Of a stretch of DNA of 64,000 nt, positions 1 through 64,000 are shown piece after piece (position 1 is the first letter of the stretch; every line of letters begins with the position of its first letter). Made by a program: the position numbers and the translations under genes. Below the pieces are notes generated by a model. The model saw only the letters and a list, made by a program, of their open reading frames with translations, was not told where the DNA came from and did no database searches. Origin of the DNA: Cystobacter fuscus (lineage in GTDB: Bacteria; Myxococcota; Myxococcia; Myxococcales; Myxococcaceae); assembly GCF_002305875.1 (NCBI RefSeq), contig NZ_CP022098.1:4092001-4156000 (forward strand), written 5' to 3'.

Positions 1-2769
1 GCCGCGCAGTGCCACGTCGCTTTTCCCGCTGGTGGAATCATGGCCCACCGTGCCGCTGCCCTCGTCGAGCGGCCAGTTCCCGAGGCCGGGGAACGTCGCG
101 TCCTCGCCCGCCTTGGCACCCGCTTCGATCACCCGCCGGTTGATCTCACGCACCGGCCCCGGGTCGACCTTCAGCACCCGCCGGTCGTAGGTGTAGAAGC
201 CGTTGAGCTCGTTCTCCAGGTCGGTGACCTGGGTGTAGATCGAGCCGGACAGCTCCGCCCCGGCGGCGGCCAGGTAATAGGTCTGGGTGTTCTCGACGTA
301 CTTCTTGGTCAGTGCCGCCTTGTCCACCACCCCGCTGTAGATGACCGTCGGCGCACCCGGCCACATGTGGCCCGGCGTGCGCAGGGTGAACCCGCCGTGC
401 TCGCCGTCCATGGCCGCGCGCGTGGCATCCGGGTAGGCCGGGCTGTTGTTGCCGTAGTCGTGGTGGTCGATGATGTCACCCCTGCCGGAGTCGCCCTTGG
501 AGTCGCAGCAGTTCACTCCGCTGTGCGCGTTGATCACCCGCGACGGGTCGGTGGCCTTGACCTGATCGGCGATCCGGCCGGTCTCCTGCCGGTTCCACTC
601 GCCCCAGCCCTCGTTGAAGATCACCCAGATCGCGATGGACGGCGAGTTGTGCAACTGCTCCATCATGCGGAGGCCCTCGGAGACGAACGCCTCCTGTCCC
701 TGCGTGTTCGTGATGGTCCCGGAGACGAAGTCCTGCCACACCAGCAGGCCGATCTGGTCCGCGTGGTAGTACCAGCGCGCCGGCTCCACCTTGATGTGCT
801 TGCGGACGGAGTTGAACCCGAGGTCCTTCTGCACCTGGAGGTCCCAGCGCAGGGCCTCGTCGGTGGGCGCGGTGTTGAGCCCGTCGGGCCAGAAGCCCTG
901 GTCCAGCATGGCGAGGGAGAAGATCGGCTTGCCGTTGAGCACCAGCTTCGGGAAGCCGCCCACGTTCTGGATCCCCACCGAGCGCATTCCGAAGTAGCTG
1001 CCGACGGTGTCGGTGCTCTGTCCATCGGTGAGGGTGACGTCGAGCTTGTAGAGGTACGGGTCATCCGGCGTCCACAGGTGCGGCTGCGACACCTTCAGCG
1101 TGAGCGGGGTGTTGGCCTGACCGGTGATGGTGCCAACCTCGTTTCCGTCGGCGTCGCGGGCCACGGCGGTGACACTGGCGTTGGACGAGGCCGACGCGGA
1201 ACGCACCTCCACGGAGAGCGAGTTCGTCTGGAGGTTCGGCGTGGTGACGAGGCTGTCGATCGCCGCGTTGGGCACCGGCTCGAGCCAGACGGTCTGCCAG
1301 ATGCCCGAGGAGGGCGTGTAGAAGATGCCGCTCGGCCTGGAGGACTGCTTGCCTCGCGGCTGATTGGCTCCCGTGGTGTCCGTGACCGCGACGAAGATCT
1401 CCTGCTCACCCGTGCCGCTCAGGGCGTCGGTGATGTCGGCGGTGAATGCCGTGTAGCCGCCCTTGTGCTCGGCGACCTGCTTGCCGTTGACCCACACCCG
1501 CGCGTGGTAGTCCACCGCGCCGAAGTTCAGCAGGAGCCGCTGCCCGGCGCCGATCTGCCAGGACGCGGGCACGGTGACGAGCTTGCGGTAGAACATGTGG
1601 TCCTCGTGGCGCTCCAGCCCGGAGAGCTGGGACTCCACCGGGAACGGCACGATGATGCTTTCCGGCAGCGCCTGGCCGAACACCGGCTGCTGGCCCGCTG
1701 CCGCGCCGGAGAACTCCCACGGACCGTTGAGGTTGAGCCATTGAGCACGGACCTGCTGCGGCCGCGGGTACTCGGGCAGAGGTTGGGCCGGGTCGACCTG
1801 GTCGGCCCACTCGGTGCGCAGCCGGTGCGTCGAGCCGTTGGTGGCGTCGCGGATGAGCTGCGGCACCTCCTCACCGTCCACGCGCAGGCCACCGGCGCCG
1901 TCGTAGGAGACGCGGACGCGCTGACCACGCTGGATGGGCGCGGAGAGAGTGACCTCCACGAGGGACGGGTCATTGGCGGCGATGGCGGCCGAGGCCAGCG
2001 GCATCGGGACGGTGTCTGCCGCCACCTCCAGGTGCGGCACCAGGTCGCCGAGCGCGTCGACCGGCTCGGCGAAGTCGAACGTCAGCCGGAGGCCATCCTC
2101 GCCGACGGAGAGGAGGACCGGGTAGACCTCGAAGTCGGCCGGCGGGGTGAACGCCGTGGTCGGCACGATCTGCTTGCTGATGGTGGCGCTCGACCACCGC
2201 AGGAACATGTTCGCGCCGCCGACGTCCTGGAACATCTCCAACCGGAAGTCGTGTGCCTCGCCCGCGACGAGGTGCACCGGCGCGCTGTTCTGCTCGACGT
2301 CCCAATCGCCGACCCAGTGGTCGATCACCGGCTTTCCGTCGAGGAACAGCCGGAAGCCATTGTCGCCGATCGCGGAGAACGTGTAGTCGCCGGTCTCCGG
2401 CGCGGTGAGCTGGCCGGTCCACCGGGCCGTGGTGTGCTCGGTACGGCCGGTCAACGTCTGGAAGGTGGCATCCAGGCCAGGGAGGTTGATGTTCGGGTCC
2501 AGCGCGACCGCGCCAAGTTCCGCGAAGTCATGGGCGTTGGGCGCCGACGCACGGAAGTACTCGCCCTTGAGCCCGTGCACGACGATAGGAGTGGATGCAT
2601 CCGGAGTCGATGCATCTGGAGTCGATGCGTCTGGAGTCGACGCGTCCGGGGTCGATGCATCCGGAGTCGACGGGCCCGGGGGCGGTGGCGTGCAGCCAAT
2701 CAGCGGTAGCTGCACGGAGGCGAGAGACAACAGGATCAGGGCGAGCGATCTGAACTTGGGCCGTAACAT
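1..2769 (-). CDS. Glycoside hydrolase family 2 lipoprotein with PA14 and LamG-like domains (3' end outside window)
   Basis: Predicted exported glycosidase of the beta-galactosidase/beta-glucuronidase superfamily (GH2). The ATG at 2769 opens a frame that stays open to the window edge, so 923 codons are seen and the C-terminus is missing. A lipoprotein signal ends in a lipobox (LIGC, Cys about 26). A Ser-Thr-Pro-Asp-Ala repeat linker follows, then a PA14 domain (about residues 60-200, with GEYF, FSAIGDNGFRLFLDG and IDHWVGDW), the GH2 jelly-roll and Ig-like domains, and a TIM barrel. The likely acid/base Glu lies in FNEGWGEW (about residue 717) and the likely nucleophile in DGEHGG (about 788). 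The last visible stretch (NWPLDEGSGTVGHDS) looks like the start of a LamG/concanavalin-like domain. PA14-GH2-LamG order is common in actinobacterial secreted enzymes. Substrate is unknown. Confidence 0.88.
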   Translation of the reverse strand, partial: MLRPKFRSLALILLSLASVQLPLIGCTPPPPGPSTPDASTPDASTPDASTPDASTPDASTPIVVHGLKGEYFRASAPNAHDFAELGAVALDPNINLPGLDATFQTLTGRTEHTTARWTGQLTAPETGDYTFSAIGDNGFRLFLDGKPVIDHWVGDWDVEQNSAPVHLVAGEAHDFRLEMFQDVGGANMFLRWSSATISKQIVPTTAFTPPADFEVYPVLLSVGEDGLRLTFDFAEPVDALGDLVPHLEVAADTVPMPLASAAIAANDPSLVEVTLSAPIQRGQRVRVSYDGAGGLRVDGEEVPQLIRDATNGSTHRLRTEWADQVDPAQPLPEYPRPQQVRAQWLNLNGPWEFSGAAAGQQPVFGQALPESIIVPFPVESQLSGLERHEDHMFYRKLVTVPASWQIGAGQRLLLNFGAVDYHARVWVNGKQVAEHKGGYTAFTADITDALSGTGEQEIFVAVTDTTGANQPRGKQSSRPSGIFYTPSSGIWQTVWLEPVPNAAIDSLVTTPNLQTNSLSVEVRSASASSNASVTAVARDADGNEVGTITGQANTPLTLKVSQPHLWTPDDPYLYKLDVTLTDGQSTDTVGSYFGMRSVGIQNVGGFPKLVLNGKPIFSLAMLDQGFWPDGLNTAPTDEALRWDLQVQKDLGFNSVRKHIKVEPARWYYHADQIGLLVWQDFVSGTITNTQGQEAFVSEGLRMMEQLHNSPSIAIWVIFNEGWGEWNRQETGRIADQVKATDPSRVINAHSGVNCCDSKGDSGRGDIIDHHDYGNNSPAYPDATRAAMDGEHGGFTLRTPGHMWPGAPTVIYSGVVDKAALTKKYVENTQTYYLAAAGAELSGSIYTQVTDLENELNGFYTYDRRVLKVDPGPVREINRRVIEAGAKAGEDATFPGLGNWPLDEGSGTVGHDSTSGKSDVALRG
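2588..2671 (-). repeat. 15-bp tandem repeat encoding the STPDA linker
   Basis: About 5.6 copies of a 15-bp unit (plus strand GGAGTCGATGCATCC with third-position variation) code for repeated Ser-Thr-Pro-Asp-Ala between the lipobox Cys and the PA14 domain of the GH2 lipoprotein. It is probably a flexible spacer holding the enzyme away from the membrane; copy number may vary between strains. Confidence 0.85.
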
Positions 2770-3255
2770 GGCGTCCCTTCTTGAACTTGCTTGAACTGTC
2801 GTTGGGGTGGAGGCGCCAGAATAGTTTGGGCAGGAACTGCCCAGAATGTCCATCCTGAAGGCCACACGCCAGGAGGTGGCAAAGCATCGCTCCGCGCAGG
2901 CTCGAAGGTGTCGCTCGAAGGTGTCAGGGAATTCGAGTGCGACAGCCCGTTACGACACATCGCGGCAAACACGTGAGGCCTGGCCGATTCCCAGAGATGC
3001 GCCGGTGCTGCTGAAGCCGGTCAGCTCCGCGGGACGGAGGCGCGGCGGGTTCACGCGATGTCCGCATCGACAGGCCGATTGGGAATCAGGTGATTCTTGA
3101 GAACCTGCCCGAGCAGGTATTGACAGGATTCGAGGCGCTCTCGAGGTGGGAGATGACGCCCTGCGGCAGCCCGGCGGAGCTACCCGTGGTCCAGCGCCTC
3201 CTGGTGCCCGACGCCCGGCGGGTGACGTGACGGCGGGCAGTCCCGATGACAGCGA
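2770..3255. other. Intergenic region, no gene recognised
   Basis: This 486-bp gap lies between the start of the GH2 gene and the stop of the MFS gene, both read leftwards. It should hold the GH2 promoter and the terminator of the oxygenase operon. Short open frames on both strands carry no recognisable domain and no convincing ribosome site. I see no clear hairpin with a T-run. Confidence 0.5.
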
Positions 3256-4707
3256 TCACGCTTCCACGACGGTCTTGATCACTTCCGGCCGCTTGCGGAT
3301 TCCCAGGCTGAGCGGCACGGCCGCCAGCGCGACGAGCGTGGCCACCAGGTAGACGTCGTTGATGCCCTCCACGAACGAGAACAACTCGATGTGACGGCGT
3401 TCCGTCATCCCCTGTCTCACGAGCACCTCGGCCTCCCGGGCCGTGAAGGTGGACAGGAGCGACGTGAAGATGGCGATCGAGAACGCCCCGAACACGTTTC
3501 GCAACCAGTTGCTGATGGAGGAGGCGTGGCCGCTCAGCTCGCGTGGAATCTGCTCCATGCCCGCGTTGCTGGCCGGCATCATGGAGAGCGAGATACCCAC
3601 GTTCCGCACCACCATCCACACCAACATGTAGGATTGTGAAACCTCCGGCGTCAAACGGCTCAGGGCATACGTGCCTCCCGCGATCAGCAGGACGCCAGTC
3701 GTCATGAGCGTGCTCGGCCCGAGCGGGCCATACATGCGCCCGACGAAGGGCATCAGGAGCGCCATGGCCAGGGAGGCCGGAAGGAGGATCAACCCGGTCT
3801 GAAGCGGCGTCACTCCCTGGATCTTCTGCAGGAACACCGGCACGAGGAACGCGCCCGAGTACAGGCTGATCGTGATGATGCTCGAGATGAGCAGCGTCAC
3901 CAGATAGCGGCTGTTCGCGAGCACACGCAGATCGAGCAGCGGAGCACTCGTCTTCAACTCCCTCACGACGAAGACGACCAATGACACCGTCCCGAGCACG
4001 AACAGGGACACGGTCTTCGCATGCGTCCAGCCCCAGCCCCTCCCCTGGCTCAGGGCGACCAGGAGCGACAGGGTGCCGGTGATGACGGTGAGCAGTCCGG
4101 GGAGATCGAACGCCTTCGGGGCTTGCAGGCGGTAGAAGGGAATGGTCCGCATGGCCAGGCCCACGGCGACGAGGCCGAGCGGAACGTTGATGAAGAACAA
4201 CCACCGCCAGTTGCCCAGGGTGATCAACCAGCCCGCGAAGGTCGGCCCGAACGCGGGAGCGAGGCTGGCTGACAGGCTCCAAAGACTGGCGGCCAGCGCC
4301 TGCCGTTCCCGGGGAAGGACCTGATAGATGAGCGTCATGGTCACGGGCATGATGGCGCCGCAGAACGCGCCCTGCAGGAACCGGAAGGCCACGAGCGAGC
4401 CCGCATCCCAGGCCAACCCGCACAGCACGGACGCCAGGGTGAAGCCCACCAGGTTGGCCACGTACACCCATTTGAAACTGAAGCGTCCGCCGAGGTAGCC
4501 GGTGAGCGGCGCGCTGGTGCCCATGGCGAGCATGAAGCCCGTCAGGGTCCATTGCAGCAGGGAGAGGTCGGCACCGAAATACCTCTGCAGCTCGGGAATG
4601 GCGATCGTGATCGTACTGGAACTCAGCACGGACATGAACGACCCGGCGAAGAGGGCGAACATGAACGGCCAGAATCGGATGGCTCGTGGCTCTTCTGATG
4701 GGTGCAT
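3256..4707 (-). CDS. MFS transporter, DHA2 (EmrB/QacA) drug:H+ antiporter type, 14 TM
   Basis: Inner-membrane proton-driven exporter of the DHA2 family, 483 aa, which is typical. About fourteen hydrophobic segments can be counted; the N-terminal motif region (WTLTGFMLAMGTSAPLTGYL, then GGRFSFKW) matches the loop 2-3 motif and the GRR-like turn of the family. I chose the ATG at 4707, 11 bp after the P450 stop, because the frame upstream of it overlaps the P450 gene and reads as non-homologous sequence. It is the last gene of the TetR-controlled oxygenase cluster and probably exports the cluster's substrate, product or a toxic analogue. Which compound it moves cannot be read from the sequence. 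Confidence 0.88.
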   Translation of the reverse strand: MHPSEEPRAIRFWPFMFALFAGSFMSVLSSSTITIAIPELQRYFGADLSLLQWTLTGFMLAMGTSAPLTGYLGGRFSFKWVYVANLVGFTLASVLCGLAWDAGSLVAFRFLQGAFCGAIMPVTMTLIYQVLPRERQALAASLWSLSASLAPAFGPTFAGWLITLGNWRWLFFINVPLGLVAVGLAMRTIPFYRLQAPKAFDLPGLLTVITGTLSLLVALSQGRGWGWTHAKTVSLFVLGTVSLVVFVVRELKTSAPLLDLRVLANSRYLVTLLISSIITISLYSGAFLVPVFLQKIQGVTPLQTGLILLPASLAMALLMPFVGRMYGPLGPSTLMTTGVLLIAGGTYALSRLTPEVSQSYMLVWMVVRNVGISLSMMPASNAGMEQIPRELSGHASSISNWLRNVFGAFSIAIFTSLLSTFTAREAEVLVRQGMTERRHIELFSFVEGINDVYLVATLVALAAVPLSLGIRKRPEVIKTVVEA

Positions 4708-4718
4708 GGGGCGGGCTA

Positions 4719-5960
4719 TTACCAGACCAGCGGCAGGCTCGCGATCGCCAGGTTGAAGCCACCCACGAACCGCGGCTTCTTCTCGGGATCCAGCCGGAAC
4801 GGCGGTACGCGCTTCAACCACTCCTGGTAGAACACCTTCATCTCCAGGCGGGCCAGATTCAGACCGACGCACCGGTGCGGACCCGTGTTGAACGTCTGGT
4901 GCTGCTCCTTCCGGCCCAGGATGAACTGCTCGGGGTCCGGGAACGCCGCGTCATCGTAGTTGGCCGCGGGCAGGAGCAACGACACCGTGTCGCCCTTCTT
5001 GAATTGGACGCCATGGCAGACCTCGTCGCGCATCACCTGCCGGACCGTGGACGCGATGCCATAGAGCCGGAGCAACTCCTCGATGGCTCCGGGCAGGAGG
5101 CTGGGATCGGCCCGGAGCTTCGCCTGCAACTCCTGATCGCGCGCCAGGTGCCGGACGCCAAAGCTCAGGGCATTCACCACGGTCTCCAGCCCGCCGAGGA
5201 ACAAGGCGATGCTGTAGCCCAACATCTCCTGGAACGTGGGGTTGCGGCCGTTGATGTTCGCGTCGAGCAGATGGCTGATCAGATCCTCCTCGCGCTTCTC
5301 CTGCCGGGCCTTGATGGTTTCCGCGAGGATCCCCGCGATGCGCTTGAAGGTCACCTCGCGGTCCGCGGGAGTCACCGTGGCGGACGTCGCCTGCGTCGCC
5401 AGATGACGGAACTCCGCCAGGCGGTCGGTCGGCATGCCAGCCAGCTTCATGAACAACGTGACGGGCAGCGGCTCGGCGATGTCCGAGAGGAAGTCGCAGC
5501 GTCCCGCGGCGAGCACCTTGTCGATGAGCTCGTTCGTCATGTCCCGGATCGCCGTCTCCAGTCCGGCAACGGATTTGGCCGACAGCGGCTGGTTGAGCGG
5601 TGCCCGGTACGCGGTGTGCCGCGGCGGATCCGCCGCGACGGGCAGCAGCATCAAGCCCTGCTGCGCTTCCTTGTGTTCCCCCGCGTGTTCCTCCGATTGG
5701 TGTCCCGAGACGAGGAAGGCGTTGCTGTAGACCTCCGGGTTCATCGTGATGTCCACGATGGCCTTCTTCCGGGTGACCACCCAGTTGCCCCCGTTATAGG
5801 GGGTGAAGAAGATGGGCGGGGCCTCGAGGATGAGGGAACGCATCCGGGCGTGCGGATCCTCGAGCAGCCGCGGATCCCTGGCGTTGTCGTATTCGTAGAC
5901 CAGCTCCGGCGGGACGTGCGCGGGAATCTTGTCCAACTTCTTTCCGCTAAAGGCGCTCAT
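4719..5960 (-). CDS. Cytochrome P450, CYP101 (P450cam)-like
   Basis: Soluble class I bacterial P450 of 413 aa, expected to hydroxylate a small hydrophobic substrate using electrons from the adjacent ferredoxin and reductase. Resemblance to camphor 5-monooxygenase runs through the protein: NGGNWVVTR near the N-terminus, I-helix FLGGLETVVNALSF (P450cam has VGGLDTVVNFLSF), EELLR in the K-helix, FKKGD, the haem ligand in FNTGPHRCVGLNLAR, and the C-terminal LPLVW shared with P450cam. In the I-helix acid-alcohol pair the Thr is kept but the Asp (D251 in P450cam) is Glu. It lies between the ferredoxin and the MFS gene. Substrate is unknown; a monoterpenoid-like ketone or alcohol is an inference from the family. 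Confidence 0.92.
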   Translation of the reverse strand: MSAFSGKKLDKIPAHVPPELVYEYDNARDPRLLEDPHARMRSLILEAPPIFFTPYNGGNWVVTRKKAIVDITMNPEVYSNAFLVSGHQSEEHAGEHKEAQQGLMLLPVAADPPRHTAYRAPLNQPLSAKSVAGLETAIRDMTNELIDKVLAAGRCDFLSDIAEPLPVTLFMKLAGMPTDRLAEFRHLATQATSATVTPADREVTFKRIAGILAETIKARQEKREEDLISHLLDANINGRNPTFQEMLGYSIALFLGGLETVVNALSFGVRHLARDQELQAKLRADPSLLPGAIEELLRLYGIASTVRQVMRDEVCHGVQFKKGDTVSLLLPAANYDDAAFPDPEQFILGRKEQHQTFNTGPHRCVGLNLARLEMKVFYQEWLKRVPPFRLDPEKKPRFVGGFNLAIASLPLVW

Positions 5961-6011
5961 GTTCGAACTCTCTGGGTGTTGGAGGAAGAGACGTGGGGAC
6001 CTGTCCGGTCC

Positions 6012-6338
6012 TCACTCGCTGGTCTGCGAGACGGGAAGACGGACCACCATCCCATCCAGCGCGGGCGTCACCTTGATCTGACAGGTCAGCCGGCTGTTGG
6101 GCTTCACGTGGAAGGCGCACGCGATCATTCCCTCTTCCGCCGCATCGGGCGGGGGGAGCTTCGACTGCCAGCCCTCATCGACATAGCCGTGGCAGGTCGC
6201 GCAGCTGGCGAAGCCTCCACACTCGCCGACGATTCCTGGCACGAGGTTGTTCAGCGCCGTCTGCATGACGGACTGTCCCTCCTGCGCCTCGACCTCATGC
6301 TCCTTGCCATCCGCCTCGATGAACTTGATCTTCGTCAT
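6012..6338 (-). CDS. [2Fe-2S] ferredoxin, putidaredoxin type
   Basis: Small soluble electron carrier (108 aa, the usual length) linking the ferredoxin reductase to the P450. The cluster ligands fit Cys40, Cys46, Cys49 and Cys86 (GECGGFASCATC, then RLTCQI), the C-x5-C-x2-C...C pattern of adrenodoxin/putidaredoxin ferredoxins. FHVKPNSRLTCQI is the conserved C-terminal signature. A good ribosome site (AGAGGA) precedes the ATG at 6338. It sits 36 bp after the reductase stop and 51 bp before the P450 start, matching the classic class I arrangement and the camA-camB-camC logic of camphor degraders. Confidence 0.93.
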   Translation of the reverse strand: MTKIKFIEADGKEHEVEAQEGQSVMQTALNNLVPGIVGECGGFASCATCHGYVDEGWQSKLPPPDAAEEGMIACAFHVKPNSRLTCQIKVTPALDGMVVRLPVSQTSE

Positions 6339-6374
6339 GGTTCCTCTTGGATTTCTTTTGGGTTTTGACTGTCT

Positions 6375-7619
6375 TCAAGCGGCGATGCTGGTGAGTGGGA
6401 CGGCCACGTCGCCCAGGCGGGTGGCGTCCACCTCCGCCCGGCTCGAGACCAGCCGCTTCGCGGCCATGAACTCCGCGGGGCGGCCAATGACATCCGCGGC
6501 GATGACCCGTCTGTCCTTGAGGTAGAAGGCCGAGAATTCCTTGTGCTCGACGGAGCCCCGCGTGACGCACTGCTCGTAGCCGGTGGAGAGACCCACCATC
6601 TGCAACTTCAAGCCGTACTGGTCCGACCAGAACCAGGGAATGGCGGCGGAGGGCTCCCGCTTGCCCATCAGGGTAGCGGCCGCGACCCGCGCATGCTCGA
6701 TGGCGTTGGGGACGGATTCGAGACGGATGCGTCCGCCCGTGTAGGCGCTGGGCTGATTCGCGCAGTCCCCGATGGCGAGGATCGCCGGATCGGCCGTACA
6801 GGCATACTCGTCCACGACGATGCCATTCTGGACGGCCAGGCCCGCCGCGGAGGCCAGCTCCGTGTTGGGGATGAGGCCGATTCCCACCAGCACCAGGTCG
6901 GCCTCGAGCCGCTCGGGCACGCCGTGACACGCGAGGCTCACCCCGCGCACCTGACGCCGCGCCTCGTCGAGCTCCAGGCCGCGCACCTCGCAGGAGAGCC
7001 GGAACTCCACGCCCCGCTCACGGTGGATGCGCTCGATGAACGAGGACACCTCCGGACCCGTCACCCGGGAGAGCAGGCGAGGCGCCGCCTCCAGCAGCGT
7101 CACCCGCAGCCCGGACTGCACGGCCACGGCCGCGACCTCGAGCCCCACGTAGCCGCCACCGATGATGACCAGGTGGTTGCCCGGGAGGAACCCGCCGCGC
7201 ATCGCCTCGACGTCGGCGAGCGAGCGGATGGAGAACAGGTTCTCGAGCCGGGCACCCTCCAGCCCGGGAAGACTCAAGGGACGTGCCCGGCCTCCCGTGG
7301 CCAGGACGAGCTTGTCGTAGGCCAGCCGGCTCCCATCCCTCAGGGAGATCTCCCGCGTGGAGCGGTCGATGGCCTCGACGCGGGTGCCGGGCTTGAACTC
7401 GATGCCGAAGCGCTCATAGGTCTCCAGCGGCTTGAGGTAGAGGTCCTTCAGCGCCACCTTTCCCAGAAGGAAGCCCTTCGAGAGCGGAGGCCGCTGGTAG
7501 GGCGGATGCGCCTCGTCTCCCAGCAGGAGGACACGCCCCTGGTAGCCCTGCTTTCGCAAGCCGGCCGCCAGCTCGCCACCCGCCTGGCCGGCACCCACGA
7601 TGACGATGCGCTCTTCCAT
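6375..7619 (-). CDS. NAD(P)H-ferredoxin reductase, putidaredoxin/rhodocoxin reductase type
   Basis: FAD enzyme of 414 aa that passes electrons from NAD(P)H to the [2Fe-2S] ferredoxin. The N-terminal FAD-binding Rossmann motif is VGAGQAGGELA (residues 7-17), followed by the family signature PPYQRPPLSK. The NAD-binding motif is GGGYVGLEVA (about residues 155-164), and the second FAD motif is ILAIGDCA (about 283-290). Glu after GLEVA and lack of a basic pocket after the second strand favour NADH, as in putidaredoxin reductase. The start is 3 bp after the stop of the COQ4-like gene, so the two are surely co-transcribed. Confidence 0.92.
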   Translation of the reverse strand: MEERIVIVGAGQAGGELAAGLRKQGYQGRVLLLGDEAHPPYQRPPLSKGFLLGKVALKDLYLKPLETYERFGIEFKPGTRVEAIDRSTREISLRDGSRLAYDKLVLATGGRARPLSLPGLEGARLENLFSIRSLADVEAMRGGFLPGNHLVIIGGGYVGLEVAAVAVQSGLRVTLLEAAPRLLSRVTGPEVSSFIERIHRERGVEFRLSCEVRGLELDEARRQVRGVSLACHGVPERLEADLVLVGIGLIPNTELASAAGLAVQNGIVVDEYACTADPAILAIGDCANQPSAYTGGRIRLESVPNAIEHARVAAATLMGKREPSAAIPWFWSDQYGLKLQMVGLSTGYEQCVTRGSVEHKEFSAFYLKDRRVIAADVIGRPAEFMAAKRLVSSRAEVDATRLGDVAVPLTSIAA

Positions 7620-7622
7620 GGG

Positions 7623-8330
7623 TCAGTTCATCCGCTCATTGGGAGCGCACAGCCGCGCGCTCACCTTGGACACGGGGGATTCCCAGTGGTTCTCGAACCA
7701 GAAGTCGAGGAACAGCGGGGAGGCACGGCCACGACGGTACGCGGCCCAGATCCGCTTCACGTATTCGGAGTGATCGACGCCGGACTGCCGGTCCTTGATT
7801 TGTTGGAACGAGCCGAACAGCACGATGAGCATCGCGGTCCGGATCCCCAGGTTGCCCAGGGCGTACGCCTGCAGCTCGATCTCGCCGATCACGTCCGTGC
7901 CGTAGCCCGTCACCAGGTGCAACAGGTCATGCGTCTCGCGGTAGCGCTTGGCGATGAAGTCGAGGTCGTTCTTGATCTCGAGCGTCGTCTCGAAGGGCGA
8001 GATCTTGTTGTCGCGGAAGTAGCGCGCGAACCCATGGCCGAGCGTTCCCTCCGGCAGGCGCTCGAGCGCGGCCAGATCCAGATCCCTGGCCTCCAGCGAA
8101 GGGCGCTTGGACAGCAGGCGGCGCCCATCCTCGCTGCGCTGGATCCGCTGGATGAGCGAGGCGTAGACGTTGTAGTCCAGGCAGGCGTTGATCGTCTGGC
8201 CATAGACGGGGTTGCCCTCATTGCCCTTGATCACCTTCAGGATCTTGGTCGCGATACGCAGACGGGTGAACAGGGAGGCGTTTTCGGGGAGGATCAGGGT
8301 CTTGGGGTCAATCGCGGGAGTGGCTTGCAT
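7623..8330 (-). CDS. COQ4 family protein
   Basis: Homologue of COQ4, which in ubiquinone-making organisms binds zinc and acts on the quinone head-group precursor. The diagnostic HDxxH(x)11E motif is present (THDLLHLVTGYGTDVIGEIE). I start at the ATG at 8330 (235 aa, family-sized); an in-frame ATG at 8405 exists, but the extra 25 residues overlap the monooxygenase gene and look non-homologous. The gene is in the middle of an oxygenase operon, not in a quinone pathway, and known Myxococcales respire with menaquinone. A role on the substrate of this pathway (decarboxylation or hydroxylation of a ring) is more likely than ubiquinone synthesis, but that is inference. Confidence 0.85.
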   Translation of the reverse strand: MQATPAIDPKTLILPENASLFTRLRIATKILKVIKGNEGNPVYGQTINACLDYNVYASLIQRIQRSEDGRRLLSKRPSLEARDLDLAALERLPEGTLGHGFARYFRDNKISPFETTLEIKNDLDFIAKRYRETHDLLHLVTGYGTDVIGEIELQAYALGNLGIRTAMLIVLFGSFQQIKDRQSGVDHSEYVKRIWAAYRRGRASPLFLDFWFENHWESPVSKVSARLCAPNERMN

Positions 8331-8404
8331 GATGGGGTCCAGGGGAGGGGTTCCTACTTCTGCAACAAGCGGCTCATCTGGTTGGAGATGAGCCGCGCCG
8401 CGCA

Positions 8405-10222
<1,818 letters not shown>

Positions 10223-10347
10223 TCGCACATATCCTTTCGACTCGATAGGCACTCGTGCGGCGTCTCCGATTCCACGAGCACGCGCATGAGCATTCCTCAA
10301 TCACTATTCACTTCGGTTGCTTCTGACGTCTTTTCCCGCCAGCGAGA

Positions 10348-11028
10348 TCACCGCCGGGCGGTGACGGGGGCCAGCCACAAGCCGACGATCGCGTCGACCA
10401 GTCCGGCCGCGGTGGACTCCCATGTCGAGTGGGGCAGCGCGGTGCCCTCTTGCAGCGCCCGTTCCCGCTCGGCGCACATGTGCACGAGCATCAACCGGCC
10501 CAGGTCGTTGCGCTCCTGCCGCACTTCCTCGGGGAGACGGGGCACCAGCCGGAACATGCCTTCGTGGCCTTGCTGCAGCGACCGCGAGGTGTACGCCTCA
10601 TCGACCACGCGCTTTCGATAGGAGGGATGGGTCATCACCTGGGCGACGAACCGCGCGTACCAGGAGGGGCTGCCCAGCGAGGCGAGGTGCTCGGTGGTTG
10701 GCCGCACGAGGCAGGACACCCAGTCGCGCAGGTCGGGCGAGCCGGTGACCTGAGCGAGCATCTCGGTACGCCGCCGCTCGATGGACTCGGAGTGCCGGCG
10801 CATGATCGCCACCACGAGGTCCTCCTTGGAGCCGAAGTGGTAGCCGACGGCGAAGTTGTTCGACTGGCCGGCCGCCTCACTCACCTGGCGGTTGGAGACC
10901 GCCTCCACGCCGTGCTCGGCGAACAGCCGCTCCGCGGTGACGAGGAGCAACTCGCGCGTCTCGCTGCCCCGGTCGGATTTGCCCGGGCCCACCCGCGCCA
11001 TGACCTGTTTGCTGCCGTCGGCACTCAT
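10348..11028 (-). CDS. TetR family transcriptional regulator
   Basis: DNA-binding one-component regulator, 226 aa. The N-terminal helix-turn-helix fits residues about 20-70 (TRELLLVTAERLFAEHG ... AVGYHFGSKEDLVVAIMRRH), with a larger ligand-binding C-terminal domain than minimal TetR members. Two ATGs are adjacent; the second (11028) is better spaced from GGAGG. It is the first gene of the leftward cluster and has a long imperfect palindrome just upstream (11078-11114), so autorepression and control of the oxygenase genes by a pathway compound is the natural model. Confidence 0.9.
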   Translation of the reverse strand: MSADGSKQVMARVGPGKSDRGSETRELLLVTAERLFAEHGVEAVSNRQVSEAAGQSNNFAVGYHFGSKEDLVVAIMRRHSESIERRRTEMLAQVTGSPDLRDWVSCLVRPTTEHLASLGSPSWYARFVAQVMTHPSYRKRVVDEAYTSRSLQQGHEGMFRLVPRLPEEVRQERNDLGRLMLVHMCAERERALQEGTALPHSTWESTAAGLVDAIVGLWLAPVTARR

Positions 11029-11077
11029 CATGACCTCCGGAGGGGGAAAGGCCCGTCCCTGAATCCATGCGTGGGGT

Positions 11078-11114
11078 TTTAAGTCACTCGACTGATGAAG
11101 TCAACCGACTTAAA
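11078..11114. promoter_or_regulatory. Palindromic operator upstream of the TetR gene
   Basis: A 37-bp inverted repeat with perfect 8-bp ends (TTTAAGTC ... GACTTAAA) and further paired bases inside (13 of 16 positions per arm match). It lies 50 bp upstream of the TetR start and 145 bp upstream of the divergent gene at 11260. Size and position fit a TetR-family operator that could control both directions. Confidence 0.7.
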
Positions 11115-11259
11115 TCGACGTCCATCGCGATGATGGATGCCTTGCTTCCAGGCCTGGGTCCGGTCGATTCCGGAGACGCTCTACAGGCGGGGCGGCCTCC
11201 GGCTGCTGGCGGGGGAGGGTGGACGTCAGTTTCCTCGGGAACCAGGCGTCCCGGCGCCC

Positions 11260-12261
11260 ATGAGAACCGAACGCATCTTCATCCCCACCGACTTCGCCCC
11301 CGACTCCCTCTGCTGGCGTGGTGACGAACTCGTCGACTGGGTCTCCGGCGGCCGCTCCTACGCCCTGGACGGAAGCATCACCGAGTCCGACATCAGCTAT
11401 CGCTACCGCTTCGACAGCGCGGTGATGTCCCAGGATGGCCGGTACGCCGTCCTCTACGAGAAACTCGGGACGAAGGGGCTCCTGCTCCACCAGGGCCGGG
11501 TGCTGCGCGAGCTGAACCGCAGCTTCTACCACGCGGACACCTACGAGTACCCCGTCGCCCTGATGACCTCGCCGGGTGGCCGCACGCTCCTGGCCCACTG
11601 CCCCGACGAGTATTGCCGTCTGGAACTCGAGGATGCCGAGACCGGGGAGCGGCTCACCCGGCGGGAGGGTGAATCGTCAGACATCTTCCACTCCCGGCTC
11701 CAGTTCAGCCGCGATGGACGTTTCCTGCTCAGCGCGGGGTGGATCTGGCATCCCGTGGACACGGCGTATGTCTTCGACGTGGCGCTCGCGCTCGAGCAGC
11801 CCCGGTCGTTGGACGAGCCCAAGGACCTGGAGCTGGGTGACTCGTTCGTGGAGATCCACTCGGCGACTTTCGGCGAGCGGGACACGCTGGTCTTCGAGTG
11901 CTCGGGCCTGGAAGGTGAAGCGGTTTCCTTACCGGATGGACAGCCGGAGGGCTCGGGAGGACTCGTGGTGTACTCGCTCACCGAGCGTCGCGTCCTGTCC
12001 GTGGCTCCCCTGGAGAAGCCCACGGGGACCCTGATGGTGGCGGGCGGGTACGCGGTCGGCTTCTACGAGCATCCCAGGCTTTTCGAGCTGACGACCGGAC
12101 GCATCCTGGAGCAATGGCCTGAACTCCATACGGGCCGTCAGGGCAGCAGCATCATCCACCACCTACCGCCCGCGCCGCCGTTCGCGCTGGACCCCGCCGG
12201 TCGTCGCCTCGCCGTGGCGACGGACAAGGGCATCGAGGTGGTCCGCATCCTCCCGGGATGA
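11260..12261 (+). CDS. Hypothetical protein, beta-propeller-like
   Basis: Protein of 333 aa with no signal peptide or membrane segment, so probably cytoplasmic. I do not recognise a family. Repeated strand-rich blocks with the pattern of propeller blades occur along the protein (MSQDGRYAVLYEK, MTSPGGRTLLAHC, FSRDGRFLLSAG, LDPAGRRLAVATD), similar to WD40-like folds in spacing of about 60 residues. The start at 11260 is chosen because the frame upstream overlaps the operator region and has no conserved look. It is divergent from the oxygenase cluster. Function unknown. Confidence 0.65.
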   Translation: MRTERIFIPTDFAPDSLCWRGDELVDWVSGGRSYALDGSITESDISYRYRFDSAVMSQDGRYAVLYEKLGTKGLLLHQGRVLRELNRSFYHADTYEYPVALMTSPGGRTLLAHCPDEYCRLELEDAETGERLTRREGESSDIFHSRLQFSRDGRFLLSAGWIWHPVDTAYVFDVALALEQPRSLDEPKDLELGDSFVEIHSATFGERDTLVFECSGLEGEAVSLPDGQPEGSGGLVVYSLTERRVLSVAPLEKPTGTLMVAGGYAVGFYEHPRLFELTTGRILEQWPELHTGRQGSSIIHHLPPAPPFALDPAGRRLAVATDKGIEVVRILPG

Positions 12262-12708
12262 CTCCTGTCGTCTGAAAATATTTCGGCGGACCGCGGGCCC
12301 TTCAACGACTCTCAGCGTGTGGTGAGACGCGGACTCCAGTCGCCCGATGTCTCGTGCGCCACAACAGACCAACGACGGCAGGGATGGTCCCCAGGCCAAT
12401 TGCGCCCGTGACAATCCGTCCATATTTCCTGCTGCGTTCGTTCATGTGTCCAAAAGACTCTTCTTTTTACAGACCTACAATCCACCGTTTCTAGAAGCGC
12501 CCCATCCCTGGCCTGGCGGAGCCTGCTTGCCTGCCCTGGTCATATGGGATTACAGCGTCAGGTATGGGCAGTCCTGACTTCCTGGATTGAGCCGTCTTTA
12601 AAGACAAACACGAGTATCGCTGTCTTTATTCGCTCTCTTTCGTGAATACCTGAGCCGGGATTTCTCATTCCCTGGTCTCAGGGCCTCAACGTACCAGGAG
12701 AACATCGT
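12262..12708. other. Intergenic/leader region before the DUF1800 gene
   Basis: This 447-bp stretch has locally lower GC than its neighbours. It contains no convincing gene. The distal part carries the nested palindromes at 12594-12628 described separately; the promoter of the DUF1800-DUF1501 pair should lie here. CAGGAGAAC ahead of the ATG at 12709 is a usable ribosome site. Confidence 0.5.
12594..12628. promoter_or_regulatory. Nested palindromes (GTCTTTAAAGAC and TAAAGACA...TGTCTTTA)
   Basis: A perfect 12-bp palindrome (12594-12605) shares its right half with a second perfect 8-bp inverted repeat (12599-12606 with 12621-12628, 14-nt loop). Three copies of the GTCTTTA half-site therefore lie within 35 bp, about 80 bp upstream of the DUF1800 start. 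It could be a multi-site operator or alternative hairpins in the leader. Confidence 0.5.
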
Positions 12709-14322
12709 ATGATACGCCACACTGCCCTGGCTCTTTCCCTGTGTGTGTTTGGTCATGCACAGGCGCAGGGGCTCTCCACGACCGCGACCGAGCCCGACGC
12801 CATCCGTTTCCTCGAGCAGGCAACCTTCGGCCCGCGGCTCGCCCATGGGGTGAGCCCGCTGCCCATCGACAGCGTGGAGGGGGTGATGAGTGTTGGCGTC
12901 TCCCAGGCCATCACCGAGCAGCTCGCCGCTCCCCGTACCGTGTTCGACGGAACGACCTCGACCGTGGATCTCGGCTCTCAATTCTTCTACAACGCCGTCA
13001 TGGGCAGGGATCAGCTCCGGCAGCGCGTGACCTTCGCGCTCAGCCAGATCCTCGTCGTCTCGGAAAGCGCCATCCGCGATAATTCAACCACCCCCGAGTT
13101 GGAGCCCAAGGTGGCGCTGGCGGATTATCTCAACCTGCTCTCCGCGAACGCTTTTGGTAACTACCGCACCTTGCTCGACGCGGTCACCCGCAACCCCGCC
13201 ATGGGAACCTATCTCAACATGGCGAACAACCTGGCGTTCGACTGGGCAGGTCGGCCCCTGCCGCTGAACGAGAACTTCTCCCGGGAGATGCTCCAGCTCT
13301 TCACGCTCGGGCTGGACAAGTTGAACGAGGACGGCACCCCCGTGCTCGACGCCAATGGCGTGCCCATCCCCGCGTACAGCGAGGCCCAGGTCCAGGCGTT
13401 CGCGCGAGTCCTCTCCGGGTGGACCTATGCCAGCACCGCGGGCTGTCCGACCAAGGGTCACAACAACACCATCAGCTACGCCCAGCCGCTGATTGCCTGT
13501 GATCTGAATCACGACTCCTCCGCGCAGACCCTCCTTCGGGGCGCGGTGACGACCGCGGGAGCGAGCGCCACGGTGCATCTCCAGGAGGCGCTCGACAACG
13601 TCTTCGCCGACCTGAACCTGCCTCCGTTCATCAGCAAGCAGCTCATCCAGCACCTCGTCACCAGCAATCCCAGCCCCGAGTACGTCCGCCGGGTGGCGGC
13701 GGTCTTCAAGGACAATGGAAGTGGTGTGCGCGGCGACCTGGGCGCGGTGGTCCGCGCGATCCTCGAGGACCCCGAGGCCCGCGGTGACAAGGCTCCGGCG
13801 CAGCTCGAGGCCACCTACGGTCGGCTTCGTCCGCCCGTGCTGTTCATCACCTCACTGATCCGGGGGTTGAACGGCACGCTCGATACGACGGCGTCCAAGA
13901 ACCCGGGAGGCAGGCTCAACACCTATAGCCGCACGCTCGGACAGGACGTGCCCAGGCCGCCCTCGGTCTTCAGCTACTACTCGCCCCACACGCCCGCTCC
14001 TGGCGGCAATGGGCTCCTCGGCCCCGAGTTCGGCATCCTGGACTCCGCGACGGCCACCGCTCGCGCCAACTTCGTGTACGACCTCATCTACAACAACTTG
14101 TCGAGTGCTGGGATCGTGATTGATTTCACCTCGCTGCCCGTCAATCCAGACGGCCTGGTGGCCTGGCTCGGCCGGTATTGGATTCATGGCGAGATGTCCT
14201 CGGAGCTGAGCACCGCGCTCCTCCAGGCCATGAACGATCCTCGCGCCGGCGGCAACACCCGCAAGCAGCAATTGGCCATCTATCTCACGTCGCTCTCTCC
14301 CGAGTTCCAGATCCAGAGGTAA
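12709..14322 (+). CDS. DUF1800 family exported protein
   Basis: Secreted or periplasmic protein of unknown function, 537 aa. A Sec signal peptide ends near residue 20 (HAQAQG). The DUF1800 hallmarks are visible: FLEQATFGP near the start, RQRVTFALSQILVVSE, YLNMANN, the central PLNENFSREMLQLFTLGLD block, FARVLSGWTY, and PEYVRRVAAVFKDNG with RAILEDPEAR. It is followed after 4 bp by a DUF1501 gene; the two families are commonly found as neighbours in Myxococcota and Planctomycetota, so the products probably act together. No catalytic function is established. Confidence 0.9.
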   Translation: MIRHTALALSLCVFGHAQAQGLSTTATEPDAIRFLEQATFGPRLAHGVSPLPIDSVEGVMSVGVSQAITEQLAAPRTVFDGTTSTVDLGSQFFYNAVMGRDQLRQRVTFALSQILVVSESAIRDNSTTPELEPKVALADYLNLLSANAFGNYRTLLDAVTRNPAMGTYLNMANNLAFDWAGRPLPLNENFSREMLQLFTLGLDKLNEDGTPVLDANGVPIPAYSEAQVQAFARVLSGWTYASTAGCPTKGHNNTISYAQPLIACDLNHDSSAQTLLRGAVTTAGASATVHLQEALDNVFADLNLPPFISKQLIQHLVTSNPSPEYVRRVAAVFKDNGSGVRGDLGAVVRAILEDPEARGDKAPAQLEATYGRLRPPVLFITSLIRGLNGTLDTTASKNPGGRLNTYSRTLGQDVPRPPSVFSYYSPHTPAPGGNGLLGPEFGILDSATATARANFVYDLIYNNLSSAGIVIDFTSLPVNPDGLVAWLGRYWIHGEMSSELSTALLQAMNDPRAGGNTRKQQLAIYLTSLSPEFQIQR

Positions 14323-14326
14323 TCCC

Positions 14327-15853
14327 ATGAAGATCTCGCGCCGCCAACTCCTTCGCGCCACGGGCCTGCTCTCCGCCGCCGCCACTCTTCCCCGCTGGTC
14401 GGGTGAGGCGAACGCCGCCTCGGCCACGGGCTACTCCGGTTACCGCGCCGCCATCTGTGTCAGCCTTCTGGGCGGCAACGACTCCAACAACCTCCTCGTG
14501 CCCAAGCTGGAGACGCCCTACGCCCAATACATGGCGGCACGGCCGAACATTGGTCTCAAGCAGACGGACCTGTTGCCCATCAACCCGCTGGGCCTCGCCG
14601 CCGGTGCCTATGGGCTGCATCCCTCGCTCACGAAGCTCCAGGCGCTCTTCGAGCAGGGGCGGGCCGCCGTGGTGTGCAACGTGGGACCGCTCGTGCTGCC
14701 GATGATCAAGTCGGACTACACCTCGAGCACGGTGGTGCGGCCGGACAACCTGTTCTCCCACGAGGACCAGCAGGAGGCCTGGGCGAGCGGCATCGCGAAC
14801 CCCTCCAACGTCGTCCTCCCCCTGGCGCTCATCGGAAAGTCGACCGGATGGGGTGGCCGGACCGCGGACAAGATCCACGGCCTGAATCCCGGAGAGTATC
14901 CGGAGGTGACCTCGTTCAGCAGTGGCCAGGTGCTCTTCACCGAGGGCGCCACACGGCGTCCGCTGATGGTGGCCTCCAACGGCGTCCTGAGTGTCAAGGA
15001 GACGACCGACGCCGCCTTCAATGCCCTTCAGCGGGAGTCGCTCGCCCAGGTGCTGGCCATCGACAACGGCGTCACCCTGGAGGCGTCCTATGGCGGGTCG
15101 TTCGCCATGGCACAGGCCTTCGCCAGCTCGCGCACCGCCGCGCGGGAGGTCGCCTGGAATCGGCTCCCCCAGGCGACGCGTGCCGCGATCGAGGCCCTGT
15201 TCGTCCCCCCCAAGGACAGTGGGGGTTGGTCGCTGCACACCCAGCTCTACCAGGTTCTCCGGGATCTCGTGGCGGCGGCGACCCCGGTGGCCAGTGGCGG
15301 TCTGGGCCTCAAGCGCCAGCTCTTCTCGGTGATACTCGGCGGCTTCGACACCCACATCGGGCAGGACGCGACCCAGGCCTCGCTGTTCCGGCAGCTCGAC
15401 TTCGCGCTCGATGCCTTCTACCAGGCGCTCGTGCTGGTCCAGGGGGCGTTCGGCACCAGTGCGCCACAGGCCACGCTCTTCACGATGAGCGACTTCAGCC
15501 GCACCCTCGTGGAGAACTCCAACCGGGGAACGGACCATGGCTGGGGCAGCCACGCCATCGTCCTCGGGGATCGCGTCGCCGGACGCCGACTCTACGGCAC
15601 CTTCCCCAACCTGGACCTGTCGAACAACGCGGCGAACAACCTCGACACCGTCGACGAGAAGGGCCGCTGGATTCCCACGTTGTCCATGGACCAGTACGCC
15701 CACTCCGTCGCGCAGTGGATGGGTTTGTCGACCACCGCGGAGCGCGACTACGTGTTCCCCAACATCAAGGACTATCTCGACTCGGCGGTCGCGAGGGGAT
15801 TCCCCGCCGCCGCGCAAAGCGCCACGGTCGGGTTCATGATGGTGGATGGATAG
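14327..15853 (+). CDS. DUF1501 family protein with Tat signal
   Basis: Protein of 508 aa, exported through the Tat pathway: SRRQLLRATGLL at residues 4-15 is a twin-arginine motif, followed by a hydrophobic stretch and an Ala-x-Ala site near residue 32. The family motif LLGGNDSNNLLVP appears directly after the signal, and the alkaline-phosphatase-like C-terminal half shows GGFDTHIGQ, MSDFSRTLVEN and GTDHGWGSHA, which in related folds would place metal-binding Asp/His residues. Family function unknown; resemblance to the sulfatase/alkaline phosphatase fold suggests a hydrolase. Overlap-like spacing with the DUF1800 gene indicates one transcript. Confidence 0.9.
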   Translation: MKISRRQLLRATGLLSAAATLPRWSGEANAASATGYSGYRAAICVSLLGGNDSNNLLVPKLETPYAQYMAARPNIGLKQTDLLPINPLGLAAGAYGLHPSLTKLQALFEQGRAAVVCNVGPLVLPMIKSDYTSSTVVRPDNLFSHEDQQEAWASGIANPSNVVLPLALIGKSTGWGGRTADKIHGLNPGEYPEVTSFSSGQVLFTEGATRRPLMVASNGVLSVKETTDAAFNALQRESLAQVLAIDNGVTLEASYGGSFAMAQAFASSRTAAREVAWNRLPQATRAAIEALFVPPKDSGGWSLHTQLYQVLRDLVAAATPVASGGLGLKRQLFSVILGGFDTHIGQDATQASLFRQLDFALDAFYQALVLVQGAFGTSAPQATLFTMSDFSRTLVENSNRGTDHGWGSHAIVLGDRVAGRRLYGTFPNLDLSNNAANNLDTVDEKGRWIPTLSMDQYAHSVAQWMGLSTTAERDYVFPNIKDYLDSAVARGFPAAAQSATVGFMMVDG

Positions 15854-15900
15854 AAAAGTCGCTGCCCGAGTGGAGAAGCCGCTTTTTGGCGGACCCATCC

Positions 15901-15937
15901 GGGCCCAGGGTGGAGTCGAACCACTCGCCTTTCGGCG
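15901..15937 (-). other. tRNA-like 3' fragment (T-arm plus acceptor half)
   Basis: Read on the minus strand, CGCCGAAAGG, then GTGGTTCGACTCCAC, then CCTGGGC follow in the order seen in the 3' half of the tRNA-Leu at 37069-37150, including the variable-arm stem with a GAAA loop, a B-box-like GGTTCGACTCC and an identical CCTGGGC acceptor strand. The T-stem has 4 pairs, not 5, and I find no matching 5' half or anticodon arm. It may be a remnant of a second tRNA-Leu or a tRNA-like scar in the 178-bp gap between convergent genes. Confidence 0.35.
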
Positions 15938-16031
15938 ATACCAGAGCGTGTAGGGCCTCTCCGGCCGGGCAGCTTCTCCAGGGACGCGGGGGCGCGATTC
16001 TTCCTGACCGCCGATTTTCCTTCCCCGTGCG

Positions 16032-16838
16032 TCAGTGCTCCGGGGGGCTGGAGACCAGGGCGGTGACGTCGCGGAAGGCCCCCTGGCACGGGGCCACGTC
16101 GGACGCGAGGTAATGGGCCACCCGGCCGGGCGTCAGCGCGACGATGGCCGAGGAGCGGGTGCCATAGTGCGGCGTGTGGATGCACAGCGCCTGGCATTGG
16201 CGGAAGAATTCCTTCAGCTCCGGATGGCCGTCCTCCTCCGGCAGTGGGTCCGGCCCGTGCTCCGGGAGCACGTGGTCCGCCAGCAGCGTCTGGAGCGACC
16301 GCGCCAGCTCCGGCCAGGACTGGTGGGCGAGGCGCTCGGCCAGGGCCCGGGCGCGCGGCACCTTGGGGAGCGCCGGGGAATCGAGCACGTCGTTGGACAG
16401 CACGTGGACGCCCGGGGGCACGTCTTCCAGGCGGACCCGCTCCGCGTCGGGACGGGCATAGGCCACCCGGAGCCGCAGCGCGTCCCCATAGAGGAGGTTG
16501 AAGGGACGGAACCGCCGGGCATCCAGCCCCGCCAGATAGTCCTCGACGCCCTCCTGGCTCCCGGCCCGCAGGGCGTTCAGGACGACCTCCCCTCGGGTGT
16601 AGGGCGAGCGCATGAGGTTGGCCGAGCCCCGCTGGTTCGTCAGACCCACGAAAAAGCCGTGCTCCGTCACCCCCATCCACGTCCCCTGCCGCTCCAGGTC
16701 CCGGCCTCCGATGATGCGGGGGGAGGGGACGAGCACCTGGGGCCCCTCGGCGGGGCGGTCATGGCGCTCGTCCCGGTTGGCGGCCAGCAGGAGTGGCCAC
16801 TCGGGGTGGACGTGGCGGAAGGCGAGGAGGGTACACAT
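16032..16838 (-). CDS. NRDE (TANGO2) family protein
   Basis: Protein of 268 aa from the NRDE/TANGO2 family. It begins MCTLLAF, and the defining Asn-Arg-Asp-Glu motif is in LLLAANRDERHDRPA (about residues 18-32); GGRDLERQGTWMGV and LTNQRGS follow as in the family. I start at 16838 because that places Cys at position 2, conserved in the family and proposed as an Ntn-hydrolase-like nucleophile; an ATG 12 codons upstream also exists. Vertebrate TANGO2 is linked to lipid metabolism and haem handling; the bacterial role is not known. It converges on the DUF1501 gene and diverges from MetRS. Confidence 0.85.
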   Translation of the reverse strand: MCTLLAFRHVHPEWPLLLAANRDERHDRPAEGPQVLVPSPRIIGGRDLERQGTWMGVTEHGFFVGLTNQRGSANLMRSPYTRGEVVLNALRAGSQEGVEDYLAGLDARRFRPFNLLYGDALRLRVAYARPDAERVRLEDVPPGVHVLSNDVLDSPALPKVPRARALAERLAHQSWPELARSLQTLLADHVLPEHGPDPLPEEDGHPELKEFFRQCQALCIHTPHYGTRSSAIVALTPGRVAHYLASDVAPCQGAFRDVTALVSSPPEH

Positions 16839-16951
16839 CCTGGATCCGATAACAGCTCGTGGGCTCCCATGCACTCCGGACGCCCGCCTGCTTCTTCCCG
16901 ATGACCCGGACCCTGCGAGCGGCTAATGTCCGCCGCCCTTCAGGAGAACCC

Positions 16952-19057
16952 ATGGCGCAGAGAATCCTCGTCACCAGCGCGCTGCCGTACGCCAATGGCC
17001 CCATCCACATCGGCCACCTCGTCGAGTACGTCCAGACCGACATCTATGTCCGCTTCTTGCGCTCCAGCGGCAAGGACGTCGTCTACTTCTGCGCGGACGA
17101 CACCCACGGCACCCCCATCGAGATCAACGCCGCCAAGCAGGGGCTCAAGCCCGAGGAGTTCATCGGCCGGTGGTACGACGCGCACCAGGCGGACTTCCGC
17201 GACTTCGGCGTGAGCGTCGACTACTTCCACTCCACGAACTCGCCCGAGAACAAGCACTACGCCGAGCTCATCTACGGCAAGCTCAAGGAGCACGGTGACA
17301 TCGAGAAGCGCGAGATCGAGCAGGCCTACTGCGAGACCGACAAGCGCTTCCTGCCCGACCGCTTCATCAAGGGCACCTGCCCCAACTGCAAGGCCACCGA
17401 GCAGTACGGTGACGCCTGCGAGAAGTGTGGCAAGGCCTACGCGCCCACGGACCTCATCGAGCCGAAGTGCGCGCTGTGTGGCACGCCGCCCGTGCGCCGC
17501 AACTCCTCGCACCTGTTCTTCAAGCTGTCGCGCCACGCGGACTTCCTCCAGCAGACGCTGCGCCGCGAGGGCTTCATCAACCCCGGCCTCGCCACCCAGC
17601 TCCAGGGCTTCTTCGAGAAGGGTCTGGCCGACTGGGACATCAGCCGCGACGGGCCCTACTTCGGCTTCAGCATCCCGGGCGAGACGGACAAGTACTTCTA
17701 CGTCTGGCTGGACGCGCCCATCGGCTACATCGCCACCACGGAGAAGTGGGCCCAGACCACGGGCAAGGCGAAGAGCGCCCTGGACTTCTGGTCCGAGGGC
17801 AGTGACGCGCGCATCATCCACTTCATTGGCAAGGACATCGTCTACTTCCACGCGCTCTTCTGGCCCGCGGTGCTCAAGGTGGCCGGGCTCAAGCAGCCCG
17901 ATGCCATCAAGGCCCACGGCCACCTCACGGTGAACGGCGAGAAGATGTCCAAGAGCCGCGGCACGCTCATCCCCGCGCGCTCCTACCTGGAGCACCTGGA
18001 CCCGAGCTACCTGCGCTACTTCTACGCGGCCAACCTCGGCCCGGGCGTCGAGGACCTCGACCTGAGCCTCAAGGACTTCCGCCTCCGGGTGAACGGCGAG
18101 CTGGTCAACAACATCGGCAACCTCGCCAACCGCAGCCTGTCCATGCTCGCGGGCGCCGCGCTGGACAAGCGGCTGGCTCCCGCGACGAAGGAAGGCCCCG
18201 GCCGCGCCCTGGTCGAGGCCGCGCTCGCCCGCGTCCCCGAGGTGCGCGAGGCCTACGAGAAGCTCGAGTACCGCAACGCCATCCGCGTCATCACCGAGAT
18301 CTCCCAGTCCGCCAACGGCTTCCTCCAGACCGCTGCCCCCTGGGTCAAGGTGAAGACGGACCCCGAGGCCGCTCGCGCCGACCTGAGCGACGCCGCCGAG
18401 GTGGCCTACCTGTTGGGTGCGCTGCTCACGCCGGTGATTCCTCGCGTGACGGAGAAGCTCTTCGCCCAGCTCAACGCGCCGCCGCTCACCTTCGAGGCGC
18501 TCGCCACCGCGCGCTACCCGCTGCTCGACCGCGCCCGCCCCGTGGGCACCCCCGAGCCGCTCATGCCGCGTCTGGAGGAGGAGCGCGTCAACGCCATCCT
18601 CGGCGGCGCGGCCCCCGCCGCCGAGCCCGCCCCGGAGACGAAGAAGGGCGGCAAGGCCGAGAAGAAGGCCGCCGAGCCCAAGCCGGCCGAGGCCAAGGCT
18701 CCCGAGGCGAAGCCCGCCGAGGCCGAGCCCGGGGAGATTGAAATCACCGACTTCGCCAAGGTGGTGCTCAAGGTGGGCCACATCCTGTCCGCCGAGCGCG
18801 TGCCCAAGGCGGACAAGCTGCTCAAGCTGACAGTGGACCTCGGGGAAGGACAGCCGCGCACCATTTGTTCCGGCATCGCCGAGGCCTTCCAACCCGAGCA
18901 GGTGCAGGGCCGCAAGGTGGTGGTGGTGGCCAACCTCAAGCCGCGCATGCTGCGGGGCATCGAGTCGCGCGGGATGATTCTCACCGCGGGCTCCGGGGGC
19001 AAGAACCTGTCGTTGCTGGACCCGGGCGACATGCCGCCGGGCTCCGAGGTGAAGTGA
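16952..19057 (+). CDS. metG: Methionyl-tRNA synthetase
   Basis: Charges tRNA-Met with methionine in the cytoplasm. Protein of 701 aa: class I signature HIGH at residues 19-22, a zinc knuckle with four Cys pairs (CPNCKATEQYGDACEKC and CALC), GKDIVYFHALFWPA, and KMSKS near residue 332 (GEKMSKSRGT). After the anticodon-binding helical domain a Lys/Pro/Ala/Glu linker (about 550-590) leads to a C-terminal EMAP/Arc1p-like tRNA-binding domain (KVGHILSAERVPKADKLLKL ... NLKPRMLRGIESRGMIL), which also dimerises bacterial MetRS. The ATG at 16952 is preceded by AGGAG. The longer upstream frame is not family-like. Confidence 0.97.
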   Translation: MAQRILVTSALPYANGPIHIGHLVEYVQTDIYVRFLRSSGKDVVYFCADDTHGTPIEINAAKQGLKPEEFIGRWYDAHQADFRDFGVSVDYFHSTNSPENKHYAELIYGKLKEHGDIEKREIEQAYCETDKRFLPDRFIKGTCPNCKATEQYGDACEKCGKAYAPTDLIEPKCALCGTPPVRRNSSHLFFKLSRHADFLQQTLRREGFINPGLATQLQGFFEKGLADWDISRDGPYFGFSIPGETDKYFYVWLDAPIGYIATTEKWAQTTGKAKSALDFWSEGSDARIIHFIGKDIVYFHALFWPAVLKVAGLKQPDAIKAHGHLTVNGEKMSKSRGTLIPARSYLEHLDPSYLRYFYAANLGPGVEDLDLSLKDFRLRVNGELVNNIGNLANRSLSMLAGAALDKRLAPATKEGPGRALVEAALARVPEVREAYEKLEYRNAIRVITEISQSANGFLQTAAPWVKVKTDPEAARADLSDAAEVAYLLGALLTPVIPRVTEKLFAQLNAPPLTFEALATARYPLLDRARPVGTPEPLMPRLEEERVNAILGGAAPAAEPAPETKKGGKAEKKAAEPKPAEAKAPEAKPAEAEPGEIEITDFAKVVLKVGHILSAERVPKADKLLKLTVDLGEGQPRTICSGIAEAFQPEQVQGRKVVVVANLKPRMLRGIESRGMILTAGSGGKNLSLLDPGDMPPGSEVK

Positions 19058-19062
19058 GCGTG

Positions 19063-20040
19063 ATGGACTGGCGGGCCGAACGGGACCGGGCCCTCTTCTC
19101 CCTCGAGCACGACAGGGATCCGCGCCTGCGTGCCGAGGCGGCGGAGCTGCTCTTCCACCTCGCGGCCGAGGATGCCTCACGCGCGCCCGAGCTGGCTCCC
19201 GTCCTTCCCCGCCTGCTCGCGGACAAGCAGGTGGCGGTGCGCCGCACCGGCGTGGGCCTGGCCACCGCGGTGCTTCCCGCCGACGAGCTGCCGGGCTTTC
19301 TCGCCGCCCGGGCCTCCGACGAGGAAAGCCTCGTGCGCCTGGAGGCCGCCGGGCGGATGGCCGACCTCGTCCGGGCGGACTGCCGCGGCTCCCTGGCCCG
19401 CTTCCTGGAGGATTCCTCCTTCGAGGTCCGCTTCGAGGCCGCGCGTGGCATGGCCTCGCTCCAGCACCCCGCGGGGCTCGAGGTGCTGCTCCAGGCCCTG
19501 GACAAGGACTTGTTGCGCTTTCGCGCGCTCGGGGCGCTCGCCGAGCTGGGAGATGCGCGCGCTGTGTCCGCGGTGAAATCGCTGTTCCACCGGCTGCTGT
19601 TGCCCGCGTTCGATCGTACCCAGGCGGCGGGGGTGCTCGCGCGGCTGGGCGACGCCGAGGGCGCGGCGTGGCTGCTCAAGCGCAGCGAGCGGCGGCGGTG
19701 GAACTGGGCCCAGGACCGGGCCCTCGCCGTGGAGCTGTGTGGCGAGGTGAAGGCCCCGGGCGCCCTGGAGCGGCTGCACTCCATCGTCGTGGATCCCCGC
19801 GACAAGTGCCGGGGCGCGGCGGCGCGGGGCCTCGGGCGGCTGGGCGATGCGCGTGCCCTGCCGTGGCTGCTCGCGCTGCTCGATGAACCCGGAGTGCCCG
19901 AGGACTTCCGGCTCGATGCCGCCGAGGGCTTGTGGTTGCTCGCCGTTCCCGAGGGCCGGGCGCGGGTGCGCGCGGCTCTGCCCGCGTTCTCCGCCGAGGC
20001 CCGTTCCGAGCTCACCGAGCTCATCCAGGAGATGCCATGA
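19063..20040 (+). CDS. HEAT-repeat protein
   Basis: Cytoplasmic alpha-solenoid protein of 325 aa built from HEAT/PBS-lyase-like repeats, with units such as DPRLRAEAAELLFHL, SSFEVRFEAARGMASL, LLRFRALGALAELGDARAV and RDKCRGAAARGLGRLGDARAL. Such repeats usually mediate protein binding; no catalytic motif is seen. It starts 6 bp after the metG stop (a GTG overlapping the metG stop is also possible) and ends overlapping the TatD start by ATGA, so metG, this gene and tatD form an operon. Confidence 0.85.
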   Translation: MDWRAERDRALFSLEHDRDPRLRAEAAELLFHLAAEDASRAPELAPVLPRLLADKQVAVRRTGVGLATAVLPADELPGFLAARASDEESLVRLEAAGRMADLVRADCRGSLARFLEDSSFEVRFEAARGMASLQHPAGLEVLLQALDKDLLRFRALGALAELGDARAVSAVKSLFHRLLLPAFDRTQAAGVLARLGDAEGAAWLLKRSERRRWNWAQDRALAVELCGEVKAPGALERLHSIVVDPRDKCRGAAARGLGRLGDARALPWLLALLDEPGVPEDFRLDAAEGLWLLAVPEGRARVRAALPAFSAEARSELTELIQEMP

Positions 20041-20810
20041 AGCTCGTGGATTCGCACTGCCACTTCGATCGTTCCGACGCCGAGCGGGTGAACGTCGCGC
20101 TCGAGCGCGCCCGGGCCGTGGGTCTGGTGCATGCCGTCATCGTCGGCCAGTTCCAGGGGCCGGGAGACTGGGGCGCGGCACTGGAGATCGCCGCCGCCCA
20201 CCCGGACTTCTTCACGCCCACGCTCGGCATCCACCCGCACGACGCGGCGAAGGCCACCGAGGCGGACTTCGAGCACCTGGCGAGCACCTGCGCCCGGCCG
20301 GAGATCAAGGCGGTGGGGGAGGCGGGGCTGGACTACTACTACGACCACTCGCCCCGGGAGGTTCAGGCGCAGGTGTTCCGTCGGCAGTGCGCCCTGGCGC
20401 GCGAGCTGGGCAAACCACTCGTGGTGCATGTGCGCGACGCGCACGAGGACTGCGAGGCCATCCTCAAGGAGGAGGGCGTGCGGCAGGGCGTCATCCACTG
20501 CTTCACCGGGGACACGGACGCGGCGCGGCGCTACCTGGAGCTGGGCTTCCTGCTGTCGCTATCGGGTGTCGTCACCTACAAGAAGACCGAGGCGCTCCAG
20601 GATGCCGTGCGCTTCGCGCCGCTGGAGCGGCTGATGGTGGAGACGGACAGCCCGTACCTGGCGCCGGTGCCCTACCGGGGCAAGAAGAACGAGCCCTCGT
20701 ACGTGGTCGAGACGGCGAAGAAGGTGGCCGAGCTCAAGGGTGTCTCCGTCGAGCAGGTGGCCGAGGTGACGACGGCCAATGCGGCGGCGCTGTTCGGCTT
20801 CCGCGTGTGA
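20037..20810 (+). CDS. TatD family metal-dependent deoxyribonuclease
   Basis: TIM-barrel metal hydrolase of 257 aa, the normal TatD/YcfH length. Metal ligands are visible in order: SHCHFD at residues 6-11, Glu in KAVGEAGLDYYY, His in LVVHVRDAHED, His in VIHCFTGD and Asp in VETDSPYLAP. Family members are 3'-5' exonucleases or DNases working on DNA ends. YcfH-type genes commonly follow metG in bacteria, as here with one HEAT gene between. ATGA overlap with the preceding gene sets the start. Confidence 0.93.
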   Translation: MKLVDSHCHFDRSDAERVNVALERARAVGLVHAVIVGQFQGPGDWGAALEIAAAHPDFFTPTLGIHPHDAAKATEADFEHLASTCARPEIKAVGEAGLDYYYDHSPREVQAQVFRRQCALARELGKPLVVHVRDAHEDCEAILKEEGVRQGVIHCFTGDTDAARRYLELGFLLSLSGVVTYKKTEALQDAVRFAPLERLMVETDSPYLAPVPYRGKKNEPSYVVETAKKVAELKGVSVEQVAEVTTANAAALFGFRV

Positions 20811-20817
20811 GCCCGGC

Positions 20818-21732
20818 TCAATCCAGGAAGCGGCGCTCCCAGCGGCGAAGCTCTTCGGGGACCTCTTCGTTCGGCAGATAGCGTCGTTGATAGAGGAAGG
20901 GCTCCAGGACGCGCGCCAGTTCCCGGTAGGCGGGGAGCGTGCGTCCCTCCTCGATGTCACCGGCGTCAGGATGGGCGCCGAGGGTGACGACGGCCCGCCC
21001 CTCCTCCATTTCCTGAACGGAGATGTCTGGCGAGTGCAAGCGGACTCGGAGGCCCGCGATGCCCCCCAATGCGTCCAGCACGGGAGGGCCCAGGAAGTTC
21101 AGCCAATGCACACCGTTGACCCTCGTTCCAATATCCAGGGTGGGAAGGGCAGAAAGCGCGATGTCCATGCCTGGATACCGGTTCGCTCTCGCGCGAGACA
21201 CCTTCTCCAGAGACAGGAGGTCGTTCTGGGCATGAAGGGAGAGGCCTGCATGGCCAGAGCAGAAAGGAAAGCACGACGCCATTCCCATCACGAGTTCACG
21301 CACTTGCGCGAAACCGCGCTCTTTCAGGTACTCCGTGGGCAGCCAGCAAGACATCGCCGAGACCCATGTCGAAGTGTCTCTGATGAAGGGGAGGGGAGTA
21401 AACGAGCTGCCATGGTAGGTGAAGCGATAGCGAGCTTGGACGGCCGAGGTATCTGCCAGCTCAATATGGGCTTGGGTGGGGTGTCGAAGCTCATCTCGGA
21501 TGAGCTTCCAGGCGGTGGAATCGAGATTTTGCCAGTACCCATCCAGGTCTGCGTACAAGCCAAGCGCACCGGGCTCCACCGCGTTCAGATAAAGTTCGAG
21601 CGAGCGCAGGGCCCCTTCCGCTATCTGCGCGTGAGGGTGCCGTGTATAGATTGTAATGCTGAATCCATCTCGAAGGACCAGAAGTCCCTTCTCTGAATAG
21701 ATGCGAATATGGGGCCAGGGCTCACTATTCAT
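20818..21732 (-). CDS. DUF3396 family protein, putative immunity protein
   Basis: Cytoplasmic protein of 304 aa of the DUF3396 family, which includes type VI effector immunity proteins and is abundant in myxobacteria next to toxin genes. Features: WLPTEYLKERGFAQVRELVMGMA, SLHAQNDLLSLEKV, NRYPGMDIA, and the C-terminal GTRVNGVHWLNFLGPPVLDALGG block. I start at the ATG at 21732 because its ATGA overlaps the end of an upstream reading frame (21729-22114), a typical toxin-immunity coupling. That upstream gene is broken here, so this looks like an orphan immunity gene. It converges on tatD with a 7-bp gap. Confidence 0.75.
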   Translation of the reverse strand: MNSEPWPHIRIYSEKGLLVLRDGFSITIYTRHPHAQIAEGALRSLELYLNAVEPGALGLYADLDGYWQNLDSTAWKLIRDELRHPTQAHIELADTSAVQARYRFTYHGSSFTPLPFIRDTSTWVSAMSCWLPTEYLKERGFAQVRELVMGMASCFPFCSGHAGLSLHAQNDLLSLEKVSRARANRYPGMDIALSALPTLDIGTRVNGVHWLNFLGPPVLDALGGIAGLRVRLHSPDISVQEMEEGRAVVTLGAHPDAGDIEEGRTLPAYRELARVLEPFLYQRRYLPNEEVPEELRRWERRFLD

Positions 21733-22114
21733 GAATGACTCCCAAGCGCGGCATGTCCCGGACGCAGTTTGCTCAGTCGCTCCTCCACGCACTCGAGCGC
21801 CTCTTCATGCAGCTCCGTTCCCAACTGCATGGCCCACGTCATCCCCTTGCTTCTCGCGTTCTTCGCCCATTGCTTGTGCATTCGTCAGCAGTGGGGGTCA
21901 AACCGGCGAAGTCCCCCTCGTGCCGGAGAAGGACTTCCGAACGGGCGATGTCCGCGCATTCTGACAACGTGCGCTCGATGTCGTTTCTCGTCGGAACATC
22001 GAGCGCTACTTTAAGGAATCGCTCCTGCCCGGTGACATCGCACACGCCGGGAGGAGAACGACGAGAGCCCACGCGGCGGCCCTGTTCGAATTGTCTGTGC
22101 TTCGCGATTCGCGT
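21729..22114 (-). pseudogene. Decayed toxin-like gene upstream of the DUF3396 gene
   Basis: Two overlapping frames on the minus strand read as one protein if a frameshift near 21880 is repaired. The first frame (22114 to about 21880, no start codon) gives FLKVALDVPTRNDIERTL and SECADIARSEVLL; the second (about 21881 to 21729) gives HKQWAKNARSKGMTWAMQLG then TELHEEALECVEERLSKL and ends in TGA overlapping the immunity ATG. The N-terminal part is absent: a stop lies at 22115 and the HD-GYP gene begins immediately beyond. In myxobacteria such genes precede DUF3396 and encode polymorphic toxins or lipoproteins; the toxin type cannot be assigned. Confidence 0.55.
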
Positions 22115-22121
22115 TTATTGT

Positions 22122-24077
22122 TCACACCGTGGGCACGTACACCGAGGAGCGGCGGGGGGCGATCCGCTGGGCCAGGGACTCGAGTTCCAGATCCAACTGG
22201 GGCACGTCCAACAGCAGCGAGTCCGGATCGTAGCGGAAGTCGGCCTGGGTGAAGCCCAGCAGCGTCTGCAGGGCCTGCTCGCCGCTCTGTCCCGCCGCGG
22301 AGGCGAAGACGACCCGGCCCTTCTCCAGGTGCAGGAAGCCCTCATGGGCGTGGTACTTGAGGTGGAGCCGCCCCGACTTCTTGCCCCCGCCCAGGCACTT
22401 GAACAGCTCCGGCCCGGGCAGCTCGTCCATGCCTCCGCGCACCACCCGCGCGGGCCCGTTGTGCCGGATGCGATCCTCGTACAGGGTCTTCAGCGTCCGG
22501 GCCGCCTCGGCCAGCGCCGTGGGGGGGAGCACCGCCGTCGCCCCGCACATCATCAACCGCTCGCGCAGGCCCGGGTCCGGATCTCCGAGCACCACCAGGG
22601 GCAGGCCCGCGTGTTCCGCCGAGGCGCGCACCGCCTGCAGCAGGGCCACCACCTCGTCGATGCCGAACTTCAGCCCCACCACCAGCACGTCGCACTCCTG
22701 ATGTGCCAGCGCGTCGTACGCCCCGTCCAGCAGCGACAGCGCATACGCCACCAGCCCCTGCTTCTGCACGGCCTCCAGCAGCCCGGTCCGCGTGCCCTGC
22801 TCGGGCTCCACGATGAAGATCTGCCGGCCGTCGTTGACCAGCCGTTGCCGCAGCAACTCGCCGCTCTGCACCTGCGTGACGATGCTCGCCACCAGCGGAT
22901 CGTACAGCTTCCCGGCGTTCTCCTTCAGGTGCTCGATCGCCCTGGCCTTGCTGTGCAGCTTGCCGAGCGCGTTGGCCGGGTTCTTCGTCAGCTCCAGGTA
23001 GCTGTCCACCGCCGCGAGGATGCGCGCGCCCAGGGTGATGTCGTCGCCCTTGGCTCCCTGGGGCGTGCCCGAGCCGTCATAGGCCTCGTAGAGCTGCGCC
23101 AGCATGGTGTTCACCTGCACCGGCAGGTTCACCGTCTCGAAGAGCTTGGTGGGCACGCGGCAGTAGCGCTTCGCCTCGGCCATCCACTCGGGGTTCACCG
23201 CGTTGCTCGCCAGGCAGAAATGGCGCTCGGCGGGCTTGCCCAGGTCGTGCAGCAGGCCGGCGATGCTCACCGCCGTCACGTCCTTGGGCGCCATGCCCAG
23301 CCGCCGCGCCACCACCGCCGCCTGGCGCGCGAGCTGCGCCGAGTGTCCCCGGTGGTGCTTGTGATCGCGCTCCATCATCGACACCAGGATGTTCAAGGTC
23401 TCGATGTAGTCGCCGTCCGACACGGTGCCGCGCGAGGTGAGGAGCGCATCCCCCCGCGTGCCCGCGCGCGTCTGCGTGCCCGGACGTTGCAGCCGGTTGC
23501 GGGTCTCCGAGTCCAGCCGGAGCTGGAGGCTCGCCTTGGGCGCCGTCCCGGTGGTGCCCTCGAAGGCGGAGGCCATCGCGTTGACGTCCGCGCGCATGTG
23601 GCCGCCCAGCTCCAGCGACGCGAAGGCCGTGGGGTCCCCGTAGTAGTGCTTGCGGATGGCCGCGGCGATGGAGCTGCGCAGGCCCACGTACGCGTAGACC
23701 TCGGCCATGCCCGTCACCAGGGCGATCTCGTCCATCAACTTCTTGTTCTGCGGCTCGGCCGCCACCACCGACAGGAGCTTGCGCTCCGGATCGATCGCCA
23801 GCGGAAGCACGTTCTGCGCCTCCGCCAGCCGCACGGGCACCTTGTCCAGCACCTCGGTGGCGATGCGCGCCTTGGCCAGCTTCTCCGCCGAGACGAAGCG
23901 GGTCTGGAACTCGGCCGCCAGGAATCGCAGCAACCCCGATTCCTGGAGCAGGCCGATCTCCACCAGACAATCCCCCAGCCGGTGGCCGGTGATCTTCTGG
24001 TGCTCCAGCGCCTTCTGGATGGACTCGCTCGTGACCAGGCCCGCTTCGACGAGCCGTTCACCCAGCCGCTTCGGCAT
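22122..24077 (-). CDS. MshEN - HD-GYP-like - receiver-like - DUF4388 signalling protein
   Basis: Cytoplasmic signalling protein of 651 aa. The N-terminus (about 1-150; MPKRLGERLVEAGLVTSESI ... HRLGDCLVEIGLL) is a MshEN/GspE-N domain, of which some members bind c-di-GMP. A HD domain follows (HHRGHSAQLAR, then GLLHDLGK at about 270) with the HD-GYP surroundings, but the GYP loop reads GTP (YDGSGTPQG). A receiver-like alpha/beta domain comes next (CDVLVVGLKFGIDEV, LPLVVLGD), and the C-terminus (about 535-650) is a PatA/DUF4388-type domain. A c-di-GMP-linked role is likely; catalysis is uncertain. It follows the OB/HD gene by 3 bp, so the two are co-transcribed. Confidence 0.82.
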   Translation of the reverse strand: MPKRLGERLVEAGLVTSESIQKALEHQKITGHRLGDCLVEIGLLQESGLLRFLAAEFQTRFVSAEKLAKARIATEVLDKVPVRLAEAQNVLPLAIDPERKLLSVVAAEPQNKKLMDEIALVTGMAEVYAYVGLRSSIAAAIRKHYYGDPTAFASLELGGHMRADVNAMASAFEGTTGTAPKASLQLRLDSETRNRLQRPGTQTRAGTRGDALLTSRGTVSDGDYIETLNILVSMMERDHKHHRGHSAQLARQAAVVARRLGMAPKDVTAVSIAGLLHDLGKPAERHFCLASNAVNPEWMAEAKRYCRVPTKLFETVNLPVQVNTMLAQLYEAYDGSGTPQGAKGDDITLGARILAAVDSYLELTKNPANALGKLHSKARAIEHLKENAGKLYDPLVASIVTQVQSGELLRQRLVNDGRQIFIVEPEQGTRTGLLEAVQKQGLVAYALSLLDGAYDALAHQECDVLVVGLKFGIDEVVALLQAVRASAEHAGLPLVVLGDPDPGLRERLMMCGATAVLPPTALAEAARTLKTLYEDRIRHNGPARVVRGGMDELPGPELFKCLGGGKKSGRLHLKYHAHEGFLHLEKGRVVFASAAGQSGEQALQTLLGFTQADFRYDPDSLLLDVPQLDLELESLAQRIAPRRSSVYVPTV

Positions 24078-24080
24078 ATC

Positions 24081-25061
24081 TCAACCTTCCGTGTCCGAGC
24101 CCTCCTCGGGCTTGGTGGGCTCCGCCTTCGTCGCCGTCAACACGCTGAAGGGCTTGAACGTCAGCTCCTTGGGCACGTTCACCGGCTCGCGCGGCGGCTT
24201 GGGCTCGCGCGCCTCTCGAGGCTCGCGCGCCTCCCGAGGCTCACGCGGCTCCTTGGCCTCCCGCGGCTCGCGCGGCGGACGGGGCTCGCGCGGCGGCTTG
24301 GGCGGACGCTCGGCGCGCTCGGGACGGGCCTCGGCCGGGGTGCCGTCGCCCGAGGGCGCGCCCGCGGACTTCTCCGGCCGCTCCCGGTTCTTCTTCTCCT
24401 TGTCCTTGTTCTTGCGGCGGCCACCGCCCTCCACGGGCGCCCGGCCCCGCGAGGTGGGCGCCGGACCCTTCCAGAGCGAGCGGTTGTAGGACCGGAGGTT
24501 CTCGGTCCACCGATCGTGGGGGTCGCGCTGCATGGCGTCCGTCCAGGCGGCGATGCGCGCGTCGAGCGAGGTGAGCGAGTGGATGATCTGCGCCTCGAGC
24601 GTCACGGGCACCCGGGGCGAGCCGCTCTCCACCTGGCCGAACTGGGCGATGACGAGGTGGGTGAGGTGCTGCTCGAGCAGGGGCGGGAAGTGGGGGATGC
24701 CGAGCGCCTTCTCACGGATCTTCTGCGCCGTGAGCACCAGGTGGCCCACGAGCCGGCCCTCGTCGGTGGGCTCGCCGCCCGCGGAGGTCTCCGCCACCCG
24801 CATCACGTCATGGAGCAGGGCGCCGGCGAGCAGCAGGTCGCGATCCGCCATGGGGTAGTGGTCGGCCACGCGCAGGACGAGCCGCAGCACCGACAGGAGG
24901 TGATCGGCCAGCCCCCCGCGGTAGGAGTGGTGGACGCCCTTGGCGGCGGGCGCGTGCGGCAGGGCCGCGGCGACCTGGGCGTCATCCAGGAAGGCCAGCA
25001 GCAGCGCCTTCACGTTGGGATCGTTCACGCGCTCGGTGACCAGCTCGCGGATCTGCCCCAC
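24081..25061 (-). CDS. HD-domain half of a frameshifted YhaM-like OB/HD protein
   Basis: The 326-aa frame carries the HD phosphohydrolase half of a YhaM-type 3'-5' exoribonuclease: YRGGLADHLLSVLRLV, LLLAGALLHDV and TDEGRLVGHLVLTAQKI. In-frame codons continue upstream of 25061 to about 25200 (ESAAPKRDEARKDEPAARRE), where they meet the OB-fold frame. The normal product is therefore one protein from 25576 to 24081; that span is 1496 nt, one base short of a multiple of three. The C-terminus has a highly charged tail with PRE/ARE repeats (24181-24310). As listed, this piece lacks its OB domain. It is the gene before the HD-GYP gene. Confidence 0.8.
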   Translation of the reverse strand: MGQIRELVTERVNDPNVKALLLAFLDDAQVAAALPHAPAAKGVHHSYRGGLADHLLSVLRLVLRVADHYPMADRDLLLAGALLHDVMRVAETSAGGEPTDEGRLVGHLVLTAQKIREKALGIPHFPPLLEQHLTHLVIAQFGQVESGSPRVPVTLEAQIIHSLTSLDARIAAWTDAMQRDPHDRWTENLRSYNRSLWKGPAPTSRGRAPVEGGGRRKNKDKEKKNRERPEKSAGAPSGDGTPAEARPERAERPPKPPREPRPPREPREAKEPREPREAREPREAREPKPPREPVNVPKELTFKPFSVLTATKAEPTKPEEGSDTEG

Positions 25062-25576
25062 GGCACGAGCGCCTCCGGGGCCCTCGCCACCCTTGGCGGG
25101 AGCGGACTCCTCGCGCCGGGCGGCCGGCTCGTCCTTGCGGGCCTCGTCGCGCTTGGGCGCGGCGGACTCCTCGGGGGCGGCGGCGGCCGGGGCGGGGGTG
25201 CCGGTGGGGGCTCGAACTCCTTGGGGTCGAGCGGCTCGGGATCCAGCTTCTCGAGCGCCTCGATGACGACCTGCGTCTTGCCATGGAAGGCGATGACGTG
25301 GCCGTGCACGAGCGCGTAGTCGCCCGTGGAGAAGGTGGGCTCGAGGGCGTCGACCTTGTCGAAGACGCGCGCGTCGATCTCACCGCTCTTGTCGGTGAGC
25401 ACGAGCGAGAGGAACACCTTGCCACTGCGCGCGGTGACGCGGTTCTTCTGCGCCACGCGGAAGACGGTGTGGACGGGGTCCTTCTCGCGGAGATCCTTCG
25501 CGTACACCTTGCGCACCGTTTCCACGGAGGCCTCGGAGGCGGAGGAGGAAGTTGCCTGATTGTTGTCGGTCGTCAT
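25025..25576 (-). CDS. OB-fold half of the frameshifted YhaM-like protein
   Basis: The first 110 residues form an OB-fold nucleic-acid-binding domain (VYAKDLREKDPVHTVFRVAQ, GKVFLSLVLTDKSGEIDARV, TGDYALVHGHVIAFHGK), as at the N-terminus of YhaM family nucleases. After DPKEFEPPPAP the frame runs through a C-rich segment and reads Pro/Arg-rich shadow sequence to a stop at 25025. A missing base in the C/G run around 25175-25205 explains the switch to the HD frame. I start at the ATG at 25576 (MTTDNNQ). Whether the indel is real or a homopolymer sequencing error cannot be told from the sequence. Confidence 0.78.
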   Translation of the reverse strand: MTTDNNQATSSSASEASVETVRKVYAKDLREKDPVHTVFRVAQKNRVTARSGKVFLSLVLTDKSGEIDARVFDKVDALEPTFSTGDYALVHGHVIAFHGKTQVVIEALEKLDPEPLDPKEFEPPPAPPPRPPPPPRSPPRPSATRPARTSRPPGARSPLPPRVARAPEALVPWGRSASWSPSA

Positions 25577-25723
25577 GATCTCGGCGCGGCACACTACCAC
25601 CACCGGGGCGGAGTGGATGCGCTCCGTGTCCTTTCTTCCCGGGGGATCGCGTTGCCCTCGCCGACCCTACCTCGCCGGACGTGCCGCGCGCCGTGCGTGG
25701 GGACGTCACGGCGCGTCAGTGCG

Positions 25724-26863
25724 TCAGCTCGCCTCGAGCGCGATGCCCGACAGGTAGTCGGTGGCGGAGAAGCCCACCAGGGTGGGGTGATCCGGCGGCA
25801 GGCCGAAGCGGGCGATGCGGAAGCTGCGGCGCTCCTCCTGCTCGCACGCCTCGGCCACCAGGTTGTCGAAGCCGCCCATGGGCAGGGGCGGGTGGTAGCC
25901 GACGATGAGGATGACGCCGCCGTGGCGGGTGGCGCGCAGGCCCAGGCGCACCAGCTCGACGAAGGTCTCCGAGGAGGTCGCATCGGGGGTGTCCAGCAGC
26001 ACCAGATCGAAGGTGTCCTGAACGCCGTGGAGCACGTCGAGTGCGTTGCCGCGCTCCACCTGGAGCCGGCCCAGCAGGCCATTGGCCTCGCCGTTCTCGC
26101 GCGCCAGGTCCGCCGTGTCCGCGTCGCTGTCGAAGGCGAGGATGGAGCGGGCGCCATGGCGTCCGGCGTGGACGAAGAGCCCACCCACGTGGCAGCTCGG
26201 ATCCAACACCCGCGCGCCCTGGGAGAGCCGGGCCAGGAAGCGGCGCAGCTCACGCTGATCGTACGGGTAGCCCACGCCCGAGCCGTATTGCAGGTCCACC
26301 GTGAAGCGGGCGCCCAGCTCCAGCACGCGCGTCCAGCGGGGAGGGGTGCCGTGCAGCACGTGGGGGCGCTGCGAGGGCAGGCCCAGTTGGCGGCGCCGGG
26401 GCGTGTCGTTGCGCAGCAGCACGGACTCCGCGCCGCTCACCTCGACGAGGGCGCGGGTGATTTCCTGCAGCCGGGCGTCCATGGCGCGCGTGAGCGTCTG
26501 GACGACGAGGTGCCGGTCATACCTGTCCACGATGAGCCCGGGCAGCGCGTCCCCATCGTCGTTGATGACGCGGCAGAAGCGCGGATCGTCCACGGTGAGC
26601 GCGCGGCGCTCGAAGGCGTGGCGCACGTGACGGGGAATGAGGCCCTCGGCGGTCTCGTCGGCATAGCCCAGGCGGCGCACCGCGTAGGAGGCCTCGAGGT
26701 CCACGTCCGCCAGGCCGAGCAGCTGGCCCTGCTCGTCCCTCAGCTGGACGGCTTCGCCCAGCGCGGGCGTCCCCTCGATGGAGACGATGTCCTCCCGGCG
26801 AACCCAGGGGGCTCCGTGCTTCAGCCTTCGTGCCGCTTCTCGGGACAGATAGGTGTTGACCAA
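25724..26863 (-). CDS. Class I SAM-dependent methyltransferase, RlmI-like
   Basis: Cytoplasmic protein of 379 aa with the RlmI/YccW layout: N-terminal PUA-like domain (about 1-75, HGAPWVRREDI), an EEHEE-like middle region (FCRVINDDGDALPGLIVDRY) and a Rossmann methyltransferase domain (YPYDQRELRRFL, ARVLDPSCHVGGLFVHAG, LAFDSDADTADLARENGEANGL). RlmI methylates C1962 of 23S rRNA. Here the usual LDPPxF motif reads LDTPDA, so this may be a divergent paralogue with another substrate. Single gene; a hydrophobic GYF-like protein gene lies upstream. Confidence 0.82.
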   Translation of the reverse strand: MVNTYLSREAARRLKHGAPWVRREDIVSIEGTPALGEAVQLRDEQGQLLGLADVDLEASYAVRRLGYADETAEGLIPRHVRHAFERRALTVDDPRFCRVINDDGDALPGLIVDRYDRHLVVQTLTRAMDARLQEITRALVEVSGAESVLLRNDTPRRRQLGLPSQRPHVLHGTPPRWTRVLELGARFTVDLQYGSGVGYPYDQRELRRFLARLSQGARVLDPSCHVGGLFVHAGRHGARSILAFDSDADTADLARENGEANGLLGRLQVERGNALDVLHGVQDTFDLVLLDTPDATSSETFVELVRLGLRATRHGGVILIVGYHPPLPMGGFDNLVAEACEQEERRSFRIARFGLPPDHPTLVGFSATDYLSGIALEAS

Positions 26864-27021
26864 GTTCGTCCTCCCCTCGGCGTCGGCCGAATGACGCGCT
26901 CCGAATGTTCCGCACTGAAAGGAACAGTCGTTGACGGGAGGACGATTTCGGTCTCGGGCGCCAAACGCCGCGCTGGAGGGAAGGGGAGCAGGCGGGGCGG
27001 AACGCTCGGCTGGATGGCCGC

Positions 27022-27393
27022 TCAGCTCCGGGGAGCGCCCGGCCGCTTGAATGCCTTGTAGGTGACGCGGGTGAGCAGCGCGCTCGTGGCCAGGGCGAGC
27101 ACGATGCCCAGGGCGCGCCGGGGCCAGGAGTCGCTGGCGATGAGCATGAGCGCCCAGAAGGCCAGCAGCACCGAGCCCACCACGGTCATCCCCTGGGTCC
27201 GGGCCTTCCAGCCCCGGGCGGGAGGTTTCGCGCGGGCGAGCACGGGGATGGTCGAGGCCTTGCGCCAGAGGGTCTGTCCCTCCTCGCGCACCTCGTCATC
27301 GGGGCCCACGAGGCCCTGCATGTACGCCAACTCCACCTCCCTGAAAGAGAGGTAGTCCAGCTCTCCGTCCGGCGTACGTACGTGGTAGCGCAT
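27022..27393 (-). CDS. Small membrane protein with GYF_2-like N-terminal domain
   Basis: Protein of 123 aa. Residues 1-50 (MRYHVRTPDGELDYLSFREV ... GLVGPDDEVREEGQTLWRKA) resemble the GYF_2/DUF4339 fold, a presumed peptide-binding module with tryptophan near its end. Two transmembrane helices follow (GMTVVGSVLLAFWALMLIA; ALGIVLALATSALLT). The ATG at 27393 is preceded by GGGAGGG; the frame upstream overlaps the flavoprotein end and is not convincing. Function unknown. It overlaps no neighbour and starts 19 bp past the stop of the flavoprotein gene. Confidence 0.7.
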   Translation of the reverse strand: MRYHVRTPDGELDYLSFREVELAYMQGLVGPDDEVREEGQTLWRKASTIPVLARAKPPARGWKARTQGMTVVGSVLLAFWALMLIASDSWPRRALGIVLALATSALLTRVTYKAFKRPGAPRS

Positions 27394-27412
27394 CGTGCCC
27401 TCCCGGGTCGAG

Positions 27413-29008
27413 TCAGGCCAGTTCGGCCGCAATCTGCTCAGCCACGCGCAGTCCATCAATGGCCGAGGAAACGATGCCTCCAGCGTAGCCGCAGCCCTCG
27501 CCCGCGGGGTAGAGGCCGCGCATGGAGACGGACTGCATGTCCTCGCCGCGGGTGATGCGCACGGGCGAGCTGGTGCGGCTCTCGATGCCGATGAGCTTGC
27601 CCTCGTCGCTCACGAAGCCGCGCATCTTGCGGTCGAACGCCTTGAGCGCCTGCTTGAGCGACTGGGTGAGACGCTCGGGGAAGAGGCGGTTGAGGTCCGT
27701 GTGCGCCAGGCCCGGCCGGTAGCTGGTGCCGCCCGGATCCTTCTTCACGCGGCCCGCGAGGTAGTCGGGGATGGTCTGCGCGGGGGCGAAGAACTTCCCT
27801 CCGCCCAGCTCGTACGCCTTGGACTCCCAGTGCCGCTGGAACTCCAGGCCCGCGAGCGGACCGCGGAAGCCCTCGCGCTCGAAGTCCTCCACGGACACCG
27901 TCACGACGATGCCCGCGTTGGCGTACTTCGCGTTGCGGCGCGAGTTGCTCATGCCGTTGGTGCACTGCAGCCCGTCCTGCGTGGGCGTGGGCACCACGAT
28001 GCCGCCCGGGCACATGCAGAAGGAGTAGATGCCGCGCACCTCTCCGTTCACGTCCAGGTTCTCCGCGAGCTTGTAGTCGGCCGGGGGCAGCTTCGGGTTC
28101 TTCGCCGCGCTGCCGTACTGGATGGAGTTGATGAGCCCCTGGGGGTGCTCCGCCCGGAAGCCGAGCGCGAAGGGCTTGGGCTCGATGACCACGCGCCCGT
28201 CGGCGGCGAAGCGCTCGTAGAGCTCACGCGCCGAGTTGCCCGGGGCGAGCACCACCCGGTCGCTCTCCAGCACGCGTCCGTCCGCCAGCCGTACGCCCGT
28301 CACCCGCCCGTCGCGGTCGAGCACCTCCTCCACCTTGTGCTCGAAGAGCACCTGGCTGCCGCCGGCGATGAGCTCCTCGCGGATGCGCGCCACCGCGCCG
28401 GGCAACAGGTCCGAGCCGATGTGCGGCTTGCCCTCGATGAGGATGTGGTCCGGCGCGCCGCAGCGGGCGAACGTCTCGATGACCTTGCGCACGTGGGGGT
28501 GGTTGATGCGCGTGGACAGCTTGCCGTCCGTGTACGCGCCCGCGCCGCCCTCGCCGAAGTTCATGTTGCTCTCCGGGTCCAGCGTGCCGTCGCGCATGAG
28601 CTTCGCCACGTCCTTGCGCCGCGCCACGACCTCCCGGCCCCGCTCGACGAGGATGGTGCGCACGCCGCGCTCCAGCAGCGCCAGGGCGCAGAAGAGGCCC
28701 GCGGGGCCGGTGCCGATGATGAGCGGCAGGCGCTCGGGCTCCTTCACGCGCGCGGGCTGCTCGGGCGGAGGCGGCGTCTCCCCCACGTCCGGCGGCAGCC
28801 GCGGTGGCACCCGGCCCGGAGCGAGTTCCACCTCCAGCGTATAGATATAGCGAGGGCTGCCTTTCTTGCGCGCATCGAGCACCGCGCGCACCACGCGCAC
28901 GGACTGGAGATCGCCTCGCGTCACCCCGAGCTTCTCGGCCGCACGCTGGCCCAGCAGCTCCTCCGGCTCGTCCAACCACAACCCAATGTTGTTCACCCGA
29001 TAAGCCAT
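27413..29008 (-). CDS. FAD-dependent dehydrogenase, COG2509 family
   Basis: Flavoprotein of 531 aa. An N-terminal RNA-binding-like or cap domain (about 1-90, RVNNIGLWLDEPEELLGQ) precedes the Rossmann FAD motif IIGTGPAGLFCALALLERG (about 97-115). Family-typical blocks follow: NFGEGGAGAYTDGKLSTR, CMCPGGIVVP, TNGMSNSRRNAKYANAGIVV, and the C-terminal GLYPAGEGCGYAGGIVSSAIDG. Members are uncharacterised oxidoreductases found widely in bacteria. No partner gene indicates a substrate. The start MAYRVNN is well supported by homology to family N-termini. Confidence 0.88.
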   Translation of the reverse strand: MAYRVNNIGLWLDEPEELLGQRAAEKLGVTRGDLQSVRVVRAVLDARKKGSPRYIYTLEVELAPGRVPPRLPPDVGETPPPPEQPARVKEPERLPLIIGTGPAGLFCALALLERGVRTILVERGREVVARRKDVAKLMRDGTLDPESNMNFGEGGAGAYTDGKLSTRINHPHVRKVIETFARCGAPDHILIEGKPHIGSDLLPGAVARIREELIAGGSQVLFEHKVEEVLDRDGRVTGVRLADGRVLESDRVVLAPGNSARELYERFAADGRVVIEPKPFALGFRAEHPQGLINSIQYGSAAKNPKLPPADYKLAENLDVNGEVRGIYSFCMCPGGIVVPTPTQDGLQCTNGMSNSRRNAKYANAGIVVTVSVEDFEREGFRGPLAGLEFQRHWESKAYELGGGKFFAPAQTIPDYLAGRVKKDPGGTSYRPGLAHTDLNRLFPERLTQSLKQALKAFDRKMRGFVSDEGKLIGIESRTSSPVRITRGEDMQSVSMRGLYPAGEGCGYAGGIVSSAIDGLRVAEQIAAELA

Positions 29009-29317
29009 GCGACGCTCTTCTCCTCAGCCGACGACGAGCGCGTATGTGCGCCACCCAGTGCCTGGAATGCAAGCAAGCCAACAGTGGAGATTCCCCCAGG
29101 TGCGAACCGGATGACGCACTCCGCCGAGGTCCATCCCCACGCGCGCCGGGCAAGTGCGAAGACCCGTTCGCAGCCGAGGGACCGTATGCCACCCCCGGGC
29201 TCTTCCTAACTCCTTGGAGTGCATGGGAAATCCGTCCACGGGTCGACGTCTGGCACGGGGGTTGAAGAATGATTCTCCCGTGACTACGCGGTCCCACTGT
29301 TTCTGGAGGAAACGACC
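29009..29317. other. Divergent promoter region
   Basis: Gap of 309 bp between the leftward flavoprotein gene and the rightward small gene at 29318. It must hold both promoters. I see no conserved gene and no strong hairpin. The ribosome site GGAGGA for the small gene is at 29304-29309. Confidence 0.5.
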
Positions 29318-29518
29318 TTGAACGCGAACAAGCAGAAGACCCGTCTCCTCGCCCAGACCTTCTTCAATCAGCTCCGCGCGGACGGTTACACCCCCATGCA
29401 GATCATCGGCATGGCCACCGAGTTGTTGGATCTGGTGTCGGAGGACCTCAAGGGGGTGCACGCCAACGTCGCGCAGGGGAGCCCCGAGAGCCGGCCGGAC
29501 TTCCGCCAGGAGGCCTGA
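29318..29518 (+). CDS. Small conserved-looking hypothetical protein
   Basis: Protein of 66 aa, no signal or membrane segment. It reads as a real gene: TTG start with GGAGGA 8 bp upstream, helix-rich sequence (RLLAQTFFNQLRADGYTPMQ, MATELLDLVSEDL), and a strong intrinsic terminator 100 bp downstream. I do not recognise the family. Monocistronic. Confidence 0.7.
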   Translation: MNANKQKTRLLAQTFFNQLRADGYTPMQIIGMATELLDLVSEDLKGVHANVAQGSPESRPDFRQEA

Positions 29519-29616
29519 CCGCCTAGAATGCGGACTGTCCCTGGCGGGTGAGCCGGGTTCCGGGCGGGTCCCGGGGCTCGAGCGCCCCCAGGCGGCACGG
29601 CGAATGCGGTACACGA

Positions 29617-29640
29617 AACCGGCCTCGAGCCGGTTTTTTC
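29617..29640 (+). terminator. Intrinsic terminator after the 66-aa gene
   Basis: Perfect 7-bp stem AACCGGC/GCCGGTT with a CTCGA loop, followed by a run of T. It ends rightward transcription before the convergent diacylglycerol-kinase-like gene. Confidence 0.9.
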
Positions 29641-29656
29641 GTTTCCGGGGGGCTCG

Positions 29657-30346
29657 TCACCCGGGCGGACGGGCGGCGGCCTGCTCCCGGCGCCGCTGGC
29701 GCGCGGCGGACGCGGCGAGGATGAACAGGCCCGCGTTCATGGCGGTGAAGACGGAGCTGACCGAGTACGCGGCGAGTGCACCGAGCAGCAGGGCGCCCAC
29801 CACGACGGCGGACACATCCACCCAGCGGGCGCGCTGGTGGGGAAGCACCAGCAGGGTGACGCACACGGCGAGCGGCAGGCCGAGCGCTACCTGCCGGGCG
29901 ATTTGAGGGCCGCTGTCGGCGACCGTCTCCCAGTTGTTCACGAGGATGGCGACGAAGATGACGACCGTGCCGATGGCGAGCACGAGCACGCCCGCCGCGG
30001 CGGCGTCCTTGGTGAGCCGGGCCTTCTCGTCGAAGTGCCGGGTGGCCAGGTCCACCAGGTGCTCGAGCGCGCTGTTGAGGATCTCCGCGAAGAAGATGAG
30101 CAGGACGCAGAAGATGAGGATGACCTTCTCGGCGACGCCCAGGGGGATGCCACTGCCCACGAGTCCCACGAGCACGGCGGAGACCAGGTGCACGCGCATG
30201 TTGCGCTGGTGCACGGCGGTGTGGATGAGCCCGTTCCAGGCATGGCGGAAGGAGGCGAGCACGCCCGTGCCGCCTCGCGAGGCGTAGGCGGGAGGCCGGT
30301 GCGTCTCCGGGGGAGGTGGTGGGGAGTAGGGGGCGGGGGAACTCAT
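29657..30346 (-). CDS. Diacylglycerol kinase / undecaprenol kinase-like membrane protein
   Basis: Membrane protein of 229 aa. The N-terminal 150 residues match the DgkA/DagK fold (three helices): FRHAWNGLIHTAVHQRNMRVH, then ILIFCVLLIFFAEILNSALEH with the catalytic Glu, and RLTKDAAAAGVLVLAI. Gram-negative DgkA recycles diacylglycerol; many homologues phosphorylate undecaprenol. About 80 extra residues at the C-terminus add two or three more membrane helices (LGLPLAVCVTLLVL, AVVVGALLLGALAAYSVS), unusual for the ~120-aa family. Start at 30346 (MSSPAPYSPPPPP). It diverges from the amidase gene. Confidence 0.85.
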   Translation of the reverse strand: MSSPAPYSPPPPPETHRPPAYASRGGTGVLASFRHAWNGLIHTAVHQRNMRVHLVSAVLVGLVGSGIPLGVAEKVILIFCVLLIFFAEILNSALEHLVDLATRHFDEKARLTKDAAAAGVLVLAIGTVVIFVAILVNNWETVADSGPQIARQVALGLPLAVCVTLLVLPHQRARWVDVSAVVVGALLLGALAAYSVSSVFTAMNAGLFILAASAARQRRREQAAARPPG

Positions 30347-30430
30347 CGGGGACAGGTTAGCGAGAGAGTGGGTGGGCACCCACGAGTTCGATTGGCAGGC
30401 CTCGCGCCGGGTCCTAACGTCCGGCGCCTC

Positions 30431-34340
<3,910 letters not shown>

Positions 34341-34378
34341 TCCCCGAGCCCGTCAACACGGACGAACCAGAGGGAACG

Positions 34379-35569
<1,191 letters not shown>

Positions 35570-35619
35570 TCCACCTCACCACCGCTCCATCCACCCTCCC
35601 TCCTGAGGAGTCAGTCCCC

Positions 35620-36399
35620 ATGGCCGCACCGACGCGACGCAAGCTCATCGCTGGCAACTGGAAGATGAACAAGACGCTCTCCGAGGCGCTCGCGCTGGTG
35701 CGGGAGTTGAAGGGACCGGCGGCCGCGCTGCCGGCGGATCGGGTGGAGGTGGCGGTGGCGCCGCCCTTCGTGTCGCTCGCCGCGGTGGCCAAGGAACTGG
35801 AGGGCTCGGCGCTGAAGCTGGCCGGCCAGAACTGCCACTGGGAGGCGAGCGGGGCGTTCACCGGCGAGGTGTCCGCGCCGATGCTCAAGGACGTGGGGTG
35901 CGCCTACGTCATCCTGGGCCACTCCGAGCGCCGGCAGTACTTCGGCGAGACGGACGAGACGGTGAACAAGCGCATCCGGGCGGTGCTGGCGGCGGGGATG
36001 ACGCCCATCGTGTGCGTGGGCGAGACGCTGGCGGAGCGCGAGGCGGGCCGCACGAAGGACGTGGTGGAGCAGCAGGTGTTGGGTGCGCTGAAGGGCTACC
36101 AGGCGGCCGAGGTGGCCAACTTCGTGCTCGCCTACGAGCCGGTGTGGGCCATTGGCACGGGCCGCACGGCGACGAGCGCCCAGGCGCAGGAGGTGCACCG
36201 GGCGCTGCGCGAGCAGCTCGGGCGGCTGTACGACGTGGGGACGGCGGAGCGGGTGCGTATCCAGTACGGCGGGAGCGTGAAGCCGGACAACGCGGCGGAA
36301 TTGCTGGGCCAGCCGGACGTGGACGGGGCGCTGGTGGGGGGCGCGAGCCTGAAGGCGGGCGACTTCGCGGGCATCCTCAAGGGCGCGGTGGGGGCGTAA
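35620..36399 (+). CDS. tpiA: Triosephosphate isomerase
   Basis: Interconverts dihydroxyacetone phosphate and glyceraldehyde 3-phosphate; 259 aa. Catalytic residues are present: Lys in AGNWKMNK (residue 15 region), His in ILGHSERR, Glu in [12 protein letters not shown], plus the phosphate-gripping [10 protein letters not shown] and LVGGASL. CTGAGGAGTC is the ribosome site ahead of the ATG at 35620. Confidence 0.97.
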
Positions 36400-36478
36400 G
36401 TCAGGAAGATTGTCACCGAGCGCGCCGTTCGGTTAGGCTGCGCGACCTTTTATTCAGGACTGGAAAGAAGAGCCAAAC

Positions 36479-36952
36479 ATGCTGACCTTCGTGACGATCG
36501 TGCACGTCCTGCTGTGCGTGTTCATGATCTTCGTCATCTTGCTGCAGCCCGGTAAGGACGCGGGCATGGGCTCGGCCCTGGGCGGCGGAGCCGCGACGAG
36601 TGCCTTCGGCGGCCGGGGCGCGACGACGTTCCTCACGAAGGTGACGGGCGTGTGCGCGGCGCTGTTCTTCCTCACGTCGCTGGGCCTGTCCTTCGTGGGC
36701 ATGCGCTCCTCGGTGGCGGCGGGCGCGGTGGCCCCCGCGGCGGCTCCGGCTCCGGCCGGGACCCCCGAGCCGGGCCCCTCGTCGACGGGTGCGCCTCCGG
36801 CGGGGCAGATTCCCGCGGCCACTCCGCAGGACGCGGCGGCCCCCACGGGCACGGCGCCCGCGCAGGAGGCTCCGGGCACGCCGAGCACCGTGGAGCAGCC
36901 GCGCCCGGCCGAGACGCCGGCCCCGGCTCCTGCTCCCGCCCCGGCTCAGTAG
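36479..36952 (+). CDS. secG: Preprotein translocase subunit SecG
   Basis: Accessory subunit of the SecYEG translocon in the inner membrane. The first 75 residues form the canonical two-helix SecG (TIVHVLLCVFMIFVILLQPG, then KDAGMGSALGGG, and FLTKVTGVCAALFFLTSLGL). The protein is 157 aa, roughly double the usual size, owing to an Ala/Pro-rich tail (about 80-157) that would extend from the membrane and ends in repeated Pro-Ala. Position after tpiA and before a tRNA-Leu is the same as in many Proteobacteria. Confidence 0.95.
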   Translation: MLTFVTIVHVLLCVFMIFVILLQPGKDAGMGSALGGGAATSAFGGRGATTFLTKVTGVCAALFFLTSLGLSFVGMRSSVAAGAVAPAAAPAPAGTPEPGPSSTGAPPAGQIPAATPQDAAAPTGTAPAQEAPGTPSTVEQPRPAETPAPAPAPAPAQ

Positions 36953-37068
36953 GCGGGCAGCCAGCGAGCCCTGGAAAAGTGCAGGAGGGGCTCGCTAAAA
37001 TTTGTTGTCGGCGGCGCGGTTCGTGGTACTAGAGGCCGCGTCGCAACGCGGTTCGCGGTTCGCAGCAA

Positions 37069-37150
37069 GCCCAGGTGGTGGAACTGGTAGACACACCATC
37101 TTGAGGGGGTGGCGCCGAAAGGTGTGCGGGTTCGAATCCCGCCCTGGGCA
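37069..37150 (+). tRNA. tRNA-Leu (anticodon GAG)
   Basis: Class II tRNA of 82 nt. Acceptor GCCCAGG pairs with CCTGGGC, discriminator A; D-arm with AACTGGTAGA; anticodon stem CCATC/GGTGG with loop TTGAGGG giving anticodon GAG; variable arm with GCGCCGAAAGG; T-arm GCGGGTTCGAATCCCGC. CCA is not encoded. Located 116 bp after secG. Confidence 0.95.
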
Positions 37151-37159
37151 CTCCGAAAG

Positions 37160-37192
37160 AGCCTCCGAGTCGAAAGACTCGGGGGCTTTTTT
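37160..37192 (+). terminator. Intrinsic terminator after tRNA-Leu
   Basis: Stem AGCCTCCGAGT / ACTCGGGGGCT (one mismatch) with a CGAAAG loop, followed by six T. It ends 42 nt past the tRNA. Confidence 0.92.
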
Positions 37193-37239
37193 GTTTTCCG
37201 GTTTCTGTTGGTGTGCCGCCAACGCGTCGTGGCACCAGG

Positions 37240-37414
37240 ACAGTCGCCGCACGGCAGCCCTCGCGTGCATGCGGAGCTGCGTGCCTGCGGACAGCAGGTG
37301 GGCCACAAGCGAGTGGTTCGTCTCATGAACCGGCAGCGGAGGCACTCGATACTCGGCTACGTCAGCCCCGTGGATTTTGAGCTTGCGGCCTTGCTTCTGA
37401 AGTTGGCGGCATAA
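37240..37414 (+). pseudogene. Internally deleted IS3-family transposase (OrfB) remnant
   Basis: The frame reads HGSPRVHAELRACGQQVGHK then RVVRLMNRQRRHSILGYVSP and VDFE. The first part is the HTH_21 start of an IS3-type OrfB and the second its C-terminus (RRHSxLGYxSPxxFE); the whole DDE catalytic core between them is missing. A stop at 37412 and a TGTCCCCCC stretch just beyond could be the old element end. It is a dead insertion-sequence scar directly behind the tRNA terminator. Confidence 0.75.
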
Positions 37415-37495
37415 CCCAACTGTCCCCCCGCCCAGTGCTTCTGAAGGGTCGAATTCGTGGGCCCGCCGGGAGGGGCCTCAAGCCTGTCCACGAAC

Positions 37496-38103
37496 TCAGG
37501 CGCGCGTGGGCTGCTGCGCGAGCGCGCGCACCACGACTGCTGAGTTTCGCTCGAACTGCCGCTTGACTGCGTTCCGCTCGCGTTCCGGCAGGAGAATCAT
37601 CAGCAGGCTGCGCGCGCGGCTGAGGCCGCAGTAGTGTAGCCGCTCAAGGTCCGGCGTCTCGAGTTCGGCCATGTTCCAGGCGATGACCGCGCGGCGCTCC
37701 AGTCCCTTGAATGCGTGCATCGTGCAGAAGTCGATCTGTCGATCGCCGTGCGCAGGTGCCTCGTCGGAGCATAGGTCGCGAATCGTGAGACCCCCTGGAG
37801 AGGACCCTTCGAGGCCGGAACTGCTCAGCTTTCGTTGGGAGAGGATCACGATATCCTCCGCTCGCACGCCATCCTTGAGCAGCTCCCGCACACATTCGTC
37901 TCCTGCGCGATACCGTACTGCTCCGAGCCGCCCGTCGGCGCCGGCCCCGCGTGGAGTGGCACCGACTTCTGGGAGCGTGTGCTCGAACCACTCGCGGATT
38001 GGGTCAGGTAACGACTCACCTCGTCCGGCGAATAGGTTTTCCTCGGGAGTGGGCGGGTGAGCACCAGGTGCGGAGGCCCACTCAACCCGTGGACCCGGAG
38101 CTA
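37496..38103 (-). pseudogene. Superfamily I helicase C-terminal fragment
   Basis: About 200 codons match the C-terminal part of a UvrD/RecB-type helicase, the kind found with NERD domains: GVRAEDIVILSQRKLSSSGL, then IDFCTMHAFKGLERRAVIAW (a motif V-like block) and LHYCGLSRARSLLMILLPE (motif VI-like). The Walker A and motif II parts are missing, and there is no proper start: the open frame begins inside the tail of the truncated VWA gene. It is a fragment left by recombination and unlikely to be functional. Confidence 0.7.
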
Positions 38104-38111
38104 TCGCACCC

Positions 38112-38747
38112 TCACGGGATGTACACGCTGCTCCAGACATTCGAAGTGATCACGGGAGGGTAGCCGCTCATGGGCGGGGTGTTGGCGTTGCCCGTCGCGA
38201 GCTTGTTGTTGACCTTCCATTGCCAGGATCCAGCGGTGAAGATCGGGTAGTTCAACGAGCTGCTGGGGCCGTGGCACTGGGTTCCCGCCGGGGTGCTGTT
38301 CTCCTCGCCGTCAGTCATCAGGTACAGCATCTTGCGCGCGGTGATCGTGCCCGACTTGTATGCGAGGAGTTCGTCCGCGGCATCACAAACCGCATAGGCG
38401 AGAGGATAGGCACCGGAGCCGACCTGAAGGCTGTTCAGGGTGAAGATCGTGGTGGCGGCGCCCGAAAAGCCTTGCCTCTTGACGTAGGACGAGCCCTCGA
38501 ATGTCCAGACGGCGAAGTACTGAGGGAGGGACAACGGGAGATTCACCAGGGATTTCGCTCGGAGGATCGCTTTGTCGAAGCGCGTGGTGCCATCGGAGCC
38601 AACGGTCGACATGGAGCCGCCGCTCGCGATGAGGATGAGGGTATGCTGCTCGGTGGGCGGGGATTGAGCCGCGGCCTCGTTGAATGAAATGAGCAGGCTG
38701 AACGCGAATGCCGCGAGCAGACGAAGCTCGAGAGTGATTGTCTTCAT
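38112..38747 (-). CDS. Truncated, degenerate von Willebrand A-like exported protein
   Basis: Third VWA paralogue of this locus, 211 aa. Perfect AGGAGGTGAC precedes the ATG at 38747; a signal peptide ends near residue 28 (NEAAAQS). It shares with its relatives at 41919 and 42965 the blocks FAVWTFEGSSYVK, AVCDAADELLAYKSG and LMTDGEENSTPAGTQCHGP. Two things are odd: the MIDAS motif DRSGSM reads ASGGSM, so the first metal-ligand Asp is lost, and the protein stops at SSVYIP where the others continue for over 100 residues into a dockerin. The stop abuts the helicase fragment, suggesting a recombination joint. The start overlaps the M36 stop by ATGA. Confidence 0.75.
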   Translation of the reverse strand: MKTITLELRLLAAFAFSLLISFNEAAAQSPPTEQHTLILIASGGSMSTVGSDGTTRFDKAILRAKSLVNLPLSLPQYFAVWTFEGSSYVKRQGFSGAATTIFTLNSLQVGSGAYPLAYAVCDAADELLAYKSGTITARKMLYLMTDGEENSTPAGTQCHGPSSSLNYPIFTAGSWQWKVNNKLATGNANTPPMSGYPPVITSNVWSSVYIP

Positions 38748-41700
38748 GTCACCTCCTGGTGGGACGTCGGAATCGCTCGAGTCGGGTTCCGGGAGGTACG
38801 CCTTCGCTGCGCCTGGTAGGCCCCGAGGAGGGCCAGGAGCGTGAAGAGGAACGTGGAGCGCGGCGCACTCGAACCCGCTCCGCAGCCACACCCGCTGTTT
38901 CCTGGGTCCGGGTCCCCCGTGCCAGCATCTGGCTGCGTCCCTCCATCGACCGGCGACGGCTCGACTCCCGCATCCGTGCCCGCGTCGTCAGCTGGAGTGC
39001 CGGCATCGCCCGTGCCCGCGTCCGTGCCCGCGTCCACGGGGACCGAATCCCCGGCGAGCACGCGGATCTCCACGGTATCGACGGTCGCACGGTTCCCCAG
39101 CCCCACGGTGACGCGGAAGGCCAGCACCGTGTCCTTGGACACCACGGGCGCGGTGAACGTGGCGGCGCTCTTCCCACTGTCCTCGAGCACCACGGGGGAA
39201 CCCGACACCTGGTGCCATTGGAACCTCAGGGTGCCGCCCTTCGGAGCCTGGCTTCCGGAGGCATCCAGGCGTACGCGTCGGCCGCCCTGGACGCTCTGGT
39301 CCGGACCCGCCTTCGCCACCGGATGGTCGGAACCAGGGCTGTTCACGGAGAAGTCCTCGACGACACCGGTCAGGTCCACCGAGTCTCGCGATGGGGAGAT
39401 GGCTTTGGGCCCCGCGCCCCGGCGGGCAAACGCCTCGGCCAGGAGCGCATGGTCCGTCAAATCCTGGGCCGCCGCGACCGCCAGGAGTGCTTGGAGCTGC
39501 TCGGTATACGTCGCGTTGGCGGGCGCGAGCTTCATCGCGGCGACGATGTAGTCGGCCATGCGGCGCCTGATCGTCTTGAAGTCGTACCGGGGGGTGGGAA
39601 TCCGCGTATCCCGGAGCAGGGCGATGTACCCCTCGAACAGCAGGCTCGCGAAAATCTCCCCCGCGTTGTGGATCTCCGAGTTCCCGGGCTTCCGGGTGAC
39701 CATGGGGTGGGTGGGCAATGGCTCGCCTTCGGAGATGTGCCGGAGGCTCAAGTCATTGATGCCCTTGTTGACCGAATAGGGCGCCCGGCGGATTCCGAAA
39801 TAGGTGCTGCTGCCGAGCGCCACGCTCGCGTAGGGGGCGAGGGCGTAGCTCCCCTCGAGCGAATCACCTTCTCGCAGCAGCATGTGCAGGGCGATGAAGT
39901 CCGCCCAGCCTTCGCTCATGGCGAGGCACTGGGCCGTGGTGCACGGGACCATCAGGCGCAGGTGCAGGTAGTGTCCCCACTCGTGGGCCACGAGCGTGTT
40001 GTCGAGGGAGCCGTCACGATCGATGGAGCCTCGCCACAGGGTCGCCGGGAGGGGAGCTTGCTGCTCGGTGAGCTTCACGAGGCGCGCTCCGTCCTCGTAG
40101 GTGACCGAGAGCACGGGGAGCTTCACGACGATCGACGTGTCGTCATTCGTCATCCGGGGGGGGGGGACGCCCGGTATGTTGTTGATCATGATCACCCCCG
40201 AGGCGCCCGCCTGCTCGGCATTCCGGGACTTGAGCGCCATGGAGCACGTTCCACGCTCGAGCATGACCACGGCTCCACCCAGCCCGCTCATGGGCTCACA
40301 TCCGTCATGAGTGCTCGGGTTGGCGATTCCATCGTTCACGAGCACCAGGGGTTTGGTGAGCTGGAAGAACTGCGAGCCGAAGAACGCCAGGCCTGTCGGA
40401 TAGCGCTGGCCAGAGACCTCCACGAAGTGTTCCTCCGGGCCCATCCAGATGAAGACCTGCATGCGCGGTGACTGCCCATCCGCGGGCACGCTCATGAAGG
40501 CGTTGTTGGACCCTTCATGGCCCTGGGCCTCGGCGAGCAGCGGATCTCCTTCCAGGCCGCCCCGACCGAAATTGCTGACCTGGGCATTTCCCGAGGCCTC
40601 GTTGAAGCCAGAGACGTAGAAGTCATCGTGGAGCCAATTGGTCGTGTAGAAGAGCTGGGTGACGGCGGCCTGGGTCTGCTCGGCACGGGCCAGAGGTCCG
40701 AGGCTCGTGTCATAGACATGGTCGAAGCGCCTGCTTCCCGCGACGGTCGCCGCGCGGACATCGGACCCGGGCGTGAATCCATCGGGGGCGGAGAGGTCCG
40801 CGTAGGCATCGACGTTGTTGCCGCGGCTCTCGGTGGCACCAGAGGGCAGCCAGACATCCCCCTTCCCGTTGAAGCTCTCCATCGACACCCATCGCGGGGG
40901 AATGAAGGCGGGTCGGTTTCCATCCGGAGTGCCCGTGGGATGCGGTGTGTAGTCGGCCTGCGGTCCATCGAGGGGTGTTCTGGACCCGTCCGTCTCCGCC
41001 CAGACCCGGTACTCGAACGAGTCCGCGTGGGTCAGCCCCTGGCGCCGCAGCACGGTGCCATCTTCCGCGGAGATGACGGAAGCCTCCGCGTTGGAGTTGT
41101 TGCTCGCATCCGTCCCGAGGAAGGTCTCGACGTAGTACGCGGGGACGAGCTGGCCATCCCTCGGATAGAAGACTTGCTTCGCCCGGGCGGGTAGGACGAG
41201 TGTCATCCGGGAGCTGGCGAAGGCCCTGCCTGGAGCCAGCGTGAAGGAGCGGAATCCTCCTGGCATCGGCTCCGTCTCTCTCAGGTCCGCGGATGCGCCC
41301 GCGACACGGGACAGCTCATTGAGCGCGTGCGCCACGGCTTCTCCATGCGAGAGCCGGAATGTATGTGGCTGGGGACTCGCCACATCCTGGAGGTTGCCTC
41401 CCACGGCGACCAGCCGGAGGTCACGCGTCAACAGCACATCGAGTTCGCTGTCGAGGACCTCGATGCCCTCGAGGTGCTGGCGGAAGGAGACGAGGATTCC
41501 TCCGCGACCCGTATCGTGCACCTGGTGGATGGAGGCCGTGCGGAGTGTGGCTTCTCCCAGGTGATAGAGCGGCGCGAGCTGCTCCAGGTACCAGGACGCG
41601 ATGGCCTCGGGCGTGGCTGGGGCCTGCGCGCTCGGCTCCCAGGATTGGTTCCAGAGGAGGGTGGGCACGCCGCGTCGCGGGTCCTGGAAAGGGACGTGGA

Positions 41701-41803
41701 CGTGGGAGGGCGCGTCGGAGACGTCTCCTTGGGGAGAGGGATTGGCGCAGGCCGAGAGGGCTGCGAGCACGAGCATCGTGAGGGCTTCGCGGCGAAGTTG
41801 CAT
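38744..41803 (-). CDS. M36 (fungalysin/PepSY-FTP type) metalloprotease with PA, PKD-like and MYXO-CTERM domains
   Basis: Secreted zinc protease of 1019 aa. Lipoprotein-type signal with LSAC (Cys 19). N-terminal FTP/pro-region (about 40-250), zinc motif HEWGHYLH (about 604) with the downstream Glu in SEGWADFIALH, and a PA domain inserted ahead of it (about 505-560; CEPMSGLGGAVVMLERGTC, AEQAGASGVIMINN). A PKD-like domain (AKAGPDQSVQGGRRVRLDAS) and Asp/Ala/Gly/Thr-rich linker lead to a C-terminal GCGCGAGSS, helix, QRRRTSR MYXO-CTERM. Both a lipobox and a MYXO-CTERM are present, so final location is uncertain; extracellular or cell-surface is likely. It overlaps the truncated VWA gene. Confidence 0.9.
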   Translation of the reverse strand: MQLRREALTMLVLAALSACANPSPQGDVSDAPSHVHVPFQDPRRGVPTLLWNQSWEPSAQAPATPEAIASWYLEQLAPLYHLGEATLRTASIHQVHDTGRGGILVSFRQHLEGIEVLDSELDVLLTRDLRLVAVGGNLQDVASPQPHTFRLSHGEAVAHALNELSRVAGASADLRETEPMPGGFRSFTLAPGRAFASSRMTLVLPARAKQVFYPRDGQLVPAYYVETFLGTDASNNSNAEASVISAEDGTVLRRQGLTHADSFEYRVWAETDGSRTPLDGPQADYTPHPTGTPDGNRPAFIPPRWVSMESFNGKGDVWLPSGATESRGNNVDAYADLSAPDGFTPGSDVRAATVAGSRRFDHVYDTSLGPLARAEQTQAAVTQLFYTTNWLHDDFYVSGFNEASGNAQVSNFGRGGLEGDPLLAEAQGHEGSNNAFMSVPADGQSPRMQVFIWMGPEEHFVEVSGQRYPTGLAFFGSQFFQLTKPLVLVNDGIANPSTHDGCEPMSGLGGAVVMLERGTCSMALKSRNAEQAGASGVIMINNIPGVPPPRMTNDDTSIVVKLPVLSVTYEDGARLVKLTEQQAPLPATLWRGSIDRDGSLDNTLVAHEWGHYLHLRLMVPCTTAQCLAMSEGWADFIALHMLLREGDSLEGSYALAPYASVALGSSTYFGIRRAPYSVNKGINDLSLRHISEGEPLPTHPMVTRKPGNSEIHNAGEIFASLLFEGYIALLRDTRIPTPRYDFKTIRRRMADYIVAAMKLAPANATYTEQLQALLAVAAAQDLTDHALLAEAFARRGAGPKAISPSRDSVDLTGVVEDFSVNSPGSDHPVAKAGPDQSVQGGRRVRLDASGSQAPKGGTLRFQWHQVSGSPVVLEDSGKSAATFTAPVVSKDTVLAFRVTVGLGNRATVDTVEIRVLAGDSVPVDAGTDAGTGDAGTPADDAGTDAGVEPSPVDGGTQPDAGTGDPDPGNSGCGCGAGSSAPRSTFLFTLLALLGAYQAQRRRTSRNPTRAIPTSHQEVT

Positions 41804-41861
41804 CTCCTACCCCTGGGCGAGCACGCCACCGCATGTGGCTCGAATCATTCTGAAACGACGA

Positions 41862-41893
41862 AAGGAAGGACGCCAGGGCTACCGTCCTTCCTT
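41862..41893 (-). terminator. Strong inverted repeat after the VWA-dockerin genes
   Basis: Perfect 11-bp arms AAGGAAGGACG / CGTCCTTCCTT with a 10-nt loop, 26 bp past the stop of the VWA gene (41919) and 59 bp before the M36 start. On the minus strand a T-rich stretch follows. It probably ends or attenuates the upstream transcript. Confidence 0.75.
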
Positions 41894-41918
41894 CCGCCTG
41901 AGACTTCCGCCGGGGCGC

Positions 41919-42929
41919 CTATTTGGTGATGAAGACAGAACTCGAGCCGCAGCCGGCTCCCTTGCCCTGGTTGTTCACGACGGTCGTGTAGTCGTAGTAG
42001 TCGACGACCTTGTCATTGTTGAAGTCCGCCGCGGGATTGCCGGGCGGAACGGTGGCTCCGTAGTTCGCGAGGACCTCGGAGTAGTCCGTGTTGTCCACGC
42101 AGAAGTCCTTGTTGGTATCACCCACGACCGGAGTGGGCTGCGAGTCCACGATCTGGGTGTAGACGCCACCGGAGTTCTGCGCCAGCGCCTGGAGGAACGA
42201 GTAGTAGTTCGCCAGCGTCGACGCGGAACTCGGCGCCATCGCCTGGCCCGCGGGGGAGTACTCGGGAGCGGAGGTCGATTCGCCCCGGAAGGTGATGTAG
42301 CCGCTCAGCACGGTCACGTTGAGCACCGCGGGGAAGAACGCTCCCGCGGGAGGAGGCGTGTTGGCATTACGGGTCGCGAACTTGTTGTAGACCTTCCACT
42401 CCCAGGAGTTCGTCGTGTAGGGCGGGTTCTCCAGCGCGCTGGAGGGGCCATAGCACTGGGTGCCAGACGGCGTGCTGTTCTCCTCACCATCGGAAACCAG
42501 CTTCACCACCTTCTTCGCCCTGTTGCCGAGGTCCGTCCTGTAGGTGAAGAGCGCGTCGATGGCATCGCAGACCGTATAGGCCAGGGGCGTGACGCCAACA
42601 CCCACACTCAGCTTGTTCAGGGTCGCGATCGTGGTCGTGGCGCTCGCGAACCCCTGCTCCTTGATGTAGGTGCTACCCTCGAAGGACCAGACGGCGAAAT
42701 AGTGGGGGATGGCGAGCGACAGGTTCACATATTCCTTGGCATTCAGGATCGCCGCCTGGAAGCGGGTCTGGCCATCAGTGCGCACGGCCGACATGGAACC
42801 ACTTCGATCCACGACGATGATGCTGTGCTGCTCGACGGGAAGCGGGGGGGGTTGCGCCAGCGCCTCGCCGGCCTGCATGACCAGGGTGAAAACGGCGACC
42901 GCCAACAATTGGAGGGTACCCTTCTTCAT
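41919..42929 (-). CDS. Exported VWA-domain protein with C-terminal dockerin
   Basis: Secreted protein of 336 aa. Signal peptide ends near residue 26 (GEALAQ). The VWA domain has an intact MIDAS (IIVVDRSGSMS at about 38-48, later SDGEENSTPSGTQCYGPSS). The last ~60 residues hold two calcium-binding F-hand repeats of the dockerin type: GDTNKDFCVDNTDYSEVL and ADFNNDKVVDYYDYTTVV. Dockerins bind cohesins in cellulosomes but also occur elsewhere; no cohesin is seen in this window. Start at 42929 (MKKGTLQL) with AAAGGAACG upstream. It follows its paralogue by 35 bp. Confidence 0.88.
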   Translation of the reverse strand: MKKGTLQLLAVAVFTLVMQAGEALAQPPPLPVEQHSIIVVDRSGSMSAVRTDGQTRFQAAILNAKEYVNLSLAIPHYFAVWSFEGSTYIKEQGFASATTTIATLNKLSVGVGVTPLAYTVCDAIDALFTYRTDLGNRAKKVVKLVSDGEENSTPSGTQCYGPSSALENPPYTTNSWEWKVYNKFATRNANTPPPAGAFFPAVLNVTVLSGYITFRGESTSAPEYSPAGQAMAPSSASTLANYYSFLQALAQNSGGVYTQIVDSQPTPVVGDTNKDFCVDNTDYSEVLANYGATVPPGNPAADFNNDKVVDYYDYTTVVNNQGKGAGCGSSSVFITK

Positions 42930-42964
42930 CTTCGTTCCTTTCGCTTTCCAGCGTGGACTGCGTT

Positions 42965-43960
42965 TCACCTGCCTACCGCGGGACTCGAGCCGCAACCCGA
43001 GCCATAATTGTTCACGACGATGGTGTAGTCGTAGTAATCGACCACGCCGTCATGGTTCACATCCGCGGCGGCGGGCGCGGGCGGAACCGTGTTTCCGTAG
43101 TGGGCGAGCACTAGGTAATAGTCGGTGTCGTTGACACAGTAATCCTGGTTGGTGTCCCCCTGGACGGGGACGGGGCTCGAGTCACCGATCGCCGTGAAGG
43201 TACCCCCCGAGTCCCTGGACACGCCCTGGAGAAACGTAAAGTAGTTGGAAGCCAACGTGGGGGGGGCGGACACCGCGCGCCTCCCCGTGGAGGACACCTC
43301 GCGAACCGGGCTCCCGGTTCCGGCGAAGCGGACGTAATCATACAAGACATTGACGTCGAACACCAGCTTGTATGGACCGGGATCATCCCTCAATGGATCC
43401 CCGGTCTTGAGCATGTTGCGGACCTTCCACTGCCAGGAATCCATCGTGAAGTTGGGATAGGGGCTGGTGCTGTCGGGGCCATGGCATTGGGAGCTGGGAG
43501 GCGTGCTGTTCTCCTCGCCATCGGAAACCAGACGGACCACCTTCTTCGCGTTGACCCCTGGCTCGTATTGCAGGAGCTCGTCGACCGCGTCACAGATGGC
43601 GTGGGCCAGGGGGGTCACCCCGTTGCCGGCGCTCAGGCGGTTCAGGGTCGAGAGCGTGGTCGCGGCATCCGCGAAGCCCTGCTCCTTGATGTAGCTGACC
43701 TCCTCGAAGGTCCAGACCGCGAAGGAACGGGGCCGTGACGAGGGCAGGTTGACGTACGCCCTGGCTTGTCTGATGGCCTCGGTGAACCGGGTCTGGCCAT
43801 TGGTTCGGTAGAGCTGCATGGAGCCACTGCGGTCGATCACGATGAGGACGTGCTCTTCACTGAAGGTTTGAGCCACCGCCTCTTCGGCCCGTGGCAGCAG
43901 CACGAGGGCCACGACCAGGAGCACGTGCGAGACCAACCTGGACATTGTCTGGGTCTTCAC
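42965..43960 (-). CDS. Exported VWA-domain protein with C-terminal dockerin (paralogue)
   Basis: Tandem paralogue of the gene at 41919, 331 aa. GTG start at 43960 with GGAGAGGGAA upstream; signal peptide ends near residue 30 (EEAVAQ). MIDAS intact (LIVIDRSGSMQ), then FAVWTFEEVSYIKEQGF, AICDAVDELLQYEPG and VSDGEENSTPPSSQCHGPDS. Two dockerin-type repeats at the C-terminus: GDTNQDYCVNDTDYYLVL and ADVNHDGVVDYYDYTIVV, followed by a short GSGCGSS tail. It begins 12 bp after the RCC1 gene. Metal-dependent adhesion is the usual VWA role; partners unknown. Confidence 0.88.
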   Translation of the reverse strand: MKTQTMSRLVSHVLLVVALVLLPRAEEAVAQTFSEEHVLIVIDRSGSMQLYRTNGQTRFTEAIRQARAYVNLPSSRPRSFAVWTFEEVSYIKEQGFADAATTLSTLNRLSAGNGVTPLAHAICDAVDELLQYEPGVNAKKVVRLVSDGEENSTPPSSQCHGPDSTSPYPNFTMDSWQWKVRNMLKTGDPLRDDPGPYKLVFDVNVLYDYVRFAGTGSPVREVSSTGRRAVSAPPTLASNYFTFLQGVSRDSGGTFTAIGDSSPVPVQGDTNQDYCVNDTDYYLVLAHYGNTVPPAPAAADVNHDGVVDYYDYTIVVNNYGSGCGSSPAVGR

Positions 43961-43972
43961 TTCCCTCTCCTC

Positions 43973-46219
43973 TCAAATGCCCAGGACGCGGACGGGCAGG
44001 GGGGTGTCGTTGCGCGTCCCGTCTCCGAGCTGGCCCTCGCCGTTGTAGCCCCAGGCCCAGGCCGAGCCGTCCGAGCGCAGCGCCAGCGTGTGGTAGTCCC
44101 CGGCGACCACGGACACCACGCCGCTCAGGCCCGTGACCCGTACCGGTGTGTTGCGATTGACGAGCGTTCCATCCCCGAGCTGGCCGTCGAAGTTGAACCC
44201 CCAGGCGCGCACCGTACCGTCCGAGTGCAGCGCCAGCGAGTGGTAGTGGCCGGCGGCCACGGACACCACGCCGCTCAGGCCCGTCACCTGTACCGGCGAG
44301 GGCCTGTTGAGCGCCGTCGTCCCCTCCCCGAGCTGGCCCGAGCCGTTGTAGCCCCAGGTCCACACCGTGCCGTCCGAGCGCAGCGCCAGCGAGTGGTAGC
44401 CTCCGGCGGTCACGGACACCACGCCAGACAGCCCCGCCACCTGCACGGGCTGGATGTGCCAGGCGTACGAGCCATTGCCGAGCTGGCCGTCGAAGTTGTA
44501 GCCCCAGGTCCACACCGTACCGTCCGAGCGCAAGGCCAGTGAATGGCTGTCTCCGGCCGCCACGGCCACGATTCCGGACAGTCCCGCCACCTGCACGGGT
44601 TGGGTCCTGTCCGTGGTCGTTCCATCTCCGAGCTGTCCGTAGCGATTGAAGCCCCAGGCCCACACCGTGCCGTTCGAGCGCAGGGCCAGCGCGTGGTAGT
44701 TGCCAGCCGCCACGGCGGAGACACCGGACAGCCCCACCACCTGCACGGGCCGGGCCCTGTCCGTGAGCGTCCCATCCCCGAGCTGCCCATACTCGTTGAC
44801 GCCCCAGCTCCACACCGTGGTGTCGGCCTTGAGCACCACGGTGTATTTGAATCCGGCCGAGACGGCCACGCCCCCATTCAGGCTCAGGGGGGCGGCGACG
44901 AGGCTGTCGACGCCCGTCCCATTGCCGAGCTGTCCGTTGTAGTTGTCACCCCAGACCCATACCGAGCCGTTCGAGTCCAACACCACGGAGTGGAGCTGGC
45001 CGGACGTCACGTCCGCCCTGCCCAACGAGAGCCACGACACCTTCACCGCGGCGCTCCGGGGATTGAACGTGCCATCCCCGAGCTGTCCGAAGACGTTGTC
45101 ACCCCAGGCCCACACCGTGCCGTCCGAGCGCAGCACGAGCGAGTGCTTGTACCCCGCCACCAGGGTGACGCCTCCACTCAGGCCCGACTGCACGGGCACG
45201 CGGCTGCTGGTGGTCGTCCCGTTGCCGAGCTGACGGTAGCGATTGTCGCCCCAGGCCCACACCGCGCCGTCCGCGCGCACCGCCAGCGAGTGGTAGTTGC
45301 CGGCGACCAGCGTCATCACGTCGCCCAGGGCCACCTGGACGGGCTGGAGCCGGTTGGTGTTCGTCCCATCTCCGAGCTGGCCATAGGTATTGAGACCCCA
45401 GGCCCACACCGTGCCATCCGAGCGCAGCGCCACGGTGTGGGAGGAGCCGGCGGAGAGGGTCACCACCCCGCTCAGGTTCGACACCTGCACCGGCACGCTC
45501 CTCGTGGCCGTCGTGCCATCCCCGAGCTGGCCAAAGCGGTTGTCGCCCCAGCCCCACACCGTGCCATCCGAGCGCAGCGCCAGCGAGTAATAGCCTCCGG
45601 CCACCACGGCGATGATGTTGTTCAGGCCCGTCACCTGCACGGGCAGCGGGCTACTGGTCGCCGCCACGTTCCCGAGCTGGCTGTAGCGGTTGTCGCCCCA
45701 GGCCCACACCGTGCCGTCCGAGCGCAGCCCCAGGGCATGAGAGAACCCGGAGCCAAGCGAGACCACCCCGCTCAGGTTCTTCACCTGCACCGGCACGGGG
45801 CTGGCGGTGTTCGTCCCGTTGCCGAGCTGGCCGCTGTAGTTGTCACCCCAGGCCCATACCGTGCCGTCCGAGCGCAGCCCCAGGGAGTGATAGTCCCCGG
45901 AGGCCACGGACACCACTCCACCCAGGTTCGACACCTGCACCGGCGTGGGCGTGTCGGTGAGCGTCCCGTTGCCGAGCTGGCCCTGACGGTTGTATCCCCA
46001 GGCCCACACCGTCCCATCCGAGTGCACGCCCACCGAGTGGTACTGACCCAGCGCCAGCCTCGCGGCGGCGGGCCGGCCCCCGAGGGGTGAGCGCATCCGC
46101 CCCAGGAGGGGCTCCTCCATTCCGGGTGCCGACCCACAACCCGTCACGAGTCCCGTGCCGAGCAGCACCGCCAACGTCAGACACACGATCCGTGTTCCGG
46201 GGGATTGCCTATCAGACAT
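43973..46219 (-). CDS. RCC1-repeat lipoprotein (14 repeats)
   Basis: Cell-envelope beta-propeller protein of 748 aa. A lipoprotein signal with LVTGC (Cys near 28) starts the protein; I begin at 46219 (MSDRQSPG) because the open frame upstream lies in the cytochrome gene. Fourteen RCC1 units of about 50 residues follow, each with the pattern (Y/S)HSLALRSDGTVWAWGxNxxGQLGxGT. Fourteen units would make two seven-bladed propellers. Bacterial RCC1 proteins serve in binding; no enzyme motif is present. One unit (GFKYTVVLKADTTVWSW) is more divergent. Flanked by the cytochrome and VWA genes with 12-24-bp gaps. Confidence 0.9.
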   Translation of the reverse strand: MSDRQSPGTRIVCLTLAVLLGTGLVTGCGSAPGMEEPLLGRMRSPLGGRPAAARLALGQYHSVGVHSDGTVWAWGYNRQGQLGNGTLTDTPTPVQVSNLGGVVSVASGDYHSLGLRSDGTVWAWGDNYSGQLGNGTNTASPVPVQVKNLSGVVSLGSGFSHALGLRSDGTVWAWGDNRYSQLGNVAATSSPLPVQVTGLNNIIAVVAGGYYSLALRSDGTVWGWGDNRFGQLGDGTTATRSVPVQVSNLSGVVTLSAGSSHTVALRSDGTVWAWGLNTYGQLGDGTNTNRLQPVQVALGDVMTLVAGNYHSLAVRADGAVWAWGDNRYRQLGNGTTTSSRVPVQSGLSGGVTLVAGYKHSLVLRSDGTVWAWGDNVFGQLGDGTFNPRSAAVKVSWLSLGRADVTSGQLHSVVLDSNGSVWVWGDNYNGQLGNGTGVDSLVAAPLSLNGGVAVSAGFKYTVVLKADTTVWSWGVNEYGQLGDGTLTDRARPVQVVGLSGVSAVAAGNYHALALRSNGTVWAWGFNRYGQLGDGTTTDRTQPVQVAGLSGIVAVAAGDSHSLALRSDGTVWTWGYNFDGQLGNGSYAWHIQPVQVAGLSGVVSVTAGGYHSLALRSDGTVWTWGYNGSGQLGEGTTALNRPSPVQVTGLSGVVSVAAGHYHSLALHSDGTVRAWGFNFDGQLGDGTLVNRNTPVRVTGLSGVVSVVAGDYHTLALRSDGSAWAWGYNGEGQLGDGTRNDTPLPVRVLGI

Positions 46220-46242
46220 GCACAGTCTCGAGGAAATGGCCG

Positions 46243-47388
46243 TCAGTGACGGCACCAGGTTTGCCCCTCGGGGTCCTTGCAACCATCCAACACCCAGCGC
46301 GCGATGATGCGCCGGAGCTCCAGGGGCAGCTCGACTCCGGCCATGGGCATGCCAGGTCGCGCGGCGACGAGCCCGTGCTCGGCCTCCAGCGCGCGCGTCT
46401 CCAACCGACGCCAGAATTCCTCGCCGGATTTGCGGCGCAGGTAGGCCTTCAGGCCCTCCGCATCCGCGGTGAAGGCGCTCGCGGCGCGTGGGCTGGTCGC
46501 GTGACAATGGACGCAGGTGGCGTCCCGGAAGAACGGTCCCCAGAGATAACCCAGCATCGCGGGCGGCAGCTCCCTGGGGACGGCCACGTCCTCCAACTTC
46601 AGTCGGGAGACTCGCACGTCCAGCTCCCGTTCCGCCTCGGTCCTCATCTCCCCGAACAGCCGGTACAGGAGCTTCGCCTCGTCGGTGGAGAGGGGCACCA
46701 CGGGCATGGTGCGCGCTTCTCGAGGCGAGTGGACCTTCCCGGCCGTGTAGGCTTGTAGCCACTCGGCGGTGTAGAGCCCCAGCGCCACACCACTCCGGCC
46801 CGCCACGGGCTTCGGGCCTCCATGGCAGATGAAGCAGCGGGTCGTCCACAGCACGTCGGCCTGGCGCCGCTCCTCCACGGTCAACTTCGCGGGTGCCTTC
46901 TCCCGGCCCGGCTGCCGCACTCCCAGGAGCTGGGCCACGGCCTTCAGCGCCCTGGGTTGGAGGGACGGGTAGGCCATCATCCGCGGCGCCCGGCTTCCCT
47001 CCTTGGGCGAGACGTCGCTCGGACGCTTCAGGAAGGCCGCGAGCCGCTCCCAGGACACCCGGGAAGTGGCCCCGCCGGGCTCCACGGACTCCGGGGCATT
47101 CATGTACGCCAGCGGAGAGGTGGCGAGCTGCGCCAGCTTCTCCTCACGCACGGGGACGGCGAAGTAGCGCCGGTCCGCCTGCCCCTTCTGGTGCCGCGCG
47201 GCCACGTCGTTCAGCTCCGCGTGGCAGCCATAGCATTGGCTGTCGGTCCAGTGCCCCAGGCCATTGGCGAAGCGAGACTTCGGCTCGTTGCGCCGGGCGG
47301 TATGGCACCCGATGCACTCGTCCACCTCCTGCTCGCCGGCGAAGGCTCCCATGCCCACGAGGAGGATGAGGACGAACGAGTACTTCAC
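46243..47388 (-). CDS. Exported multihaem cytochrome c (four CxxCH)
   Basis: Periplasmic or extracellular electron-transfer protein of 381 aa. Signal peptide ends near residue 18 (GAFAGEQ). Four haem c attachment motifs are visible: CIGCH (about 25), CYGCH (about 52), CFICH (about 180) and CVHCH (about 290). The first two are close together and the last two far apart, so this may be two fused domains, including a DUF/cytochrome region common in Myxococcota. No redox partner is encoded beside it. It starts by ATGA overlap with the small gene upstream. Confidence 0.88.
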   Translation of the reverse strand: MKYSFVLILLVGMGAFAGEQEVDECIGCHTARRNEPKSRFANGLGHWTDSQCYGCHAELNDVAARHQKGQADRRYFAVPVREEKLAQLATSPLAYMNAPESVEPGGATSRVSWERLAAFLKRPSDVSPKEGSRAPRMMAYPSLQPRALKAVAQLLGVRQPGREKAPAKLTVEERRQADVLWTTRCFICHGGPKPVAGRSGVALGLYTAEWLQAYTAGKVHSPREARTMPVVPLSTDEAKLLYRLFGEMRTEAERELDVRVSRLKLEDVAVPRELPPAMLGYLWGPFFRDATCVHCHATSPRAASAFTADAEGLKAYLRRKSGEEFWRRLETRALEAEHGLVAARPGMPMAGVELPLELRRIIARWVLDGCKDPEGQTWCRH

Positions 47389-47696
47389 TGCGTGCCTCCG
47401 GGGAGGGCGATGAGCCGTACCGACGAGGAATCCGCTTCCAGTTGGGCGATCTCCTGCACCACGTCACGGAAGTCCGCGGCCGTCGCCTGCTCCGGCTTCT
47501 GCTGACACTTCAGGTAGGCGTCCACCAGCACGTACCCGGACACCTTCCACTCCGTGGCCGTGGCCTCCGCGGGGGGCACACGCCGGAGGATGCAGGCCTG
47601 TATCTCCTTCTTGCTCTGCTCGGGCTCCACGCCGTCATTGCCAGGGCACGCGGTCCACCACACGAGCCCTCCCACGAGCCACACCTGTCTGGGCAT
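47385..47696 (-). CDS. Small putative lipoprotein, unknown function
   Basis: Protein of 102-103 aa. The N-terminus MPRQVWLVGGLVWWTACPGN has a hydrophobic stretch ending in a possible lipobox (WTAC, Cys 17), followed by a polar, helical domain (SKKEIQACILRRVPPAEATA, AADFRDVVQEIAQLEADSSS). Two further Cys could form a disulfide. Start at 47696; an upstream in-frame ATG at 47774 would mask the signal. Translationally coupled to the cytochrome gene by ATGA overlap, which suggests a joint function. Confidence 0.65.
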   Translation of the reverse strand: MPRQVWLVGGLVWWTACPGNDGVEPEQSKKEIQACILRRVPPAEATATEWKVSGYVLVDAYLKCQQKPEQATAADFRDVVQEIAQLEADSSSVRLIALPGGTQ

Positions 47697-47782
47697 GATC
47701 AGCGCTCCCACGCCGGAGCGGCCACGGCGTTCGCCCTGGCTGTTCCTGGCGTCCTGTTGACGGGGATTGAGCATTCCGCGCC

Positions 47783-48607
47783 CTACCCGAACTGCAGCAC
47801 CAGCGGGTCTGGCGTGCAGATGTAGACGGGTTGGCCCGCCGTGGTGGTGGACATCGTGGCCGTCTGGGCGTTCAGGTCCAGCGTGAAGGCCTTGATGTAG
47901 GCCTCCCAGCCCACCTGGGGATCCGAGGTGACGAAGAGCGAGGGAGAGAGCAGGGCCAGCCGAGAGGACTCGAAGAGCACATCCCAGCTGTTGCCCGTCA
48001 GACCCGTGGAGGTGCTGGTCAGCACCTTGTCCGTCACGAGCCTCTGGTTGATGGGGGAGATGTTCAGCTTCTGGCTCGCCTTGTCACACAGAGGGATGGA
48101 CGCGCGCAGGGTGATGACCGGGCGCGAGTTGATGATGGCCAGCACCTCCGCCTCGCTCTCACTCATGAAGAAGAGGCTCAGGCTGCACGCGATGGGGTAG
48201 TTGCCCGCGAGGATCCTCGGCGTGTAGCCCGCCGGCATGTAGGACAGCAGGTTCGCGATCTCCTCCGTCGGCTGGCAGGCGGTGGCCGGAGGCAGCACCT
48301 TCGCGTCGGTGATGCCGTACTGGGAGATGAAGCCGTTGTAGAGGTTCTGCCGGTGGGCCTTCGGGAACAGGTTGACGATGAGCTTGCGCATCCCACTGAC
48401 GTTGGTGGGCGACCCGTTCGGAACCTGCTCGTAGCTCGTGTAGTAGACGGGACCCCGGTTCATGCCCACGTACGGCACGAACACCATGTCGGACTGCTCG
48501 ATGGTGCGCGCGTAGTCGAGCGGCGGATCGGTCTGGGCGTGCGCGGCTGGCGCCACGAAGGTGAGCAGGCCCAGTACGGCTGCGGAAAGGACGTAGGGTA
48601 GACGCAT
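47783..48607 (-). CDS. Exported protein of unknown function
   Basis: Protein of 274 aa with a clear Sec signal peptide (cleavage after APAAHAQ, about residue 25). The mature part is strand-rich and has six or so Cys, probably disulfide-bonded outside the cytoplasm (ACQPTEEIANLLSYMPAG, YPIACSLSLFFMSESEAE, LCDKASQKLNISPINQ). I recognise no domain. It lies 90 bp after the 427-aa gene with a strong hairpin between them. Confidence 0.7.
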   Translation of the reverse strand: MRLPYVLSAAVLGLLTFVAPAAHAQTDPPLDYARTIEQSDMVFVPYVGMNRGPVYYTSYEQVPNGSPTNVSGMRKLIVNLFPKAHRQNLYNGFISQYGITDAKVLPPATACQPTEEIANLLSYMPAGYTPRILAGNYPIACSLSLFFMSESEAEVLAIINSRPVITLRASIPLCDKASQKLNISPINQRLVTDKVLTSTSTGLTGNSWDVLFESSRLALLSPSLFVTSDPQVGWEAYIKAFTLDLNAQTATMSTTTAGQPVYICTPDPLVLQFG

Positions 48608-48643
48608 GGAAGTGGGGGGGGGCGGGAGGAGGAGAGGAAAAGA

Positions 48644-48678
48644 GGGGCGGGAACTCTCCGCGTGGAGAATCCCGCCCC
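48644..48678 (-). terminator. Attenuator-like hairpin between two secreted-protein genes
   Basis: GGGGCGGGA ... CCCGCCCC arms with an inner CTCTCC/GGAGA(A) pairing form a GC-rich hairpin of about 35 nt. On the minus strand it is followed by CTCTTTTCC, so it could act as a partial terminator downstream of the 427-aa gene, lowering expression of the genes that follow. Confidence 0.6.
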
Positions 48679-48697
48679 CCGGCTCACGTCTTGATGA

Positions 48698-49981
48698 CTA
48701 CTGGCCCACCAGCGCGCGGCAGCCCGGATCGTTCATGTTCCAGGTCACGCGGCCCTGCTCGAACCCGCCCAGGAGGCAGGACACGTTGAGCGCGGTGGGA
48801 GCCTGGAAGTCCGTCGGGCCCGGGTTGTACTGGACGTAGACCACCTCGTTCTTCTCGAGGATGAGCTTCTCGTAGTTCGCACGCAGGGTGAAGATGGACG
48901 ACGTCTGGGTGGACACCTGGCCGTTGACCGGCGTGGTGTACTTGCGCACCTCGTTGAACAGCTCGTCCTGGAGCCGCTTCTGCACGGCGTTCACCACGTT
49001 GATGAAGTTGGCGTCATTGGGCGCCGTGGGGCCCCAGGTGCCGTTGGACTGCAGGTACTCGATGCGGATGCCGCACTCGTTCTCCGCCGAGCACTGCACC
49101 AGGCGCTGGAAGAAGGCGCGGACCTCGATGTCCACACACGAGCTGAGGTGGAAGGCGGCGAAGGCGCTGGCCTGCTCGAAGAGGGACTTCCAGTTGATGT
49201 GGAAGCGCGCCTGACGGGTCAGCTCGCTGGTCTTGATCTCCCAGTCGATCTTCGCCGACAGGACGTTGTCCCACTGGGCGCCCGTGGCCAGGAACGTGCG
49301 CAGCTGGTTGGTCCAGCCGGGCAGCGTGGTCGCCTGGAAGGAGATGTCCTGCGCCACGACACTGCCATTGAGCGCGGGCAGGCTGTTGAACTTGTACATC
49401 ACGTTGGTGTCGAGGTCGTACGGCTGGGTCGGATCCTGGTGGGTGAAGCACTTCGGGACGGTGATCGTCCGGGTCTCTCCCGTCGTCGGGTTGGTGATCT
49501 GGAGGGTCTCCTTCTCACACTTGACCTCGACGCGGCCATTGGGGGGCGCATAGCCAGAGAGCAGGAACTTGGTCTGGGCCTTGGTCGCCGGAGCCGGGGC
49601 GATGCGCAAGCCCTTCGCGGTCGCCTCGCTCTGCAGCAGGTTGAGCGCGCCCAGGTCGCTGGTGGTGGAGAGCGAGCCACCCAGGTTGGTCAGCTCCTCA
49701 CCCGCGAAGAAGCCAAACGACGGGTAATAGGCGGACGCCTGGAAGCGCGGGATGGGCGAGGTGCTCGACGGCGACTGCACGGCCACTCCACCGCGACGTG
49801 GCACGTAATAGACGAGCTTGGTGTCATCCGTGTCACCCAGCAGGATGAAGGCATCCTGCACGGTGGCGGAGAAGTACTGAGACACGTTGCGGGCGGAGGG
49901 AGACATGGGCGCCGCGACGGCCTGGCCAGCGGTACCCACGGACAGCGCGATCACGGCGGCGGACAGCAATGCTTTCTTCAT
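48698..49981 (-). CDS. Exported protein of unknown function, first gene of the secreted island
   Basis: Protein of 427 aa with a signal peptide (cleavage after GQAVAA, about residue 24). AAGGAAGG lies at the right spacing before the ATG at 49981. Mature sequence has several Cys (VKCEKETLQI, VPKCFTHQDP, SSCVDIEVR, VQCSAENECGIRIEY, NVSCLLGG) and an amphipathic segment (FINVVNAVQKRLQDELFNEV). I find no known domain. The leading position and strong ribosome site suggest it is the most abundant product of the cluster; a structural or scaffold role is conceivable but unsupported. Confidence 0.72.
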   Translation of the reverse strand: MKKALLSAAVIALSVGTAGQAVAAPMSPSARNVSQYFSATVQDAFILLGDTDDTKLVYYVPRRGGVAVQSPSSTSPIPRFQASAYYPSFGFFAGEELTNLGGSLSTTSDLGALNLLQSEATAKGLRIAPAPATKAQTKFLLSGYAPPNGRVEVKCEKETLQITNPTTGETRTITVPKCFTHQDPTQPYDLDTNVMYKFNSLPALNGSVVAQDISFQATTLPGWTNQLRTFLATGAQWDNVLSAKIDWEIKTSELTRQARFHINWKSLFEQASAFAAFHLSSCVDIEVRAFFQRLVQCSAENECGIRIEYLQSNGTWGPTAPNDANFINVVNAVQKRLQDELFNEVRKYTTPVNGQVSTQTSSIFTLRANYEKLILEKNEVVYVQYNPGPTDFQAPTALNVSCLLGGFEQGRVTWNMNDPGCRALVGQ

Positions 49982-50432
49982 GGTTTGAGGCCTTCCTTAT
50001 CAATGACACATCAGTCATGCCTGGAGGGCACACCACTCCCGTGTCTGTTTGCCCGAGAGCGCACAAACCTGTCGCCGCCGTCCGGTCACTCGTTAGAGAA
50101 CGCGGTTCGAGTACTGGAACGGTGCATGCAAGATACAAACGCACAGGGCCGCCCACGCGGACTCACGTCAGCGCGGAACCTGCCTGGGTGACGACGTGAC
50201 GGAATCCCCCTCCGATCCAAGGAGAAGCAGCTTTGCTTGGACAAGTTGCACCATACACATTACCAAATGTGACTGCGAGTGGAAATTTAGTAATCCCGCA
50301 TTCTCATGTAAATTTTCCGTTCCAATGAAATCGGCTCTCGAGGGGAGTGCTCGATTCGGTGACGTGGTGTTCACACAAGGGTTGCAGGACTTCACTCGCG
50401 GAACGTGAGCCCTCGGGCCTCCGTGGCCGCGC
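49982..50432. other. Intergenic region between secreted island and NRPS cluster
   Basis: This 451-bp stretch contains an AT-rich island (about 50225-50340) unusual for the genome. It has the inverted repeat GGAAATTTA (50281-50289) / TAAATTTTCC (50309-50318). It should hold the promoter of the 427-aa gene and the end of the NRPS transcript. No gene is recognised. Confidence 0.55.
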
Positions 50433-51554
50433 TCAGAGCACCGAGGCCGGCGGCTCATACAGCTTGAAGAAGGAGATGGAGAGCGAGAGGGAAAGGGAGC
50501 GGACCTTGTGAAACCAGCCCGCGGGAAGGAAGAGCAGCTCGCCCGGCTCCAGCGTGCACTCGAGTCCCCGGGCCTGCTCGAACAACGGGTACCGCAGCGG
50601 GTCTGGGTGATCCGGATCCACCTTCGCTCCATCCAGCAGCTTGGAGTTGCTCCAGGTGTAGAGGAAGCATGACTGCTCGGGCGGAAAGAGGATCAACTGC
50701 TTGCTCCCGACCACCTGCGCCAGCGCGTTGTCCACGAGGTCCCGGTGGAGTGGCGTGATCGTCCCCGCTGGCCCCAGCCACATGTTGGGCCGGCCGCACG
50801 TCTCTGGGACGAAGAAGGGTGGGTACTGGATGGCGCTCAGCAATCCATCCGGTACGGCGTTGTTGCCCAGGTACGGAGGCGGCGCATCACCGACCAGGGG
50901 AGACTGGATCATGTCCAGATACTCGGCCAGGGAGAGCTGCGCGTAGGTGTGATGAGACGTGAATGCCGCCGCCACGTAGTCTCCGATCCTGGGGACGACC
51001 CGCAGCGCGCCGAACCGGGCCTTGAGCTGCTCGGGCGAGAGGGCCCTCACATCCCAGGTCCTCACCACGTCCAGGAGAATCACGGGACGGCAAGCCCGGG
51101 CATACTCGCGCAGGAAGACCTCTAGCGGAGGCATGTCACGCCGCTCGATCCGCTCGAGGGGCGCGCTTCTGGCCGAGATCTCCTCGATTCGTTGTCGGTC
51201 GGGGAACCAGTCCGCCGAGGCCCGAGAGGACAGCATCCTCGCCAGGCCGAGCCCCAGCCCCAGGTTGCCCTCGAGCTTCAGCCGACCGCTGGCATAGAGC
51301 TGCGTCACATTGCCGGACAGGACTTCCTGATAGTCCGTTGTCGCCAGGGTGATCCGAAGGTGGGGCCGGGCATGCCGACCTCGTTTGACCTCGAAGGCCC
51401 CCTCGCTCGTGATGAGGTGGAATCCGAAGGCGTGCTCGTCCATGAACTCGAACTGGATGATGCCTTCCAGATCTCGTGCATAGGAACGCAGCAGCCTGGC
51501 GTTCATCGAATGGATGATCTCGTCCGCGGTCCGATGCTCTCTGGATGATTTCAA
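50433..51554 (-). CDS. SCP2-like / JmjC-type (cupin_8) oxygenase fusion
   Basis: Protein of 373 aa. Residues about 10-110 resemble an SCP2 sterol-carrier or lipid-binding domain (FEFMDEHAFGFHLITSEGAF, LKLEGNLGLGLGLARML). The rest is a JmjC-like Fe(II)/2-oxoglutarate domain: RPVILLDVVRTWDVRALSP, the metal HxD in TPLHRDLVDN, the second His in LPAGWFHKVRSL, and WLGPAGTITP. Start TTG at 51554 with GAGGAG upstream; an ATG 16 codons later is a weaker alternative. It follows the NRPS by 67 bp, so it is probably a hydroxylase acting on the lipid or peptide part of the product. Confidence 0.8.
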   Translation of the reverse strand: MKSSREHRTADEIIHSMNARLLRSYARDLEGIIQFEFMDEHAFGFHLITSEGAFEVKRGRHARPHLRITLATTDYQEVLSGNVTQLYASGRLKLEGNLGLGLGLARMLSSRASADWFPDRQRIEEISARSAPLERIERRDMPPLEVFLREYARACRPVILLDVVRTWDVRALSPEQLKARFGALRVVPRIGDYVAAAFTSHHTYAQLSLAEYLDMIQSPLVGDAPPPYLGNNAVPDGLLSAIQYPPFFVPETCGRPNMWLGPAGTITPLHRDLVDNALAQVVGSKQLILFPPEQSCFLYTWSNSKLLDGAKVDPDHPDPLRYPLFEQARGLECTLEPGELLFLPAGWFHKVRSLSLSLSISFFKLYEPPASVL

Positions 51555-51621
51555 TGCTTGCTCCTCTCATGATGACAGCCAATACCGGGTGTTCACTCGG
51601 GGGGCTCATCCCTCCCGGCGG

Positions 51622-54600
51622 TCAGGGCGCGGCGCGACGCACGGTCTCGAGCGCGCTGACGCCCGCGAACGCCGCCTGGGCTCCGTGGGTGTTGGTGGTG
51701 GCCACGACGAGGGCGCGGGTTCTGGCGTCATACAAGAGGACCACCGAGTACCCGGGACGCGTCCCCAGATGGCCTTCCACGTCGAGCCCCTGGACGTGGA
51801 AGAGATGGAGGCCCAGGCCCTGTGCGTGCTCGATGCCGCCGGTCCGCTCCGGGTTGCCGCGCACGGCGTACGTGCGCATTGCCTCCAGGGTGGCCGGGTG
51901 CTTGAACAGCGAGCCGCTGAACAGGGCGCGTCCGAACACGGCGAGTTCCTCGGCCGTGGAGTTCATGCCGCCCGCGGCCCATCCGATGGAGGGGTGCCAC
52001 GCGTGGCGGAGGTCCTCCCATCCGTCCGTGCTCCGCATCCAGGCGCCAGCGAGTCCTTCCATCCGGGTGAGCGGGCCCGTCCGAGATAGCCCCAGGGGCT
52101 GGAGGATGCGTCGTGAGAGTTCCTCCTCCCACGTTCGTCCGGTGAGCGCCTCGATGAGGAGTCCGAGCACGATGCTATTGGTGTTCGAGTAGTGCCCGGG
52201 GGGAACGGGCGGCTCGTGCATGGCCAGCTCCACGAGTGCGCGGGGAGCCCACGGCGTGTCGAATCCGCCCCGCTCCGTCAGCCGGGGGAGATGGTCGGGC
52301 AGGCCGCTGGTGTGGGCGAGGAGCGCCCTGACGGTGATGGCCTCTCCTCTCTGGAGCCACGGCAGCCAGGTGTCCACCGTGCTGTCGAGTGACACCCTGT
52401 CCTCCTCGACGAGCTGCAGGATGAGGACGGCGGTGAACGACTTGGTCAGGCTGCCGATCCCGATGCGGGTCGTCGGGGTGTAGGGCGTGCCCGAGGGATC
52501 CGAGGTGCCTTCGGCCACCTGGATGCGGCGGCCGCCTTCGAACTCGACGAGCAGCGCCATGCCCATCATCCGTTGCTCCCGGAGGGTGTCGTGGACGAGT
52601 TCCTCGAGGCGGGCCGACAGATGCTGCTCCTGTTTCCGGTTCGCGATGAATCTGCGGAGCGACGACATGAAGTCCTGTGCCACCCGCTCGATGGTGGCCC
52701 GCTCGTGCAGGTGCTGGCTGTAGCTCCACGTCAGCTCCAACCGCCGCCCGAAGACGAGCCCGTTCACCTCCAGCAGGTGCGGGCGTGTCCCCCGCGTGCT
52801 TCGCATCGGGCCCGTCTCTTCCCGGGTCGGGCGGAAGATTGGCTCCTTCGCGAGGGGTGTGTCGAACTGTCCCAGATAGTTGAACACCACCTCGGCCCGG
52901 GGCAGCGCCGTCATCCGCCGCACCACCTCGTCATCGCCCGAGTAGCGCAGCAGCCCGTAACCCAGTCCCTTCATGGGCACCCGCCTCAGCCGCTCCTTCA
53001 CCGCGCGCAGCCCCTCCCCGGCGCCAGTTTGCCTTCCGGTCTCCAGCACCACCGGATACAGCGCCGTGAACCACCCGACCGTCCTCGACAGGTCCACCTC
53101 CTCGAAGAGCGCCTCGCGTCCGTGTCCCTCCAGCTCCACCCGCACACGCGTCTGTCCCGTCCACCGTCCCAGGGCCTCCGCCAGCGCGGCCAGGAGCACC
53201 TCGTCCAGCCGCACCCCGTACGCCCCGGGCACCTCCTGCAGCAGCGTCCGCGTCTCCTCCTCCTCCAACCCCACCATCACCCGGTCCTCGGACGCCACCG
53301 TGTTGGCGCCTCCGGCCTTGTCCACGGGCAGACCGGCCACGGGCTCTCGTCCCTGCTCCTCCCAGTACCCGAGCTGTGCTTGCACCTCTGGCGTCTTCGC
53401 GTACGCCTCCAGTCGCTCCGCCCACGCCTTGAAGGACGTCGTCTTCGCGCCCGGTGCCGCCTCCTCGCCCCGCTCGAGCTGCGCGTAGACCTTCTCCAGA
53501 TCCTCGAGCAGCGTCCGCCATGAGACTCCATCTACTCCCAGGTGGTGGATGACCAGCAGCAGCCTTCCCGTCCTCCCGTGCCCCCGGAGGAAGAGCACCG
53601 CCTTCAGCAGGTGGCCCTCGGCCAGCTCGAAGCCGCCCTGCGCTTCCTCCGCCACCTTCGCCATGGCCTCCTCCTGCGCGTCGGGCCCGAGCCCGGAGTG
53701 GTCCATGGTCCGCAGAGGGCTCTTTTCGGTGGGCGCGGCGTTCTCCTGTCTCCAGGCCGCCCTGTCCCTCGTGAAGCGCAATCGCAGCGCATCGTGGTGC
53801 TCCACCAGCACCCGCAGCGCCTTCTCCAGGAGTTCGGGCTTCAGCTCTTCGCGCACTTCCAGCATCACCGCCTGGTTGAAGTGATGGGCCTGGGGCTCCC
53901 AGCTTTCCAGGAACCACCTCTGGATGGGCGTCAGTGGTAGTTCGCCGCCCACCCGTCCCTGCTCTCCCACCTCGCGCGCCCGCGTCACCAGTGGGACCAA
54001 CTCGGCGATGGTGGGCTTCTGGAGGATCTGCTCTGGCTTCAGGCTCAGCCCCATGTCCTGGAGCCGGGCGAGCACCATGATGGCGGAGATGGAGTTGCCG
54101 CCCAGCGAGAAGAAGTTGTCGTGGATGCCCACATGCTCGATGGCGAGCACCTCCTTCCAGATGGTGGTGAGCGAGTGGTGGAGGTCCGTGAGGGAGTCGT
54201 CGGGGACGTGCGGCTCGGGCGCGGGGAGATGGGCACCGGCCTGGAGGGATGTCTGTGGTTGGAGGAGGGCGGCCTCGAGGGTGATGGGCTCGCACAGTTG
54301 CTCGACGTGACGCTCGGGATGGGCGACGGCGTCCTCGAGCAGCCGGAGGAAGTGCTCGGCCATGAGCGAGACCGTGTCCGCCGAGAAGAGGTCGGTGCTG
54401 TACTCCAGTTTCCCCGTGAAGCCCTCTCGCGTCTCGGTGAGATCCAGGAGCAGCTCGAACTTGGCTGTCTGGCTGGAGGACTCCAGGGGGCGCAGGCGGA
54501 GTTCCGAGAGCGCCAACTCGGGAAGTGGCGCGTTCTGCAGGGAGAACATGACCTGGAAGAGGGGAGAGCGGCCGGGGTCCCGAGAGGGATTGAGGGACTC

Positions 54601-57600
54601 GACGAGCTTGTCGAAGGGGACATCCTGGTGTGCGTAGGCGGCGAGAGTGGACTCACGCACGAGGGAGAGCAGGTGGAGGAAGGAGGAGGAGGGGGAGAAG
54701 CGGGAGCGCAGGACGAGGGTGTTGGCGAAGAAGCCGATGAGGCCTTCGAGGGAGGGGTGGTTGCGGTGGGCGATGGGGAAGCCGACGCACAGGTCGTACT
54801 GGCCGCAGTAGCGGGAGAGCAGGACCTGGAAGGCGGCGAGCAGGGCCATGAAGGGGGTGACGCCCTGGGTGTGGCAGAGGGAGAGGAGGGATTGGGAGAG
54901 AGGGGCGGGGAGGAGGACGGGGACGGAGGCGCCGCGGGAGGAGAGGAGGGAGGGACGGGGGAAGTCGGTGGGGAGGGAGAGGGAAGGGGGAGCGTCGGCG
55001 AGGTGGGAGCGCCACCAGGAGAGGAGGGAGAGGAGGGCCTCGCCCTGGAGGAAGGAGCGCTGCCAGGAGGCGAAGTCGGCGTACTGGAGGGGCAGCTCGG
55101 CTAGGGGAGGAGGAGCACCCTGGCGGAAGGCCTGGTAGAGGGCGGACAGCTCACGCAGGAGCACGCCCAGGGACCAGCCGTCGGAGACGATGTGGTGCAG
55201 GGTGAGCAGCAGGACGTGGACGTCGTGCTCCAGGTGCAGCAGGGCGGCCCTGAGCAGAGGACCCTCGGAGAGGAGGAAGGGGCGCAGGGCGTAGTCGGAG
55301 GAGAGGTGGCGGACTGTGGCTGGGCGCTCGGAAGGAGCGAGCGCGCTCAGGTCCAGGTGCTGGAGCTGGAAGGAGGAGTGGGGAGAGACGAGCTGCACGG
55401 GCCCGTGGGAGTCGAGGCGGAAGGTGGTGCGCAGGGATTCGTGGCGCTGCACCAGGTGCAGGAAGCTGAGCTCGAGGGCGGCCACGTCGAGGGGCCCCTC
55501 CATGCGCAGCGCCGCGGGGAGGTTGTAGCGGGCACTGCCGGGCTCCATCTGCTCCAGGAACCACAGCCTCTGCTGCGCGAATGACAACGGCAGTCCGCCG
55601 GAGGGTGGCCGTGGTATCGGACGTGGGCCCTGGCGCGCCCGCGGCGAGCCGAGGGTGGCCTCCACCCGGTGGGCGAGGGCCTCGAGCGTGGGTGCCTCGA
55701 AGAACGCTCGTACGGGCAGCTCGACCTGGAGGGTGTCGAGGATGCGGGAGACGGCCTGGGTGACCAGCAGCGAGTGGCCACCGAGTTCGAAGAAGTTGTC
55801 CTGGACGCCGACCGCGTCCACCTTCAGCAGCTCGCGCCATACCTGGGCGAGGGCCATCTCCAGTCCAGTCCTGGGAGGGATGAACTCCCGCCGGGCCAGG
55901 TGGTGGCTCTCCGGAGGCGGGAGCGCCTTGCGGTCGATCTTGCCATTGGGCGTGAGTGGCAGGGCCTCGAGCAGGACGAAGGCCGAGGGAACCATGTAGC
56001 CGGGCAGCGTCTGCTCGAGGCGGCGGCGCAGCGTGTTGGCGTCGAGGTGTGTTCCCGGTGCCGCGACGGCGTAGGCGACGAGGCGCTTGTCACCGGGAAC
56101 GTCCTCGCGGGCGAGCACCGCGACCTGGAGCACCTCGGGCTGGGACAGGAGGATGGACTCGATCTCCCCCAGCTCGATGCGGAAGCCGCGGACCTTCACC
56201 TGCTGGTCGATGCGTCCGAGGTACTCGAGGCTCCCATCCGGTAGGAAGCGGGCGAGATCGCCAGTCTTGTAGAGGCGTGCACCGGGCTGGCCGCTGAAAG
56301 GATCCGGGATGAAGCGCTCGGCGGTGAGCTCGGGGCGGTTGAAGTAGCCGCGGGCGAGGCCCGAGCCGGAGAGGTGGAGTTCGCCGGGAACACCGAGGGG
56401 AACGGGCTGGAGCCGTGAATCGAGCAGGTAGACCCGGGTGCCGGGGAGGGGGCGGCCGATGGTGGGCTCGGAGGAGCCATCCCGAGGGACGAGCGAGAAT
56501 GTGGAGTAGGTGGTGTCCTCGGTGGGCCCGTAGAGATTGAAGACGTGCTGGACGGAGGGAAGGGTGTAGAGGGCGCGAGCCAGGGCTCCCGGGAGGGGCT
56601 CGCCGGCGAGGTTGATGGTGCGCACGGAGGAGGGAATGCCGCGGGTGCGCGCCAGCTCCGCGATGGCGGATGGGACGGTGTTGACGAGCGTCACCTCGTG
56701 AGCGGCGGGGAGCGAGGGAAGCGCGAGGGCGTTGTCGGCGAGCAGCACGGTGCCGCCACGGCTCAGGGGGGCGAAGAGCTCGAAGACGGAGAGGTCGAAG
56801 CAGATGGAGGTGGCGGCGAGGACACCGGAGAGCTGCTCCGCCGTGAAACAGTCGAGCGCCCAGCGGATGAGGACGACGGCGCTGTGGTGCTCGATGGCGA
56901 CGCCCTTGGGCCTGCCGGTGGAGCCGGAGGTGTAGAGGATATAGGCGAGGTGGGACGGACCCGTGGAGGTGCTCGGGTTGTCGCTGGGCTCGCGGGAGAT
57001 GCGCTCCCCGTCGGAGTCGATGCAGACGATCCCGGCGCTGGAAGCGGGCAGGAGATGGCGAAGGGACTCCTGGGTGAGCAGGAGGGGCGCGCGAGCGTCC
57101 TCGAGGGCGTAGGTGAGGCGCTCGATGGGGTAGGACGGATCCAGCGGGAGCCAGGCGGCACCGGCCTTGAGGATGGCGAGCAGGCCCACCACCAGGTCGG
57201 CGGTGCGCGGGAGGCAGATGCCGATGGGGACGTCCGGCCCGGCCCCGCGGGCGCGCAGGTAGTGGGCGAGCTGATTGGCGCGGCGGTTGAGTTCCCCGTA
57301 GCCGAGCCGGGTGGTGCCAGCGACGAGCGCGGTGGCCTCGGGGCCGCGAGCCACCTGAGCCTCGAAGAGGTGGTGGAGGCAGTGGGAGGTGACGAGAGGC
57401 GGTGTGCCGCTCAGCTCCTCTAGCAGCAGGTGCCGCTCGTCCGAGGTCAGGAGTGGCACGTCCGCGAGGTGCTGCTCCGGGTGGGCGACGAGGCCCTCCA
57501 GCAGGATCAGGTAATGCGAGGCCATCCGGGAGGCAGTGGCGGGTGTGAAGAGGTCTGTATTGAATTGAAGCTGGCCCGAGAAGCCCGTGGGCTTCGCCTC

Positions 57601-58176
57601 GAGGGCGAGCGACAGCTCGAAGAGGCTGGTTTGTGTCTCCACTTCGAGCTGGTGCAGGAGCAGGTGGGCCCCGTCCAGGTCAGGCTGGTGTGCGTCCCGC
57701 AGGGAGAACATGACCTGGAAGAGGGGAGAGCGGCCGGGGTCCCGAGGGGGGTTGAGGGACTCGACGAGCTTGTCGAAGGGGACATCCTGGTGTGCGTAGG
57801 CGGCGAGAGTGGACTCACGCACGAGGGAGAGAAGGTGGAGGAAGGAGGAGGAGGGGGAGAAGCGGGAGCGCAGGACGAGGGTGTTGGCGAAGAAGCCGAT
57901 GAGGCCTTCGAGGGAGGGGTGGTTGCGGTGGGCGATGGGGAAGCCGACGCACAGGTCGTACTGGCCGCAGTAGCGGGAGAGCAGGACCTGGAAGGCGGCG
58001 AGCAGGGCCATGAAGGGGGTGACGCCCTGGGTGAGGCAGAGGGAGAGGAGGGATTGGGAGAGAGGGGCGGGGAGGAGGACGGGGACGGAGGCGCCGCGGG
58101 AGGAGAGGAGGGAGGGACGGGGAAGTCGGTGGGGAGGGAGAGGGAAGGGGGTGCGTCGGCGAGGTAGGAGCGCCAC
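51622..58176 (-). CDS. Lipopeptide NRPS, C-terminal part: (C)-A-T-C-T-E-beta-lactamase-like
   Basis: Continuation of the synthetase that begins at 60887; it is separated from it only by a missing base at 58119-58122. Order: rest of the first condensation domain; A domain (57400-55930; ILYTSGSTGRPKG, NLYGPTEDTTYST, NGKIDRKAL) whose pocket residues read D-L-F-N-N-A-L-T-Y-K, resembling alanine codes from memory; carrier T1 (FFELGGHSL); second C domain with HHIVSDG; carrier T2 (FFSLGGNSI) without an A domain; epimerase (53945-52650; HHLGVDGVSW, DLSRTVGWFTALYPV, FNYLGQFD); and a terminal serine beta-lactamase-fold domain (52615-51650) with SLTK, YSN and HLG motifs. No classical GxSxG thioesterase is present. 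Cytoplasmic megaenzyme. Confidence 0.9.
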   Translation of the reverse strand: MALLPRRRTPFPLPPHRLPRPSLLSSRGASVPVLLPAPLSQSLLSLCLTQGVTPFMALLAAFQVLLSRYCGQYDLCVGFPIAHRNHPSLEGLIGFFANTLVLRSRFSPSSSFLHLLSLVRESTLAAYAHQDVPFDKLVESLNPPRDPGRSPLFQVMFSLRDAHQPDLDGAHLLLHQLEVETQTSLFELSLALEAKPTGFSGQLQFNTDLFTPATASRMASHYLILLEGLVAHPEQHLADVPLLTSDERHLLLEELSGTPPLVTSHCLHHLFEAQVARGPEATALVAGTTRLGYGELNRRANQLAHYLRARGAGPDVPIGICLPRTADLVVGLLAILKAGAAWLPLDPSYPIERLTYALEDARAPLLLTQESLRHLLPASSAGIVCIDSDGERISREPSDNPSTSTGPSHLAYILYTSGSTGRPKGVAIEHHSAVVLIRWALDCFTAEQLSGVLAATSICFDLSVFELFAPLSRGGTVLLADNALALPSLPAAHEVTLVNTVPSAIAELARTRGIPSSVRTINLAGEPLPGALARALYTLPSVQHVFNLYGPTEDTTYSTFSLVPRDGSSEPTIGRPLPGTRVYLLDSRLQPVPLGVPGELHLSGSGLARGYFNRPELTAERFIPDPFSGQPGARLYKTGDLARFLPDGSLEYLGRIDQQVKVRGFRIELGEIESILLSQPEVLQVAVLAREDVPGDKRLVAYAVAAPGTHLDANTLRRRLEQTLPGYMVPSAFVLLEALPLTPNGKIDRKALPPPESHHLARREFIPPRTGLEMALAQVWRELLKVDAVGVQDNFFELGGHSLLVTQAVSRILDTLQVELPVRAFFEAPTLEALAHRVEATLGSPRARQGPRPIPRPPSGGLPLSFAQQRLWFLEQMEPGSARYNLPAALRMEGPLDVAALELSFLHLVQRHESLRTTFRLDSHGPVQLVSPHSSFQLQHLDLSALAPSERPATVRHLSSDYALRPFLLSEGPLLRAALLHLEHDVHVLLLTLHHIVSDGWSLGVLLRELSALYQAFRQGAPPPLAELPLQYADFASWQRSFLQGEALLSLLSWWRSHLADAPPSLSLPTDFPRPSLLSSRGASVPVLLPAPLSQSLLSLCHTQGVTPFMALLAAFQVLLSRYCGQYDLCVGFPIAHRNHPSLEGLIGFFANTLVLRSRFSPSSSFLHLLSLVRESTLAAYAHQDVPFDKLVESLNPSRDPGRSPLFQVMFSLQNAPLPELALSELRLRPLESSSQTAKFELLLDLTETREGFTGKLEYSTDLFSADTVSLMAEHFLRLLEDAVAHPERHVEQLCEPITLEAALLQPQTSLQAGAHLPAPEPHVPDDSLTDLHHSLTTIWKEVLAIEHVGIHDNFFSLGGNSISAIMVLARLQDMGLSLKPEQILQKPTIAELVPLVTRAREVGEQGRVGGELPLTPIQRWFLESWEPQAHHFNQAVMLEVREELKPELLEKALRVLVEHHDALRLRFTRDRAAWRQENAAPTEKSPLRTMDHSGLGPDAQEEAMAKVAEEAQGGFELAEGHLLKAVLFLRGHGRTGRLLLVIHHLGVDGVSWRTLLEDLEKVYAQLERGEEAAPGAKTTSFKAWAERLEAYAKTPEVQAQLGYWEEQGREPVAGLPVDKAGGANTVASEDRVMVGLEEEETRTLLQEVPGAYGVRLDEVLLAALAEALGRWTGQTRVRVELEGHGREALFEEVDLSRTVGWFTALYPVVLETGRQTGAGEGLRAVKERLRRVPMKGLGYGLLRYSGDDEVVRRMTALPRAEVVFNYLGQFDTPLAKEPIFRPTREETGPMRSTRGTRPHLLEVNGLVFGRRLELTWSYSQHLHERATIERVAQDFMSSLRRFIANRKQEQHLSARLEELVHDTLREQRMMGMALLVEFEGGRRIQVAEGTSDPSGTPYTPTTRIGIGSLTKSFTAVLILQLVEEDRVSLDSTVDTWLPWLQRGEAITVRALLAHTSGLPDHLPRLTERGGFDTPWAPRALVELAMHEPPVPPGHYSNTNSIVLGLLIEALTGRTWEEELSRRILQPLGLSRTGPLTRMEGLAGAWMRSTDGWEDLRHAWHPSIGWAAGGMNSTAEELAVFGRALFSGSLFKHPATLEAMRTYAVRGNPERTGGIEHAQGLGLHLFHVQGLDVEGHLGTRPGYSVVLLYDARTRALVVATTNTHGAQAAFAGVSALETVRRAAP
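54538..55593. repeat. 1.05-kb direct repeat, copy A (second C domain)
   Basis: Near-identical to 57700-58754; by eye about a dozen substitutions in 1055 positions. It codes for the main part of the second condensation domain. This copy keeps a run of five G (in ACGGGGGAAGTC) that is four in copy B. Recent duplication or gene conversion is implied. Confidence 0.9.
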
Positions 58177-60887
58177 CAGGAGAGGAGGGAGAGGAGGGCC
58201 TCGCCCTGGAGGAAGGAGCGCTGCCAGGAGGCGAAGTCGGCGTACTGGAGGGGCAGCTCGGCTAGGGGAGGAGGAGCACCCTGGCGGAAGGCCTGGTAGA
58301 GGGCGGACAGCTCACGCAGGAGCACGCCCAGGGACCAGCCGTCGGAGACGATGTGGTGCAGGGTGAGCAGCAGGACGTGGACGTCGTGCTCCAGGCGCAG
58401 CAGGGCGGCCCTGAGCAGAGGACCCTCGGAGAGGAGGAAGGGGCGCAGGGCGAAGTCGGAGGAGAGGCGGCGGACTGTGGCTGGGCGCTCGGAAGGAGCG
58501 AGCGCGCTCAGGTCCAGGTGCTGGAGCTGGAAGGAGGAGTGGGGAGAGACGAGCTGCACGGGCCCGTGGGAGTCGAGGCGGAAGGTGGTGCGCAGGGATT
58601 CGTGGCGCTGCACCAGGTGCAGGAAGCTGAGCTCGAGGGCGGCCACGTCTAGGGGCCCCTCCATGCGCAGCGCCGCGGGGAGGTTGTAGCGGGCACTGCC
58701 GGGCTCCATCTGCTCCAGGAACCACAGCCTCTGCTGCGCGAATGACAACGGCAGCGGACCGTTTCGGGGCAGACGCTGGAGCTGGGGCCCGGGCTGTCCG
58801 GCCGCCACGGTACGCTGGGCGAGGATCTGCCGTGCCAGCTCCGTGAGGCTGGGGCCTCTCAGCAGGAGCTCCATGGAGATGGGGACGCCCAGCTTCTTCT
58901 CGAACATATGGGCCAGCTCCACCGCGGCCAGCGAGTCCAGGCCGTAGCTGGTGATGGGCCGAGATGGATCCACCGAGGCCACGGGAACCCGGAACCGCTC
59001 GGCGACACACGCCACCAACCAGGCCTGGAGCTCCTCAACCGTTCCTTGCCCCACGGGCTCCACCGTGTCCCGGATGACCGGTGCCGGCTCGGGGGCGGGC
59101 GGGGCCTGCTCTTCGCGCCGGGCCGTCTCGCACCACTGCAGCACGATGCGCAGCTCTCCCTCGCTGAACGCGTCCCGGGTCGCCCTTCGCTGGATCTTCC
59201 CACTGGAGGTCTTCGGGATGCTGCCCGGCTCGATCAGCGCCAGGGCATGGAGCTGCACCTCATGCACCTCGGCCAGACGCTGGCGGATGGCCGCCGCCGC
59301 TGCCTCACCGGCCTCGAGCTGTTGACGCAGATCTCCGGCCCGGCGCACGTCGATCTCCTGGACGAGCACGAGCCGCTCTTCCCCCTCCACCTCGAGCGAG
59401 AACGCCGCCGTGCAGCCCGGCCGCAGCGTCGGGTGGCTCTGCTCCGCCGTCTGCTCCAGGTCCTGCGGGTAGTGGTTGCGCCCGCGGATGATGACGACGT
59501 CCTTCTGTCGGCCGGTGACGAAGAGCTCCCCGTCCTTCAGGAAGCCCAGGTCTCCCGTCCGGAGATAGACGTGCTCGCCCCCATCCGAGGGCCTCGCCTG
59601 GAAGATCCGCCGGGTCTCCTCGGGCTTGCGCCAGTAGCCCCGTGCGACGCTCGGGCCGCTGATCCAGATCTCCCCCACCCGGCCCGCGGGGCAGCGTGCC
59701 AGGGACTCCGGATCCACGATGAGGATCTCCTGCTCCCGCGGTGTTCGGCCACACCCGACCAGCAACCGTGAGTCCGGCTGTCCGGAGCGGGCTTCCTCCA
59801 CCTGGTTGCGCTCCAGGGCCGCCGCGCTCGACACGAACAGGATGGGAGGGTCGGACACCTCGCCGCCGGAGACCAGGAGGGTCGCCTCGGCCAGCCCGTA
59901 GCAGGGATAGAACGCCTCCCGGCGGAAGCCGCTGGGCGCGAAGGCGCGGGTGAACCGGTCGAGTGTTTCCGGCCGGATCGGCTCGGCCCCCGAGAAGGCC
60001 AACTCCCAGTGGCTCAAGTCCAGGAGCTGGCGTTGCTCATCGGTCACCTTGCGGACGCAGAGATCGAAGGCGAAGTTGGGGCCGCCGCCGACGGTGGCCC
60101 TGGCGCGGGAGAGGGCTTCCAGCCACCGGAAGGGATTCTTGAGGAAGCTCAGTGGCGACATGAGCGTCGTCCTCATGCCCGTGTAGAGGGTCGAGAGGAT
60201 GCCACCGATGAGCCCCATGTCGTGGTACGGCGGCAGCCAGAGGACGCTGGAGCTGTCGGGCCGTAGCCGGAAGGCATGGGAGATCAGCCCGAGGTTGTGC
60301 ATCAGGTTGCCGTGGGTGAGCATGACTCCCTTGGGCATTCCCGTGGAGCCGGAGGTGTACTGGAGGAAGGCGAGCGTTTCTGGCTCCACGTGGGGCCGGC
60401 GCCAGGTGTCCGCGGCGCTCGCGGGCAGCCCGTCGGTGGCCACCCAGCGCAGGGCCCCGAGGTCCGGCGCCTGCTCGAAGAGGCTCTCGCCCACCGACTG
60501 GATGAACGAGGTGGTGAGCACCACCGAGGCCTGTGCGTCCTGGATCACCGCTCGGAGCCGGGGCAGTGTGCGCTCCAGGCGCAGGGGATCCGGCGGATAG
60601 GCGGGCACCGCGATCAGGCCGGCATAGAGGCAGCCGAAGAACCCCGCGATGTACTCGAGCCCGGGGGGATACAGCAGGAGGACCCGCTCACCGGGAGCGG
60701 CGAGCACCTGGAGCGAAGCGGCGATCATCCGCGCGCGCCGGTCCAGCTCCCCGTAGGTCACGGTGCTCTCCTCGCCCTCCGTGTCCTCCAGGAAGGTGAA
60801 CAGGTGCTGGGATGGACTCCGGGACGCGTGCTCCTCGAGGAGCTCGACCAGAGTGGAGGACTGTTGCGTGGGGGAGGTAGGAGCCAT
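57507..60887 (-). CDS. Lipopeptide NRPS, N-terminal part: FAAL-ACP-C (frameshifted)
   Basis: Loading part of the synthetase. Residues about 10-600 form a fatty acyl-AMP ligase (LQYTSGSTGMPKGVMLTHGN, WLPPYHDMGLIGG, YPCYGLAEATLL, TGDLGFLKDGELFVTGRQKD, PKTSSGKIQRR), which activates a fatty acid and loads it on the next carrier. The carrier (about 613-692) has GLDSLAAVE with the phosphopantetheine Ser. A condensation domain follows (SFAQQRLWFLEQM, HHIVSDGWS), but after LSLPTDFP the frame turns into Pro/Ser-rich shadow to a stop at 57507. Restoring one G at 58119-58122 joins it to the frame at 58176. Start ATG at 60887. Confidence 0.9.
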   Translation of the reverse strand: MAPTSPTQQSSTLVELLEEHASRSPSQHLFTFLEDTEGEESTVTYGELDRRARMIAASLQVLAAPGERVLLLYPPGLEYIAGFFGCLYAGLIAVPAYPPDPLRLERTLPRLRAVIQDAQASVVLTTSFIQSVGESLFEQAPDLGALRWVATDGLPASAADTWRRPHVEPETLAFLQYTSGSTGMPKGVMLTHGNLMHNLGLISHAFRLRPDSSSVLWLPPYHDMGLIGGILSTLYTGMRTTLMSPLSFLKNPFRWLEALSRARATVGGGPNFAFDLCVRKVTDEQRQLLDLSHWELAFSGAEPIRPETLDRFTRAFAPSGFRREAFYPCYGLAEATLLVSGGEVSDPPILFVSSAAALERNQVEEARSGQPDSRLLVGCGRTPREQEILIVDPESLARCPAGRVGEIWISGPSVARGYWRKPEETRRIFQARPSDGGEHVYLRTGDLGFLKDGELFVTGRQKDVVIIRGRNHYPQDLEQTAEQSHPTLRPGCTAAFSLEVEGEERLVLVQEIDVRRAGDLRQQLEAGEAAAAAIRQRLAEVHEVQLHALALIEPGSIPKTSSGKIQRRATRDAFSEGELRIVLQWCETARREEQAPPAPEPAPVIRDTVEPVGQGTVEELQAWLVACVAERFRVPVASVDPSRPITSYGLDSLAAVELAHMFEKKLGVPISMELLLRGPSLTELARQILAQRTVAAGQPGPQLQRLPRNGPLPLSFAQQRLWFLEQMEPGSARYNLPAALRMEGPLDVAALELSFLHLVQRHESLRTTFRLDSHGPVQLVSPHSSFQLQHLDLSALAPSERPATVRRLSSDFALRPFLLSEGPLLRAALLRLEHDVHVLLLTLHHIVSDGWSLGVLLRELSALYQAFRQGAPPPLAELPLQYADFASWQRSFLQGEALLSLLSWWRSYLADAPPSLSLPTDFPVPPSSPPAAPPSPSSSPPLSPNPSSPSASPRASPPSWPCSPPSRSCSPATAASTTCASASPSPTATTPPSKASSASSPTPSSCAPASPPPPPSSTFSPSCVSPLSPPTHTRMSPSTSSSSPSTPLGTPAALPSSRSCSPCGTHTSLTWTGPTCSCTSSKWRHKPASSSCRSPSRRSPRASRASFNSIQTSSHPPLPPGWPRIT
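57700..58754. repeat. 1.05-kb direct repeat, copy B (first C domain), one base short
   Basis: Colinear with copy A from end to end, except that it is one base shorter: ACGGGGAAGTC here against ACGGGGGAAGTC in copy A. That position is exactly where the NRPS reading frame breaks. Confidence 0.92.
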
Positions 60888-61041
60888 GAGGAATACCAGT
60901 CCTGGTGGATGCGGCCTGGGGCCACACCGCGGAGGCCAGCCAGGAAACGAGTCAGGGAATGACAGTCATGGGATGCCGTGAGGGATGGACAGCGTGAACC
61001 AATTCCCGCGAGCCATCCACACGGGTGAACCCCATACGGGT

Positions 61042-63009
61042 TTATATGTATAGAGATTGCTCGTGGGGGCGCACCGCGGGACGGAAGTTCCGCGGTGATT
61101 CGAAGAACCTCTCGACGAGGTCGATCAACAGCTCGGCGTTCTCGTGGAGGCAGTAGTGGGTGGCACCCCGGAGTTGCACGGAGTGGGCAGCCGGGAGCCG
61201 CTCCGCCACCAGTCTGGACAGCTCGGGCGAGACGATCTGATCCAACTCCCCGCTGATGAGCAGGGCCGGGGCCGTCACCTTCCCGAGCAGCGAGGTGATG
61301 TCGCGGGACGCCTCCGCGAGCACCTGGAGGCTGTAGTTCCGGATGCTCCGGACATCGTTGAATGGCTCGGCGATGGCCTGCCGGAGTTCCCGGCTGGGGG
61401 TGGCCAGGACGTTCCCGGGTCCGCCCTGGGGTGTGCCCGGGGGCGGTGTCTGCTCATGAGCGAGCATGGACACCATGGAGGTCCTGACCAGAGAGGCCAT
61501 CTCCGGCCGCTGGCTCGCCAGTTGGCACATGCGCCGGAGCGTCTTCTGGAATGCTGTCTCCAGCCGCTCCAGTCCCGGGATGGGCGAGTAGGAGCCCGTG
61601 ACCAACACCATCGCGGAGGCGTCGGTTCCCCGGCTCAGCAACTCGAGCCCGAGCCTGGCTCCACTGCACCAGGCGATGAGTCGGCATTCGCGCACCCGTT
61701 CCTGCTCCAGGATGCGCTCGAGCACGGCCACCTGCTCCACCACGCCGCGAGGGCTCCAGTAGATGACGCGATGGCTCTTCAGGAAGTGCGCGAGGAACCG
61801 GCCCCAGACGGTGAGGCCCTGGCTCGCGGCATTGATGCAGACGAGCACCGGGCCGCTCCCCGCCGTCTGGTACTCGATGGGCCCGCCGTCCCCGGAGTCG
61901 AGCGTGCGCCGCTCCAGCGTCTCGAGTGCTCGCGCGGTCTCGTGGTGTGATTCCTGCCTCGACGCCACCCACTGCGAATGGAGCAACTCCCCCCCTTCTT
62001 TGTCCGCCGCCATCCAGGCGCCAGGAGCGGCCAGACGGGCGCGGGTGCTGTCGAAGTGTCTGGGCTGCTTCAGGTAGGGCTCGAAGGCCGCGGTGCGGGC
62101 ACGCAACAGGGTCTCGATCGGATCGAGCGCCACGCCTTCGCCTGCCCATTCGAGCTTCAACCCTGTCACCGATCCGAGGAACTGGCCGAGTTGATCCAGC
62201 GAGCACCCCTCCGGGCTCACGAGGTGGAAGAAGCCATCCACCAGGGCCGGGTCGCGCGAGAGCTGGCACATCCACTCCAGAGCCTGCTTCACCCCGAGGA
62301 CGTCCGGGCCGACCCCTGGAGCGGCCACGAGCCGGAGGGAGCGCTGCTGGAGGTAGCCGGGCGACTTGGCGTCGAGGAGTTCCTTGAAGCGCAAGAGCGC
62401 CGCGAGGAAACCCTGGAGCCCACCTGGGGCGTGGCGGGTGAGCGGGACACCGAGTGGAATCGAGGGACGGAAGATCCGACAGGGAATGCCTGCCTCCCGG
62501 CACCACGCCACCACCTCCCGCTCCGCGGCACGCTCGGCGTCCTCGTCGGGAGTGTTCGCCGGGTACCCCGCGTCGAAGGGCTCCTCCCGGATCGTCCCGG
62601 GCTTGCTTCCGGCCACGTGGAGGGTGCTGACATGGTTGAAGGCGCCCACCGGCTGCCCACGCAGCGGGACGAGGAACCGGTGCGGCGAGGCCGGTGGGAT
62701 GCCGTCACAGGCCAGGGTGAGGCCTTGCGTGGGTCCAAGGCTCCAGACCTCGTCGAACCGCTCCTGTCCGAGGGAGAGACCCTCGAGCGAGCGCAGGCCC
62801 TGGGAGAAGGTCCCGGGTAGGGGCATCCGGGCACCGAGCGCGGACCCCGCCCACAGGGAGCGCAGCCGCTGCTCGAGTGCGTCCTTCGTCGTGCCCGGTG
62901 CATCCGGGGCCCAGCAGACGACGGTGTCCCGGCTCGTGGCAAGCAACCACGCGGCCAGCAGCCCACCGAGGGGCTTGTCGACGTCCGCTACCAGAATCGT
63001 TCTCGGCAT
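61042..63009 (-). CDS. Thioester-reductase-like NAD-binding domain fused to an alpha/beta hydrolase
   Basis: Protein of 655 aa from the ATG at 63009. The N-terminal half has the thioester reductase/male-sterility layout: Rossmann start (TILVADVDKPLGGLLAAWLL), FNHVSTLHVAG, and IPCRIFRPSIPLGV. The Gly-rich loop is degenerate and the catalytic YxxxK position reads NTPDEDAER, so reduction is doubtful. The C-terminal half (about 385-650) is an alpha/beta hydrolase whose nucleophile elbow is AWCSGA, giving Cys as nucleophile, with Asp in ISGELDQIV and His in ATHYCLHEN. It precedes the NRPS by 154 bp. Likely roles are editing, transfer or binding of acyl intermediates; inference only. Confidence 0.72.
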   Translation of the reverse strand: MPRTILVADVDKPLGGLLAAWLLATSRDTVVCWAPDAPGTTKDALEQRLRSLWAGSALGARMPLPGTFSQGLRSLEGLSLGQERFDEVWSLGPTQGLTLACDGIPPASPHRFLVPLRGQPVGAFNHVSTLHVAGSKPGTIREEPFDAGYPANTPDEDAERAAEREVVAWCREAGIPCRIFRPSIPLGVPLTRHAPGGLQGFLAALLRFKELLDAKSPGYLQQRSLRLVAAPGVGPDVLGVKQALEWMCQLSRDPALVDGFFHLVSPEGCSLDQLGQFLGSVTGLKLEWAGEGVALDPIETLLRARTAAFEPYLKQPRHFDSTRARLAAPGAWMAADKEGGELLHSQWVASRQESHHETARALETLERRTLDSGDGGPIEYQTAGSGPVLVCINAASQGLTVWGRFLAHFLKSHRVIYWSPRGVVEQVAVLERILEQERVRECRLIAWCSGARLGLELLSRGTDASAMVLVTGSYSPIPGLERLETAFQKTLRRMCQLASQRPEMASLVRTSMVSMLAHEQTPPPGTPQGGPGNVLATPSRELRQAIAEPFNDVRSIRNYSLQVLAEASRDITSLLGKVTAPALLISGELDQIVSPELSRLVAERLPAAHSVQLRGATHYCLHENAELLIDLVERFFESPRNFRPAVRPHEQSLYI

Positions 63010-63231
63010 GAGTTGTCTCGGGGGCCGCCCGCGAGGGGAACCGCTCCGGGGGAATTGATGAATCTTTATGGGAAGGTCATGAAACCCTATCAATCCATTT
63101 CGTGGTTCGTCAATGCGAGGGTCGGACTCGGGTTTTCATGTATAGGGTAATCATGTATTGAAAAGCCACGGTCGCCAGCGTATCGGTAACGGGTCCCAAT
63201 CCAGCGGGGTTTTTTGTCATTGGCTGAGCTC
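63010..63231. promoter_or_regulatory. Divergent promoter region of the lipopeptide cluster
   Basis: AT-rich 222-bp region between the leftward hydrolase/NRPS operon and the rightward acyl-activating gene. It carries two direct TCATGTAT elements (63136-63143 and 63151-63158) flanked by TTTTCA and TGAAAA, a plausible regulator site. The cluster's two promoters must lie here. Confidence 0.55.
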
Positions 63232-64000
63232 ATGAAATTGGTGGAGTGTCTGGGTGATCATCCAGCGGCGCGGATCACCACGTGGGGCCGGATGGGGTTG
63301 GTGAGCCATTCCTTCGCTCAATTCCAGCAGGACGTGCGGGAGAAGGTGAGCGAGCTGCGCTGCCGCGGGCTCGACGAGTCCATGCGTGTCGGCGTGCTCG
63401 CGGCCAACACCTACGAGTGGCTCGTCCTGGATCTCGCGCTGGTGTCGCTCCGCTGCGAGATCGTCACCCTCACGGCCGCCCAGCTCGAGGGAGACCTCGA
63501 GCGGTTCGCGGCGGAGCAGGAACTCGCCGCGCTGTTCGTGCTGGAGAGCGGCCCGCCTGTCTCCCGCTTCGCTCACCTGGGGTGGGTCGTGGCCGCGGAT
63601 GCTCGCGAGCCAATCCTCCCGCGGGCCGGTGGTGCGTCGCGAGCCGGGCCGGAGTGGACTACTCCCTTCCGCGTCTTCTCCTCGGGGAGCACCGGGACGC
63701 CCCGGTGTATCTCCGTGCCCCGCTCCGGCCTCGAACAGGTGGTCGACGAGCTGCGGGACACGTATGCCTTCGACTCCTCCGACACCGTGCTGCTGTTCCT
63801 GCCGGTGTCCAACCTCCAGCAGCGCTTCCTCGTCTACTCGGCGCTCTGGTACGGCATCTCGTTCGTCCTCGTCGAGCCGCTACACCTGCTGCCCGCGCTG
63901 AAGCGGACGAGCCCCACCGTCCTCCTCGCGCCACCTCTGTTTTTCGAGACCATCGCCCGGAGGGTGACGCGATCCGCGCCGCTCCGGTGGTTGATGCGCA
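63232..64000 (+). CDS. AMP-binding acyl-CoA synthetase-like protein (3' end outside window)
   Basis: First 256 codons of an adenylate-forming enzyme; the frame is open to the window edge. Visible features: GVLAANTYEWLVLDLALVSL (substrate-side A1-A2 region), the ATP-binding P-loop FSSGSTGTPR (about residue 150), and LLFLPVSNLQQRFLVYSALW as in long-chain acyl-CoA synthetases. ATG at 63232. Divergent from the NRPS operon, so likely part of the same cluster: it could activate the fatty acid or supply the residue for the A-less second module. Fatty-acid-type rather than amino-acid-type similarity favours the former. Confidence 0.75.
   Translation, partial: MKLVECLGDHPAARITTWGRMGLVSHSFAQFQQDVREKVSELRCRGLDESMRVGVLAANTYEWLVLDLALVSLRCEIVTLTAAQLEGDLERFAAEQELAALFVLESGPPVSRFAHLGWVVAADAREPILPRAGGASRAGPEWTTPFRVFSSGSTGTPRCISVPRSGLEQVVDELRDTYAFDSSDTVLLFLPVSNLQQRFLVYSALWYGISFVLVEPLHLLPALKRTSPTVLLAPPLFFETIARRVTRSAPLRWLMR

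Follow-up and report, generated by a model that had tools for sequence, protein, structure and literature searches.

A PBP-fold domain of the D-peptidase type behind an epimerisation domain at the end of a Cystobacter fuscus NRPS: a candidate in-cis release domain

An NRPS encoded in a 64,000-nucleotide stretch of the Cystobacter fuscus genome (contig NZ_CP022098.1, positions 4,092,001 to 4,156,000; hereafter the window) ends in an epimerisation (E) domain that is directly followed by a serine PBP/beta-lactamase-fold domain, and this E-PBP end is a real, conserved and uncommon terminal module. Our reading, to which we assign a probability of roughly 0.64, is that the terminal domain came from the AmpH-type PBP/D-peptidase family, whose members are D-stereospecific, and serves in cis as a thioesterase. 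The arrangement recurs in related genomes, the terminal domain is maintained by purifying selection, and its nearest solved relatives by sequence and by fold are D-stereospecific.

The terminal module and its synthetase

The 3' part of the synthetase is an ORF of 2184 aa (51622..58176, minus strand), in which the E domain (52717..53940, minus strand) directly precedes the C-terminal PBP-fold domain (51625..52626, minus strand). The E domain is the third PF00668 stretch and carries the motifs HHLGVDG, EGHGRE, DLSRTVGWFT and FNYLGQFD; it starts with LPLTPIQRW at about 53940, which matches the 53945 given in the preliminary description of this DNA, and the NCBIfam model TIGR01720, which covers the C-terminal part of E domains, matches residues 1720-1853 with 122 bits. 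The beta-lactamase model PF00144 matches residues 1858-2166 of 2184 (E = 4.7e-48, 164.5 bits against a cut-off of 27), leaving only 18 residues C-terminal of the match. With a boundary of our own placing, the PBP domain spans residues about 1851-2184 (about 334 aa). It holds the three motifs S1909-x-x-K1912, Y1996-x-N1998 and H2136-x-G, which read GSLTK, YSN and HLG in the translation of the ORF, where HHLGVDG, DLSRTVGWFT and FNYLGQFD are likewise found. No thioesterase family was listed for this ORF or for the adjoining ORF 57507..60887 at E values up to 0.001, and a classical type I thioesterase (TE), that is, a C-terminal alpha/beta-hydrolase domain, was not listed in the NRPS ORFs of the window and its relatives. 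The preliminary description had proposed an E domain followed by a serine PBP-fold domain with these motifs at the end of an NRPS that has no classical thioesterase, and the two profile matches, the translation and the thioesterase search agree with it.

The assembly line as a whole reads FAAL-ACP-C-A-T-C-T-E-PBP and occupies two ORFs in the window owing to one frameshift. The synthetase begins at 60887, and its first domain is a fatty-acyl-AMP ligase (FAAL; 59154..60860, minus strand), assigned from a match to the fatty-acid--AMP ligase model PRK05850 over residues 10-578 (463 bits, under the model's cut-off of 775) and from a match to FadD32-type FAAL of 441 bits. An acyl carrier protein follows (58827..59021, minus strand; PF00550 residues 623-687, motif YGLDSL), and ORF 57507..60887 then runs into the first half of condensation domain C1 (57500..58754, 3' limit approximate, minus strand; PF00668 residues 712-924, profile 5-217). 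The remainder of C1 opens ORF 51622..58176, the frameshift lying at a C run near 58120. Further along the line are adenylation domain A1 (55939..57366, minus strand; PF00501/PF13193), peptidyl carrier protein T1 (55663..55851, minus strand; PF00550 residues 776-838, motif GGHSL), condensation domain C2 (54295..55593, minus strand; PF00668 residues 862-1294) and peptidyl carrier protein T2 (54007..54204, limits approximate, minus strand), the last placed by the second PF00550 stretch and the position of its GGNSI motif. The final module is accordingly C-T-E and has no A domain. Scanning 13 other ORFs of the window brought up no additional NRPS domain.

Conservation among related genomes

A PBP domain of this type lies inside a long NRPS ORF in five of 96 genomes of the family (E up to 1e-28), which belong to three genera: the window's own genome (G000), G001, G129, G039 and G046. 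In G039 and G046, whose assemblies consist of one and two contigs, the complete FAAL-ACP-C-A-T-C-T-E-PBP line is encoded stop to stop as a single ORF of 3176 and 3142 aa, respectively. G129 has the same order, interrupted by a 100-N assembly gap. G001 reads FAAL-ACP-C-T-E-PBP; its only C domain of this type contains seven single-base Ns, and we take the missing part to be a probable assembly collapse of two near-identical C domains. When the search was widened to the phylum (195 genomes, E up to 1e-25, up to 10 candidates scored per genome), the matches listed contained no further E-PBP end. The same holds for the matches listed for 296 genomes from the phylum of genome G198 (E up to 1e-20) and for 297 genomes from the phylum of genome G195 (E up to 1e-28), with up to five candidates per genome in each case, searches that weaker cases may escape. 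A scan of genome contigs returned five loci with S12 relatives, which are 28-36% identical and lie in ORFs of 525-814 aa.

Across four genome pairs, which are mutually non-independent, Nei-Gojobori dN/dS was 0.28, 0.24, 0.23 and 0.28 for the PBP domain and 0.24, 0.13, 0.17 and 0.19 for the E domain in the matching pairs. Values of 0.23-0.28 indicate that the PBP domain is maintained under purifying selection and, together with the occurrence of the E-PBP end in five of the 96 genomes, they exclude a chance origin of the arrangement.

The two condensation domains of the line are near-duplicates. Comparison of the window with itself gave 98.8% identity between C2 and C1 over a 1064-base stretch, and within-genome DNA identity between the two is 98.8-99.6% over 910-1085 bases in each of four genomes. 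Between the three genera, by contrast, 28-34% of synthetase residues differ, and the near-identity of C1 and C2 inside genomes looks like gene conversion. The twin domain also bears on the state of the C. fuscus gene. That gene is split into two ORFs in different frames, in a genome assembled as one contig, which could mean that the cluster is decaying, with a real frameshift near 58120 and the E-PBP half left as a remnant. We consider decay very unlikely: the break falls inside a run of C, and the corresponding run in C2 is read in frame, dN/dS between the C. fuscus genome and G001 is 0.24 for the E domain and 0.28 for the PBP domain, and the gene is a single ORF in G039 and G046. A sequencing error is an equally likely cause of the break, and decay in one genome would leave the function of the domain in the relatives unaffected.

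Affinities of the terminal domain and comparison with known release systems

By sequence, the best solved relatives of the terminal domain are an alkaline D-peptidase (4y7p), the R61 DD-peptidase, a D-stereospecific S12 peptidase (3wwx), dHy1 and a D-amino acid amidase. The scores of SurE, ClbP, EstB and AmpC fall below those of this D-peptidase/R61 group, for example 6.3e-21 for SurE against 2.4e-42 for 4y7p. An AlphaFold model of the domain (mean pLDDT 79, pTM 0.81) is nearest in fold to the D-amino acid amidase (Z 40.4, rmsd 2.0, 327 aligned), followed by 4y7p (Z 38.2) and R61 (Z 37.8), which tie, and further down, among others, by a Pyrococcus PBP homologue (Z 36.9), human LACTB (36.6), ClbP (34.7), EstB (32.9) and AmpC (31.7). 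The D-stereospecificity of the nearest structures refers to the first 8 of 50 Z-ranked rows; SurE is at rank 35 in the Foldseek list and outside those 50 rows, a position that excludes nothing. Clustering with ordinary EstB or AmpC enzymes had been named in the preliminary description as the outcome that would speak against a release domain, and the lower fold and sequence scores of these two enzymes, both of which are absent from the tree below, point the other way.

All five fused domains keep the Ser, Lys, Tyr, Asn, His and Gly of SXXK, YXN and HXG, which PMC4570186 gives as the motif set of the AmpH-type class C PBP/D-peptidase group. The terminal domain shows this group's motif set together with an R61-like fold (Z 37.8 to R61). 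In R61, according to PMC4570186 and PMC10241514, the free C-terminal carboxylate of the substrate is bound by Arg285, the residue that confers carboxypeptidase activity, and the P1 site for D-Ala owes its shape to Trp233. All five fused domains have His at the Arg285 position, and R61 alone has Arg there among the rows of the alignment (51 rows, one gapped at that position). Judged by this residue, the terminal domain is not a DD-carboxypeptidase, and the His would suit a substrate without a free carboxylate; since other alignment rows lack the Arg too, its loss speaks for "not a DD-carboxypeptidase" rather than for "a thioesterase". The Thr299 position is Leu in five of five, and the Thr301 position is Thr, Glu or Val. 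A conserved D-Ala pocket with the R61 Trp233 was suggested by a gapped profile alignment and was rejected, since the multiple alignment places Ile, Ile, Cys, Phe and Cys at this position in the five domains and so lends such a pocket no support. The multiple alignment is consistent with the published Trp233/Met245 pairing of R61 and 4y7p.

The five fused domains come out as a single clade (100/100) in a maximum-likelihood tree built from 51 rows. Their neighbour is L044, a 771-aa S12 protein from the same order that is not NRPS-linked (96/91), and the fused clade and L044 lie inside a 30-row group (98/98) with R61 and the D-peptidases; SurE is placed there too, on a long unresolved branch. Rows of the tree were cut at 420 residues, L056 was omitted as the same gene as L045, one of 46 loci (L007) had no usable segment, and the tree is without AmpC, EstB, ClbP, Ulm16 and BifB. 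Membership in the SurE type was rejected, as the lipocalin-like C-terminal part is absent, with 18 residues left after the PF00144 match, and the sequence is nearer R61 and the D-peptidases. The earlier proposal of in-cis release after an epimerase, modelled on SurE-type enzymes, stands in part: the domain is conserved, under selection and closest to D-stereospecific structures, but in its details it is not SurE/Ulm16-like.

These same affinities could be taken to mean that the PBP-fold domain rides on the NRPS as a peptidase or an amidase, as a trimming domain like ClbP, or as a module that binds beta-lactams for self-protection. The nearest fold is an amidase, ClbP is structurally related (Z 34.7), and the combination of a FAAL with an N-acyl-D-residue resembles the logic of prodrug systems; ClbP acts on N-acyl-D-Asn prodrugs. 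ClbP also has a C-terminal membrane part, for which the 18 residues after the Pfam match leave no room, and the PBP domain ends a long NRPS polypeptide in which no other release domain was found. We regard these roles as highly improbable and prefer the reading of the domain as an in-cis thioesterase.

The closest known release systems include BifB, the biffamycin A NRPS of Streptomyces albidoflavus S4, published in May 2026. That paper describes an embedded SurE domain, deletion of which abolishes biffamycin (PMC13285481). BifB shares with the present system a PBP-fold release domain in cis at the NRPS C-terminus; its SurE-like domain, however, is described there as following PCP4 of a Gly module without a preceding E domain, and cyclisation of a tetrapeptide is proposed (PMC13285481). 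Compared by description, the present system differs in having E directly before the domain, a FAAL start, no lipocalin part and a greater proximity to R61 and the D-peptidases. PBP-type TEs such as SurE, PenA, Ulm16, WolJ and FlkO appear in a 2024 review as stand-alone, lipocalin-bearing head-to-tail cyclases (PMC11735501). SurE resembles the terminal domain in its serine PBP fold, with SVTK, YSN and HDG in the alignment, and in the D-residue expected at the acyl-enzyme position. Stand-alone PBP-type TEs act in trans and carry a lipocalin-like domain, whereas the present domain shares one ORF with E in five genomes, and SurE-family TEs make head-to-tail macrolactams, whereas the FAAL start predicts an N-acylated chain. 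R61, the Bacillus alkaline D-peptidase and the Ochrobactrum D-amino acid amidase are closest by sequence and fold, have all three motifs and are D-stereospecific; they are free enzymes, whereas the present domain is NRPS-borne and has His in place of the Arg285 of R61.

A tblastn search in plasmids found Streptomyces NRPSs with a similar C-terminal PBP-fold domain, four of which were examined (WP_331750235.1, WP_331741237.1, WP_327258035.1 and WP_266914543.1), NBC_00440 being a fifth match. The NRPS of NBC_01707 (about 4012 aa) has an E-PBP end, that of NBC_00963 has an E-like domain, recognised by eye, before the PBP domain, and those of NBC_01244 and NBC_00335 have T-PBP ends. These domains are also in cis and C-terminal, and two of the four follow an E or E-like domain, but their YxN motif is altered in all four and they form a clade of their own (100/100). 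A single clade of the Streptomyces and the five fused domains was rejected for the rows examined, in which long branches are present (p-AU 0.012). The Streptomyces set appears, from the tree, to be of separate origin; within the rows examined, recruitment in cis seems to have taken place two or more times, with BifB as a possible third instance. In NBC_01707 the E-PBP gene is followed by three further NRPS genes, so a domain of this kind does not have to act at the end of a line. With a Streptomyces domain as the query, the matches listed for the window's phylum (195 genomes, E up to 1e-25, up to 10 candidates per genome) included no open frame longer than 1393 aa.

The preliminary description's view of the module as uncommon or undescribed holds for the E-PBP form, which occurs in five of 96 genomes, and a search of the open-access literature (PMC, without preprints) found no E-PBP end, no report of its subfamily and no FAAL-started NRPS with such a release domain. 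It does not extend to embedded PBP-fold domains at large, in view of the four Streptomyces NRPSs and of the SurE domain that PMC13285481 places within BifB. In-cis PBP thioesterases have been known since BifB (2026), and the novelty is narrowed to the E-PBP form.

Predicted product, neighbouring genes and meaning

The pocket residues of A1, located by motif spacing, are D L F N N A L T Y in all four genomes that have A1, with the Lys from the A10 motif. We take the resulting DLFNNALTYK to be an alanine code (that of McyA module 2), and a literature search found no paper for this string; after two-domain LgrA entries, the best PDB match of A1 is McyA 8jbr (599 bits). As the last module is without an A domain, A1 would load both carriers, or T2 would be served by another enzyme in trans. 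In the proposed mechanism, the FAAL would put a fatty acid on the ACP, C1 would couple it to an amino acid, predicted to be alanine, on T1, C2 would couple the acyl-amino acid to the second residue on T2, and E would convert this T2-bound residue to the D form. Ser1909 of the PBP-fold domain could then take the acyl-aminoacyl-D-amino acid from T2 as an acyl-enzyme with the D-amino acid at P1, much as a DD-peptidase takes peptidyl-D-Ala, and the chain would be released to water or to an outside nucleophile. The simplest product would be N-acyl-Ala-D-Ala. Formation of a head-to-tail lactam, of the kind that SurE makes and that is proposed for BifB, is unlikely because the FAAL start predicts an N-acylated chain, and the cyclisation contemplated in the preliminary description, taken as head-to-tail, does not fit such a chain. 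It is possible, although we find it doubtful, that the NRPS makes N-acyl-Ala-D-Ala as a mimic of the acyl end of the peptidoglycan stem, with a single A domain serving two carriers and a PBP thioesterase/transpeptidase releasing the product to water or a second amine, and that E-PBP is a distinct class of terminal module that has arisen at least twice.

The gene upstream of the synthetase (61042..63093, minus strand; Pfam/NCBIfam) encodes a weakly SDR-like N-terminal part and an alpha/beta-hydrolase with a Cys elbow (WCSG). Matches to the SDR-like part are under their cut-offs, and the motif [ST]GxxGxxG is absent from it in five of five proteins. The main alternative to release by the PBP-fold domain is that this Cys-type hydrolase works on T2 in trans and is what really releases or transfers the chain, the PBP-fold domain editing stalled chains or acting later. 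Its orthologues (E below 1e-200) occur in exactly the five genomes, among the 96, that have the E-PBP end, four other genomes having paralogues only (30-41% identity, E up to 1e-40), and the elbow Cys476, Asp618 and His646 are invariant in all six aligned proteins (five orthologues and one paralogue). In addition, a 32%-identical paralogue in genome G106 (L093) lies next to an NRPS gene of C-A-T order that has no TE among its listed domains. The hydrolase is nevertheless a separate protein, for which a type II (editing) or tailoring role fits equally well, whereas the PBP domain sits in cis at the usual TE site with its whole motif set kept. We therefore judge release by the hydrolase unlikely and retain the terminal PBP-fold domain as the candidate thioesterase.

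Downstream, 50433..51554 (minus strand) encodes an SCP2 lipid-binding and JmjC/cupin-8 hydroxylase-like protein, assigned from its HRD and PAGWFH motifs and its solved relatives. A gene of this kind is beside the NRPS in four of the five loci (the window and three others), inverted in G039 and G046, and none was seen within 4.8 kb downstream in G129. A divergent gene that lies partly in the window (63190..64000, plus strand) encodes an atypical AMP-binding enzyme of about 548 aa (PF00501) and is present in all four other loci with 67.7-92.9% identity. A beta-lactone (OleC/OleD/OleB) reading of the AMP-binding and SDR-hydrolase genes was rejected, the AMP-binding enzyme scoring 47.7 bits against the cut-off of 478 for NF006754, which we take to be the model for OleC.

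The first reports of built-in PBP-type release domains are very recent, and the five natural homologues from three genera make the present idea directly testable. A minimal, lipocalin-free and possibly D-selective release domain could be of use in chemoenzymatic work on D-terminated lipopeptides. If the reading of the terminal domain as an in-cis thioesterase is correct, an E domain adjoining the release domain would fix the configuration of the substrate and the chemistry of its release in one polypeptide, and the DD-peptidase fold would have been adopted more than once as a built-in release domain of NRPSs.

PBP-fold ends in Streptomyces plasmid synthetases

C-terminal PBP-fold domains were also found in four NRPSs encoded on Streptomyces plasmids (L091:4483–16521, L095:2836–13593, L096:2383–13068, and L097:1–12927), where the preceding domain is an epimerisation or epimerisation-like domain in two cases and a carrier domain in the other two. 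These PBP-fold domains form a clade of their own in the tree, and the alignment shows that their YxN motif, the second of the three active-site motifs, is altered. A separate serine hydrolase gene comes after the L096 NRPS.

Genes beside the synthetase

A gene encoding a weakly SDR-like part fused to a Cys-type alpha/beta-hydrolase (window 61042–63093) accompanies the NRPS across genomes, and its paralogue in genome G106 (L093:10548–12587) adjoins a C-A-T NRPS gene. The divergent gene at window 63190–64000, which extends beyond the window, encodes an atypical AMP-binding enzyme (also at locus L041:1737–3380) and adjoins an Amidohydro_2 gene. A search of four copies of the enzyme did not find the motif GK.[DQR]; the enzyme may be what loads T2, or it may activate a different acyl group. 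The window also encodes an M36 peptidase of the fungalysin type, which carries PA and PKD domains (38744–41803), and an RCC1-repeat protein in which the repeat was matched 14 times (43973–46849).

Condensation domains and reading frame

A frameshift in a run of C (window 58119–58122), either a sequencing error or a recent mutation, splits the FAAL half of the synthetase from the A-T-C-T-E-PBP half. Self-comparison of the synthetase in each of four genomes (the window and loci L042, L043, and L084) identified approximately 1 kb of 98.8–99.6% DNA identity common to C1 (window 57500–58754) and C2 (window 54295–55593), and the same domains are strongly diverged between genera. Near identity within genomes combined with divergence between genera points to concerted evolution of C1 and C2, through which the assembly of genome G001 also seems to have collapsed.
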